Assembly: GCA_902578525.1 (NCBI GenBank)
Contig: CACHDJ010000005.1
Coordinates: 1 to 51,375 of the forward strand
From: an uncultured Pelagibacteraceae bacterium
GTDB taxonomy: Bacteria > Pseudomonadota > Alphaproteobacteria > Pelagibacterales > Pelagibacteraceae
Reading direction: 5' to 3'
Length of the DNA stretch: 51,375 nt
Notes under the pieces: model-generated
The model's input: the letters and a program-made list of their open reading frames with translations, nothing else
Told to the model about the DNA's origin: nothing
The model's database searches: none
In this document: piece by piece, positions 1 through 51,375 of the stretch
Position numbering within the stretch: the first letter of the stretch is position 1
Layout: each line of letters begins with the position of its first letter
Position numbers and translations under genes: made by a program

Positions 1-1
1 A

Positions 2-1429
2 AGAATTATTAACGAACCAACTGCAGCTTCATTAGCTTACGGTTTAGATAAAAAACAAAATAAAAAAATTGCAGTTTATGATTTAGGTGGTGGAACATTT
101 GATGTTTCTATTCTTGAATTAGGCGATGGTGTATTTGAAGTTAAGTCAACTAATGGTGATACTTTCCTAGGAGGTGAAGATTTTGATAATGCAATTGTAG
201 ATTATTTAGTTGCTGAATTTAAAAAAGATAATGGCATTGATCTAACATCTGACAAACTTGCTCTTCAAAGATTAAAAGAGGCTGCTGAGAAAGCAAAAAT
301 TGAACTTTCATCAGCAGAACAAACAGATATTAATTTACCATTTATCACTGCAGATAAAACTGGTCCAAAACATATTAATTTAAAAATGACTAGAGCTAAG
401 CTAGAAGCTTTAGTAGAAGATTTAATAGCTAAAACACTTCCACCTTGTAAAACAGCACTAAAAGATGCTGGTATTTCTGCAAGTGAAATTAATGAAGTTG
501 TTATGGTTGGGGGTATGACTAGGATGCCTAAAGTAATAGATGAAGTTAAAAACTTTTTTGGAAAAGATGCAAATAAAAGTGTCAATCCCGATGAAGTTGT
601 GGCGATGGGTGCTGCTATTCAGGCTGGTGTACTTCAAGGAGATGTCAAAGATGTGCTTCTATTGGATGTGACTCCACTTTCACTTGGTATCGAAACACTT
701 GGTGGGGTTTCTACAAAATTAATTGATAAAAATACAACAATACCAACTAAAAAAAGTCAGGTATTTTCAACTGCAGAAGATAACCAGCCAGCTGTTTCTA
801 TTCGAGTCTTACAAGGTGAGAGAGAAATGGCTACTGATAATAAAGCATTAGGTAACTTTGAATTGGTGGGTATTGCACCTGCTCCTAGAGGAGTTCCTCA
901 AATTGAAGTAACTTTTGATATTGATGCGAATGGAATCGTTAATGTCTCTGCAAAAGACAAAGGGACTGGTAAAGAACAAAAAATTCAAATCCAAGCTTCT
1001 GGTGGACTAAGTGATGAAGAAATTGAAAAAATGGTTAAAGATGCTGAGGCTAATAAAGAAAGTGATAAAAAGAAAAGAGAGTCAGTTGATGCTAGAAATC
1101 AAGCAGATACTTTAATCCATTCAACAGAAAAAAATCTTAAAGAACATGGAACAAAAGTTTCTGATGCAGAAAAAAAAGTAATTGAAGATGCATCAACGTC
1201 TTTAAAAGAAGCTTTAAAAAGCGAAAATACCGAAGATATTAAGAAAAAAATCGAAGCTTTGGTTCAAGCTTCAATGAAACTTGGAGAAGCAATCTACAAA
1301 TCACAACAAAATGCTAAACCAGAAACTGGAAAAGATGATGGTGGTGATAACAAAGATAAAAAAGACGAAAATGTTGTTGATGCTGATTTCGAAGAAGTAA
1401 AAGACGAAAATAAAGAAAAAAGCGCTTAA
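2..1429 (+). CDS. dnaK: Chaperone DnaK (Hsp70), 5' end outside window
   Basis: ATP-dependent Hsp70 chaperone that folds and protects cytosolic proteins with DnaJ and GrpE. The frame is open from base 2, so the N-terminal part of the ATPase domain lies outside the window and 475 residues are visible. The visible start is the [13 protein letters not shown] stretch, followed by the phosphate-binding DLGGGTFD (about visible residues 27-34) and the GGMTRMP motif. The substrate-binding domain follows, and the protein ends with the typical acidic tail containing DADFEEVKD. The internal ATG at 386 is not the true start. dnaJ follows after 29 bases, the usual dnaK-dnaJ operon. Any heat-shock promoter would lie upstream, outside the window. 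Confidence 0.98.
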
Positions 1430-1458
1430 ACTGACATTTAATTGTCTGGGGTAATTTG

Positions 1459-2586
1459 ATGGCTAAAAGAGACTATTATGATGTCTTAGGCGTTAATAAA
1501 AGCGCGAGTCCTGAAGAATTAAAATCTGCATATAGAAAATTAGCTGTAAAATATCATCCAGATAAAAATCCTGGAGACTCTAAAGCTGAAGAAAAATTTA
1601 AAGAAGCAAGTGAGGCTTATGGAATTCTCTCAGATAAAGAAAAAAAACAAAATTACGACAATTTTGGTCATGCTGCATTTGAAAATGGTGGTGGAAGATC
1701 AGGTGGAGGTTTTAGTGGTTTCAGTGGAGCAGATTTTTCAGATATTTTTGAGGATTTCTTTGGAGATTTTGGAGGCGGTGGACGATCAAGAAATAGAAAA
1801 TCAAATAATCGAGGATCAGACTTAAGGTATGATTTATCAATCACATTGGAAGAAGCTTACAACGGAAAAAAACAAGACATCAAATTTTCTACAACAGAGC
1901 AATGTGCAACCTGTAAAGGCAATGGATCCAAACCTGGCTATTCGCCAGATAGATGTTCGTATTGCGGAGGTAATGGCAGAATTAGATCAAATCAAGGATT
2001 TTTCACTGTTCAACAGACTTGTCCTCAGTGTAACGGAAATGGTGAAGAAATTACTAATCCCTGTAATGATTGTAACGGTCAAGGCAAAAAACAAACATCC
2101 AAAAAAATATCAGTTACAATTCCGAAAGGTGTAGATGATGGAACAAGAATCAGACTTGCAGGAAAAGGAGAAGCTGGAAGCAGGGGTGGTGCAACAGGTG
2201 ATTTGTACTTGTTTATAAATGTTAATTCTCATGACTTATTTAAAAGATCAGATGAGAATTTATTTTTCGAATTTCCAATTTCTTTAGCAGATGCTGCATT
2301 GGGTACTACTATAGAGATACCAACGATAAATGGAGGAAAAGCTAAAATAAAAATTCCTGACGGGACTCAAAATGGCAAACAATTTAGATTAAAAGGGAAA
2401 GGGATGCCATTCATGAGGAGAGGTGATTTTGGAGATTTATACGTTCAAGTTAAAACAGAAGTACCAGTATATTTAAATAAAAAACAAAAAGAATTGTTAG
2501 AGCAATTTAGAGAAATAGAAAACGAAAAGTCTAATCCTAGTATTAAAAAGTTTTTTCAAAAAGCAAAAAATTTCTGGAAAAATTAA
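1459..2586 (+). CDS. dnaJ: Co-chaperone DnaJ (Hsp40)
   Basis: J-domain co-chaperone that delivers unfolded proteins to DnaK and stimulates its ATPase. The 375 residues show the full type I layout. A J domain carries the HPD motif (YHPDKNPG, about residues 32-39), then comes a Gly/Phe-rich linker. Four zinc-binding CxxCxGxG repeats ([32 protein letters not shown]) are followed by the C-terminal substrate-binding domains. A TTG lies one codon upstream at 1456, but the ATG at 1459 gives the conserved [12 protein letters not shown] start. The gene is followed after 3 bases by a tiny membrane-protein gene and then dapB, so these are probably co-transcribed. Confidence 0.97.
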
Positions 2587-2589
2587 AAT

Positions 2590-2757
2590 ATGGAGTTAGA
2601 AGAAATTATTCCTTCAATAGCTTTAATATTAATACTCATCCTAATTCTCCCTGGCTTCATTAAATCAAACTTGAAAAAAAAAAGATTTTTCAAAAATTTA
2701 AGTATTTGGGCTGTTATTGTTTTAGTTCTTATGATACTTCTATATTTTGTCTTTTAA
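2590..2757 (+). CDS. Small two-helix membrane protein, unknown function
   Basis: A 55-residue reading frame from ATG to TAA fills the gap between dnaJ and dapB exactly. It starts 3 bases after the dnaJ stop, and its TAA shares a base with the dapB ATG (TAATG). The predicted protein has a short acidic start (MELEE), a hydrophobic segment at about residues 8-24, a basic linker with KKKR, and a second hydrophobic segment at about residues 39-55. This looks like a helical hairpin in the inner membrane. The family is not recognised. The second segment faintly resembles the N-terminal anchor of TIGR02281-type aspartic proteases, but no protease domain is present. Tight coupling on both sides supports a real gene. 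Confidence 0.6.
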   Translation: MELEEIIPSIALILILILILPGFIKSNLKKKRFFKNLSIWAVIVLVLMILLYFVF

Positions 2758-3533
2758 TGAAAAAAATTAATTTAGCTATTACTGGTTGTATGGGAAGAAT
2801 GGGTCAGCAACTTATCAAATCATCCAATAAAAATAAAAATTTTAAATTAATTTCACTTACAGAAAATAGATTAGTAAATAAAAAATTTAATGGAATTAAA
2901 CCACAATTCAACTCTGATAAAGCTTTTAAAAAAGCTGACGTAATTATTGATTTTACAGTCCCTAATTGTACACTTGAGATATTAAAAATAGCCTCAAAAC
3001 TAAAAAAAAAAGTTGTAATTGGTACTACAGGTTTTAATAGAAGCGAAGAAAACCAAATCAAAAAACATTCAAAAAAAATTGCAATTTTAAAAGCTGGTAA
3101 TATGAGTCTTGGCGTAAATTTATTAATGTATTTAACTGAGATTACATCAAAATCATTAAATGATGAGTATTTAAGTAAAATATTTGAAGTTCATCATAAA
3201 CATAAAAAAGACCATCCATCTGGAACAGCATTAATGTTGGGGAAAGGTATAGCAGTTGGAAAAAATAAAAATTTATATGATTTGATTGGTAAAAAATTTT
3301 TAAATAAAAAAACCTTTCCTTTTGGAAAAAAAATTAATTTTAATTCAGTCAGAAAAGGTGAAATAATTGGGGAACATGAGGTAAAATTCTCAAGTGGAAA
3401 AGAAATTATTACCTTAAACCATGAGGCTTTTGATAGAGCTTTATACTCTGATGGTGCATTATCTGCTTCCAAATGGATAATGAAAAAAAGACCAGGTTTG
3501 TATTCTATGAGAGATTTGCTTAACTTTTCTTAA
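2757..3533 (+). CDS. dapB: 4-hydroxy-tetrahydrodipicolinate reductase
   Basis: NAD(P)H-dependent reductase of the diaminopimelate/lysine pathway, which feeds peptidoglycan and lysine synthesis. The 258 residues begin with the dinucleotide-binding GCMGRMG motif (about residues 8-14). The DapB signature EVHHKHKKDHPSGTA contains the catalytic His pair and Lys. The frame is open further upstream to a TTG at 2706, but the ATG at 2757 gives the normal MKKINLAITG start and couples by TAATG to the small membrane gene. The stop overlaps the nth ATG by one base. Confidence 0.96.
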   Translation: MKKINLAITGCMGRMGQQLIKSSNKNKNFKLISLTENRLVNKKFNGIKPQFNSDKAFKKADVIIDFTVPNCTLEILKIASKLKKKVVIGTTGFNRSEENQIKKHSKKIAILKAGNMSLGVNLLMYLTEITSKSLNDEYLSKIFEVHHKHKKDHPSGTALMLGKGIAVGKNKNLYDLIGKKFLNKKTFPFGKKINFNSVRKGEIIGEHEVKFSSGKEIITLNHEAFDRALYSDGALSASKWIMKKRPGLYSMRDLLNFS

Positions 3534-4186
3534 TGAATGAAAAACAAAAAGCGAAAATAATTATTAAAACTCTTAATAGAATTTATCCAAAAAAATTAGT
3601 TCCATTAAAAAGTAAAAATACTTTCACACTATTAATTTCTGTACTTCTTTCAGCACAATGTACAGATATTAATGTAAATAATGTAACAAAAGATATATAT
3701 CCAAAGTACTATAAGCCAGAACACTTTGTAAGATTAGGGAGAAAAAGAATTGAAAAATTAATAAAAAAAATTGGTATTTTTAGAATTAAAGCAAAAAGTA
3801 TTTATTTAATGTCAAAGCAATTAATAGAAAAGCATAACGGTAGAGTACCTAAAACATTTGAAGAACTTGAAAAACTACCCGGTGTAGGCCACAAGACAGC
3901 TAGTGTAGTGATGTCTCAAGGTTTTGGATACCCAGCTTTTGCTGTTGATACACATATTCATAGACTCGCCCAAAGATGGGGATTAACAAGTGGAAAAAAT
4001 GTAACTCAAACTGAAAATGATCTAAAAAAGATTTTTCCTAAAAATACATGGTCTAAACTTCATCTCCAAATAATTTTTTATGGAAGAGAATACTGCGGAG
4101 CAAGGGAATGTTATGGTTTAACTTGTAAAATATGCACTTCTTGTTATCCTAATAGAAAAAAACCCATAATCACAAAAAAAGCTTAA
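3533..4186 (+). CDS. nth: Endonuclease III (DNA glycosylase/AP lyase)
   Basis: Base-excision repair enzyme that removes oxidised pyrimidines and cleaves the abasic site. The 217 residues contain the helix-hairpin-helix LPGVGHKTASVV with the catalytic Lys, followed by AVDTHIHRLAQRWGL with the conserved Asp. The C-terminal cysteine cluster is unusual. Cysteines fall at about residues 188, 193, 198, 201 and 204 (C-x4-C-x4-C-x2-C-x2-C) rather than the standard C-x6-C-x2-C-x5-C that binds a 4Fe-4S cluster. The assignment is firm from the catalytic core; the state of the Fe-S cluster is open. The gene overlaps dapB by one base. Confidence 0.94.
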   Translation: MNEKQKAKIIIKTLNRIYPKKLVPLKSKNTFTLLISVLLSAQCTDINVNNVTKDIYPKYYKPEHFVRLGRKRIEKLIKKIGIFRIKAKSIYLMSKQLIEKHNGRVPKTFEELEKLPGVGHKTASVVMSQGFGYPAFAVDTHIHRLAQRWGLTSGKNVTQTENDLKKIFPKNTWSKLHLQIIFYGREYCGARECYGLTCKICTSCYPNRKKPIITKKA

Positions 4187-4187
4187 A

Positions 4188-5114
4188 ATGAAAATCTTAG
4201 GAATTGGTAATGCTATAGTAGATGTACTTTGTAGAGTCGATGATAAATTTTTAATAAAAAATTCTCTCACAAAAAGTACCATGAAATTAATTGATGAAAA
4301 AGAATTTAAGAATTTACTTAAAAATTTAACTATAGAAGAAACTATTTCAGGTGGTTCAGTAGCAAATTCTATAGTTGGCTTGTCTCAATTAAAAAATGAA
4401 GTTGGATTTATTGGAAAAATAAAAAATGATGAATTGGGACAAAAGTATGAGGATGGATTAAAAAAAGAAAATGTTAATTTTTTATATACGAAAAAAGATG
4501 AACCTATTTCTACAGGTAGTTGTTTAGTATTAATTACACCTGACTCTGAAAGAACAATGTGCACTTTTTTAGGTACAGCAGGAAAAATTAATGATCAAGA
4601 CATCGATGCTAATGTAGTAAAAAATGCAGAAATAACTTTCTTGGAAGGTTACTTGTGGGATGAAGGAGAACCCAAGAAAGCTTTCGAAAAAGCAATAAAT
4701 AATTCTAACAAAGTTGCAATGTCATTATCTGATTTATTTTGTGTCGAAAGACATAAAGATCAATTTTTAGATCTTGTGAAAAATAAATTAGACATAATAT
4801 TTGCAAATGAACAAGAAGTGTTGTCGCTAATAAATAGTAAATCATTTGAAGATGTAATATCTTTTTCAAAAAATTTGAAAAAAAATATTATAATAACAAG
4901 GGGTGAAAATGGTGCAATTGCAATTAATGGTAATGAAGTTTTTGAGTGTTCGGCACAAAAAAATCTAAAAATTATAGATCTTACAGGGGCTGGAGATTTG
5001 TTTGCAGCTGGTTATTTGCATGGTCATATAAATAAACTTTCAATAAAAAAATGTTTAGAAAAAGGAACAGAGCTATCATCTACGATAATTCAAAAAATAG
5101 GCGCTAGAATTTAA
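4188..5114 (+). CDS. PfkB-family sugar/adenosine kinase
   Basis: Ribokinase-fold kinase of 308 residues. Visible are the N-terminal MKILGIGNAIVDVLCRVDD, the substrate-site GGSVANSIVGLSQL stretch, and the PfkB signature near the end, DLTGAGDLFAAGYLHG, which holds the catalytic Asp and the anion-hole glycines. The ending KIGARI resembles alphaproteobacterial adenosine-kinase-like members. The exact substrate (adenosine, another nucleoside or a sugar) cannot be read from the sequence. It starts one base after the nth stop and ends the dnaK-to-kinase run of plus-strand genes. Its last 11 bases overlap the convergent small ArfA-like gene. Confidence 0.85.
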   Translation: MKILGIGNAIVDVLCRVDDKFLIKNSLTKSTMKLIDEKEFKNLLKNLTIEETISGGSVANSIVGLSQLKNEVGFIGKIKNDELGQKYEDGLKKENVNFLYTKKDEPISTGSCLVLITPDSERTMCTFLGTAGKINDQDIDANVVKNAEITFLEGYLWDEGEPKKAFEKAINNSNKVAMSLSDLFCVERHKDQFLDLVKNKLDIIFANEQEVLSLINSKSFEDVISFSKNLKKNIIITRGENGAIAINGNEVFECSAQKNLKIIDLTGAGDLFAAGYLHGHINKLSIKKCLEKGTELSSTIIQKIGARI

Positions 5115-5235
5115 TATTTTTTTTTCTTTTAAAACTTCCTTTGCCTTTTTTAGGTTTAACTACTTTTGGCTTATATTTTTTTGAAAATAGATCTTTTGCA
5201 ATTATATTTTTACGTTTAATTAATTTGATAACCAT
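5104..5235 (-). CDS. arfA: ArfA-like alternative ribosome-rescue factor
   Basis: A 43-residue basic protein read from ATG at 5235 to TAG at 5104. Residues 10-38 contain NIIAKDLF, then YKPKVVKPKKGKGSFKRK. The latter matches the core of E. coli ArfA, FRQRVEKNKKGKGSYMRK, in spacing and in the invariant KKGKGS(Y/F)xRK. ArfA enters the empty mRNA channel of ribosomes stalled on non-stop mRNA and recruits RF2. The ORF lacks the long hydrophobic tail of full-length E. coli ArfA, so it resembles the shortened active form. The start lies inside the 3' end of the upstream regulator gene (20-base overlap), suggesting coupling. The end overlaps the sugar kinase. The assignment rests on motif match only. 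Confidence 0.7.
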   Translation of the reverse strand: MVIKLIKRKNIIAKDLFSKKYKPKVVKPKKGKGSFKRKKNIKF

Positions 5236-5779
5236 CTTTAAGACTAACTATAAAATTACTATCATTAAAAGTTTTTAGTATTTTTTTTCGCAACCTATAA
5301 ATATGAGTTTCTACAGTATGAGTTTCGAGTTTAGAATGATAACCCCAAACTTCAGATTGTAATTGATCAATTCCAACAGGATTATTTGATTTGTGTAAGT
5401 AAACAATTGTGTTTGTCTCTTTTTCAGTTAATTTTAATACTTCATCATTTGCTATTAATTCCCTTGAGTTTAAATATATTTTATATTTTCCAATACTTAT
5501 CTCTGATTTTTCATTAAATTGAACTTTAAGAAATTCAACATTTAATTTTTCAATCAATTTTGAAATTTTAATAGGAACTTGGCTTAAAATAAATTGGTTA
5601 TTTACTCCATCCAATTTTTTTTGAGTAATTATTAAATAATTCTCCAAACTATTTAGTTTTTCATTTAAATTTTTTTCGTTAGCTGCTTCAAAAATTTTAA
5701 AATTAATATTTTCTTCTAATTCTTTAATAATTTCATATAAAGATTTAAATTTGAATATTATTAAATTTTGATAATCCAT
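5216..5779 (-). CDS. OmpR-type winged-helix regulator with degenerate receiver
   Basis: A 187-residue protein. The C-terminal part (about residues 95-187) is an OmpR/PhoB winged helix: a LTEKETNTIVYL start, VWGYHSKLETHTVETHIYRLRKKI as the recognition-helix region (positions 5279-5350), and a GYQIN end. The N-terminal part looks like a shortened receiver domain. The strand that should end in the phosphoacceptor Asp reads YLIIT, and no acidic pocket is evident. It may therefore act without phosphorylation. No sensor kinase is adjacent. Target genes are unknown. It is divergent from the broken YkuD gene with 13 bases between start codons and overlaps arfA downstream. Confidence 0.75.
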   Translation of the reverse strand: MDYQNLIIFKFKSLYEIIKELEENINFKIFEAANEKNLNEKLNSLENYLIITQKKLDGVNNQFILSQVPIKISKLIEKLNVEFLKVQFNEKSEISIGKYKIYLNSRELIANDEVLKLTEKETNTIVYLHKSNNPVGIDQLQSEVWGYHSKLETHTVETHIYRLRKKILKTFNDSNFIVSLKDGYQIN

Positions 5780-5792
5780 ATATAATGAAGAT

Positions 5793-6286
5793 ATGTTAAT
5801 TTTTTTGAAAAATAAACATACTCTTCAAATAGATGATTTTTTTTTCAATGTTGTATAGGAAAGAATGGCTTAACAGCAAAAAAAGTTGAGGGAGATAAAA
5901 AAACGCCAATCGGAACTTTTAAAATTCAGCACTTATATTATAGAAAAGACAGAATCGGCCACCCACAAACAAATTTAAAGTGCATACAAATTAAAAAAAG
6001 AATGAGCTGGTGTGATGATGTAAACCAGCCAAAAAAATATAATAAATTAATTAATATTGATAGTGACATTCACCATGAAAAACTTTTTAGAAAAGATAGC
6101 AAATATGATCTTTTAATTCCGATAAAATATAATTTTTTTAAAAGAATTCCTGGTAAAGGAAGTTGTATTTTTATTCATTTAACAAAAAACTATAAGCCTA
6201 CCGCAGGATGTATTGCATTAAAGAAAAAAGATTTTTTAATTATGCTTAAAATAATTAATAAAAATACAAAAATAAAAATTTACTAG
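5793..6286 (+). pseudogene. YkuD-family (L,D-transpeptidase-like) protein, frameshifted
   Basis: Starting at ATG 5793 the frame reads 21 codons to a TAG at 5856. One extra T in the nine-T run at 5837-5845 would join it to the downstream frame, giving about 164 residues. The joined product has the COG3786-type pattern CCIGKNGLTAKKVEGDKKTPIGTF, here split across the break region, then SWCDD, PGKGSCIFIH and the catalytic PTAGCIAL with its Cys. Such proteins act on peptidoglycan cross-links or related periplasmic substrates. The downstream frame from 6002 alone lacks the N-terminal half of the domain. The break could be a genuine mutation, an assembly error in a homopolymer, or a site corrected by slippage. 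All catalytic residues are intact, which suggests it is recent or not real. Confidence 0.75.
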
Positions 6287-6942
6287 CTCCTTTTGCCAAA
6301 GATACTTGAACCTATCCTAAGAAAAGTAGATGAATTTTCTATCGCCTTTAAATAATCTGAAGACATTCCCATGCTTAATTCTTGTAAATTTAACTTTTTG
6401 TTTAGTAATTTTGTTTCTTGAAAGTATTGATCTGGTTTATCATTTATTGGAGGTATACACATTAATCCAATAACATCTAAATTTAATTCTCTACAATAAC
6501 TATATAGATCATTTAAGTAATCTTTACCTACTCCAGATTTTTGATCTTCATTTCCAATATTTACCTGCAAAAATAATTTTATTTTTTTATTTTGCTTTAT
6601 TTCTTCATCAGCAATTTTTTTTGCAAGTTTTTTACTATCAACTGAGTGAATATAATCAAAGATACTTAATGCAAATTTTACTTTATTAGTTTGAAGTTTA
6701 CCTATTAAATGAAGTTTGATATCGGAATTTTTCAGTTTTATTTGCTTCCATTTATCTAAGGCTTCTTGGACTTTATTCTCGCCATAATCTAAATGGCCAT
6801 ATTCTATTAAAGGAAGAATTTTTTCTATATGAAATGTTTTAGTAACTGCAATTATTTTTGGAAATTTATCTATTTTTTGATCTTCTAATTTTAATTTAAT
6901 TGCACTAATGATATCTTTATATTTTTGAATTGAAATATGCAT
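6283..6942 (-). CDS. yggS: YggS/PROSC-family PLP-binding protein
   Basis: Pyridoxal-phosphate homeostasis protein of 219 residues with an alanine-racemase-like barrel. Visible are IIAVTKTFHIEKI with the PLP-binding Lys, HLIGKLQTNKV, the NIGNEDQKSGV stretch and the late GMSSDYLKAI motif that binds the phosphate. The frame is open further to 7005, but MHISIQKYKDII at 6942 is the natural start. The longer version would add a hydrophobic leader unlike the family. Its ATG abuts the ATG of the divergent ThiE-like gene in the palindrome ATGCAT, so each gene's translation signals lie in the other's coding sequence. The stop overlaps the YkuD end. Confidence 0.9.
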   Translation of the reverse strand: MHISIQKYKDIISAIKLKLEDQKIDKFPKIIAVTKTFHIEKILPLIEYGHLDYGENKVQEALDKWKQIKLKNSDIKLHLIGKLQTNKVKFALSIFDYIHSVDSKKLAKKIADEEIKQNKKIKLFLQVNIGNEDQKSGVGKDYLNDLYSYCRELNLDVIGLMCIPPINDKPDQYFQETKLLNKKLNLQELSMGMSSDYLKAIENSSTFLRIGSSIFGKRS

Positions 6943-7464
6943 AATAAGATTCCTAATAAATATTACTTTATTAATAAATTTGATACAAATTATATTGATA
7001 AACAAGACAAAAATACTGCTATTATTTATAGGAACTATAATTCAAAAAATAATCCTAGTTCACTTTTAAAAATAAAAAATTATTGTAAAAAAAAAGGTTT
7101 TAAATTTTTCTTATCAAATAATGTTAAATTAGCTATTAATTTAAAGCTAGATGGAGCTTATATTCCATCCTTCAATAAAGATACACGGCACCTTTCATTC
7201 TCTTATAACAAAAATTTTTTAATTATTGGTTCTGCTCATAATAATAAAGAAATTAAAACTAAGATTAAACAGCGAGTAAGAATTTTATTTATATCTTCAA
7301 TTTTCAAAAAGAATAAAAATTATTTAGGTATTAATAAATTTAAACTATTATCAAAATTAACTAAGGCTAAAATTATAGCACTTGGTGGAGTTTCAAATAC
7401 AAATTTAAAAAAACTCAGTTTAGTTAAATGTTTTGGATTTGCAGGAATATCTTTTTTTGAATAA
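6937..7464 (+). CDS. ThiE/TenI-like thiamine monophosphate synthase family protein
   Basis: A 175-residue protein resembling the TIM-barrel ThiE/TenI family. IAIIYRNY-like strand NTAIIYRNY, CKKKGFKFFLSNN, LKLDGAYIP, LIIGSAHNNKEI and the late ALGGVSNTNLKKL phosphate-loop motif follow the family order. Known members join HMP-PP and THZ-P to make thiamine phosphate, or (TenI) aromatise the thiazole. The sequence is short for ThiE and lacks a clear pyrophosphate site, so it may be a divergent paralogue. A strong terminator follows directly. Confidence 0.65.
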   Translation: MHNKIPNKYYFINKFDTNYIDKQDKNTAIIYRNYNSKNNPSSLLKIKNYCKKKGFKFFLSNNVKLAINLKLDGAYIPSFNKDTRHLSFSYNKNFLIIGSAHNNKEIKTKIKQRVRILFISSIFKKNKNYLGINKFKLLSKLTKAKIIALGGVSNTNLKKLSLVKCFGFAGISFFE

Positions 7465-7467
7465 AAA

Positions 7468-7491
7468 AAAGGCCCCTAAAAAGGGGCCTTT
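7468..7491. terminator. Bidirectional intrinsic terminator
   Basis: A 9-bp perfect stem, AAAGGCCCC / GGGGCCTTT, with a 6-base loop, lies between the convergent ThiE-like gene and the porin. A long A run on the left gives a T tract when transcribed on the minus strand, so it is strongest for the porin transcript. It is one of the few GC-rich hairpins in the window. Confidence 0.9.
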
Positions 7492-7513
7492 AAGAATTAT
7501 TTTCTAAATTAAA

Positions 7514-8431
7514 TTAGAATGCAAACGCAAGAGATACTTCTGTGAACGAGTAGTCTGTTCCAGCTGTACCTTGAATTGAGTCTGTTTTGTTCATAACAGC
7601 TCCAAGTGTCATAGATCCCATTGTGTAAGAAGCTGATACACCTGAACTTTCTTCATCAGTTTTAGTTGCATCTTCATACTCTACATTTGAAACACCATAT
7701 GAAACACTTAGGTTGTCATTAACAGCCATTGATATCGCAGCTGCTTCTCTGTCAACATCGCTGCTAGCTGCAGTTTTGTCGATTTCAGATAATTGAACAC
7801 CCATAGTGAAAGCACCACTTGTGTATTTAACCCAAGCAGTTGACATGTCATCTTCAGATGTACCACTGATTACGTTAGTACCAGCACCATAACCTACGCT
7901 TAGTCCATCCATAAGTTCATCAGCAATAATAACTACAGAGTTATCAGTACCTAGACCCATTCTAGCATAACTAGCAGAAACTGTTACACCACTGAAAGAA
8001 CCTTCGTAACCTAAAGTGTTATCACCACCTAAGTCAGTAACACCTTCATCGTTACCGTCAACGTCATCCCAAACTTGCTCACCAGCAGTTGGCATCACGT
8101 CTGAATATTTACTAATACCAGCTTGGTGTGAAACGTTACCAAATGAAACTTTACCGTTATCTCCCATATCTAAAACAAGTTTAGAACTTGAGAAAATAGC
8201 ATTAGCCATTGTGTAACCATAAGCTATAGACATTCCATTATCTAAATCTCCTGATCCAGAAAATGTAATTGTAGTTGTATCAGACCATGGGTTCGCAGTT
8301 ACTCTTTCTGAACCTTTAGACTGATATTTAACTTTAGCTGTACCAGATACATCTAATGCACCTGCTACTGCAGAAGTTGCAACTAAAGACCCTGCAAGTG
8401 CAGTAAGTCCTAGTTTTTTTAAATTGTTCAT
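7514..8431 (-). CDS. Outer-membrane porin
   Basis: A 305-residue Gram-negative porin forming a beta-barrel diffusion channel. It has a cleavable signal peptide (basic MNNLKKLG, hydrophobic core, ATSAVAGA cleavage region at about residues 20-24). The mature part consists of alternating beta-strand segments rich in Gly, Ser, Thr and Asp. The last strand ends in aromatic Phe (VSLAFAF), the signal recognised by the Bam machinery. It has a clear AAGGAG ribosome site, a strong terminator and a richer codon choice than neighbours, all signs of high expression. The solute preference cannot be read from the sequence. Confidence 0.9.
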   Translation of the reverse strand: MNNLKKLGLTALAGSLVATSAVAGALDVSGTAKVKYQSKGSERVTANPWSDTTTITFSGSGDLDNGMSIAYGYTMANAIFSSSKLVLDMGDNGKVSFGNVSHQAGISKYSDVMPTAGEQVWDDVDGNDEGVTDLGGDNTLGYEGSFSGVTVSASYARMGLGTDNSVVIIADELMDGLSVGYGAGTNVISGTSEDDMSTAWVKYTSGAFTMGVQLSEIDKTAASSDVDREAAAISMAVNDNLSVSYGVSNVEYEDATKTDEESSGVSASYTMGSMTLGAVMNKTDSIQGTAGTDYSFTEVSLAFAF

Positions 8432-8435
8432 AAGT

Positions 8436-8441
8436 CTCCTT
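8436..8441 (-). promoter_or_regulatory. Strong Shine-Dalgarno of the porin
   Basis: AAGGAG on the minus strand lies 4 bases before the porin ATG. Canonical Shine-Dalgarno sites are rare in this window, so its presence fits a highly translated outer-membrane protein and fixes the start at 8431. Confidence 0.8.
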
Positions 8442-8451
8442 ATTTGTTTGT

Positions 8452-8481
8452 TTTATAATTATAAACAGCTCAAATTATCAA
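8452..8481 (-). promoter_or_regulatory. Candidate porin promoter
   Basis: On the minus strand TTGATA (8481-8476) is followed after 18 bases by TATAAA (8457-8452). An overlapping TATAAT lies at 8463-8458. This would start transcription about 15 bases before the ATG. The surrounding DNA is nearly all A and T, so chance matches are easy. Confidence 0.35.
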
Positions 8482-8603
8482 TTTATAAGTACAAATAACC
8501 AATTTAAATGAGTAAAAAGCATTTTAAAATCCTTTTGTTGCAAAAATACAACACATTTGAATATATTCTCGTATTAAAATATCTATTTTTCTAATCAAAA
8601 TTG

Positions 8604-8609
8604 TATAAT
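8604..8609 (+). promoter_or_regulatory. Candidate -10 box for the DUF3576 gene
   Basis: A consensus TATAAT sits 24 bases before the ATG at 8634. No convincing -35 element was found 16-18 bases upstream. The 202-base gap between porin and this gene otherwise holds only AT-rich DNA. Confidence 0.35.
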
Positions 8610-8633
8610 TTAATTAAATATTAATCTTAAAAA

Positions 8634-9155
8634 ATGGCCTTAATCTACAAATATTCAATTTTTATACTGATACTAGCAACCTTACAGTCTTGCGGGATAT
8701 ACAAACCAGGTACTTCTGCAAAAGATTTCCCACCTGAACCTGAAAAAAGAGTGGCAAAAAATATTGAGGAAGGAAGAGGATTTCAGTTGTTCAAAGATGA
8801 AAAAACTGGAGGAGTTTTCGATTTTGCAACTTCGAATGAATTATGGAGAGCGAGTTTAGACACTTTAGATTTTATGCCACTAATTTCTGCCGATTATGGT
8901 GGAGGTCTAATAATAACTGATTGGTATAGCGAAGAAAATCAGAAAAATGATTTTATAAAAATTTCTATTCGTTTTTTAACAAATGAAATTAGAGCGGATG
9001 CTTTAAAAATACAAATTTATACAAAAGAATGTATTGGGGATACAAATAATTGCAAAATAACTCAGAATAATTCAGAAATAGAAACAAAATTAAAAGAGAG
9101 TATTTTAAAAAAAGCCTCAAAATACAAACAAAACAAAAAAAAGAAAAAAAATTAA
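8634..9155 (+). CDS. DUF3576 family lipoprotein
   Basis: A 173-residue predicted lipoprotein. The N-terminal hydrophobic segment ends in the lipobox LQSC (Cys at about residue 20), so it is probably anchored in the outer membrane. The body contains ATSNELWRASLDTLDFMPL and ADYGGGLIITDWY, the pattern of the alphaproteobacterial DUF3576 family, and it ends in a very basic Lys-rich tail. The function of the family is not known to me. It precedes leuS and lptE, placing it next to envelope-assembly genes. Confidence 0.8.
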   Translation: MALIYKYSIFILILATLQSCGIYKPGTSAKDFPPEPEKRVAKNIEEGRGFQLFKDEKTGGVFDFATSNELWRASLDTLDFMPLISADYGGGLIITDWYSEENQKNDFIKISIRFLTNEIRADALKIQIYTKECIGDTNNCKITQNNSEIETKLKESILKKASKYKQNKKKKKN

Positions 9156-9184
9156 ATTAATCAATTTTAATATATTAATTTTTT

Positions 9185-11731
9185 GTGAATAGATTTAATT
9201 TTAAAGATATAGAAAATAAATGGCAGAAGTTGTGGGAACAAAAAAAAGTTCACATTTCTAAAAAAGATACTAATAAAAAAAAATTTTATTGTCTCGAAAT
9301 GTTTCCATATCCCTCAGGCAAAATACACATGGGTCACGTAAGAAACTATACGATAGGTGATGTATTATCCAGATACAAGACTCTTAAAGGTTATAACGTT
9401 TTACATCCAATGGGTTGGGACTCATTTGGAATGCCTGCTGAAAATGCTGCTAAGCAAAACAATTTAAATCCAAAAACTTGGACGGAAAGTAATATTAAGA
9501 CCATGAAGTCTCAGTTAAAACAGCTTGGACTTTCAATTGATTGGGATAGAGAAATTTCTACATGTTCTGCAGATTATTATAAACATCAACAAAAACTTTT
9601 TTTAGAACTTTATGATAAAGGACTTGTTTATAGAAAAGAAAGCTATGTTAATTGGGACCCTATAGACAAAACTGTTCTTGCTAATGAACAAGTAATAGAT
9701 GGAAAAGGATGGAGATCTGGAGCAGTAGTTGAAAGAAAAAAATTAAATCAATGGTTTTTCAAAATTTCAAAATTTTCAGATGAATTACTTAGAGATTTAG
9801 ATTCTTTAAATGAATGGCCCGAAAAAGTAAAGACAATGCAAAAAAATTGGATTGGAAAATCTTTAGGTTGTGAAATAAATTTTAAAATTGAAGGATCAAA
9901 AGAAATTGATCTTATAAGATGTTTTACTACAAGACCAGATACCCTTTTTGGTTTTTCTTTTTTAGCAGTTTCAATAGATCATCCTTTATCTAAATATTAC
10001 GAAGATAATGCCGAATTTAAAAATTTTAAAAAAGAATGTTCTAAAACAGGGACAACTGAAGAGTCTATAGCTCAAGCAACAAAAATTGGATTTAAAACTG
10101 ATCTATTAGCAATTAATCCTCTAGATAATTTAATAAAAGTACCAGTTTATTTTGCAAATTTTGTATTAATGGATTATGGGTTTGGAGCAGTTTTTGGTTG
10201 TCCAGCTCACGATCAACGAGATTTCGATTTTGCAAAAAAATATAAACTTAAGATTAAAACTGTAGTTAAACCAGATAATGAAGATGATAATTTTACTGTA
10301 AAAGATGAGGCCTATTCAGGGCCTGGTACTTTAATAAATTCAAAATTTTTAGATGGTCTTAAAGCTCCTGACCAATCAATAAGAGAAACTATAAAATTTT
10401 TAGAAAATAAAAATTTAGGAGAAAAAAAAATTAATTACCGTCTTAAAGATTGGGGTGTTTCTAGACAAAGGTATTGGGGATGTCCAATTCCAATAGCTTA
10501 TGATGAGAATAACGACATTATAAAAATTCCAGAAAATCAACTTCCTGTGAAATTGCCAGAAAATGTTAATATTAATGTAAATGGAAATCCTTTAGATACT
10601 CAAGATGATTGGAAAAAAGTAACGATTAATGGAAAAATATGTTCTAGAGAAACAGATACTTTAGATACATTTGTTGACTCTTCTTGGTATTTCTTGAGAT
10701 TTTGTTCTGCAAATAATAAGTCGCTAGCATTTGATAAGTCTGATTTAGATTACTGGATGCCTGTAGACCAATACATAGGTGGTGTAGAGCATGCAATTTT
10801 GCATCTTTTATATTCAAGGTTTTTTATGAGGGCCATCAATCTGAATAACCCTGGTGTAAAAATAGTAGAGCCATTTAAAGGACTTTTTACACAAGGTATG
10901 GTGTGTCATGAGACGTATAAAGATAGTAACGATAATTGGTTAAGTCCTGATGAAATATTTTCGGAAAATGGAAGGGAATATTTTTTAAAAAAAGATCCAA
11001 AACAAAAAGTAAGAATTGGACCGTCAGAGTCTATGTCAAAATCTAAAAGAAATACTATTGATCCTCAAAATATAATCAATTTATATGGTGCTGATGCTGT
11101 AAGATTTTTTATTCTAGCAGATAGTCCTCCTGAGAGAGATGTTCAATGGTCAGATGAGGGAATGATATCAGCTTATAAATTTATACAAAAATTTTGGCTA
11201 CTAAATGAACAAATTTTAGAAATTACAAAAAAAAAATCACATTCAGATGATAAAGAGAAAGAAATAGATATTTTTACAAATCAATCAATTTATAAGATTA
11301 ATCAAGCTTTAGACAAATTTCGTTATAATGTAATCATCGCTACATGTCATGAAATTTACTCCTTTTTTAAAAAAATATCAGAAAATAAAAAGAATTATAA
11401 AAACTTAAAAAAAAATTTTGAAAAAATTTTATTGGTTATGATGCCTATAATTCCCCATATATCTAGTGAATGTTTAGATAAATTAAATTATAATGAAAAC
11501 TTTCGTTGGCCTGAAGTAGATCTTAAATATTTGCAAAATGAAAATAATAATATTGTAATTCAAGTAAATGGCAAAAAAAGAGGTTTGGTTTCAGTTCAAA
11601 AAAATATTGAAGAAAATGATCTAATAAAAGTAATAAAAGACAAAGAATTAATTAAAAATTATTTAAATAATGGAAACTTGCTTAAGACAATATATATTAA
11701 AAATAAACTAATTAACTATATCATTAAATAA
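9185..11731 (+). CDS. leuS: Leucyl-tRNA synthetase
   Basis: Charges tRNA-Leu with leucine. The 848 residues carry class I signatures: HMGH (the HIGH motif, residues 48-51) within [15 protein letters not shown], and SMSKS (the KMSKS loop, about residues 617-621). The editing domain includes TTRPDTLFG and the [11 protein letters not shown] stretch. The start is GTG at 9185 with no clear Shine-Dalgarno. The TAA overlaps the lptE ATG by one base, so leuS, lptE and holA form one operon. Confidence 0.98.
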
Positions 11732-12180
11732 TGAAAAAAATTTTTATACTAATTATTTTATTCACTTATAGTTGTGGATATCAACCAATATATTTAAATA
11801 AAAATTTAAAAGAATACGAATTTTCTAAAATTACTCTAGAGGGAAATAAAGAAATCAACGGAAAAATAATTAATTCCATTTCATTAAAAGAAAATAGATC
11901 AAATAAAAATTTAAACGAACTTTTGATAAAAAGTAATTTGGCAACAACTGAAACTTCTAAAGACACCAAAGGAAAGATTCTCACATATAGAACTAAAATT
12001 AATATAGATTTTACAATTAAGAAAAGTGAGACAATTGTTAAAAATAAACTATTTACTAAAGACGTTTCATACAGCAATAAAGAAAATAAATTTGAATTAG
12101 TAGAATACCAAAATGAATTAATATCCAGTCTTATAAATAGGTCTATTGAAGAAATAATTTTATATTTAAACCTAGAATGA
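11731..12180 (+). CDS. lptE: LPS-assembly lipoprotein LptE-like
   Basis: A 149-residue lipoprotein: hydrophobic leader with lipobox TYSC (Cys at about residue 15) followed by GYQPIY, the usual alphaproteobacterial LptE start. LptE plugs the LptD barrel and helps place lipopolysaccharide in the outer leaflet. The sequence is poorly conserved, so the call leans on the lipobox, the CGYQPIY start, the size, and the position between leuS and holA, which is typical. It overlaps leuS by one base and holA by four (ATGA). Confidence 0.8.
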   Translation: MKKIFILIILFTYSCGYQPIYLNKNLKEYEFSKITLEGNKEINGKIINSISLKENRSNKNLNELLIKSNLATTETSKDTKGKILTYRTKINIDFTIKKSETIVKNKLFTKDVSYSNKENKFELVEYQNELISSLINRSIEEIILYLNLE

Positions 12181-13160
12181 TAATTAAATATTTTGATCTA
12201 AAAAAAAAAATTACTGAAAATATAAATTTCTATTTATTATATGGATTAAATACAGGTCTGATTGAAGAGACGATTAATAACACTTTTAAACCAATTTTTT
12301 CTAAAAATATTTTTAATTATGATGAAAGCGAAATCATTGCAAATATTGACGAATTTAAACAAAGCATTTTTAACAAATCTTTTTTTGAAAATGATAAATT
12401 AATTATAATAAATAGAGCCTCTGATAAGATTCTAAATATAATAAAAGATGTTATTGATAAAGGTATATCAGAAACAGTAATTATAATAAAATCTGGTGCC
12501 TTAGAAAAAAAATCAAAATTAAGAAATTTTTTTGAAAAAGATAAGAATACTTTCACTATTCCATTTTATGAAGATAATCATCAATCACTAATGAGCATAG
12601 CTCAAAATTTTTTTAAACAAAGAAAAATTAAAATTTCATCTCAAAATATTAATTATATTATTGAGAGATCAAAAGGAAACAGAATAAATCTAAATAATGA
12701 ATTAGAAAAAATTGAAAGCTATAGTCAAAAAAAATTATCTATTGAATTAGATGAAATTTTAAAACTTACAAATTTATCTGAAAATTATAATATTTCGGAA
12801 CTAGCAGATCAATGTTTAGCAAAAAATAAAAAAAAAACATTGAATATTCTTAACGAAAATAATGTTTCTTCAGAAGACAATATATTAGTCCTAAAAACTT
12901 TTTTATATAAATTGAAAAGATTAAAAAAATTAAAAATGGATTTAAAAATTACAAAAAGTTATGATGAATCTATATCGACTTTTAAACCACCTATTTTTTG
13001 GAAAGATAAAGATTTAGTTAAGCAACAATTAGAATTATGGTCTTTATCTCAAATACGATCTCTAATAAAAAAAATTAATAATACCGAAACTTTAATAAAG
13101 AAAAATTCAAAAATTAGTAACCAAATAATAAATAATTTTATTTTGGAAAGACTTGAATAA
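12177..13160 (+). CDS. holA: DNA polymerase III subunit delta
   Basis: Clamp-loader subunit that opens the beta sliding clamp. The 327 residues have the HolA pattern: NFYLLYGLNTGLIEE near the start (a degenerate nucleotide-binding fold), DKLIIINRA, and IIIKSGALEKKSKLRNFFE. The C-terminal helical collar includes EDNILVLKTFLYKLKRLKK. The start overlaps lptE by four bases. It converges on parB with one base between stops and no hairpin terminator. Confidence 0.9.
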   Translation: MIIKYFDLKKKITENINFYLLYGLNTGLIEETINNTFKPIFSKNIFNYDESEIIANIDEFKQSIFNKSFFENDKLIIINRASDKILNIIKDVIDKGISETVIIIKSGALEKKSKLRNFFEKDKNTFTIPFYEDNHQSLMSIAQNFFKQRKIKISSQNINYIIERSKGNRINLNNELEKIESYSQKKLSIELDEILKLTNLSENYNISELADQCLAKNKKKTLNILNENNVSSEDNILVLKTFLYKLKRLKKLKMDLKITKSYDESISTFKPPIFWKDKDLVKQQLELWSLSQIRSLIKKINNTETLIKKNSKISNQIINNFILERLE

Positions 13161-13161
13161 C

Positions 13162-14010
13162 CTAATAGTTAGATTTTATAATTTCGATTATCTTATTTAA
13201 TTGTTCAATATCTTTATATAAAAAAGTTATAGATCCTTTATTTCTTTTATTATTCTTAATAAATACATTAAGCCCAATTTTTTCCGAAATTACTCTTTCT
13301 AGATCTTTAATATTTGAATCTTTTGGAATAGATGACTTTTGTTTTTTTCCCTTAAATAGTTTAACAAAATTCTCTGATTGTCTAACGGAAAGTTTTTTTT
13401 CAACAATTTTATTAGCTACAAAACTTACATTTTCTAGACCTACTAGAATTTTAGCATGGCCAGCGGTTAATTTTTTTTTCTCTATAAGTTTTATAACATC
13501 TTCTGGTAAGGTTAGAAGTCTGAGACAATTTGATATATAAGCTCTACTTTTACCAATAAATTTTGAAACTTTTCCTTGATCATATTTAAACTCATCAATT
13601 AATCTTTTATAACCTTGAGCTTCTTCTAGTGGATTTAAATCATGCCTTTGAACATTTTCTACAATTGCAAATTCAAGTGATTTAAGATCATCTGCCTCCG
13701 TTATGATAACTGGCACTTTATGCAGACCTGCTTTTTGAGCAGCAAGCCATCTTCTTTCTCCAGCAATAATTTCAAATTTTGATTTATCATCATCAAGCTT
13801 TCTCACAATAATTGGCTGGAGGATCCCCCTTTCAATAATTGAATTCGTCAAATCTTTTAAGTTATCTTCATCAAAATCTTTTCTAGGTTGATATTTGTTT
13901 GGGGTAATTTCTGAAATTAAAAGTTGATTTTTATTTTCTTCAATTTTTGTTTCTCCAATTAGTGAAGATAAGCCTCGTCCTAAGCCTTTTCTTATTTTAT
14001 TTGAATCCAT
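13162..14010 (-). CDS. parB: Chromosome partitioning protein ParB
   Basis: CTP-dependent clamp that loads at parS and spreads to form the segregation complex. The 282 residues begin with the LGRGLSSLIGE box that contacts ParA. They continue with NKYQPRKDF, the CTP-binding GERRWLAAQKAG and ENVQRHDLNPLEEAQGY motifs, the helix-turn-helix around KVSKFIGKSRAYISNCLRLL, and a short C-terminal dimerisation region. It overlaps parA by one base. A parS lies 1.4 kb upstream in rsmG. Confidence 0.97.
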   Translation of the reverse strand: MDSNKIRKGLGRGLSSLIGETKIEENKNQLLISEITPNKYQPRKDFDEDNLKDLTNSIIERGILQPIIVRKLDDDKSKFEIIAGERRWLAAQKAGLHKVPVIITEADDLKSLEFAIVENVQRHDLNPLEEAQGYKRLIDEFKYDQGKVSKFIGKSRAYISNCLRLLTLPEDVIKLIEKKKLTAGHAKILVGLENVSFVANKIVEKKLSVRQSENFVKLFKGKKQKSSIPKDSNIKDLERVISEKIGLNVFIKNNKRNKGSITFLYKDIEQLNKIIEIIKSNY

Positions 14011-14804
14011 TAAGCTGCACTTCCTAAAGTCGATTTTTGATTAATAAATTCATCAGTAAAACTGAAGTATGACTTACTCCCTGGACAAGATTTATCATAA
14101 ATTAAAACTGGCATGCCATGTGATGGCGCCTCAGACAATCTAACATTTCTAGGAATAACTGTTGTATAAACTTTTTCTTTAAAATAGTCTCTCGCTTCTT
14201 TTTCAACTTGTGATGAAAGTTTATTTCTCTTATCATACATGGTCAAAAGTATTCCTCTTATTTCTAATTCTGGGTTTAAGTTTACTTTAATTCTTTCAAT
14301 TGTTTTCATGAGCTGTGTTAGCCCTTCTAAAGCAAAAAATTCAGTCTGAAGAGGTACCAATAGTGAATTAGAGCTTACTAGGGCCATAACAGTCAATAAA
14401 CTGAGCGAAGGGGGGCAATCAATTAAGGCAAAATCATATAATCCTCTAGAATCATTTAAATAAGCGGTTAATTTACGCTTCAATATAAAGGCTCTTTGAG
14501 CATCTTCAGCTGTTTCTACCTCTAATCCAGACAAATCAACATTTGAAGTTATAATGTCCAAGTTTTTAAATTTAGATTTTTTAATTACCTCAGAAATTTC
14601 TTTAGTTCCATTTAAAACACCATAAATTGTATTACTTGAATTTTCCATATTAGATAATCCTAATCCTGTTGTTGCATTTCCTTGGGGATCTAGGTCTATT
14701 ACAAGAACTTTTTTATCCTGTTGTGATAAACCAGCTGCTAAATTTATAGCTGTTGTTGTTTTTCCAACCCCACCCTTTTGATTTATGACAGAAATAATTT
14801 GCAT
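14010..14804 (-). CDS. parA: Chromosome partitioning ATPase ParA
   Basis: Walker-type ATPase that moves ParB-bound origins apart. The 264 residues start with the deviant Walker A KGGVGKTTTAINLA, then VIDLDPQGNATTGLG (Walker A'), and FALIDCPPSLSLLTV (Walker B). The ending KSYFSFTDEFI is typical of chromosomal ParA (Soj). It lies one base after rsmG and overlaps parB by one base, the standard rsmG-parA-parB order near alphaproteobacterial origins. Confidence 0.97.
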   Translation of the reverse strand: MQIISVINQKGGVGKTTTAINLAAGLSQQDKKVLVIDLDPQGNATTGLGLSNMENSSNTIYGVLNGTKEISEVIKKSKFKNLDIITSNVDLSGLEVETAEDAQRAFILKRKLTAYLNDSRGLYDFALIDCPPSLSLLTVMALVSSNSLLVPLQTEFFALEGLTQLMKTIERIKVNLNPELEIRGILLTMYDKRNKLSSQVEKEARDYFKEKVYTTVIPRNVRLSEAPSHGMPVLIYDKSCPGSKSYFSFTDEFINQKSTLGSAA

Positions 14805-15449
14805 TTAATTTTTTTTATCTATTTTTTTTATATTTATTAAAAATGAATCTTTATTAGTTAAACTTTTTTTTTCTGTATAATCCAATTTCCATTTTTTTTT
14901 TGAATTTTCAAAAATTATTTTTCCATTCTTCCCCATAAAGAAAATTAAATTTTTATATTTAGAAAAATTTTCATATACTAAATCTAAAACAACTGGCATT
15001 GGTTTGAATGCTCTTGACATAATCGTTCCTGTTTCTAAATTTTTTATTTCAAAAATATTTTTTTGAAAAACTTTTGTTTTTAAATTCAATTTTTTTGACA
15101 CTTCTTTCAAAAAATGGCTTTTATGGTAGCTTTTTTCATAAAGGTGTACCTTCATGTTATTTTTCATGTTTTTTAGTATAATTGCCACTATAATTCCTGG
15201 CATGCCCCCTCCAGATCCTAAATCTGTGGTTGTATTGCTATTTAAATCAACAAAATCAATAATTTGTGCGGAATCTATTATATGACGGTCAATTATGGTC
15301 TTTTTTGATGCTGTTTTTTGGCTAATTATGTTAATTTTTTTATTTTTTTCAAGAATCATAGATATGTAGTTTTCGAAATCTAAAAATGTTTCACGTGAAA
15401 CATTTAAGTCATTGAGTGTTGAGTAATTATTTAAAATTTCATGATCCAT
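14805..15449 (-). CDS. rsmG: 16S rRNA (guanine527-N7) methyltransferase RsmG
   Basis: SAM-dependent enzyme that methylates G527 of 16S rRNA. The 214 residues contain the SAM-binding DLGSGGGMPGI and the early NVSRETF motif. The codons of NVSRETF contain a perfect parS site. The later ETGTIMSRAFKPMP is also typical. Its start overlaps the mnmG stop by one base and parA follows at once, so translation across mnmG-rsmG-parA-parB is probably coupled. Confidence 0.96.
   Translation of the reverse strand: MDHEILNNYSTLNDLNVSRETFLDFENYISMILEKNKKINIISQKTASKKTIIDRHIIDSAQIIDFVDLNSNTTTDLGSGGGMPGIIVAIILKNMKNNMKVHLYEKSYHKSHFLKEVSKKLNLKTKVFQKNIFEIKNLETGTIMSRAFKPMPVVLDLVYENFSKYKNLIFFMGKNGKIIFENSKKKWKLDYTEKKSLTNKDSFLINIKKIDKKN
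15387..15402. other. parS: parS centromere site
   Basis: TGTTTCACGTGAAACA is a perfect 16-bp palindrome identical to the bacterial parS consensus. It lies inside rsmG, encoding part of its NVSRETF motif. ParB, encoded 1.4 kb away, should load here. It is about 9 kb from the proposed replication origin, the usual close spacing. I saw no second copy in the window. Confidence 0.96.
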
Positions 15450-17320
15450 TAAGCTATATGCTTAATAGACTTTCTTTTGACATGTGACAACAAAATATAT
15501 ACAGCAGCAGGAGTAATTCCATCGATTCTCAAGGCTTGACCCATTGTTTTGGGTCTTATTTCTTTAAATTTAGCTTTAACTTCGTTAGAAAGGCCTGAAA
15601 ATTGATCATAATCAATATTGTCAGGGATAGATAAATTCTCATCTCTTTTAAAGGCAAGAATATCAGCTTTTTGCTTTTTCAAATAACCTCTGTAATGAGA
15701 GTTAATCTCTATCTGTTCATCAATCTCACCACCATGATTAAGAATTTCAGGCCAAATATCTCTAATTTTACTCATATTAACGTCTTTTTGAGTTAATATT
15801 TCTTCAGCTGTTCTAAAAACACCATCTTTAGCAATTTTAATTCCAAATTTAGAAGCTTTAGAGGGAGAAATATTCAAATTAGACATCTGCAATGATATTT
15901 TGCTCAATTTTTGAAATTTATCCTCAAATATCTCTTTTCTATTATTTGCAATTAATCCAATATTAATTCCTTTGTGAGTAAGTCTTAAGTCAGCATTATC
16001 TGATCTGAGACTTAATCTATATTCAGCTCTAGATGTAAACATTCTATAGGGCTCAGCAACACCCTTAGTTACTAAATCATCAATCATTACTCCAATATAA
16101 GCATCTGATCTATCAAGGATAAAAGGCTCCATTTTTTTAAGTGACAGAGCAGCATTAATCCCAGCTATAAGACCTTGGGCTGCAGCCTCTTCGTATCCTG
16201 TGGTTCCATTAATTTGACCTGCAAGGTATAGATTCTTTATTTTCTTAGTCTCCAATGTTAAAAAGAGTTCTCTAGGGTCTACGTAATCATATTCTATAGC
16301 ATATCCTGGCCTAATCACTTTAACATTTTCTAAACCATTGATATTATTGAGTATTTCATGTTGTACAACCTCAGGTAGAGATGTTGATATGCCATTTGGG
16401 TAGATTGTATTATCATTCAGGCCCTCTGGCTCTAAAAATATTTGATGTTTAGTCTTATCTGCAAATTTTACTATCTTATCTTCTATTGAAGGACAATATC
16501 TTGGACCAACACCTTGAATGCTACCAGAGTACATTGCACTTTTAGATAAATTCTTTTCTATAATCTTATGAACCTTTTCATTGGTATAGGTCATAGAGCA
16601 CGATACTTGTTTGTTTAGATTTTTTTTTGTTAAAAAAGAAAAAAAATAAGGATCATCATCTGCAAATTGTTTTTCCAATTTTTCAAAATTAATAGTTCTA
16701 GAATCTAACCTTGGTGGTGTCCCAGTTTTTAGTCTACCTATTTTAAAGTTATATTTCTCTAACTGTTCACTCAAACCAGTGCTTGGCTTTTCATTAAATC
16801 TACCAGCAGGAGTTCTTTCATCACCAATATGTATCAAGCCGTTTAAAAATGTGCCAGTTGTAAGTATTAACTTGTTACAATTTACTTTATTACCTTTTAA
16901 TGTTAAAAATCCACTTATTTCATTATTATTAAAAATAAACTTAACTACAGGATCAGAAAAAATGCTTAAATTACAGTAGTTTACAAGTTTTTCCTGCATA
17001 AATTTTCGATATAATGATCTATCAGTTTGAGTACGTGGTCCTCTTACCGCTGGACCTCTACTTCTATTTAACAGTCTAAACTGTATCCCAGACTTATCGG
17101 CAACTTCACCCATGACCCCATCTAAAGCATCAATTTCTCTTACTAAATGACCTTTACCTAAACCGCCAATAGCAGGATTACATGACATTTCTCCTATGGT
17201 ATTTTTATTGTGAGTGAATAGGGCAGTGTTAATTCCAAGTCGAGCTGATGCAGCTGCTGCCTCACATCCTGCATGACCCCCACCAATTACTACCACATCA
17301 TATGATAAATCTTTTTTCAT
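15449..17320 (-). CDS. mnmG: tRNA uridine-5-carboxymethylaminomethyl modification enzyme MnmG (GidA)
   Basis: FAD enzyme that works with MnmE to modify wobble U34 of several tRNAs. The 623 residues begin with the FAD-binding [17 protein letters not shown]. They then show [20 protein letters not shown], which includes a conserved Cys, and [17 protein letters not shown]. The middle [17 protein letters not shown] motif and the C-terminal helical domain that contacts MnmE are also present. It overlaps rsmG by one base and lies 116 bases after mnmE. That spacer is AT-rich without a clear terminator. Confidence 0.98.
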
Positions 17321-17436
17321 GATCTAAATTTATATTCGATTAGAATATTTACAAGATTTCAGTTTTTTTTCTTAAATAAGCTATATTTACCAACGAAAAT
17401 CGAAAAAAAAGGCCTAAAAATACAGCAAAATTGCTT

Positions 17437-18768
17437 TTATTTCCCAATGCAAAAATCGTTGAAAATACTACCTAATATCTCCTCTACATCAACTTTTCCG
17501 ACAATCATACCCAAATGTCTAGTTGCTAACCTTAAATCTTCAGCTGCTTTATCAAAATCTTTTTTACTATTTTTATCGAAAAAATTTTTCAGATGATCTA
17601 CGCACTGAACCAAATGTTGTCTATGTCTTTCTCGAGTTATTAAAATATCTTCCTCAGTTATGAATTTATCTTTTAAATAGTTTTTAATTTTTTGGATCAA
17701 CTCATCAATGTTTGAGTTGTCTTTTAATGAAATTAAAACGTGATTAAGTTTAAGAATTTCTGGGTCTAACTTATCTTTTATTAGGTCAGATTTATTAACA
17801 ACAAGAATTGCATCATTTTTTAACAAATCATTCAAAAAACCGCTTAAATCAATACTTTTAGCATCAACTACTACTAATTTTAAGTCAGCATTTTCAGCTT
17901 TTTTTAGAGATAATCTTATTCCCTTTTTTTCGATTTCATCTTTTGACTCTCTTATACCGGCTGTGTCAGAAATAATAACAGGATACCCATCTATATTTAG
18001 ATGGGTTTCTACAACATCTCTCGTTGTGCCAGCTATCTCAGAAACTATAGCAACCTCTCTGTTAGATAAATTATTTAATAAACTTGATTTACCTGCATTA
18101 GTTGGTCCTACGATTGCAATTTTAAAACCTTCACGGATTATCTCTCCAACTTTTTGATCATTCAATATTTTATTAATCTCATTTAATACATCTGCAGACT
18201 CTTGTCTTATTTTTTTTAAATTATCTTCTGGTAAATCTTCATCAGGAAAATCTATTTTAGCCTCAACAAATGATAAAATTTTCAATAATTTTTCTCTTAA
18301 CTCATTAAATTTCTCTGAAGTTTTTCCTCTCATGATTTTTACAGCTTGTAATCTTTGAATTTCAGTTTCAGCAGATATCAGGTCTGCTATACTCTCAGCT
18401 TTAAGTAAATTTATTTTCCCGTTTTGAAAAGCAATCTTTGTAAATTCTCCTGGCTCGGCTAATCTACAATTTTTGATTTTTGAAATCTCGTTTTGAACTG
18501 CCAAAACTACAGCTTTCCCTCCATGCACATGGATTTCGGCCATATCCTCGCCTGTGTAACTCTGAGGGCCTGGAAACCATATTATAATCCCTTCATCAAT
18601 AAGCTCAGAAGTGTTGATATTGTTTATTTTTCGAAGAGTTGCCATTCTAGGCTTAGGAATTTCTTTGCCAGTAAGAGATTTGATAATATTTGATGCTTCA
18701 GGTCCTGAAATTCTAACTATAGCTACACCAGAAACTCCTGGTCCACTTGATAAAGCATAAATTGTCAT
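17437..18768 (-). CDS. mnmE: tRNA modification GTPase MnmE (TrmE)
   Basis: Partner of MnmG in U34 tRNA modification. The 443 residues show the N-terminal tetrahydrofolate-binding domain (ALSSGPGVSGVAIVRISG, EIHVHGGKAV). The inserted G domain follows with P-loop GPTNAGKSSLLN (about residue 219), DTAGIRESKDEIEKKGI and NKSD. The C-terminal FCIGK carries the catalytic Cys. In many relatives rho lies directly beside mnmE; here a sulfotransferase gene separates them. Confidence 0.98.
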   Translation of the reverse strand: MTIYALSSGPGVSGVAIVRISGPEASNIIKSLTGKEIPKPRMATLRKINNINTSELIDEGIIIWFPGPQSYTGEDMAEIHVHGGKAVVLAVQNEISKIKNCRLAEPGEFTKIAFQNGKINLLKAESIADLISAETEIQRLQAVKIMRGKTSEKFNELREKLLKILSFVEAKIDFPDEDLPEDNLKKIRQESADVLNEINKILNDQKVGEIIREGFKIAIVGPTNAGKSSLLNNLSNREVAIVSEIAGTTRDVVETHLNIDGYPVIISDTAGIRESKDEIEKKGIRLSLKKAENADLKLVVVDAKSIDLSGFLNDLLKNDAILVVNKSDLIKDKLDPEILKLNHVLISLKDNSNIDELIQKIKNYLKDKFITEEDILITRERHRQHLVQCVDHLKNFFDKNSKKDFDKAAEDLRLATRHLGMIVGKVDVEEILGSIFNDFCIGK

Positions 18769-18802
18769 AACTTTATCATATTAAAATAATAAAAAATTAA
18801 TA

Positions 18803-20380
18803 TTAAATTATATTTAATTTATCATACATATTTTTCAAAAAATTTTCGTAGGAGTTATGAGAATTTATTGAATCTTTATAAATTGGGTTATTGGCTTGAG
18901 AAACACTTACAGTTTTAACGGGGGTTTTACTAAATTTAGTGAAATTATAACATTTTTCATTTAAATCCAAATTACAAAAATTCAATAATTTATCTATTTC
19001 ATTTTTACTATTGTTCACCAACTTTTCATAATTTAAATCATAAATTGAATTCGGAATTTTATTTTTCCAAAAATTAATGAGTTGGTGATAATGATTATAA
19101 TAATCGGAAATTTCTACTTGATCAAATGCCCAATTCATCATTGATGATGCAAAATCATTTTTAAAAAGCGAAATACAATTATCTTTTGGATTCCTATTAC
19201 AATTTATAATTTTTGAATTAGGAAAAAATAGTTTTATAAACCCAATCCATTTAAAATTTTGAGGTGTTTTATCAACAATAATATTTTCTTTAAGATTATA
19301 TATTTTAAAAAATTCTAAATATTCAGAAAATAGCAAATCTTGTCTATCATTTTGATAATCAATAATTTTTTGATTATTTAACTTATTGTCTATAATAAAA
19401 TTTTTTTTTACTGCCTCTTCTAAATATAATAATTCACCAGCTCCAAAAACATCTGGATGAGCTGAAAGTATTTGTTCTACCAAGGTAGTGCCAGAACGAG
19501 GCATTCCACAAACAAATATAATTTTTTTTGTATTCGGCTTTAAATTGATATTATCAAAACTAATATTTTTAAAAGATTTACTTATATTATTAAAAAGTCT
19601 TATTTCATCACTTAAATTTGAACCATTTTTCTTTTTTTTTGAGTCGTTTGCTAATTGTAAATAATCGAACGAATCTTTATAATTTTTCAAATCTTCGAAT
19701 GATTTTCCTATAGAGAAAGATAATATAATTTTATCATCAATATCCAAAATTGGATCTTTTTGGATTTTAATCATTTCATCTATATGGCTCATGGAAATAG
19801 AATTATCTGTTGAATATTTTGTAATTTCGCTCAATATTTTATGGGCTCGAGCACATTTTGAATCAATTTTGAATATTTCATTTAAAATATTTCTTAAATT
19901 TTTAAGATCGTTAATACTTTGATATATACCAGCTAAAGAAAGCATAATATTTAATGCCTGGACGTTTTTTTGACCGGCTATTAATAATGCTTTTTTTAAT
20001 AAACTAATTGCATCATTATAATTATTTATTTCAACTTTAAGATTAGCATAATTATTTAATCCATGAATATAATTAGGATCAATATCCAATATCTTTTTAT
20101 AAATTGAGTCTGCTTCAAAATAATTTAATAGTTTTTTGTGGGAATTGGCTAAATTATTCATTGCTGCAATATTTTTTTCTTCATTTTCAATTGCTAGTTC
20201 AAAGAAATTAATTGCTGAAATATGATCATCCAAGAATTGATGAGTCATACCATTTAAATTCAACAAGTAAGAATTATTTGGAAATTTCTTTAATAATTTA
20301 TTTAATAATTCTTTGGCTTTTAAAAATTTTCTATTCTGAATATGACTGTGTATTGATTTAATTTTTACTTCTAAATCCAT
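18803..20380 (-). CDS. TPR-repeat sulfotransferase
   Basis: A 525-residue two-part protein. Residues 1 to about 230 are tetratricopeptide-like helical repeats, for example AAMNNLANSHKKL followed by HGLNNYANLKVEINNYNDAI. From about residue 280 there is a PAPS-dependent sulfotransferase domain with the 5'-phosphosulfate loop GMPRSGTTLVEQIL (about 291-304) and the 3'-phosphate motif NRNPKDNCISLF. There is no signal peptide. The acceptor is unknown; related bacterial enzymes sulfate carbohydrates or peptides. It interrupts the usual mnmE-rho neighbourhood and may be a lineage-specific insertion. Confidence 0.85.
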   Translation of the reverse strand: MDLEVKIKSIHSHIQNRKFLKAKELLNKLLKKFPNNSYLLNLNGMTHQFLDDHISAINFFELAIENEEKNIAAMNNLANSHKKLLNYFEADSIYKKILDIDPNYIHGLNNYANLKVEINNYNDAISLLKKALLIAGQKNVQALNIMLSLAGIYQSINDLKNLRNILNEIFKIDSKCARAHKILSEITKYSTDNSISMSHIDEMIKIQKDPILDIDDKIILSFSIGKSFEDLKNYKDSFDYLQLANDSKKKKNGSNLSDEIRLFNNISKSFKNISFDNINLKPNTKKIIFVCGMPRSGTTLVEQILSAHPDVFGAGELLYLEEAVKKNFIIDNKLNNQKIIDYQNDRQDLLFSEYLEFFKIYNLKENIIVDKTPQNFKWIGFIKLFFPNSKIINCNRNPKDNCISLFKNDFASSMMNWAFDQVEISDYYNHYHQLINFWKNKIPNSIYDLNYEKLVNNSKNEIDKLLNFCNLDLNEKCYNFTKFSKTPVKTVSVSQANNPIYKDSINSHNSYENFLKNMYDKLNII

Positions 20381-20404
20381 ACAATAATATTTTTAAATTT
20401 TATT

Positions 20405-21673
20405 TTAAGCAGGTTTATTCATTGAATTAAAGAATTCTGCATTATTTTTTGTATCCTTTAATTTAGAACTTATGAATTCTATTGCATCCATTGTTCCCAT
20501 AGGGGCTATAATTCTCCTTAATACATTCATTTTTTGAAGATCATTCTTATCAAACAATAGTTCCTCTCTTCTAGTGCCTGATTTAGTTATATCTATCGCT
20601 GGATAGATTCTTTTATCTGCAATTTTTCTGTCTAGAACTGTTTCGCTGTTACCTGTTCCTTTAAATTCTTCAAAAATTACTTCATCCATTCTACTACCAG
20701 TATCAATTAATGCAGTTGAGATAATTGTCAAAGATCCACCTTCTTCAATATTTCTAGCTGCACCAAAAAATCTTTTTGGTCTTTGAAGAGCGTTAGCATC
20801 AACACCACCTGTTAAAACTTTACCAGAACTTGGAATAACCGCATTATAAGCTCTTCCTAGTCTCGTTATTGAATCTAAAAGTATAACTACATCTTTTTTA
20901 TGCTCTGTTAATCTTTTTGCTTTTTCTATAACCATTTCGGCAACAGCAACATGTCTTTGAGCTGGTTCATCAAAGGTTGAGCTTATAACCTCTCCTTTAA
21001 CAGTCCTCTGCATGTCTGTAACTTCTTCAGGTCTTTCATCAATTAGAAGTACTATTAAATAACATTCGGGATAATTTTTTGCTATTGAGTTTGCAATACT
21101 TTGCAAAATCATTGTTTTTCCAGCTTTTGGTGGTGAAATAATAATTGATCTTTGTCCTTTTCCAATTGGACTAACTAAATCTATTAGTCTTGGGGTTAAG
21201 TCTGGTTTTTTCTCAGTTTTAAGCATTTCGACTTCCATTACCAACTGCTTGTCAGGATAAAGAGGTGTTAAGTTATCAAATGCTATTTTATGTCTTGATT
21301 TTTCAGGTTCTTCAAAATTAATTTTACTTACTTGAAGTAGAGCAAAATATCTCTCACCTTCTTTCGGTGCTCTAACTGGACCCTCTACAGTGTCGCCTGT
21401 CCTTAATCCAAATTTTCTAATCTGACTTGGACTAACATAGATATCATCTGGTCCAGGTAAATAGTTAGATTCCATTGCTCTAAGAAAACCAAAGCCATCT
21501 TGTAAAAGTTGCAAAACTCCTGCGCCAGTAATTTCCTCTTTTTCAGCAACTTTTTTTAGTATTGCAAAAAGAATTTCTTGTTTTCTTAATGTACTAGCAT
21601 TTTCGATACCAAGCTCTTCTGCCTGAGTGATAAGCTGTTCAGATGATTTGAGTTTTAGTTCTTGAATGTTCAT
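20405..21673 (-). CDS. rho: Transcription termination factor Rho
   Basis: Hexameric RNA helicase that ends transcription at Rho-dependent sites. The 422 residues include the N-terminal helical Rho-N domain, then the RNA-binding cold-shock-like fold with [20 protein letters not shown]. The ATPase core has Walker A PPKAGKTM (about residue 181), the Walker B region [16 protein letters not shown], and the Q/R-loop area. Few intrinsic terminators are visible in the window, so Rho may carry much of the termination load. Confidence 0.98.
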
Positions 21674-21731
21674 GAATAAAAATTATTAAGGACTTAATAA
21701 TAGGCTTAATATATATGCAATTTATAATTAT

Positions 21732-22172
21732 TCAACCCCAGATAGGCTTAAATATTACAACAAAAATGATTAAAATAAGCAATAATGTGGGTATTTCATT
21801 TATAAATCGATAAAATTTATGTGAATATTTGTTTGAGTCTAATTTGAATTGCCCAAGAATTTTACCTAGATAAAAATGATAGAGAGTTAATAAACCTACA
21901 AAAAGCAATTTTAAAATCATCCATGTTTGCCCCAATTTATCAAATCCAATTTCATGTATTAATATTAGACCAAATACCCATGATAAAATCATCGCTGGAG
22001 TCATAATGTAGTAGAAAAGTTTTTTTTCCATCACTTTAAATACTTCTGAAACAATTGGTTGAGCATTATTTTGAGAATGATAAACAAAAATTCTTGGAAG
22101 ATACAATAGCCCAGCCATCCAAGAAATAACGGCTATTAAATGTAATGATTTAAAAAGTAAATAAGTGTTCAT
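21732..22172 (-). CDS. hemJ: Protoporphyrinogen IX oxidase HemJ
   Basis: Inner-membrane enzyme that oxidises protoporphyrinogen IX in heme synthesis. The 146 residues form about four hydrophobic helices. The start FKSLHLIAVISWMAGLLYLPR carries the conserved His and the SWMAGLLYLPR motif of UPF0093/HemJ. Placement directly after hemH and hemE supports the role. It is 3 bases from hemH. Confidence 0.92.
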   Translation of the reverse strand: MNTYLLFKSLHLIAVISWMAGLLYLPRIFVYHSQNNAQPIVSEVFKVMEKKLFYYIMTPAMILSWVFGLILIHEIGFDKLGQTWMILKLLFVGLLTLYHFYLGKILGQFKLDSNKYSHKFYRFINEIPTLLLILIIFVVIFKPIWG

Positions 22173-22175
22173 TGA

Positions 22176-23174
22176 TTATATGCTTTTTTGAATTAAAGAT
22201 TCTAATAGCCTAATATGATCTTCACTATCGTTCAAGCATGGCACCATGTCAAAATTTTCACCACCAGAATCTAAAAAGCTTTCTTTGCCTTGAATTAGTA
22301 TTTCTTCCAAAGTTTCAACACAATCTGATGAAAAACCAGGACATATAGCTAAAACATTCTTTTTTCCTTCAGCTGGCAAACTTTCTAAAGTCTTATCAGT
22401 ATAAGGTTGAAGCCATTTTTGCGGGCCAAACCTAGACTGAAATGTTGTCTTTATTTCAATTGAATTGAATTTTTCTGATAAAAGTCTTGTCGTTTTATGA
22501 CAATAGCAATGATATGGATCTCCTTTATCAAAATATTTTTGAGGAATTCCATGATAGGATGCTAATATTAAGTCTGGTTTCCAATTAATTTCTTTTATCT
22601 TTTTATTTAAAGAATTTGTTAATGCTTCTATGTATAAAGGATCTGATTCATAATGTGGTATTATTTTTAACGATGGTTGCCACCTCATTTGCATTAATGT
22701 TCTGTATACCTCGTCACAAACAGTGGCGGTAGTAGCAGCTGCATACTGAGGATACAATGGGAGTATAACTAAGTTTTCACATCCTATTTTATGAAGGGTT
22801 TTTATTTTGCTTCTTATACTTGGGTTTCCATACCTCATAGCATAATCTACTACTAAATTTTCTTTTGATATTGAGTTTGATAATTTTTCTGCCTGTTTTT
22901 TTGTATAATATAAAAGTGGTGAAATATTTTCATCTTTCATCCATATTTCTTTGTAAGCTTTTGCAGTTTTTGATGGTCTTAAATTTAATATAAAAACATT
23001 CAGAATAATTTGCCATATTAAAGGATTAATTTCTATTACCCTTCTATCAGATAAAAATTCTTTTAAATATTTTCTTATATCAAACCAATTTGTAGAATCG
23101 GGGGTTCCTAAGTTTATTATCAAAACTCCAGTTTTTCCAAAATTAATAAGAGGATGTTCTGATTTTCTTTTCAT
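22176..23174 (-). CDS. hemH: Ferrochelatase HemH
   Basis: Inserts Fe2+ into protoporphyrin IX, the last step of heme b synthesis. The 332 residues contain GVLIINLGTPDS near the start, and SYHGIPQKYFDKGDPYHCYC, which includes the catalytic His. FQSRFGPQKWLQPYTD and a late CPGFSSDCVETLEE with the conserved Glu are also present. Its start overlaps the hemE stop by one base. Confidence 0.97.
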   Translation of the reverse strand: MKRKSEHPLINFGKTGVLIINLGTPDSTNWFDIRKYLKEFLSDRRVIEINPLIWQIILNVFILNLRPSKTAKAYKEIWMKDENISPLLYYTKKQAEKLSNSISKENLVVDYAMRYGNPSIRSKIKTLHKIGCENLVILPLYPQYAAATTATVCDEVYRTLMQMRWQPSLKIIPHYESDPLYIEALTNSLNKKIKEINWKPDLILASYHGIPQKYFDKGDPYHCYCHKTTRLLSEKFNSIEIKTTFQSRFGPQKWLQPYTDKTLESLPAEGKKNVLAICPGFSSDCVETLEEILIQGKESFLDSGGENFDMVPCLNDSEDHIRLLESLIQKSI

Positions 23175-24175
23175 TAATAATCTTTTACTGTTTTTACTAA
23201 ATAATCCATCATATTTGGATCTGTTTCTGGTAAAACTCCGTGTCCTAAATTAAAAATATAAGGATGATCTTTAAATATATCTAAGTATTTTTTTGCTTCT
23301 TTTTTTATAGTTTCTTTGTCAGACAATAAAACCTTGGGATCCATTCCTCCCTGAACCGGTATTTTAATTTTTTTTCTAATTGTGAATGGATCAACTTCAT
23401 AATCGATACAAATTGCATCGGGCTTTACAAAATCACAATATTTTTTATAATCCTTAATATTTCTCGGAAAACATATAACAGGTGTATTTAGAGATTGTAC
23501 AAATTTTACCAAGTTTAGTGTTGGGTTATATATATAATTTGGTATGTCTTTATTTTCTAATAATCCTGCCCAACTATCAAATATTTGAATTGCGTTTGCA
23601 CCATTATCTATTTGATTTTTAATATGAATTTTTAAAAATTTTTCTATAACAATTAAAATTTTATTTATCAGATTTTCATCTCTAAAAAAATTTTTTTTTA
23701 GTTGTTTTTTGGGAGATTGTTGATTTATCATATAAACCAATATAGTCCAAGGCGCACCAACAAACCCGATAGTGCTTTTATCTTTTAAAATATCGTTATT
23801 ACTTACATTTTTTATTGCTTCATAAATTTCTTGAACTCTTTTTGTAAAATCAGTTTCTTTCACTCCAGAAATTTCTTCTAAATTAAGTTTGCCTAATATA
23901 GGACCAAAATTTTTTTTAAATTCTACTTTTTGCTTTAAACCATATGGTAACATTAATATATCTGAAAAAATAATGGCAGCGTCAAAGTCAAATCTTCTCA
24001 ATGGCTGAAGAGTAATTTCAGTAGATAAAGTCGGGTTTAAACACAGTTTTATAAAATCAGTATTTTTAGATCTAATTTCTCTGAATTCAGGCAAATATCT
24101 GCCTGCTTGTCTCATTATCCATATAGGATTTATACTTGTATCCTTATTAACTATTACTTTGTTTAATGGTGTCAT
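23174..24175 (-). CDS. hemE: Uroporphyrinogen decarboxylase HemE
   Basis: Decarboxylates uroporphyrinogen III to coproporphyrinogen III. The 333 residues carry the signature IWMRQAGRYLPEFREIR near the start, FDAAIIFSDILMLPYGLK with the catalytic Asp, and GFVGAPWTILVYM. The late FNLGHGVLPETDP motif is also present. It is the first gene of the hemE-hemH-hemJ-rho run and faces away from ppsR. In Caulobacter, hemE borders the replication origin. Confidence 0.97.
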   Translation of the reverse strand: MTPLNKVIVNKDTSINPIWIMRQAGRYLPEFREIRSKNTDFIKLCLNPTLSTEITLQPLRRFDFDAAIIFSDILMLPYGLKQKVEFKKNFGPILGKLNLEEISGVKETDFTKRVQEIYEAIKNVSNNDILKDKSTIGFVGAPWTILVYMINQQSPKKQLKKNFFRDENLINKILIVIEKFLKIHIKNQIDNGANAIQIFDSWAGLLENKDIPNYIYNPTLNLVKFVQSLNTPVICFPRNIKDYKKYCDFVKPDAICIDYEVDPFTIRKKIKIPVQGGMDPKVLLSDKETIKKEAKKYLDIFKDHPYIFNLGHGVLPETDPNMMDYLVKTVKDY

Positions 24176-24242
24176 ATTAAAATATTACATATTAATTATT
24201 GTATTAGTATTATGTATTGTGAATTACGATGATTAATTTTTA

Positions 24243-24277
24243 TTAACATAATATTAACAGTTTAATAACATCTTAAC
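24243..24277 (+). promoter_or_regulatory. Twin CtrA-type binding sites in the origin
   Basis: TTAACATAATATTAAC (24243-24258) and TTAATAACATCTTAAC (24262-24277) both match TTAA-N7-TTAAC exactly. They have the same orientation, and their starts lie 19 bases apart, about two helical turns. CtrA binds this consensus at the Caulobacter origin to block initiation. Whether this organism makes CtrA cannot be seen here, and high A+T raises chance matches. Confidence 0.5.
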
Positions 24278-24318
24278 TTTAATTATATTGTTTAAATTGA
24301 AGCTTTTTAGAATTTTAT

Positions 24319-24338
24319 CAAGTTTAATGTAAAACTTG
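24319..24338. repeat. Inverted repeat within the origin region
   Basis: CAAGTTT and AAACTTG form a perfect 7-bp dyad around a 6-base spacer. The right arm extends to CTTGTAA, which is repeated in inverted form as TTACAAG at 24375-24381. It has no T tract, so it does not look like a terminator. It may be a protein-binding dyad of the origin or of the ppsR promoter. Confidence 0.45.
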
Positions 24339-24448
24339 TAAGATATGTTTATTATTGTTAATAAAACTCTTATTTTACAAGGATAATTAAACAATATCTA
24401 AATTTTATAAATTTATTAAAATAATACAATTTTATTAACTTAAAGTTC

Positions 24449-25276
24449 ATGAATAATACATATGAAATTTATCTTATTTCTGACTCAACAGGTGAAACTC
24501 TAGATAGAATCTTTCTAGCTTTAAAAGCACAATTTAAGAATATTGATTATAAAATTCATTCTTATTCTTTTACTAGAACAGAAAATCAAATTATGAAAAT
24601 ATTAGAAGATGCAGAAATTAAAAAAAATTCAGTAATACTTTATACAATTGTAGATAATAATTTAGCAAAATATTTAGCTAACGCTAGTGATGATAAAAAA
24701 ATTCCATGTTTCGGTGTATTAGGAAATTTAATTTTAAATTTTTCAAAAATTCTTAATCAAAAAGCATCTCATGAACCAAGCGGACAACACGTTCTTAATG
24801 ATGAATATTATGAAAGAATTGAAGCAATACAATTTACAATGAATCATGATGACGGAAATTTAATTAATGATTTTGATAAATCAGATATTGTTTTAATTGG
24901 TGTTAGTAGAACCAGTAAAACTCCTACATCAATTTATTTAGCAAACAGAGGTTTTAAAACTTCTAACATACCTCTTGTTAACGAAAATTCTTTACCAAAA
25001 AAATTAAGAGACAATCCTAGATTAACATGTGTCGTTGGTTTAAATACTGAGCCTGAAAGATTAGTAGATTTAAGAAAAAATAGAATGAATTCTTTAAAAG
25101 AAACTGAAAACAAAAATTATACAAGTATAGAAAATATTAAAAAAGAAGTTGCTGATGCTAAAAAAACTTTTCAAAAATATAAATGGCCTTCTATTGATGT
25201 TACTAGAAAATCAGTTGAAGAAGCTGCTGCTTCTATTATAAAAATACACGAAATATATTCAAATAATGCTAAATAA
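24449..25276 (+). CDS. ppsR: Pyruvate, phosphate dikinase regulatory protein (DUF299)
   Basis: Bifunctional kinase/pyrophosphorylase that turns PPDK or PEP synthase off and on by ADP-dependent phosphorylation. The 275 residues begin with IYLISDSTGETLDRI. They contain the ABC-type P-loop-like GVSRTSKTPTSIYLANRG (about residues 151-168) and the late VTRKSVEEAAASI motif. It is the counterpart of Rickettsia RP001, the gene flanking the origin opposite hemE. The last 11 bases overlap maf. Confidence 0.93.
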   Translation: MNNTYEIYLISDSTGETLDRIFLALKAQFKNIDYKIHSYSFTRTENQIMKILEDAEIKKNSVILYTIVDNNLAKYLANASDDKKIPCFGVLGNLILNFSKILNQKASHEPSGQHVLNDEYYERIEAIQFTMNHDDGNLINDFDKSDIVLIGVSRTSKTPTSIYLANRGFKTSNIPLVNENSLPKKLRDNPRLTCVVGLNTEPERLVDLRKNRMNSLKETENKNYTSIENIKKEVADAKKTFQKYKWPSIDVTRKSVEEAAASIIKIHEIYSNNAK

Positions 25277-25853
25277 AATTATACTTGCGTCAAAAAGCAA
25301 GGTCAGGAAGCAAATTTTAGATGAAAATAATATACCTAATGAAGTTGAACCATCTAATGTGGATGAGGATGTTGTAAAAGAAAGTTTAATTAAAGAAAAA
25401 GCGAGCCCAGACATGATTTCTAAAAACTTAGCCGAGCTAAAAGCCAATAAGGTAAGTTTAAAACAAACAAATCAGATGGTTTTAGGAGCGGATAGCGTAA
25501 TTGATTTGGAGGGTGAATTAATATCAAAACCAGAAAGTAGAAAAGAAGCTTTTGACATTCTAAAAAAGTTAAATGGTAAAAAACATTATTTAGTAAGCTC
25601 TGTTTGTATTTCTAAAAATGGTTCTATGATTTGGAATTATACTGGAAAAGCAACATTAAAAATGAAAAATTTTTCAGATAATAATCTTAAACTTTACCTG
25701 TCTAAAATTACAGATGAAGCTTTATATGCGTATAATGTTTATCAAATAGAGGGCGAGGGTAGGAAATTATTTTCCCAAATTGATGGAGATAAAAATACAA
25801 TAATGGGTTTGCCTATTAAACAAATTAAAGAATATTTAGAAACTATAAAATGA
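25266..25853 (+). CDS. maf: Maf-family nucleotide pyrophosphatase
   Basis: House-cleaning enzyme that hydrolyses dTTP/UTP or modified nucleotides. The 195 residues start with IILASKSKVRKQIL (the S-x-S-x-x-R substrate loop). They continue with VLGADSVIDLEG, containing the catalytic-base Asp, SKPESRKEAFDIL, and a late AYNVYQIEGEGRKLF. The start lies 11 bases inside ppsR and the stop overlaps aroE by four bases. The subfamily (dTTP- or m7GTP-specific) is not clear. Confidence 0.92.
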   Translation: MLNKIILASKSKVRKQILDENNIPNEVEPSNVDEDVVKESLIKEKASPDMISKNLAELKANKVSLKQTNQMVLGADSVIDLEGELISKPESRKEAFDILKKLNGKKHYLVSSVCISKNGSMIWNYTGKATLKMKNFSDNNLKLYLSKITDEALYAYNVYQIEGEGRKLFSQIDGDKNTIMGLPIKQIKEYLETIK

Positions 25854-26641
25854 AAAAATATTTAGTAGTTGGAAATCCTATTGAACATTCATTGTCTCCC
25901 AAGCTTCATAACTATTGGTTTAAAAATAATGGCATTGATGCGATTTACGAAAAGAAAAAAATAAATGAGGATGAGCTTGAATCTTTAATCCGGGATATTA
26001 AAGAAAAAAAAATACATGGTATTAATGTTACTGTACCTTTCAAAAAAGCTATAATTCCTTATGTTGATGAATTAAGTTTCGAATCAGAGAAAACTCAATC
26101 AGTAAATACAGTTTATTTAGATAACAATAAAACAATTGGTCATAATACAGATATATATGGATTTGAATTAGGTATTAAAAATTTGAAAATAGATTTATCA
26201 AAAAAAAAAATTCTTATACTTGGAGCTGGGGGAGTCGTGCCATCGATAATTTTTGCTTTAAATAAAATGAAAGTGTCTGAAATTTTAATTAGTAATAGGA
26301 CTCAAGATAAAGCAGAAAATTTAAAAGATTTATTTAAAGATTTGAAAATAGTAAATTGGGGTGTTATTCCAGAATTTGATATAATCATAAATGCGACTAG
26401 TCTAGGCTTAAAAAAGGATGATGAAATAAATTTAGACTTTTCAAGAGTAGGTTCAAATAAATTTTTTTACGATGTAATTTACAATCCTGGTGAAACAAAG
26501 TTTCTAAAAATTGGTAAAAAGTTAGGAAATAAAACAGAAAATGGTAAGTTAATGTTTATTTCTCAGGCTCTTGAAGCATTTAATATTTGGCACGGAATTA
26601 AACCTCAAATTAATAATGAGGTAATTGAACTTTTAGACTAA
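25850..26641 (+). CDS. aroE: Shikimate dehydrogenase
   Basis: NADPH-dependent reduction of 3-dehydroshikimate in aromatic amino-acid synthesis. The 263 residues have VVGNPIEHSLSPKLHNYWF (the substrate-binding S-x-S), GINVTVPFKKAI with the catalytic Lys, and TDIYGFELG with the catalytic Asp. The dinucleotide-binding GAGGVVPS and the late SQALEAFNIWHG are also present. It overlaps maf by four bases and coaE by one. Confidence 0.97.
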   Translation: MKKYLVVGNPIEHSLSPKLHNYWFKNNGIDAIYEKKKINEDELESLIRDIKEKKIHGINVTVPFKKAIIPYVDELSFESEKTQSVNTVYLDNNKTIGHNTDIYGFELGIKNLKIDLSKKKILILGAGGVVPSIIFALNKMKVSEILISNRTQDKAENLKDLFKDLKIVNWGVIPEFDIIINATSLGLKKDDEINLDFSRVGSNKFFYDVIYNPGETKFLKIGKKLGNKTENGKLMFISQALEAFNIWHGIKPQINNEVIELLD

Positions 26642-27210
26642 TGATTAAAATTGGCATTTTAGGAAGCATTGGATCTGGGAAAAGTTATGTAGCAAAGAAG
26701 TTTGGCTATCCGGTATTCAATGCAGATCTTGAGGTTAGTAAATTATATAAAAAAGATAAAAAAGTTTTTAAGAAATTAAAAAAAGTTTTATCAGAACATG
26801 TTTATTCGTTCCCAATAAAAAAAAATGAAATTACTAAAGCAATATTAGCAAATAAATCTAATCTTCAAAAAATAGTTAAGATTGTGCATTTAGAAGTAAG
26901 AAAAAGAATGGGTACGTTTTTAAAAAAAAACAAAAATAAAAAGATTGTAATTTTAGATATACCTCTATTGTTAGAAAATAAAATTAATAATAAAAATGAT
27001 ATTTTAGTTTTTGTTGAGGCTAGAAAAACAGATATTTTAAAAAGATTAAAAAAAAGGAGTAATTTTAATCAGCAATTACTTAATAGATTCAGAGATATTC
27101 AGTTATCCCCTAATTATAAAAAGAAAAAATCTCAATTTATAATAAACAACCAATTTACTGATAAATCTGTTAAGAAAAGTATTAAGAATATTTTAAAAAA
27201 AATTTTATAA
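26641..27210 (+). CDS. coaE: Dephospho-CoA kinase
   Basis: Last step of coenzyme A synthesis. The 189 residues open with the P-loop GILGSIGSGKSYVAKKFG, then FNADLEVSKLY with the conserved Asp, and VILDIPLLLE. They end in the RLKKRSNF / RFRDIQLS lid region with FIINNQ. The stop abuts the dnaQ ATG. Part of the conserved ppsR-maf-aroE-coaE-dnaQ series. Confidence 0.95.
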   Translation: MIKIGILGSIGSGKSYVAKKFGYPVFNADLEVSKLYKKDKKVFKKLKKVLSEHVYSFPIKKNEITKAILANKSNLQKIVKIVHLEVRKRMGTFLKKNKNKKIVILDIPLLLENKINNKNDILVFVEARKTDILKRLKKRSNFNQQLLNRFRDIQLSPNYKKKKSQFIINNQFTDKSVKKSIKNILKKIL

Positions 27211-27876
27211 ATGAAAGAAGTAATATTAGATACAGAGACAACTGGTATATCAGTAAAAGACGGACATAGGATAGTCGAGATAGGATGTATTGAGTTAGAT
27301 AATTTAATTCCTACACAAAATAAATTTCATTGTTATCTTAATCCAGAAAGAAAAGTTTCCGAAAAAGCATTTGAGGTTCATGGATATTCTGATGATTTTT
27401 TGTCTAAACAAAATAAGTTTAAAGAAGTTGTTGATGAGTTTTTAAATTTTATTGATGGTAAAAGATTAATTATACACAATGCTGATTTTGATTTATCGCA
27501 TATAAATAATGAACTTAAAATACTTGGGAAAGCTAAAATTGATAATGAAATAGTAGATACTCTTTTATTGGCAAAAGAAAAATTTCCAGGTTCCTCTATA
27601 AGCCTGGATGCTTTGTGCAAAAGATACAGAATTGATAATTCTAAAAGAGTTCAACATACAGCTCTTATTGACTGTGAATTATTGGCAAAAGTTTATATTA
27701 ATTTAACTGGACAAAGAGAGCCAACTTTAGATTTTAAAAATCAGGATGACAAATACCAAGATTTAGAAAGAAAGAATATATTATATTTTAAAAAAATAGT
27801 TAAACCTACTGCTGAAGATTTAAAAAAACATGAAGAATTTTTAAAAACAAGTTTAAAAAAAAATTTTTTTAATTAA
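27211..27876 (+). CDS. dnaQ: DNA polymerase III epsilon subunit (3'-5' exonuclease)
   Basis: Proofreading exonuclease of the replicase. The 221 residues contain Exo I LDTETTGIS, Exo II IIHNADFDLSHINNEL, and Exo III QHTALIDCELLAKVY, with the catalytic acidic residues and His. The C-terminal part, which binds the alpha subunit, is Lys-rich. It converges with secB and overlaps its end by 8 bases. Confidence 0.96.
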   Translation: MKEVILDTETTGISVKDGHRIVEIGCIELDNLIPTQNKFHCYLNPERKVSEKAFEVHGYSDDFLSKQNKFKEVVDEFLNFIDGKRLIIHNADFDLSHINNELKILGKAKIDNEIVDTLLLAKEKFPGSSISLDALCKRYRIDNSKRVQHTALIDCELLAKVYINLTGQREPTLDFKNQDDKYQDLERKNILYFKKIVKPTAEDLKKHEEFLKTSLKKNFFN

Positions 27877-28291
27877 ATCTTTCATTATAAAGTTTATAAA
27901 AATCTATTTTTTTTTCAAATTTAATTGACGGATGACCAGAGTTGTGAATTAAATTAAGAAAAGATTTTTCAAGATCAGGATATATTTTAGTAGGGAGGTC
28001 ACATAAAATGATTTTTTCAAGATCTTTTTTGTCTTTGACATCATCATCAATTTTTATAACTGCAGTGTAAACCATTTCATAATGAGATTTTTTCTCATTT
28101 TGCTCTTTGTCTTCAAATTTTAAAGTTGTATTTACTTCAACCAATTTATTTTTTAATGGATTAGAAGTAATATCTATACCTAATTGATATTTTGAAATAT
28201 TTGTTTTAACGAATATATAAGTTTCTATATTGGGTGTCTCACTTGACATATCTTTTATGTATTTTGCTAAAATTTTAAACTTTTCTGTCAT
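27869..28291 (-). CDS. secB: Export chaperone SecB
   Basis: Tetrameric chaperone that holds preproteins unfolded for SecA. The 140 residues include FKILAKYIKDMSSETP near the start and LGIDITSNPL. The ILCDLPTKIYPDLEKSFLNLIHNSGHPSIKF stretch (about positions 27910-28000) matches the SecB pattern of CP.LFPYAR..I..L...GGFPP in simplified form. It lies beside dnaQ as in Caulobacter and overlaps fxsA upstream by 17 bases. Confidence 0.9.
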   Translation of the reverse strand: MTEKFKILAKYIKDMSSETPNIETYIFVKTNISKYQLGIDITSNPLKNKLVEVNTTLKFEDKEQNEKKSHYEMVYTAVIKIDDDVKDKKDLEKIILCDLPTKIYPDLEKSFLNLIHNSGHPSIKFEKKIDFYKLYNERFN

Positions 28292-28700
28292 CGTCTTCTT
28301 CTATATCTTCAAATTCTCCATCAATAAAATTTTCTTTTTTGGGTTTATTTTTTTTAAGTTTATTTGAAAATTTTCCAAAAATTAATTTTCTAGTTAATGG
28401 AAAAACTAACAAAAAACCTAATAGATCTGTTGCAAATCCCGGTAAGATTAAAAGAATTGCGGCAAAAGCTATTGCTGCTCCTGAAATTATTTCATATGCA
28501 GGAATTTGATTTTTTACTATTTGCATAAATCCTGACCTAATAGTATTCAATCCTTCATATTTAGCGTAATAAACTCCAATGACTGCTGTAATAAATATTA
28601 GTAAAATTGTACTAAAAGCCCCTATTTGAGCTCCTATTTTGATAAATAGATAAATTTCTAGAATTGGAACTAATATTATTAATAATAAAAGTGGGTTCAT
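28275..28700 (-). CDS. fxsA: FxsA-family membrane protein
   Basis: A 141-residue inner-membrane protein with about three hydrophobic segments in residues 1-105 and a charged cytoplasmic tail. The start PLLLLIILVPILEIYLFIKIG and the middle GAAIAFAAILLILPGFATDLLG are characteristic of FxsA (suppressor of F exclusion). The molecular role is poorly known. It lies between secB and the divergent Tim44-like gene, a common alphaproteobacterial order linked to protein export and membrane biogenesis. Confidence 0.9.
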   Translation of the reverse strand: MNPLLLLIILVPILEIYLFIKIGAQIGAFSTILLIFITAVIGVYYAKYEGLNTIRSGFMQIVKNQIPAYEIISGAAIAFAAILLILPGFATDLLGFLLVFPLTRKLIFGKFSNKLKKNKPKKENFIDGEFEDIEEDDDRKV

Positions 28701-28757
28701 TTGTCTTTAATGTAATTGTTAGTTGAAATTAATCAACATAGTAATTACATTTAGATC

Positions 28758-29354
28758 ATGAATTACAGCTTTGAATATATAGACATTATTTTACTTGCCA
28801 TGATAGCTGGTTTTATTTTTTTAAGATTAAGAGGTATCTTAGGAAAAAGAACAGGATTTGAAGGAAAAGCACCAACTCAGTTTGAAAATGTAATAAACAA
28901 TATCCAAACAGAAAAAAAAATTTTTCAAAAAGAAAATTTCGATGAAAAGGCTCAAAAAGAATTTTTAAAAGGAGCTGAGATAGCTTACGAAACCATAATA
29001 ACTGATTTTAGTGATAATGATAATAAATTAATTGCTAGCAAGCCACTTCTAAGCAAAAAAGTATTTGATCAATTTAACGAAGCTTTAAAAGATAGAAGTA
29101 AAAGAGGCCATTATGCAGAAATAACTTTTATAGGAGTAAATTCGTCAAAAATTAAAGAACATAAAAAGATAGATAAAATTTTAAATGTTACTGTTGATTT
29201 TGTAGCTGAGGTAATCACTTGTATTAGAGATAAAGAAAAAAAGATTATTTCAGGTGACTCTGAAAAAATTAAAAAGATTTATGATACATGGGTTTTTTCA
29301 AGAGATACAAGATCTAAAAATCCTAATTGGCAATTAGTTGAAACACTCTCATAA
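28758..29354 (+). CDS. Tim44-like domain protein (TimA)
   Basis: A 198-residue protein with one N-terminal membrane segment (IDIILLAMIAGFIFLRLRGILGKRTG). A Tim44/TIM44-like domain follows: FLKGAEIAYETIITDF, LLSKKVFDQFNEAL and a DTWVFSRDTRSKNPNWQLVE end. The mitochondrial relative anchors the import motor; the bacterial role is at the inner membrane and not well defined. It is divergent from fxsA-secB and followed immediately by smr. Confidence 0.88.
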   Translation: MNYSFEYIDIILLAMIAGFIFLRLRGILGKRTGFEGKAPTQFENVINNIQTEKKIFQKENFDEKAQKEFLKGAEIAYETIITDFSDNDNKLIASKPLLSKKVFDQFNEALKDRSKRGHYAEITFIGVNSSKIKEHKKIDKILNVTVDFVAEVITCIRDKEKKIISGDSEKIKKIYDTWVFSRDTRSKNPNWQLVETLS

Positions 29355-29768
29355 TTGAACGATAAAATTTCAGATAAAGATAAAAAAGTTTGGGAAGAAT
29401 TTTTATCTAGTAATGAAAAATTGCCTAATAAAGATTTTGAATTATCAAAAAAAAAAACTGAAAAAATCAAAAATATAGATCTGCATGGTTTCACATTAGA
29501 AAAAGCTAATATGGTTATCGAAAAATTTATCAACGACTCATACGAAAATAAGGTATCAAAAATTATTGTTGTAACTGGGAAAGGTATTCATTCTAGTGTT
29601 GAAAAGGATCCTTACGTTTCTAAAGATTTGAGCATATTAAAGCATTCAGTTCCAGAATTTATAAAAAAAAATGAGGATTTAATGAAAAAAATTATTGGTA
29701 TAAATGAAGCTAAAATAGAAGATGGTGGAAGTGGAGCTTTTTATATTCTTCTAAAAAAAAAATTATAA
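29355..29768 (+). CDS. Smr-domain protein
   Basis: A 137-residue protein with a C-terminal Smr domain: [19 protein letters not shown] (the DLHG motif), [12 protein letters not shown] (the TGKG motif), and a late [12 protein letters not shown]. Smr domains are found in nucleic-acid nucleases and ribosome-rescue proteins. The start is TTG at 29355, directly after the Tim44-like stop. In many alphaproteobacteria mltA lies between these two genes; here it is missing. It converges with hslU, overlapping by six bases. Confidence 0.88.
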
Positions 29769-31136
29769 AATAAATTTAGATAAATCAGTATCTTTCACTA
29801 AATTATCTAAATTCTTATTAATATATTCTTTATCAATTACTATTTTTTCTCCTGCCCTATCTGTAGCAGTAAAACTTATGTCATCTAATATTTTTTCAAT
29901 AATAGTATGAAGTCTTCTAGCACCAATATTTTCAACAGTTGCATTTACCTCAGATGCAATTTTAGCAATAGTGTCTATTCCATCTGCAGAAAATTCAAGA
30001 TCAACATTTTCAGTTTTAAGTAGAGCAACGTACTGCTTAATTAAACTATAATCAGGTTCTTTAAGGATTCTTTTGAAATCTTCACTTGTTAAAGCTTCTA
30101 ATTCCACTCTAATGGGCAATCTACCTTGTAGTTCAGGAAGTAAATCTGATGGCTTAGCAAGCTGGAATGCACCTGAAGCAATAAATAATATGTGATCTGT
30201 TTTAATAGGACCATGTTTAGTATTTACGGTTGTACCTTCGATTAATGGTAATAAATCTCTTTGAACACCTTCCCTTGAGACGTCACCACCAACTCTATCA
30301 GTTCTAGCTGAGATTTTATCTATTTCGTCTAGGAATACGATTCCATTATTTTCTGTAGATAATTTAGCAGCTTTTACTATCTTATCTTGTTCGATTAATT
30401 TATCAGACTCATCATTGATTAATATCTCGTGAGACTCTTTTACACTCATTTTTTTCTTTTTTTCTTTAGCACCCATGGATTTCCCAAGCATTTCTCCAAT
30501 GTTAATCATTCCTACATTAGCTCCAGGCATGCCTGGAATTTCGAAGGACGTCCCGCTTGAACCGGTATCACTTACAGCAATTTCTATTTCATTATCATCT
30601 AAATCACCATTTCTTAATCTTTTTCTAAAACTTTCTCTTGTTGCCAAACTAGCTTTTTTACCTACCAGAGCATCTAAAACTTTTTCTTCAGCTGCTTTTT
30701 GTGCTTTAGCGAAAACTTCTTTTCTTTTTTTTACTTTTTCCATTGAGATAGCAATTTCAATTAAATCTCTTACTATTTGTTCTACATCTCTTCCAACATA
30801 ACCAACTTCTGTAAATCTTGTAGCCTCAACTTTAACAAATGGTGCTTCAGCAAGTTTTGAAAGTCGTCTAGAAATTTCTGTTTTTCCAACTCCAGTTGGT
30901 CCAATCATCAAAATATTTTTAGGCAAAACTTCATTTTTCATTTCACCTTTAAGCGCTTGTCTTCTCCATCTATTTCTTAAAGCAACAGCAACAGCTTTTT
31001 TAGCCTTATTTTGACCCACAACAAATCTATCTAATTCTGAAACTATTTCTCTTGGTGAAAGAGAACTTACTAAAGATGTTTCTTCTTTTTGATTTTTTTC
31101 TTTAGGGTGTAAAGGTGTTACATTTGTTTTGTCCAT
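29763..31136 (-). CDS. hslU: HslU ATPase (ClpY), protease subunit
   Basis: AAA+ unfoldase that feeds HslV. The 457 residues begin with [32 protein letters not shown] (about positions 30950-31050), then Walker [14 protein letters not shown]. The intermediate domain includes [16 protein letters not shown], Walker B is [11 protein letters not shown], and the C-terminal DLSKFIL tail inserts into HslV. It overlaps hslV by one base, so the pair is one transcript. Confidence 0.98.
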
Positions 31137-31651
31137 TATATTTTCTCAATCTTTACGTTATCATTTGTAAATACGCAAATATCAGCAGCAACTTTAATTG
31201 CTTTTTTTGCAACTTCTTCTGCTGATATATTTCCTTCCATTAAAACTTTTCCTGCAGCTAAAGCATAATTGCCACCTGAACCAATTCCAATAACATCTCC
31301 CTCAGGTTCTAAAACATCTCCAGTGCCTGAAATTATGTAGCTGTTACTTTTATCACCTACGGCCATTAATGCTTCCAATCTTCTTAGGTATTTATCAGTT
31401 CTCCAATCTTTAGCTAATTCGACTGCAGCTCTAGATAAGTTGCCCGCATGCTTTTCAAGTTTACCCTCTAATCTTTCAAATAAAGTTAAAGCATCTGCAG
31501 TTGATCCTGCAAAACCAGCAACAACATCTCTTTTTTCAATTTTTCTTACTTTTGAAGCTGTACTTTTGACAACGGTATTTCCCATACTTACTTGTCCATC
31601 ACCAGCAACTACTACTTCGTTATTTTTTCTTACTAACACAATTGTTGTCAT
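31136..31651 (-). CDS. hslV: HslV protease (ClpQ)
   Basis: Proteasome-like threonine peptidase of the HslUV complex. The 171 residues start [20 protein letters not shown]. After Met removal, Thr2 is the nucleophile, and the AGDGQVSMG and SKVRKI motifs follow. [15 protein letters not shown] lies in the middle. Only a few bases separate the possible heat-shock -10 element from the ATG, so the message may be almost leaderless. Confidence 0.97.
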
Positions 31652-31656
31652 ATCTA

Positions 31657-31686
31657 ATAAATGGTAACTTTTTTTGATACTTCAAG
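31657..31686 (-). promoter_or_regulatory. Possible RpoH (heat-shock) promoter of hslVU
   Basis: On the minus strand CTTGAA (31686-31681) is followed after 16 bases by CCATTTAT (31664-31657). This fits the RpoH pattern CTTGAA...CCCCATNT at most positions. It would start transcription within a few bases of the hslV ATG. hslVU is a classic heat-shock operon. Confidence 0.5.
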
Positions 31687-31700
31687 TCTAGATACTAATA

Positions 31701-31729
31701 TTGATATAGATAGATTATGTATGTATACC
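31701..31729 (+). promoter_or_regulatory. Candidate promoter of the his operon
   Basis: TTGATA (31701-31706) and TATACC (31724-31729) are separated by 17 bases, 11 bases before the hisB ATG. The -35 is good, the -10 fair. The window between hslV and hisB is only 89 bases, so both operons must start here. Confidence 0.4.
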
Positions 31730-31740
31730 ATTAAAAATAT

Positions 31741-32331
31741 ATGGCTAGAAAAGGAAAAGTATCCAGAAAAACGAAAGAAACCAGCATCAATGTAGAAGTT
31801 AACATTGATGGTAAAGGAAAATATCAAATTGATACTGGCATAGGATTTTTAGATCACATGCTTGAACAACTATCAAAGCACTCTTTAATTGATTTAAAAG
31901 TAAAAGCAAAAGGAGATACTCATATTGATTTTCATCACACCACTGAAGATACAGGTATCGCTATAGGAGAAGCTTTAAAAAAGGCAGCTAAAAAATTTGT
32001 AGGCATCAAGAGATATGCACATGCAATGATACCAATGGACGAAACATTATCTCGAGTAGCAGTTGATGTTTCAAATAGACCTTATTTAATATGGAAAGTA
32101 AAATTGAAGGTTGAGAAACTTGGAGAGATGGATACCGAGTTATTTAAAGAGTGGTTTCAAGCCTTTTCACAATCGGCTGGCATTACTTTGCATATTGAAA
32201 ATATTTATGGTGATAATAGTCATCATATTATTGAGTCTTGTTATAAAGGCTTAGCAAGATCTTTAAGAGCTGCATTAGAGATGGATCCAAGAAATAAGAA
32301 GAGTATACCATCCACTAAAGGCTCATTATAA
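31741..32331 (+). CDS. hisB: Imidazoleglycerol-phosphate dehydratase
   Basis: Sixth step of histidine synthesis. The 196 residues contain the metal-binding His motifs: [32 protein letters not shown] and [19 protein letters not shown]. The monofunctional form lacks the phosphatase domain of E. coli HisB, as expected in alphaproteobacteria. First gene of the hisB-H-A-F-E operon. Confidence 0.97.
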
Positions 32332-32336
32332 GTTTA

Positions 32337-32963
32337 ATGAACGTCACAATTGTTGATTATAATTCGGGCAATATAAGCTCGGTAATAAACTCTTTTAAAG
32401 AGGTTGCAAAAGATAAAGTAACTATCGAGGTTACCTCAAATTTAAATAAAATAAAATCAAGTGATAAAGTAGTTTTACCAGGGCAGGGCTCATTTAAAAG
32501 CTGTGTGGATGCCTTGAATAAAATTAAAGGTCTCACAGATACTTTAAATGAATTTGCAATAAATAATAAAAAACCTCTACTTGGAATTTGTGTTGGTTTG
32601 CAGATGTTTGCAGATGTTGGTTATGAAGAAACTGAAACTAGGGGTCTTGGTTGGATATCAGGCAAAGTATCAAAAATAGATAATCAAAATGGAAAATATA
32701 AACTTCCTCATATCGGTTGGAACCAAATTAACATTGTTAAAGAGAGTAAAATTTTTAAAGATGTAGCAAATAATTCTCATATGTATTTTGTTCATAGTTA
32801 TGAATTTGTTCCAGAAGATAAAAATGTAATTTCAGCAACAACAGATTATTCTTCAAATATTGTTTGCTCTGTTGAAAAAGAAAATATCTTTGGAACCCAA
32901 TTTCACCCTGAGAAAAGTGATAAAATTGGACTTAAAATAATTGATAATTTTATTAATTTATAA
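32337..32963 (+). CDS. hisH: Imidazole glycerol phosphate synthase, glutaminase subunit
   Basis: Class I glutamine amidotransferase that gives ammonia to HisF. The 208 residues have the VVLPGQGSFKSC oxyanion region, the nucleophile Cys in LLGICVGLQMF, and the FGTQFHPEKS His-Glu pair. Its TAA shares a base with the ATG of a tiny membrane gene. Confidence 0.97.
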   Translation: MNVTIVDYNSGNISSVINSFKEVAKDKVTIEVTSNLNKIKSSDKVVLPGQGSFKSCVDALNKIKGLTDTLNEFAINNKKPLLGICVGLQMFADVGYEETETRGLGWISGKVSKIDNQNGKYKLPHIGWNQINIVKESKIFKDVANNSHMYFVHSYEFVPEDKNVISATTDYSSNIVCSVEKENIFGTQFHPEKSDKIGLKIIDNFINL

Positions 32964-33124
32964 TGACTATTTTATTATCAGTAATAGCTTTTTTATTATT
33001 AGTAATTGTTTTAATAATGTTGTTTGGAAGAGATACAGTTATAGCTTTTGTTCCAGATATTATTAGAGTTTTAATTTTAGGCTTGGTTATTGTTGCGGGA
33101 CTTATATGGGCACTAAGTTTATGA
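32963..33124 (+). CDS. Small two-helix membrane protein inside the his operon
   Basis: A 53-residue reading frame from ATG to TGA fits exactly between hisH and hisA. It shares one base with the hisH stop (TAATG) and four bases with the hisA start (ATGA). The product is almost wholly hydrophobic: segments at about residues 3-21 and 32-52 around a short FGRDTVIAFVPD turn. The family is not recognised. Double translational coupling and the lack of any stop argue for a real gene. If so, a membrane peptide is made with the histidine enzymes; its role is unknown. Confidence 0.65.
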   Translation: MTILLSVIAFLLLVIVLIMLFGRDTVIAFVPDIIRVLILGLVIVAGLIWALSL

Positions 33125-33837
33125 AAATATTCCCAGCAATAGATATAAAAGACAAAAAGTGTGTGAGGTTAGTTAAAGGAGATTTTGACAATAAAACTGA
33201 ATATGAAGTGTCTCCAATTGAACAAGCAGGTGAATATTATAATCATGGTTTTAAAAACTTACATATAGTTGATTTAGATGGAGCTTTAACTGGTGAAACA
33301 GTAAATCTAGATGTCATTCAGGATATAGTTGATAAATTTAATTTAAACGTTGAGGTAGGTGGTGGTATTAGAAATCTTAATAGTATTGAAAAGTATGCTG
33401 ATATTGGTGTTGAAAAAATTATTTTAGGAAGTGCCGCTATTAAAGATGAGAACTTTTTAAAAGAATCGTGTGAGAAATTTCCAAATAAAATTGCTCTAGG
33501 TTTAGATGCTAAAGATGGATATTTGTCAGTATCTGGGTGGAAAGAAAATTCTAATCAATTCACTTTAGACTATTTAAAAAAAGTAAATGACTATGGTGTT
33601 AGTAGATTGATTTATACTGATATTGATAGAGATGGGATGAAACAAAGTCCAAATTTTGATGAGACATCAAAAGTTGCAGAGATATCAAATTGTCCTGTAA
33701 TTATATCTGGCGGTGTTTCTTCAATAGATGATATTAAAAAAGCGAAGAATTTAAAAAATGTTGAAGGTATAATAGTTGGAAAGGCTATTTATGATGGTGA
33801 TATAAAATTAGAAGAACTGGTGAAAGAAGATGCTTAA
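33121..33837 (+). CDS. hisA: ProFAR isomerase (HisA)
   Basis: Phosphoribosylformimino-5-aminoimidazole carboxamide ribotide isomerase, fourth step of histidine synthesis. The 238-residue barrel shows [19 protein letters not shown] with the catalytic Asp, [14 protein letters not shown], and [16 protein letters not shown] with the second Asp. The phosphate loop [11 protein letters not shown] is also present. The frame is open to an ATG at 33106, but 33121 gives the family start and overlaps the small membrane gene by four bases. Confidence 0.97.
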
Positions 33838-34585
33838 AAATAGAATAATACCTTGCCTAGATGTTAAAAACGGTAGAGTTGTAAAGGGTATTAACTTTGT
33901 TAATTTAAAAGATGCAGGAGATCCAGTAGAGCAAGCCAAATTTTATAGCGATGGTGGAGCAGATGAAATTTGTTTTCTAGATATTACTGCTTCAAATGAA
34001 AATAGAGACACTATTTATGATGTTGTAGAGAAAACTTCAAAAAGATGTTTTGTTCCTTTGACCGTTGGAGGCGGTGTAAGAAGTATTGAGGATATAAACA
34101 AATTACTAAATTGTGGGGCTGATAAAGTTTCCATAAACACAGCAGCAGTTGAAAATTCAAAAGTCGTTATAGATAGTTCAAAAAAATTCGGATCTCAATG
34201 TATTGTAGTTGCAATTGATGCAAAGAAGAATGGAGATAAATGGGAAATATTTACTCATGGAGGAAGAAATAATAGCGGTATTGATGCTTTAGACTATGCA
34301 AAACAAATGGAAGAAAGTGGTGCAGGTGAATTGTTGGTAACTTCCATGGATAGAGACGGAACACAAGTTGGTTATGATATTGATCTAATGTTGAAAATTT
34401 CATCTAAAGTAAATATTCCGGTTATTGCATCTGGTGGAGTTGGTAATTTAGATCACCTTGTTGATGGAATTAAATTGGGAAAAGCTAGTGCAGTTTTAGC
34501 AGCCTCCATATTTCATTATGGAAAACATTCTATAAAAGAGGCTAAGGATTATTTGGACTCAAAAGGAATACCTGTTAGAATTTGA
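33830..34585 (+). CDS. hisF: Imidazole glycerol phosphate synthase, cyclase subunit
   Basis: Makes imidazole glycerol phosphate and AICAR with HisH. The 251 residues show [51 protein letters not shown] with the catalytic Asp, and [11 protein letters not shown]. It overlaps hisA by eight bases. AICAR feeds back to PurH, whose gene lies at 42-44 kb. Confidence 0.98.
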
Positions 34586-34586
34586 T

Positions 34587-34859
34587 ATGCTGAATACTTT
34601 AGAAAGTTTATTTAATCTTGCAAGAGAACGAAAAAAATCTCCTGTAGAGGGTTCTTACACAAATAAATTGCTTAGCGATAAGTCTCTAAGCAAAGATAAA
34701 GTAGTGGAGGAAATAAATGAACTTATTGAAGCAGTTGAAAATAATTCAAATAAAATTCATGAGGCAGCAGATGTATTTTATCATTTAATAATGTATCTTG
34801 AGGCGAACAATATAAAAATAGAGGAAGTTATGACAGAACTTAATAAAAGAAAAAAATGA
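34587..34859 (+). CDS. hisE: Phosphoribosyl-ATP pyrophosphatase
   Basis: Second step of histidine synthesis. The 90-residue all-helical MazG-like enzyme contains VVEEINELIEAVEN and EAADVFYHLIMYLEANN, which hold the Mg2+-binding acidic residues. The standalone form is normal for alphaproteobacteria. It starts one base after hisF and overlaps the HIT gene by four bases. Confidence 0.95.
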   Translation: MLNTLESLFNLARERKKSPVEGSYTNKLLSDKSLSKDKVVEEINELIEAVENNSNKIHEAADVFYHLIMYLEANNIKIEEVMTELNKRKK

Positions 34860-35221
34860 GTTACGATGATAACAATATTTTTGCAAAAATTTTAAGAGGT
34901 GAAATACCTTGTAAAAAAATTTATGAGGATAATTTTGTTTTATCATTTCATGACATTAACCCTCAAAAAAAGATACATGCCCTAGTAATACCAAAAGGAA
35001 AATATATTGATTTGGATGATTTCAGTTTAAATGCTTCTTCTGATGAAATGGTTGGTTTATTGAAAGGAATAAATATCGTAGCAAAAAAACTAGGTATATC
35101 TGTTGATACCGGCAAGGGCTATAGGGCATTAGCAAATATAAGTGACCATGGAGGACAAGAAGTTCCACATTTACATTTTCATTTGTTTGGTGGTGAAAAA
35201 GTTGGAAAAATGGTCGAGTGA
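34856..35221 (+). CDS. HIT-family nucleotide hydrolase (HinT-like)
   Basis: A 121-residue histidine-triad protein, probably a purine nucleoside phosphoramidase. It shows NNIFAKILRGEIPCKKIYED, the HALVIPKGKYIDL stretch and the triad HLHFHLFGG. It is coupled to hisE by ATGA and to the following GNAT gene by a four-base overlap, so it belongs to the same transcript. Confidence 0.95.
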   Translation: MSYDDNNIFAKILRGEIPCKKIYEDNFVLSFHDINPQKKIHALVIPKGKYIDLDDFSLNASSDEMVGLLKGINIVAKKLGISVDTGKGYRALANISDHGGQEVPHLHFHLFGGEKVGKMVE

Positions 35222-35724
35222 AAGAGAGTATAGATAGAAACTATTTAGAGATTAAGTCCATAAATGCTTTAGTTGAAAGCACGCCTCCTAAAATAGAGTA
35301 TTCAATAAAAATTGTAAAACCAGTTGATTTTCAAATTAATAAATTCTTTTATAAAAATATTGGTAAAAAACATAGATGGACAGACCGTTTAGTTTGGACA
35401 GAAGCAGATTGGATTAAATATTCCTCTGACTCAAAAGTTGAAACATATATCTTGAAGGTTAAAGAAGATCTTGCTGGTTATTTTGAACTAATTATGCATT
35501 TAGAATCACAAGAAATTGAAATCGCCTATTTTGGTTTGTTAGAGGAATATCATAATAAGAAATTAGGAGGGTACTTATTATCTACAGCAATAAAAAGATC
35601 TTTTGAGAAAAAAGATATTAAAAGAGTTTGGGTACATACATGTACATTGGATCATAAAAATGCTTTAAAAAATTATTTAGCAAGAGGCATGAAAGTTTTT
35701 AAGACTGAAATAGTTAAAATTTAG
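35218..35724 (+). CDS. GNAT-family acetyltransferase
   Basis: A 168-residue protein with the GNAT fold: IEIAYFGLLEEYHNKKLGGYLL corresponds to motif A with a pyrophosphate loop (NKKLGGYL), and VWVHTCTLDHKNALKNYLARGMKVFK to the last strand-helix (about positions 35625-35700). The start is GTG at 35218, overlapping the HIT gene by four bases. The substrate is unknown. It is the last gene of the his transcript and converges with lolA, overlapping its stop by four bases. Confidence 0.85.
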   Translation: MKESIDRNYLEIKSINALVESTPPKIEYSIKIVKPVDFQINKFFYKNIGKKHRWTDRLVWTEADWIKYSSDSKVETYILKVKEDLAGYFELIMHLESQEIEIAYFGLLEEYHNKKLGGYLLSTAIKRSFEKKDIKRVWVHTCTLDHKNALKNYLARGMKVFKTEIVKI

Positions 35725-36272
35725 TTTTGAGAAGGAAGTTTAAATAAATTTTTAGAAAGTTTCTGATTTTTTTCAATTGATGAAAGAAAAGTAATATTTA
35801 AATTTTGATATATATCGAGAGTTTGCCATCCTATAAGATTAAAGTTATTTTTATCAAAAAAAATATTAATTTCATTTCCTTCTTTAAAAATTGTAAAATT
35901 AATAAACGCATCATTAATTATTCTTTCTTTGGATTTTTTTATTTCAGCTATTAAAATTTTTTTATCTAAAATATAATCTAATGGAGTTTTTGAAATAGGG
36001 TACCTATAGTAACTTCCACTACTTGTTTTAATAACTAAAGATTTTCCATTAGATATTAATTTTTTTTTATTCTTAAGGTTATAAGCACAATAAATTTTTT
36101 TTGGATATTCCATAACACAAGTTCCAGATTCTATTTTTCCATTGATATTTTGTTCAAAATCAAAACTTAAATTTTGAGTGCTTACTAAATTATTGATTAT
36201 ATTGTTTTTCATATTTCCAAAAGCTGTCGAAGAGGTTATAAAAAATAAAAAAATAATTATAACTTTTTTCAT
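35721..36272 (-). CDS. lolA: Outer-membrane lipoprotein carrier protein LolA
   Basis: Periplasmic carrier that shuttles lipoproteins to the outer membrane. The 183 residues have a signal peptide (MKKVIIIFLFFITSSTAFG) and LSFDFEQNINGKIESGTCVM. YPISKTPLDYILD and a late LIGWQTLDIYQN are typical of alphaproteobacterial LolA. Overall conservation is low, but the pattern and the position directly after ftsK support the call. It overlaps the ftsK stop by one base. Confidence 0.85.
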   Translation of the reverse strand: MKKVIIIFLFFITSSTAFGNMKNNIINNLVSTQNLSFDFEQNINGKIESGTCVMEYPKKIYCAYNLKNKKKLISNGKSLVIKTSSGSYYRYPISKTPLDYILDKKILIAEIKKSKERIINDAFINFTIFKEGNEINIFFDKNNFNLIGWQTLDIYQNLNITFLSSIEKNQKLSKNLFKLPSQN

Positions 36273-38362
36273 TAAAGAACATCTCTCTTTCCAACATGAT
36301 TTGCTTTGCTTACAATCCCCTCATCCTCCATCATATCAATTATTCTTGCAGCTCTATTGTATCCTATTTGTAATTTTCTCTGTAAAAATGATGTAGATGC
36401 TTTACCCTCTGATTTTATAATTTCTAAAGCAGCCTCATAAAGCTCATCTTTATCACCATTATTTTTTAAATTATCTCCAAGTTCTTTTTCGTCTGCAAAA
36501 TTTAATATTTCATCTACGTAGTCAGGTTCTGCCTGTAATCTCAAAAAATTATTTATTTTTTCTATTTCATTATCGGAAACAAAAGGAGCATGAATTCTAA
36601 TTATTCTATTTGCTGAAGACATATAAAGCATGTCACCTTTCCCTAATAATTGTTCGGCTCCTTGTTCTCCTAAGATTGTTCTACTATCAATTTTAGAAGT
36701 TACCTGAAATGAAATTCGTGTTGGAAAATTGGCTTTAATTGTGCCAGTTATGACATCAACACTAGGTCTCTGAGTTGCCATAATAATATGAATACCAGCT
36801 GCTCTAGCCATTTGAGACAATTTTTGAATATAATTTTCTATTTCTTTACCTGACACAAGCATTAAATCAGACATTTCGTCTACAACAACAACTATATAAG
36901 GCATAGCTAATTTATGTTTTGCATTATAACCATCAATATTTCTTACTCCTTCTTTTGTCATTAATTTGTATCTATTTTCCATTTCTTTAACTACCCATCC
37001 AAGGACAGACGTTGCTTTTTTCGCCTCTGTAATAACAGGACATAAAAGATGAGGAATTCCTTCATAAGCCGAGAGTTCTAACATTTTTGGATCTATCAAT
37101 ATAAATTTACATTTATCTGGGGTATGTCTGTAAAGAAGAGATAAAATAATTGTGTTAATACAAACAGATTTGCCTGAACCAGTAGTTCCGGCGATAAGTA
37201 AATGAGGCATTGAAGTTAAATCACCAACTATAGGTAGGCCAGATATACTCTTACCTAAAGCTATTGGTAATTTGATTTCTTTTTTTTTAAACTCAGCGTT
37301 ATTTAAAATTTCGCTTAAATAGACGTTCTCTCTTGATGAATTTGGCAACTCTATACCAACAGTATTACTTCCAGGTATAGTTGCTATTCTAGCAGATTCA
37401 GAACTTGTATTTCTTGCTATGTCATCTGACAAATTGATAATTTTTGAAACTTTAACACCAGCAGCTGGTTCGAACTCGTTTAATGTAACAACTGGACCAT
37501 GACTTACTTTTTTTATGTTACCATTTACACCAAAATCTAATAATATTTTTTCAAGAAATTTTGGCTCATTTGCTTCATTCTTAATAAAATTTTTTTTTTC
37601 ATTTTTTGAAGGAATTTTTAATAAATTCAAATCTGGGAGTTTAAAATTATTTTTTTCATTTTCTTTAATCTTTTCTGCTTTTATAAAAGGGAGATCTTCT
37701 TGGATTAGATTTTTAATTTCTTCTTGTGGAATATATTCACTTATAATTTCATTTTTATTTGTATAGTGTTTATTATTTTTCTTATTAACATAACTAATAA
37801 TTTTTTTTAAAAAGTTCCAAAATTTTTTTGGATTAAAATTAATACTTATTAGAAACAATACTGTGATTAAAAATAATAAAAAATAATATGATACTTGAGT
37901 TTGTAATTTAATTAAGTTGCCTAAAAAATTTTCGTTTAAGTAATTTCCTATAAATCCACCATTTCCATTAATATATAAGGAAAATGTATTTTTATAAAAA
38001 AAGCTTAAAAACAATGTTCCAACAACAGAATACAATACAGAAAAAAATAAATTTTCTATTACCAAAAAAAAATCTTTTCTTATAAAAATGTTAATACCTG
38101 TTAAAATAAAAGTTAAAGATATTAAATAAGAAACAAGTCCTATTGATTGAAAAAAAAGATCTGAAACATAGCTTCCATAAAATCCTAATAAATTTTTTAT
38201 TTCTGTATTTTCTGGGAAAATAAAATTAGGATCATCTGGAGAATAAGATAATAAAGCTATTAGCAACAATATTCCTGCGATCAAAATACCTATAGCTATA
38301 ATTTCAATCAATCTGTTAATTGTAAATAGTAAGACAGTATTGGCTATTTTTTTAATATTCAT
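36272..38362 (-). CDS. ftsK: DNA translocase FtsK
   Basis: Septal DNA pump that clears the terminus region before division. The 696 residues have four or five membrane segments in residues 10-175 and a short linker. The alpha/beta motor has FEPAAGVKVSKI, Walker A AGTTGSGKSVCINT (about residue 388), Walker B YIVVVVDEMSDLM and MATQRPSVDVITG. The C-terminal gamma winged helix (STSFLQRKLQIGYNRAARIIDMME) reads KOPS sites. It is shorter than the E. coli protein because the linker is reduced. Confidence 0.98.
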   Translation of the reverse strand: MNIKKIANTVLLFTINRLIEIIAIGILIAGILLLIALLSYSPDDPNFIFPENTEIKNLLGFYGSYVSDLFFQSIGLVSYLISLTFILTGINIFIRKDFFLVIENLFFSVLYSVVGTLFLSFFYKNTFSLYINGNGGFIGNYLNENFLGNLIKLQTQVSYYFLLFLITVLFLISINFNPKKFWNFLKKIISYVNKKNNKHYTNKNEIISEYIPQEEIKNLIQEDLPFIKAEKIKENEKNNFKLPDLNLLKIPSKNEKKNFIKNEANEPKFLEKILLDFGVNGNIKKVSHGPVVTLNEFEPAAGVKVSKIINLSDDIARNTSSESARIATIPGSNTVGIELPNSSRENVYLSEILNNAEFKKKEIKLPIALGKSISGLPIVGDLTSMPHLLIAGTTGSGKSVCINTIILSLLYRHTPDKCKFILIDPKMLELSAYEGIPHLLCPVITEAKKATSVLGWVVKEMENRYKLMTKEGVRNIDGYNAKHKLAMPYIVVVVDEMSDLMLVSGKEIENYIQKLSQMARAAGIHIIMATQRPSVDVITGTIKANFPTRISFQVTSKIDSRTILGEQGAEQLLGKGDMLYMSSANRIIRIHAPFVSDNEIEKINNFLRLQAEPDYVDEILNFADEKELGDNLKNNGDKDELYEAALEIIKSEGKASTSFLQRKLQIGYNRAARIIDMMEDEGIVSKANHVGKRDVL

Positions 38363-38423
38363 TTTGATGAATCAAATTATACACTTTGTATCATCTAATT
38401 TTTATTGTTAAAATTAATTTGTT

Positions 38424-39506
38424 ATGAAAGTTTGTATTATAGGTGATGGACTAATTAGTTTGGCGCTAGCTAGTGTTCTTATTAAAAAAGAAATATCAGT
38501 GGATATTTTGTTTAATAGAAAAAGTAATAGATACGACAAAATAAGAACTCTTGGAATCTCAAAATCAAATATTGATTATTTCAATAAAGAAATAATAAAT
38601 ATTGAAAAAAATTTATGGAAAATTAAAAAGATAAAAATTTTTACAGAGAAATCTTCTAATAAAGAAATTTTAGATTTTCAAAATAATGAAGAACAAATTT
38701 TTTCTATTATTAAAAATTACAAGTTATATGAAATTTTAAATAAAAATTTGAAAAAGAATAAACTCGTGAAGTTTAGAGATTTTATTAATTATGAGTTTAT
38801 CAAAAAAGATAAATATAAATTAATTATTGATTGTGACTCCGAAAATAAAATAACTAAAAGATTTTTTTCAAATAAAATTGAAAAAGATTATCATAGTTAT
38901 GCTTATACAACTATTATTAATCATAAAAAAATTCCTAAAAATGATATTGCATATCAAAATTTTACAAATCACGGTCCAATTGCTTTTTTACCTGTTTCTA
39001 ATAGTCAAACTTCAGTAGTTTATTCTTTTAGAAAAAAAAATTATGATAGCAATTTCAATATTAAAAATTTAATTAAAAAATATAATCCCAAATATTCGAT
39101 CTTAAAGATTCACGATCCTAACAGTATGGAATTAAATTCTTCAAATTTAAGAAAATATTATGAGGATAATATTCTAGCTTTTGGAGATTTGCTTCATAAA
39201 ATTCATCCTTTAGCAGGACAAGGATTTAATATGTCTATTAGAGATATTAAACTTTTATCAGATTTAATAGATCAAAGAATTAAGATTGGTTTAGATCTGG
39301 ATAGTTCTCTTTGCAAAGAATTTGCAAATAGTGCACAAGATAAAAATTATATTTTTTCAACGGGAGTTGATTTGATTTATGAATTATTTCATTTCGAGTC
39401 TAAATTGAAATCTAAGTTAATAGGTAGATCAATAAATATTATTGGTAAAAATAAATTTATAAATTCCTTTTTTAAAAAGTTCGCAGATAGTGGGTTGAGA
39501 ATTTAA
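38424..39506 (+). CDS. UbiH/COQ6-family FAD monooxygenase
   Basis: A 360-residue flavoprotein resembling ubiquinone-pathway hydroxylases. The N-terminal dinucleotide fold reads VCIIGDGLISLALASVLIKK, and the FAD-binding motif FGDLLHKIHPLAGQGFNMSIRDI lies at about residues 253-275 (positions 39180-39248). The central part is divergent. Which ring position it hydroxylates cannot be told. It starts 61 bases from ftsK on the opposite strand and converges with the Lon-N gene. Confidence 0.82.
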   Translation: MKVCIIGDGLISLALASVLIKKEISVDILFNRKSNRYDKIRTLGISKSNIDYFNKEIINIEKNLWKIKKIKIFTEKSSNKEILDFQNNEEQIFSIIKNYKLYEILNKNLKKNKLVKFRDFINYEFIKKDKYKLIIDCDSENKITKRFFSNKIEKDYHSYAYTTIINHKKIPKNDIAYQNFTNHGPIAFLPVSNSQTSVVYSFRKKNYDSNFNIKNLIKKYNPKYSILKIHDPNSMELNSSNLRKYYEDNILAFGDLLHKIHPLAGQGFNMSIRDIKLLSDLIDQRIKIGLDLDSSLCKEFANSAQDKNYIFSTGVDLIYELFHFESKLKSKLIGRSINIIGKNKFINSFFKKFADSGLRI

Positions 39507-39508
39507 AA

Positions 39509-40147
39509 TTATTGTAAAGTTGTATTATAATATTCATCATGAGTATAAGTAGAGAGTATTTCTGCTATTTTATCTTTTCTGATATCTAAATTTTTTGCTT
39601 CTAGCAATACTTGCTTTTCTTCTAAACTAAATGGAGATGCCATCGCTAAAGCATTTATTGTTTCATCTAAACTTTGTTTTTCTAAAGCTTTCCAATTAAT
39701 AATAAATCCTCTTTTATCAAATAATGTTTTTAAATCTTTAAAAATTAATTCTAAATCTGAGAATTTTAAATCTTCGCTTTTTTCATTTAAATCATTAAAA
39801 TAATTTTCATAATCAACTGCACATTTCCTATATTTTTCTATAGTCTTTAACTCACTTAAAATCTTAAATCTAATAATTCCCTTTAAATCAATTAGGTATC
39901 TACCATCGTCGGTCTCTTTAAAACTTGTTATTTTTCCTAAACAACCAATTTCATAAAGTTCAGGCTTTTCAACTTCAATTTTATTTTTATTTTTTGGTTG
40001 AACAATTCCTATTAGCTTCTCTGATTTCATAGAGTTATTGACCATGTCGATATATCTTGGCTCAAAAATTTGAAGTGGTACAGTAGTTTTTGGAAATATT
40101 ATAAAATTACTTAGTGGAAAAACAGCTATTTCATTTGGTAGTTTCAT
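39509..40147 (-). CDS. Lon N-terminal (LAN) domain protein
   Basis: A 212-residue protein consisting only of the Lon substrate-binding domain. It shows IAVFPLSNFIIFPKTTVPLQIFEPRY near the start, IGCLGKITSFKETDDGRYLIDLKG, and a helical end with KQVLLEAKNLDIRKDKIAEIL. There is no ATPase or protease part, as in the standalone LAN proteins common in alphaproteobacteria. The role is unknown; adaptor or substrate-binding functions are assumed for the family. Confidence 0.9.
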   Translation of the reverse strand: MKLPNEIAVFPLSNFIIFPKTTVPLQIFEPRYIDMVNNSMKSEKLIGIVQPKNKNKIEVEKPELYEIGCLGKITSFKETDDGRYLIDLKGIIRFKILSELKTIEKYRKCAVDYENYFNDLNEKSEDLKFSDLELIFKDLKTLFDKRGFIINWKALEKQSLDETINALAMASPFSLEEKQVLLEAKNLDIRKDKIAEILSTYTHDEYYNTTLQ

Positions 40148-40202
40148 TATTAAATATATTAATTTTAAAATTAAAATATACCTTTAAAAATATTATTAAT
40201 AA

Positions 40203-41054
40203 ATGATTTTTTGGATTGCCTCTTACCCTAAAAACGGAAATACATGGCTGAGGTCGCTTCTTAGTGCATATTATTACTCTAAAGACGGTGTTTTTATAAA
40301 TGATAAAATTCTTAAAAATATACCTCAATTTCCAGAAAAGAAATATTTTAGCAGTTTTGAGTATGACAAAGGTAATCCAATCTCTACCTCAAAGCATTGG
40401 ATTGAAGCTCAAGAAATAATTAACGAAGACAAAAAAGTAAGATTTTTCAAAACACATAACATTTATGGCTCAGTAGACAATAATAAATTTTCTAATAAAT
40501 CTAATACTATTGGAGCAATTTATATAATTAGAGACCCGAGAAATGTGCTAACTTCTTTAATGAATCATTTTGAAATGAGTCAAGAAGAATCATTAAAATT
40601 TATGTTAAATGAAAAAAAGTTTACATATGACTATTTTAAAAAAAATGATTATAGTGATTTTCAATTCATTAGTTCATGGGAAAAAAATTATAAATCATGG
40701 ATTAATAATAAAGATTTTCCAATTAAATTGATTAAATATGAAAATTTAATGAATGAGACATTTTTCGTAGTAAAAGATTTAATTAATTTTATAAATAAAA
40801 CTTGTAAAATAAATAATACATTTAACAAATTAAAAGCTCAAAATGCAATTCAAACAACTTCTTTTGAAAATTTAAAAAAAATTGAGAAGAGGGAAGGATT
40901 TTCTGAGTCTATAAAATCAAAAAATAAACATGATAAAATTCCATTTTTTCATCTTGGGCCAGAAAATAATTGGAAAAAAATTTTTGATCCTGAATTTTCA
41001 AATAGACTTAATATTATTTTTAAAGAAAGTTTAAAAGAACTAAAATATTCTTAA
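40203..41054 (+). CDS. Sulfotransferase, first tandem copy
   Basis: A 283-residue PAPS-dependent sulfotransferase. The start MIFWIASYPKNGNTWLRSLL is the 5'-phosphosulfate loop. GAIYIIRDPRNVLTSLMNH is the 3'-phosphate motif, and FLHL-type ending FFHLGPENNWKKIFD matches the family lid. No signal peptide is present. The acceptor is unknown. The gene after the tRNA encodes a clear paralogue. Confidence 0.88.
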   Translation: MIFWIASYPKNGNTWLRSLLSAYYYSKDGVFINDKILKNIPQFPEKKYFSSFEYDKGNPISTSKHWIEAQEIINEDKKVRFFKTHNIYGSVDNNKFSNKSNTIGAIYIIRDPRNVLTSLMNHFEMSQEESLKFMLNEKKFTYDYFKKNDYSDFQFISSWEKNYKSWINNKDFPIKLIKYENLMNETFFVVKDLINFINKTCKINNTFNKLKAQNAIQTTSFENLKKIEKREGFSESIKSKNKHDKIPFFHLGPENNWKKIFDPEFSNRLNIIFKESLKELKYS

Positions 41055-41071
41055 TTTATTTTTCATATTTC

Positions 41072-41099
41072 TTGCAATTATATAATTGAGAAATATAAT
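41072..41099 (+). promoter_or_regulatory. Promoter of tRNA-Gly
   Basis: TTGCAA (41072-41077), a 16-base spacer and a consensus TATAAT (41094-41099) lie 10 bases before the mature tRNA start. This is the best sigma-70-type promoter seen in the window and probably also drives the second sulfotransferase gene. Confidence 0.75.
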
Positions 41100-41109
41100 G
41101 TTTTTTTAT

Positions 41110-41184
41110 GCGGGCATAGCTCAGTGGTAGAGCGTCTCGTTGCCAACGAGAAGGTCGAGGGTTCGACCCCCTTTGCCCGCTCCA
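41110..41184 (+). tRNA. tRNA-Gly (anticodon GCC)
   Basis: Cloverleaf of 75 bases with acceptor arms GCGGGCA / TGCCCGC and D-arm AGCTCAGTGGTAGAGC. The anticodon arm is TCTCG / CGAGA around loop TTGCCAA (anticodon GCC), and the T-arm is GAGGGTTCGACCCCC. It carries an encoded CCA end at 41182-41184. It lies between two sulfotransferase paralogues; the downstream one starts 15 bases later. Confidence 0.98.
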
Positions 41185-41199
41185 TTAAAGATTAAAATT

Positions 41200-42036
41200 A
41201 TGATAATTTGGATTGCATCTTACCCAAAAAGTGGAAACACTTATGTTAGATCTTTTTTATCATCCTATTATTTTTCCAAGAAGGGAAAATTTGAATTTGA
41301 TTTATTGTTAAATATTAAGCAATTTCCTGCTTTGAGTTACTCAAATATAAAATCGTATACATTTTTAGATGCAGCAAATAATTGGATAAATAATCAAAAA
41401 AAATTTTTTAAAAAGGATCAATATTATTTTTTAAAAACTCATAATTCTTTAGAAGAATATTTTGGTAATAAATTTACAACTTCATCCGAAACCGCTGGAG
41501 CAATTTATATAATTAGAGATCCGAGAAATGTAATTACCTCCATGTGTAATCATTATTCATTAGATTTAGAAACTGCATTTAATAAAATGATAGATTCTAA
41601 ATCTTCTTTATCTTTTAAAACTGCTGATGGCGATTATAGTAATTTTACTTTTTTAGGGACATGGTCAGACCATTATAAATCATGGAAAAATAATGTGAAT
41701 TTTAAAACTTTGTTTATAAAATATGAGGATTTACAAGACAATGCTTATAATGAATTTACAAAAATTATTAATTTTATAGAGGAATTAAAAGGAACAAATA
41801 ATAAAATTAATGAAAAAAAATTAATTAACTCTATAAATTCAACTAGTTTTTCTAATTTAAAAAATAAAGAAAAATTGTACGGTTTTGGAGAAAAAGCAAT
41901 TTCTAAAAAGGGAGAGGAGATAAATTTTTTTAATCTTGGATTTAAAAATAAATGGGAAAAAATTTTACCAAAAGAAGTATCTGATAAAATTAAAGATAAA
42001 TTTTTAGATGAATTAAGGGAGTTTAAATATGAATGA
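41200..42036 (+). CDS. Sulfotransferase, second tandem copy
   Basis: A 278-residue PAPS-dependent sulfotransferase. The start is MIIWIASYPKSGNTYVRSFL with the 5'-phosphosulfate loop, the 3'-phosphate motif is AIYIIRDPRNVITSMCNH, and FFNLGFKNKWEKILP lies near the end. It is closely similar to the copy upstream of the tRNA. The open frame runs back into the tRNA to 41140, but the ATG at 41200 matches the family start. With only 15 bases after the tRNA CCA end, its message is probably released by tRNA 3' processing. It overlaps phhB by eight bases. Confidence 0.88.
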   Translation: MIIWIASYPKSGNTYVRSFLSSYYFSKKGKFEFDLLLNIKQFPALSYSNIKSYTFLDAANNWINNQKKFFKKDQYYFLKTHNSLEEYFGNKFTTSSETAGAIYIIRDPRNVITSMCNHYSLDLETAFNKMIDSKSSLSFKTADGDYSNFTFLGTWSDHYKSWKNNVNFKTLFIKYEDLQDNAYNEFTKIINFIEELKGTNNKINEKKLINSINSTSFSNLKNKEKLYGFGEKAISKKGEEINFFNLGFKNKWEKILPKEVSDKIKDKFLDELREFKYE

Positions 42037-42373
42037 ATTAAAAGATAAAAAATGTGTTCCTTGTGAAGGTGGAGCTGTTCCTTTTGATATTTCTGAAATT
42101 CACAAATATCAAAAAAAAGTTAATGATTGGAATATCATAAAAAATGAAAAAAATATTTTTCTTTTAGAAAAAGAATTTAGATTTAAAAATTTTTTAGAAA
42201 GTCAAAACTTTGTAAATAATGTTGGAAAAATTTCTGAGGAAGAGGGGCATCATCCAGATATTTTTTTTGGTTGGGGATATGCTAGAATTAATATAACAAC
42301 ACATGCCATAGAAGGTTTATCTGAAAATGACTTTATTTTAGCTGCTAAAATTGATCTAATTTCTAATGTCTAA
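42029..42373 (+). CDS. phhB: Pterin-4a-carbinolamine dehydratase
   Basis: Dehydrates the pterin carbinolamine made by aromatic amino-acid hydroxylases. The 114 residues contain the active-site SEEEGHHPDIFFGWGYARI and the late THAIEGLSENDFILAAKID. No aromatic hydroxylase gene is in the window, so the role here may be general pterin recycling. It overlaps the sulfotransferase upstream by eight bases and the purH stop by eleven. Confidence 0.92.
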   Translation: MNELKDKKCVPCEGGAVPFDISEIHKYQKKVNDWNIIKNEKNIFLLEKEFRFKNFLESQNFVNNVGKISEEEGHHPDIFFGWGYARINITTHAIEGLSENDFILAAKIDLISNV

Positions 42374-43898
42374 AATGTCTTGTTTTTGAAAATAATAAGA
42401 CGGTATTTGTTTCATTAGCAAATTTGATTACATCCTTATCTTTAATAGATCCAGCTGGTTGAACTATAGCCTTTACACCAAATTGAACTAACTTTTCAAT
42501 TCCATCAACAAATGGAAAAAAAGCATCCGAAGCCGCAACAATATCTGAATTATATTCAAAAAATTTTTTCATTTTATCGATAGCAATTTTACAACTATCT
42601 AATCTGCTAGGTTGACCTGAGCCAATTCCTATTGTTGTTTTATTATTTGCTAGCACTATTGCATTTGATTTTACATATCTACAAACATTAAAAGCAAAAA
42701 TTAAATCGTTAAACTGAGCTTGTGTTGGTCTCTTTTTTGAGACTATTTTAAAATCTTTTTTTGTAAAAACTTTGTTATCTTCAGATTGTATTAAAAAATT
42801 TTCATTAATTGAATGAAATTTTAAACTGTCTGTTATCATAAATTCTGAAGCATCAATTAATCTTATATTTTTTTTCTTTTTTAATAACTTTAAGGCAGAT
42901 TTTTCAAAGCCATTTGCAATTATAACTTCAAGAAATGTATTATTTAATTCTAAGGCCAGTTTTTTATTGATACTAAAATTACAAGACACTACTCCTCCAA
43001 AAGCACTTATAGGATCACATGAAAAGGCAGATCTATAACTTTCAACTTTATTTTTAATAGCAGATACGCCGCATGGATTGGCATGTTTTATAATAACTGT
43101 GCCTACATTTTTTGGTAGAGATTTAGAAATAATCAAACCAGCAAAAATATCATTATAGTTATTATAACTTAATTTTTTTCCATGGAGTTGATTTATTTTA
43201 AGTATATTACTTTTAGAGTATAAAGCACTCTCTTGATGTGGATTTTCGCCATATCTAAGTTTTTCAATTAAGCTACCAAAAATTATTTTCTTTTCTGGAA
43301 AAGAATTTTTAGTAATTTTGTTAAAGTAATCTGAAATTAGAGCATCATAATAGGCCGTCTCAGTAAATGCTATTTGAGACATCTTTTTTCTAAAAATTTC
43401 TGAAGTTGATCCTTTGTATTTTATCATTTCATTAATAAGTTCGTTGTACTGTTTATTTGAAGTTATGACTGTGACATCATGATAATTCTTAGCAGCAGCT
43501 CTAACCATTGCTGGACCACCTATATCAATATTTTCTATAATTTTTTTATTGTTAGTTGTTTTTTCTAATGTTTTTTCAAAGGGATAAAAATTTACAATTA
43601 CAAGATCTATATTTTTGAAATTATTTTTTATTAGATCTTGAAAGTGAGATTTTTTTTTCCTTTGATTTAAAATTCCTGCGTGAATTTTTGGGTGAAGTGT
43701 TTTAACTCTTCCTTCTAAAATTTCTGGTGAATTAGTGTATTGTGAAACTTCGGTACATTTAAATTTTAACTTCTTTATTTCTTTGAAAGTTCCATCAGAG
43801 GCAATGATTTCAACTTTTTGCTTTTTCAAAATATTTAATAAAGGCTTTAAATTTTTTTTATCTGATACAGAAATTAGTGCTCTTTTAATTTTTTTCAT
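42363..43898 (-). CDS. purH: Bifunctional AICAR transformylase / IMP cyclohydrolase
   Basis: Last two steps of purine synthesis to IMP. The 511 residues have the N-terminal cyclohydrolase part (RALISVSDKKNL, GRVKTLHPKIHAGIL, DLVIVNFYPF, ENIDIGGPAMVRAAAKN). The transformylase part has LRYGENPHQESALY, IIKHANPCGVS and IGSGQPSRLDSC. The late SDAFFPFVDGIE and VQPAGSIKDKDVI motifs complete it. It overlaps the heparinase-family gene by one base. Confidence 0.98.
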   Translation of the reverse strand: MKKIKRALISVSDKKNLKPLLNILKKQKVEIIASDGTFKEIKKLKFKCTEVSQYTNSPEILEGRVKTLHPKIHAGILNQRKKKSHFQDLIKNNFKNIDLVIVNFYPFEKTLEKTTNNKKIIENIDIGGPAMVRAAAKNYHDVTVITSNKQYNELINEMIKYKGSTSEIFRKKMSQIAFTETAYYDALISDYFNKITKNSFPEKKIIFGSLIEKLRYGENPHQESALYSKSNILKINQLHGKKLSYNNYNDIFAGLIISKSLPKNVGTVIIKHANPCGVSAIKNKVESYRSAFSCDPISAFGGVVSCNFSINKKLALELNNTFLEVIIANGFEKSALKLLKKKKNIRLIDASEFMITDSLKFHSINENFLIQSEDNKVFTKKDFKIVSKKRPTQAQFNDLIFAFNVCRYVKSNAIVLANNKTTIGIGSGQPSRLDSCKIAIDKMKKFFEYNSDIVAASDAFFPFVDGIEKLVQFGVKAIVQPAGSIKDKDVIKFANETNTVLLFSKTRHFRH

Positions 43899-45529
43899 TA
43901 AATCTTATTTAGTTGCCAAATAATATTTTCATTTTGATTATTAATAATTCCAGAAATAAAAATATTTTGATTTTGAATATAAGAATTTTTATTACCGAAA
44001 TATAACCCATTATCAATATTTATATCATAATTTTCACAATTAAATTTCCAACCCTCATCCCCAAGCTCAATTAAAATTGATTTATTATCCTGAGTTTTCA
44101 TTAATTTTACGTCTGGCTCGAGATGAAATCTTATTTCAAATCTAATATTTAAATTTTTCTTTTTACTAAGAATTTTATCAGTACCTATAAATTTAAATTG
44201 TTCAGGGTAAAACTCAATTACCCTTTCATGAATTGTGCTATATTTTTTTTGATAACCATCATGAGCAGAGTTTATCTTCCAATAATTTTTTTCAAAAATA
44301 ATATTTTTTTTTAATATTTTTAGATTATTTTTGATAAAAAATTTTTTTTTATTAATTCTTTTGTAAAGACAAGAAGAATTGTCATCAATAATCAAAGTGC
44401 TATGTGTTGCGGTTGATCTTGATAATTCAGCTAGCTTGATATTTTCTTTATTATAGTAACCACAATTACTTATCAATTTTTTTCCATTTGAATTTATCTC
44501 AAAAGATAAAGCTCCAGATTGATAATTCGTAGAAAATTTAGAGGATGGTGAAGAGCCCACGTCCATAACAATAGATACTTTTTTGTTACGTAAAATTGCA
44601 TACCCACCAAATTCTTTATTTTCATTTTTAAATTTATAACTTAATCTTTTAAGGTAGTGATCAAATTCAGAATTATTAGAAACATTATTTCCATTCATTA
44701 AAATATCAAATTCTATATTTTGCCATATAAATGCGTATCCTTGTCCAAGGTAATAAATAGTCTCGTTAATATCTTCAGGTATCTCAACCTGAGATTCTTT
44801 AAACCATTCTCTTATTAAAATAAAATATTTTAAATAAAAAACTAATTGTTTTATATTTCTCGATTTTGGAAATCCATAATTATCAAATGAAAATTTAGAT
44901 ATCTTTTTTAAAAGATTTAATCCATATGTTAGATAGTTTTTTTTGTCCTTGTAACTTAGACCAACTAATATTATTGCTGCACATCCAATCATTTTATCAT
45001 CTAATATTTCTGATTTGCTAATTTCATTAATTAAGTGGTTAGTTTGTTTTTGTATCATTTTGTCAAATTGATTTTGATATTTTTCATCATCTTCTTTGAT
45101 TGTTAAATTATGATTTGAAAGCCAAGCTATGATTCTTTTTGAGGTTAAATCCAACTCCCAACTTTTAGAATTATATTTAAAATTTTTTTTAATCCAGTCA
45201 GACACAATTTTTTGGGTATTTTTTTTAGACGATTTCAAATCTAAACTAAAGAACCAATAAAAATTATTTAACCTTCTAAAGTTTTCAGAATTTATATTTT
45301 TATTGTCCCACAAATTATCAATTGAAACATCTTCAACGTTAATTTTTTTTTTTTGATACTTAATTAAAGAGGAAAGTAGATGAGGACTTGGTTTATATAT
45401 TAAATTATTATTACCTATCTTAGATATTTTCTTGTCATAATAATTTGAATTAAGATAAATATTTCTCAAATGTTTTGAGAACGCATTGAGAAGTTGACTA
45501 ATGAAACTTAAGGGGTTTCTAAAAATCAT
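43898..45529 (-). CDS. Heparinase II/III family protein
   Basis: A 543-residue protein with an N-terminal alpha/alpha-barrel-like helical region and a beta-rich C-terminal part. The YQSGALSFEINSNGKKLISNCG and STATHSTLIIDDN segments, and the HDGYQKKYSTIHER stretch, resemble heparinase II/III domains. No signal peptide is clear. In alphaproteobacteria this gene commonly sits beside purH. The substrate is unknown; a role on cell-envelope polysaccharide is possible. It lies four bases from rpe. Confidence 0.85.
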   Translation of the reverse strand: MIFRNPLSFISQLLNAFSKHLRNIYLNSNYYDKKISKIGNNNLIYKPSPHLLSSLIKYQKKKINVEDVSIDNLWDNKNINSENFRRLNNFYWFFSLDLKSSKKNTQKIVSDWIKKNFKYNSKSWELDLTSKRIIAWLSNHNLTIKEDDEKYQNQFDKMIQKQTNHLINEISKSEILDDKMIGCAAIILVGLSYKDKKNYLTYGLNLLKKISKFSFDNYGFPKSRNIKQLVFYLKYFILIREWFKESQVEIPEDINETIYYLGQGYAFIWQNIEFDILMNGNNVSNNSEFDHYLKRLSYKFKNENKEFGGYAILRNKKVSIVMDVGSSPSSKFSTNYQSGALSFEINSNGKKLISNCGYYNKENIKLAELSRSTATHSTLIIDDNSSCLYKRINKKKFFIKNNLKILKKNIIFEKNYWKINSAHDGYQKKYSTIHERVIEFYPEQFKFIGTDKILSKKKNLNIRFEIRFHLEPDVKLMKTQDNKSILIELGDEGWKFNCENYDINIDNGLYFGNKNSYIQNQNIFISGIINNQNENIIWQLNKI

Positions 45530-45533
45530 TTAA

Positions 45534-46193
45534 CTATAGAGATTTTAATAAATCAATATTCTTTTTTATATCTCCATTATTGCTTTTAAATATTGTAGTA
45601 CCTGAAACTAAAATATTAGCACCTGCTTTAATTGCAATTTTAGAATTTTCAAAGTTAATTCCACCATCTATTTCAATATCAAAATCTATATTTTGATCTG
45701 TTTGAATTTTTTTTAATTCTTTAATTTTATCTAAAACTTCTGGCATAAATTTTTGTCCTCCAAAACCTGGGTTAACACTCATAATTAATATCAAATCTAT
45801 TTTATCTAAATATTTTCTGATAATGTCGACTCCAGTCTCCGGATTTAAAGACAATCCTACTTTTTTATTTAAACTTTTAATTTTAGAAATTGAAGCACTT
45901 AAATCCTCTGTTGCTTCAGGATGAATAGTAATGATATCTGCACCTGCTTCTGCGTAAGCATCAATGTACTTATGAACTGGTGAGATCATTAAATGTACAT
46001 CAAATTTAATTGTACAATTTTTCTTAAGTGCTTTAATGACAGGTGGGCCGATTGTTAAGTTAGGAACGAAATGACCATCCATTACATCTACATGAATTAA
46101 GTCAGCACCACCATCTTCAAGTCTTTTTAATTCTTGGCCTAATTGACTGAAGTCAGCTGCCAAAATTGAAGGTGAAATTTTTATTTTTTTCAT
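45534..46193 (-). CDS. rpe: Ribulose-phosphate 3-epimerase
   Basis: Interconverts ribulose 5-phosphate and xylulose 5-phosphate. The 219-residue barrel shows ISPSILAADFSQLGQE, IHVDVMDGHFVPNLTIG with a metal-binding Asp, FDVHLMISP, and VNPGFGGQKFMPEVLDKI. EIDGGINFENS with the second catalytic Asp and a late LVSGTTIFK complete it. First gene of the rpe-heparinase-purH transcript. Confidence 0.97.
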   Translation of the reverse strand: MKKIKISPSILAADFSQLGQELKRLEDGGADLIHVDVMDGHFVPNLTIGPPVIKALKKNCTIKFDVHLMISPVHKYIDAYAEAGADIITIHPEATEDLSASISKIKSLNKKVGLSLNPETGVDIIRKYLDKIDLILIMSVNPGFGGQKFMPEVLDKIKELKKIQTDQNIDFDIEIDGGINFENSKIAIKAGANILVSGTTIFKSNNGDIKKNIDLLKSL

Positions 46194-46233
46194 TACGTTT
46201 CAATTTTATTAATACCAATTTTTAAAATTTTAT

Positions 46234-46578
46234 TTAATTAAAAAATTGATAAATTTGTCTCGAAATCTCACTTTCTAAAGGAAAAGAAAGCATTCCCATT
46301 ACAGAGTATCCTAGTATATATGGCATTAAATAAAATCTAATCATAAAAAAAAACCAAGCAACATAAATTGGTACCAATGGTTGTATAATGAAAGTTGGAG
46401 TTATAGGTTTAAATGCCTTTATCAGAGGATTAGTAAATTTTACAAAAACTCTCATAAAAAAAAATTGAGAGTCTTCTCTTTGAAAGATGTTCATAGCCAC
46501 TCTTCCAATTAAAGTCCACATAATAACTCCCAGAACATAGTCTATAATATAGACTAAGGGATGAAAGTTTGCAGACAT
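46234..46578 (-). CDS. YggT-family membrane protein
   Basis: A 114-residue inner-membrane protein with two or three hydrophobic segments (about residues 8-26, 61-85 and 87-100). The segment MRVFVKFTNPLIKAFKPITPTFI matches the YggT pattern in which a TNP.I...R.I.P box links two helices. The role is not well defined; family members affect osmotic tolerance or divisome-associated processes. It is separated from the symporter transcript by the terminator at 46612-46637. Confidence 0.75.
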   Translation of the reverse strand: MSANFHPLVYIIDYVLGVIMWTLIGRVAMNIFQREDSQFFFMRVFVKFTNPLIKAFKPITPTFIIQPLVPIYVAWFFFMIRFYLMPYILGYSVMGMLSFPLESEISRQIYQFFN

Positions 46579-46611
46579 TACTTATTTTATAATTTATTGA
46601 GAGACAAAATA

Positions 46612-46637
46612 AAAGGGGCGAAATTAATCGCCCCTTT
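46612..46637. terminator. Intrinsic terminator of the symporter transcript
   Basis: A perfect 10-bp stem AAAGGGGCGA / TCGCCCCTTT with loop AATTAA lies 17 bases after the symporter stop. On the minus strand it is followed by TATTTT. It is one of two strong hairpin terminators in the window; the other ends the porin gene, so both mark probable high-expression units. Confidence 0.85.
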
Positions 46638-46654
46638 AAATATTTTAATAATAG

Positions 46655-48457
46655 TTAGATAATAGATTTACCCGCAGGTACTCTAACATTATCAACCATT
46701 TTTTGTGTAGCAGCACTAGGTTCTGAAGTAATTAAACTTACTACAACCATAGCTACTAAGCTGACAGCTGAACCAAAGATACCAAAAGTTAACTGTGTAA
46801 TACCTAAGAATCCACTTCCACCATTTCGTACCCAAATTAGGTAACCCATTCCTGAAAGTAATCCTAAAGCCATACCAGCTATAGCACCTTCTCTGTTAGC
46901 TCTCTTCCACCATACACCAAGTACTAGCGGGAAGAACAATCCAGACATCGCAAAGTCAAAAGCCCAGATTACTGAACCTAAGATACCTTGGATCTCCATT
47001 GCTGCAATAGTTGCTCCAGCAAAACCAATCACTACAAGTAATACCCTTGCAACAACTAGTCTCTTTGCAGTTTCAGCTTTTGGATCTATGATTTTATAAT
47101 AAACATCATGTGAGATCGCATTAGCTATTGCTAGGATCAAACCATCAGCTGTTGACATGGCAGCAGCCATACCTCCAGCAGCAACCAAACCTGAAATTAC
47201 ATATGGTAATCCTGCAATTTCTGGAGTTGCTAACACAACGGCTTTACCACCCATGAAGAACTCGTTTAACTCTAGAGTTCCATTTCCGTTAAAGTCGCTC
47301 ACAAACATCAAGTTTGCTTGGTTCCAGTTTTGATACCAGTCTATTGCTTGAACTTCAGCTATTGATTTACCAATAATACCTGTTGGTAATGTTGGATCAA
47401 TCAATGACAATTTAGACAGTGTCGCTAACATTGGAGCAGAAGAATAAAGTAGGAAGATAAAGAATAAAGACCAACCTACCGATTTTCTAGCTGCTTTTAC
47501 ACTTGGAGTAGTGAAATATCTCATCATCACGTGAGGTAATGATGCTGTTCCCATCATCATAGCCAGTGCTAATGAAATAAATGCCCAAGGCGTAGCGTTT
47601 ACCGCTGAGTGAGCCTTAGTTATTCCAGCTAATCCTTTAGGTACTGTTTTTAGATCAGCAGCTGCATTTTTTACAAAACCAAACTGTTGTTCTAATTCAC
47701 CAATTCTAGCTACTTCATCAGCTAACATGAAGTGAGGGAAGAAACCCGCACCCATTTTGTTACTGATCCAGAATACTGGAAGCAAGTATGCTATAATTAG
47801 TACGATATATTGTGCAACCTGTGTCCAAGTTACTCCTCTCATACCTCCTAACATTGAACATAGTAAGATACTTACTAATCCAACATATACAGCGTATTGA
47901 AATGGAATATCAAGTGCAACAGATGCAATAGTACCTGTAGCATTAATTTGTGCAGTCACATAGGTAAATGAAGCAACAGTTAAAACTACTACTGCAAGAA
48001 ACCTAGTTAAATTACCACCGTATCTTGTACCTATAAAATCTGGAACTGTGTAACAGCCAAATTTTCTCAAGTATGGTGCTAATAAAGTTGCAACTAACAC
48101 ATATCCACCAGTCCAACCTACAAGTAATGCCATATATCCATAGCCTTTAAAGTAAATACCACCTGCCATTGCAACGAATGAAGCACCAGACATCCAGTCT
48201 GCTGCTGTCGCCATTCCATTGAATACAGTTGGGACTTGCCTACCAGCTACATAATATGCATCTGCTTGAGCTGTACGTGATAGATAACCAATTATTGCGT
48301 AGATGAATACTGTAAAGGCAACAAAACAAATTCCAATTGCCTTCGAAGTCATACCCATCTGTTCACCAATTGCCATTAAGATTATGAAAGCTAAAAATCC
48401 ACCTGTGTAGATTCCATAAACTTTAGGCAAATTATCTATAAAATTACCTTTAATCAT
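46655..48457 (-). CDS. Sodium:solute symporter, ActP-like (VC_2705 type)
   Basis: A 600-residue SSS-family symporter with about 13 hydrophobic helices, likely importing acetate or a similar small acid with Na+. Key stretches are SRTAQADAYYVAGRQVPTVFNG, TAADWMSGASFVAMAGG, YTVPDFIGTRYGG and AAAMSTADGLILAIANAISHD. An extra loop at residues 388-399, DFNGNGTLELNE, matches an EF-hand Ca2+-binding loop. It overlaps its DUF4212 partner by one base and lies near acs, which supports an acetate role. The exact substrate is inferred. Confidence 0.9.
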   Translation of the reverse strand: MIKGNFIDNLPKVYGIYTGGFLAFIILMAIGEQMGMTSKAIGICFVAFTVFIYAIIGYLSRTAQADAYYVAGRQVPTVFNGMATAADWMSGASFVAMAGGIYFKGYGYMALLVGWTGGYVLVATLLAPYLRKFGCYTVPDFIGTRYGGNLTRFLAVVVLTVASFTYVTAQINATGTIASVALDIPFQYAVYVGLVSILLCSMLGGMRGVTWTQVAQYIVLIIAYLLPVFWISNKMGAGFFPHFMLADEVARIGELEQQFGFVKNAAADLKTVPKGLAGITKAHSAVNATPWAFISLALAMMMGTASLPHVMMRYFTTPSVKAARKSVGWSLFFIFLLYSSAPMLATLSKLSLIDPTLPTGIIGKSIAEVQAIDWYQNWNQANLMFVSDFNGNGTLELNEFFMGGKAVVLATPEIAGLPYVISGLVAAGGMAAAMSTADGLILAIANAISHDVYYKIIDPKAETAKRLVVARVLLVVIGFAGATIAAMEIQGILGSVIWAFDFAMSGLFFPLVLGVWWKRANREGAIAGMALGLLSGMGYLIWVRNGGSGFLGITQLTFGIFGSAVSLVAMVVVSLITSEPSAATQKMVDNVRVPAGKSII

Positions 48458-48717
48458 TAGTCGTCCTCTCTTTCTGAAAAGCCGAACTCTTCATCAATTT
48501 TTTCTTGCCTATTCGCAAACCAGAAAATTAGGATTACGAAAATTCCAAGAGAACCTTGACAAGTGAACCAATAAGTTAACGGATAACCAAATGGTCCCGT
48601 AGTACTGTTCATTTCAGCTCCAAATAAGAAGATGCCAATTGAGAATACAAACCAGATTGCTAATGTCATGAATAGCAAACCTCTGGTTTTTTCCCAGTGT
48701 TGTTCTTGTTTTGACAT
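48457..48717 (-). CDS. DUF4212 symporter small subunit
   Basis: An 86-residue protein with two membrane helices (about residues 13-33 and 46-66) and polar ends. It contains HWEKTRGLLFMTLAIWFVFS and FGYPLTYWFTCQGSLGIFVI, typical of DUF4212 proteins that accompany VC_2705-type symporters. Translation is coupled to the symporter by one shared base. A good Shine-Dalgarno (GAGAGAGG, 48723-48730) lies 5 bases before the ATG. Upstream lies the 10-bp palindrome AGTTATAACT. Confidence 0.92.
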   Translation of the reverse strand: MSKQEQHWEKTRGLLFMTLAIWFVFSIGIFLFGAEMNSTTGPFGYPLTYWFTCQGSLGIFVILIFWFANRQEKIDEEFGFSEREDD

Positions 48718-48722
48718 TTATA

Positions 48723-48730
48723 CCTCTCTC
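48723..48730 (-). promoter_or_regulatory. Shine-Dalgarno of the DUF4212-symporter operon
   Basis: GAGAGAGG on the minus strand, 5 bases before the ATG at 48717. Purine-rich ribosome sites this clear are uncommon in the window and fix the start. Confidence 0.7.
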
Positions 48731-48821
48731 TTTTTAGTTATAACTGGCCAAAACCATAACCATTATGAAATAGATTTAAAGTGTTAAAATTGTTAAAAAT
48801 AGTAGCGTTTTTTTGCTATAA

Positions 48822-49466
48822 ATGTCAAAAATAGGGCTTTTTATGGGAAAATACAAACTAACATGGAGGGATTTATCTTGGAATGATTTCAAAGTTTATC
48901 TTTTTGCCATGTTCAAAGCTTTTATTCCAAAGGGAAAAATTGGCAATTTAGATGACCTCGAAATCTTTATTCAAACAAAATCAGCTTGGGTAAGTCAAGT
49001 AACTCTCTATGGCTATCTTAAAACTAGGATGGGGACAAGATATGTTCTCCATTTTGAAAATGATGAATTTATGGGTTCTGTAAATTTAGCTAAATGGAAT
49101 ATTTATGCAGTTGCTCTTCAAGATCTAACATTTTTTACATTCTCATATCTAAAAGCAAATTTTAATTATCAAGAAACTGATAAAGCAAAAGAAATTTTTT
49201 TAAAAATTTTAGATGATGAAACTACAAATAAAATGCCACCCAATATTATAGATGAAGCTAAAAAAAGTTTTGATGAAAGATTGCTACATATAGATTGGGA
49301 AGTTTATCACAATGATCTTCCTTTTAATCCTAGCGCTCTATCATTGTTTAAGTGGGCACCTATTTCTGAAGAGCTAAAAAATTTAGACAGAAAAATAGTT
49401 TTAAATTCAGTAATTTTAAAATGGGATATAATTAAAAAAGAGTTTAAAGAAAGAATCAAGTTTTAA
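48822..49466 (+). CDS. Conserved hypothetical protein next to acs
   Basis: A 214-residue soluble protein with no signal peptide or membrane segment. It is rich in Trp and aromatic residues ([22 protein letters not shown] near the start, [20 protein letters not shown] in the middle). No catalytic motif was recognised and I cannot name the family. It lies between the divergent DUF4212-symporter operon and convergent acs, overlapping the acs stop by four bases. That position suggests, but does not show, a link to acetate use. Confidence 0.7.
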
Positions 49467-51375
49467 TTATTTTTACGGTTATCTACTAAACTCTGAACAA
49501 CATTAGGATCAGCTAAAGTTGTTGTATCTCCTAATTGATCGTGTTCATTAGCTGCAATTTTTCTTAAAATTCTTCTCATAATTTTACCAGATCTTGTTTT
49601 TGGTAATCCTGGAGTAAAATGAATTAAATCAGGAGTAGCCAAGGGTCCTATTTGTTTTCTGACCCAAAGTTTTAAATCTCTCTCAAGTTCTCCAGTTTCC
49701 GTCTCATTAGCATTGAGAGTCACGTAGCAATATAAACCATTACCTTTGATATCATGTGGATAACCTACTACTGCAGCCTCAGCTACTTTTGGATGTGCTA
49801 CAAAAGCACTTTCAATTTCAGCTGTACCTAGATTGTGACCCGATACTATAATTACATCATCTACTCTTCCCGTAATCCAATAATACCCGTCTTTGTCTCT
49901 TTTACATCCATCACCTGTAAAATATTTTCCTTCAAATTGAGAAAAATATGTGTCTATAAATCTTTGATGGTCTCCGTAAACTGTTCTCATTTGACCTGGC
50001 CAAGATTGTGCAATGCAAAGTCTTCCTTCACCAGGACCTCTTATCTCTTTGCCATTTTTATCTAAAAGAACAGGCTTAATTCCATAAAAAGGTTTTGTTG
50101 CTGATCCGGGTTTTAAAGGAATAGCTCCAGTTTGGGGTGAAATCATTATACCACCAGTTTCAGTCTGCCACCAGGTATCCACTATAGGACATTTTGAATT
50201 TCCAATGGTTTTATAATACCACATCCACGCTTCTGGGTTAATTGGTTCACCAACAGTACCAAGCAATTTTAACGATTTTCTTGAAGTTTTATTTACTGGA
50301 CCATCTCCTTCTCTCATTAATGCTCTTATTGCAGTAGGAGCAGTGTAAAAGGTATTAACTTTATATTTATCAATAATTTGCCACCACCTAGAAGAATCAG
50401 GATAGTTTGGAATGCCTTCAAACATTATTGTAGTTGCCCCGTTAGCAAGTGGACCATAAATAATATAACTGTGACCCGTAACCCATCCAATATCCGCAGT
50501 ACACCAATAAATATCTTTTGGTTTATAGTTAAAAATATATTGATGGGTCATTGATGCATAGACCATATATCCGCCGGTAGTATGTAAAACTCCTTTTGGC
50601 TTTCCTGTTGATCCAGAAGTGTAAAGAATAAATAATGGGTCTTCAGCACTCATTTCTTCAGGATCACAATTTGAAGAGACATCTTTAATCAAATCATGGT
50701 ACCAAACATCTCTATCACTATTCCAACTTATCTCATTGCCAGTTCTTTTTACAACAATACATTTTTTTACATTAGGACAGCTTAATAAAGCTTCATCAGT
50801 TGTGTTTTTTAATGGAATTGTTTTTCCACCTCTAACACCTTCATCAGCCGTTATAATGTATTCTGATTCACAATCATTAACTCTTCCCGAAATAGAGTCA
50901 GCAGAAAAACCTCCAAAAATTATGGAGTGAACAGCACCAATTCTTGCACATGCAAGCATAAGAATAGCTAGCTCAGGTATCATTGTTAAGTAAATTGTTA
51001 CACGATCACCTTTTTGAATTCCTAATTTTTTTAATCCATTTGCAGCCTTTGAAACTTTTTGATGAAGTTGTTTATAAGAAATTTTTTGATTATCCTTTGG
51101 ATCATCTCCAACCCAAATTATTGCAGTTTTATCTTTCTTATCTTTTAAATGTCTATCTATACAATTAGCAGAGGCATTTAATGTGCCATCATAAAACCAT
51201 TTAATTTTGACATCCTTGGTACTATATTTTATATCTTTAATTTTTTTATATGGTTTTATCCAGGTAATTCTTTTTCCTTCTTTTTTCCAAAAGCCCTCAT
51301 TATTTTTTATTGAGTCTCTATATTTTTTTTGATAAGTAGTTTTGCTAGCTAGACTTGCTTTAATCCATTCAGGCC
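49463..51375 (-). CDS. acs: Acetyl-CoA synthetase, 5' end outside window
   Basis: AMP-forming acetate-CoA ligase. The frame stays open to the window edge and 636 residues are visible, so only about 10-15 N-terminal residues are missing. The ATG at 50983 is internal. Visible are [16 protein letters not shown] and [19 protein letters not shown]. The adenylate P-loop [30 protein letters not shown] and [12 protein letters not shown] are also present. [13 protein letters not shown] holds the catalytic Lys that can be acetylated. It works with the SSS symporter nearby to assimilate acetate. Confidence 0.97.

Follow-up and report, generated by a model that had tools for sequence, protein, structure and literature searches.

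The intergenic gap between hemE and ppsR (24176-24448; 273 bp, GC 0.143) is very probably the chromosomal origin of replication (oriC) of this Pelagibacteraceae (SAR11) genome. This assignment, already put forward as a probable one in a sequence-only reading, is supported by the gene context, by the persistence of the gap where ppsR has been lost, by the enrichment and positional conservation of DnaA-box-like sites, by a DnaA-trio-like block and by the genome-scale strand asymmetry of a complete relative (G012). We stress that the location, albeit useful, is the expected one, and that what is added to the known hemE-type origin is a base-level prediction of the unwinding site. Throughout, the window denotes the whole stretch of DNA analysed (51,375 nucleotides), which is contig 5 of a 34-contig draft genome (1.008 Mb, 81.6% complete).

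The gap had been described as the largest and among the most AT-rich of the window. The statement on composition holds, as only 0.04% of the window's 273-bp stretches (those overlapping the gap included) equal or exceed its AT-richness, and its GC content contrasts with 0.254 over the surrounding 3.8 kb (a local reference and not the genome average), in keeping with the AT-richness by which hemE-type origins are recognised. The statement on length fails if only ORFs of at least 100 aa are counted, two gaps then appearing longer (5780-6282, 503 bp; 48458-48821, 364 bp), and stands once shorter plausible genes within them are considered (94 aa, 6002-6286, and 86 aa, 48457-48717, respectively), the runner-up, as delimited by ORFs of at least 100 aa, being 34586-34855 (270 bp). 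The residues of the 94-aa ORF resemble what we take to be an L,D-transpeptidase (YkuD) fragment, and the 86-aa ORF, situated directly upstream of a sodium:solute symporter gene, presumably encodes the small subunit of this neighbouring transporter.

On one side the gap is bordered by hemE (uroporphyrinogen decarboxylase, TIGR01464; 23174-24175, minus strand) and on the other by ppsR (the DUF299/COG1806/RP001 homologue, NF003742; 24449-25276, plus strand), just as read earlier from the letters, and it thereby lies beside hemE and COG1806, either or both of which mark origins of the hemE type. Downstream of ppsR follow maf, aroE, coaE and dnaQ (25266-27876, plus strand, family matches), so that the order ppsR-maf-aroE-coaE-dnaQ is indeed kept, while rho, hemJ and hemH (20405-23174, minus strand, family matches) share the hemE side with mnmE, mnmG, rsmG, parA and parB. 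The outward orientation of the gene runs is borne out as well: every ORF of at least 100 aa within 13162-24175 is on the minus strand and all five within 24449-27876 are on the plus strand, with both strands in use beyond 27876. The partitioning elements, expected within 11 kb, were located at 8.8 to 11.0 kb from the gap and comprise parB (13162-14010) and parA (14010-14804; the ParA-type gene product is the AAA_31 protein), both on the minus strand, together with parS, a perfect 16-bp palindrome within rsmG (15387-15402, plus strand). The motif search of the window returned this single parS match (0 mismatches), as compared with an average of 0.29 in shuffled sequences, for which up to 3 mismatches were allowed. 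The cumulative GC skew of the window reaches its minimum at 23501-24500, which we do not regard as independent evidence because the skew there tracks gene direction.

The origins of Caulobacter and Rickettsia are bounded by hemE and COG1806, experimentally in the former and by prediction in the latter (PMC1914354, in the part available), and the gap thus occupies the position at which the sequence-only reading had placed it by analogy with these two bacteria. With the Cori of Caulobacter crescentus it shares the hemE and DUF299/COG1806 flanks, the AT-richness and the presence of several DnaA boxes, which here are predicted ones, and it departs from it in length (273 bp vs >400 bp, going by the accessible sections of PMC1914354) and in its weaker, TTATTAACA-type boxes. 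The predicted origins of Rickettsia prowazekii and Wolbachia likewise have hemE as a boundary gene (PMC1914354, same portion).

Within the genus (37 genomes, including the one under study), hemE (minus), the gap and ppsR (plus) were adjacent in all 30 genomes in which both genes are complete, with gap lengths of 261-305 bp; among the other seven, ppsR is truncated at the contig end and hemE has no match in one (G019, left out), and six have neither gene. Similarly, among the best 80 of at least 590 ppsR matches in relatives with named genomes (these 80 all Pelagibacteraceae, Pelagibacterales or Candidatus Pelagibacter), every one of the 80 loci has hemE immediately upstream of ppsR and in opposite orientation. 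The 30 congeneric and 80 named gaps (110 in total) were reduced to 108 distinct Pelagibacteraceae gaps by dropping two identical ones; in L138 and L185, both among the named gaps and retained, the hemE match is partial and the hemE-side edge approximate.

The sister family offers a view of the locus after loss of one flank. We found ppsR in none of its 24 genomes and hemE in 21 of them, and the 14 hemE loci examined (of the 21) all keep the succession hemE-gap-maf (gap of 271-281 bp), in which hemE is accompanied by rho and hemH, and maf by aroE, coaE and dnaQ. Since the succession is kept in 14 of 14 loci devoid of ppsR, the gap outlives its right-hand gene. The GC content of these gaps (0.22-0.31) is below that of the locus (0.31-0.35). 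In the same loci (L111-L124) ppsR is missing exactly at the origin-proximal position, the gap and the remaining neighbours being kept. That one flank is replaceable is seen also in Wolbachia, where COG1253 takes the place that maf takes in the SAR11 sister family; unlike in Wolbachia, for which a rearrangement is inferred (PMC1914354, available sections), the sister family has the gap and the remaining genes of the cluster in place.

The loose DnaA box TTATNNACA occurs in every one of the 108 Pelagibacteraceae gaps and amounts to 374 matches, 9.7-fold the shuffle mean of 38.6 (maximum 56), and TTATNCACA amounts to 93 matches vs 3.8 (exact match in 78 of the 108), bearing in mind that shuffle counts ignore the shared ancestry of the gaps. 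The contrast between near-invariant and variable columns inside the same gaps is independent of the shuffles. The motif ACANNTTAT is high too (161 vs 37.6 in shuffles), and this excess we read as probably reflecting boxes set 2 bp apart. TTWTNNACA is present in 108 of 108 gaps and in 8 of 14 from the sister family, where the enrichment of TTATNNACA is weaker (10 vs 2.9, in 7 of 14 gaps), TTATCCACA is found in 4 of 14 gaps (4 vs 0.1) and TTATNCACA in 6 of 14, the control motif TTATNNAGA being itself high (7 vs 1.4).

On our reading, the conserved blocks of the Pelagibacteraceae alignment begin on the hemE side with a block of triplets, which is followed by box 1, then by an array and a central reverse box, and finally by a ppsR-side box, the boxes being predicted from motif search and alignment. 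The predicted DnaA box 1 (24218-24226, minus strand) reads TAATTCACA, with two mismatches to TTATCCACA; its commonest form in the 108 gaps is TTATTCACA (TGTGAATAA on the opposite strand), present in 71. The putative array is made of three plus-strand sites, TTATTAACA (24240-24248), ATATTAACA (24251-24259) and TTAATAACA (24262-24270), each 11 bp on from the previous one, and two further box-like sites lie within conserved blocks, TTATTAACA at 24356-24364 (minus strand) and TTATTAACT at 24432-24440 (plus strand, beside the ppsR start). No exact TTATCCACA or TTATNCACA occurs in the window's own gap. A pattern of the triple 11-bp array (up to 3 mismatches) has a single match in the whole draft, located exactly in the gap; it matches in 3 of 15 genomes, the two relatives having one match each, also inside their gaps, and the reversed pattern, used as control, matches in 0 of 15.

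Box density was rejected as an origin detector for single genomes, as the gap is not singled out in the window, where it holds two strict TTATNNACA matches and 58 of 5111 sliding positions reach two (the gap's own included). In the sampled part of G012 (544 kb) the gap is joint first on TTATNNACA with one other place (3 each), and on TTWTNNACA it has 4, with 5 at another place and 4 at two more. The ends of two predicted ORFs reach into a second box-rich place of this genome (approximately 1324391-1324651).

Between hemE and box 1, the 108-gap alignment delineates a 3-bp-periodic, DnaA-trio-like block (TTA TTG TAT TAG TAT TAT; 24196-24213, plus strand), separated from box 1 by 4 bp and oriented relative to it, we presume, as in Bacillus subtilis. 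The T at 24202, 24205, 24208 and 24211 is kept in 107, 108, 108 and 106 of the 108 gaps (all four in 106), the A that follows in 105, 52, 98 and 105, and the third place is variable in three of the four triplets. Out of 255 starts, the five with the strongest periodicity contrast fall inside the block and the next one near 24350, where a second, weaker 3-bp-periodic stretch (24347-24364) overlaps the reverse box TTATTAACA. The hemE-side end would thus have the anatomy of a DnaA-trio/BUS unwinding module, as known from B. subtilis and many bacteria, in which a DnaA box has, no more than 16 bp away, a run of three or more N-A-N trios (3'-GAT-5'), the spacer usually measuring 10-13 bp (PMC8287927, consulted portion). 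The window has such a series (TAT TAG TAT TAT) within 16 bp of box 1, a box that is two mismatches off the consensus, and its TAG equals 3'-GAT-5'. The layout differs from the described one in the 4-bp spacer and in the triplets themselves, which in Pelagibacteraceae are mostly TAT, TAG, TAA and TTG (comparison with the available part of PMC8287927). As TTG is a frequent second triplet, 42 of the 108 gaps satisfy the strict rule of three N-A-N in a row. In 3 of the 14 sister-family loci (L113, L117, L120) at least three TAG follow each other, as read off the alignment. The name 'Pelagibacter' does not appear in the main text of PMC8287927. We offer this architecture as a base-level prediction of the unwinding site, whose duplex-unwinding element would probably start at the AT-rich end beside hemE (24176-24195).

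In many bacteria oriC lies beside dnaA, and an origin at or near that gene, about 63-70 kb to the hemE side, with the gap as merely a conserved neighbour, has to be weighed, although we consider it quite unlikely. In its favour, dnaA (not found in the 81.6% complete draft itself) keeps a nearly fixed distance from the gap in the same-family genomes that have both on one contig (5 of 5), where 63-70 kb separate it from ppsR in the direction of hemE (63 kb in G012). Against it, the gap upstream of dnaA (66-350 bp, AT 0.78-0.86) is devoid of TTWTNNACA in 10 of 12 relatives (8 from the window's family and 4 from the sister family), with two matches in G009 and one in G038; the 66 bp of G035 are owed to a short predicted ORF. 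Moreover, the origin of Caulobacter, which was identified by experiment, has hemE and COG1806 as its flanks (PMC1914354, in the sections available).

Strand asymmetry bears on both sites. In G012, the one complete relative (544 kb or 41% sampled, densest from 1.139 to 1.343 Mb, around the gap), raw skew tracks gene direction; once this is corrected for, third-position GC skew (GC3) places the best origin at 1.26 Mb, the gap being at 1.262 Mb, and 4 of 1000 permutations reach this maximum. Taken as fixed hypotheses, the gap attains t = 3.51 (reached by 0 of 1000 permutations) and dnaA t = 2.77 (6 of 1000), and the fraction of genes coded on the leading strand amounts to 0.631 if the origin is put at the gap (10 of 1000 flips) and to 0.587 if it is put at dnaA (61 of 1000). 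The scanned maximum of leading-strand coding, at 1.30 Mb, is unexceptional (reached by 137 of 1000 flips). The gene-corrected asymmetry therefore favours the gap over dnaA, coarsely, with a resolution that we judge to be no better than about 50 kb. The local test (974 ORFs pooled from nine genomes) does not separate the two sites: GC3 gives t = -1.33 with the origin at the gap, AT3 to the right of the gap gives t = -3.25 with a sign opposite to the genome-wide one in G012, and between dnaA and hemE the plus-strand genes have a higher whole-gene GC skew than the minus-strand ones (t = 2.58), which is the direction expected with an origin at dnaA and leans towards it. The skew comparison suggested in the sequence-only reading hence sides with the gap at genome scale and is undecided locally. 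A terminus based on dif was dropped, as no clear single site emerged in three genomes; the dif-like pattern gave, at up to 3 mismatches and relative to the reversed control, 27 vs 19 matches in G000, 43 vs 19 in G012 and 24 vs 21 in G037.

It is highly improbable that the gap is a mere divergent promoter/leader region of hemE and ppsR, AT-rich as promoters are. Lying between two divergent genes it must hold their start signals, no Rfam family reaches the cut-off in it, and some of the conserved blocks near ppsR could be promoter parts; among the conserved stretches that are not DnaA-box-like (about 24293-24308, 24373-24380 and 24416-24429 in the Pelagibacteraceae alignment), the last could serve ppsR in this way. 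Against this reading, the gap keeps its size in the sister family, where ppsR is gone, and many conserved columns, spread along the gap, are DnaA-box-like or 3-bp-periodic. The gap upstream of dnaA, with its AT of 0.78-0.86, is mostly without boxes, and over the 108 gaps the control motifs fall well short of the box motif, TTTANNACA not being enriched (27 vs 44.4 in shuffles, 0.61-fold), TTATNNAGA hardly (17 vs 11.9, 1.43-fold) and ACATNNTTA somewhat (72 vs 39.0, 1.85-fold).

Two exact TTAA-N7-TTAA matches in the gap (24243-24257 and 24262-24276) both overlap the array of three boxes with its 11-bp spacing, and because this spacing of boxes can create TTAA-N7-TTAA we rejected them as CtrA sites and see in them no evidence of CtrA control. 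An origin regulated through these two matches by CtrA, as in Caulobacter, is scarcely credible, given that over the 108 gaps the N7 spacing (1.38-fold relative to shuffles) stays under the control spacings N6 (1.97) and N5 (2.25), though over N8 (1.07) and N9 (0.62), that the four Trans_reg_C proteins found in G012 do not reach the cut-off of the one CtrA model considered and that Pelagibacter is reported to have no ctrA orthologue (PMC2877005, as far as the available part goes). Three of those four proteins are response regulators, one of them a PhoB, and the fourth matches no NCBIfam model at E 1e-20; where the CtrA model (of Rhodobacterales type) is among the matches listed, its best score is 133.5 vs a cut-off of 350. 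TTAA-N7-TTAA was found in 0 of 14 sister-family gaps, and the IHF consensus WATCAN5WTR has no match in the window's gap, the one searched for it. In lacking supported CtrA sites (no excess over the spacing controls), an IHF consensus match and, in G012, a recognised CtrA, the SAR11 locus is unlike the Caulobacter Cori; some predicted origins of the hemE type have no CtrA sites either (PMC1914354, accessible sections).

From this anatomy a sequence of events can be proposed. DnaA would bind box 1, the weak boxes that form a helically phased array (24240-24270) and the additional ones at 24356-24364 and 24432-24440, and from box 1 its filament would grow along one strand of the T-A-N triplets (24196-24213; the plus strand in the orientation given). 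The filament may then melt the AT-rich end next to hemE, where the helicase would be loaded and from which forks would leave in both directions; the newly copied parS, 9 kb away, would subsequently be segregated by ParA/ParB. Tentatively, and as a reading that is plausible rather than probable, we suggest that the origin of SAR11 bacteria is a minimal one (about 270 bp) that works without CtrA, with one hemE-facing melting site of the trio type and, instead of strong TTATCCACA boxes, weak TTATTAACA ones in a helically phased array, at which initiation would depend mainly on the cooperative loading of DnaA, dnaA itself being 63-70 kb off.

SAR11 bacteria rank among the ocean's most abundant cells, and their read depth follows a V-shaped gradient between one origin and one terminus, from which in situ replication was estimated (PMC9589681); the portion of that source available does not name the origin site. 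Judged by title and abstract opening, the literature searched (with partial coverage) yielded no sequence-level account of a SAR11 origin. GRiD, a tool for estimates of this type, puts dnaA-bearing fragments at the origin (PMC7852909, in the part available); the distance between dnaA and the gap (63-70 kb) is about 5% of a 1.3 Mb genome. An origin defined at base level would provide a better read-depth anchor, along with a candidate site of DnaA unwinding in an alphaproteobacterium that has a reduced genome and no recognised CtrA.

Two other proteins of the window deserve mention. The region between mnmE and rho (18803-20380) encodes a protein of 525 aa, with TPR-type matches in front and a short match to NoeE, which we take to be a sulfotransferase, behind. 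Further away, 5216-5779 encodes a 187-aa protein that has an OmpR-type winged helix (Trans_reg_C) at its C-terminus and matches no NCBIfam model at E 1e-20, and a similar 187-aa Trans_reg_C protein is encoded in G012, about 18 kb from the origin gap of that genome.
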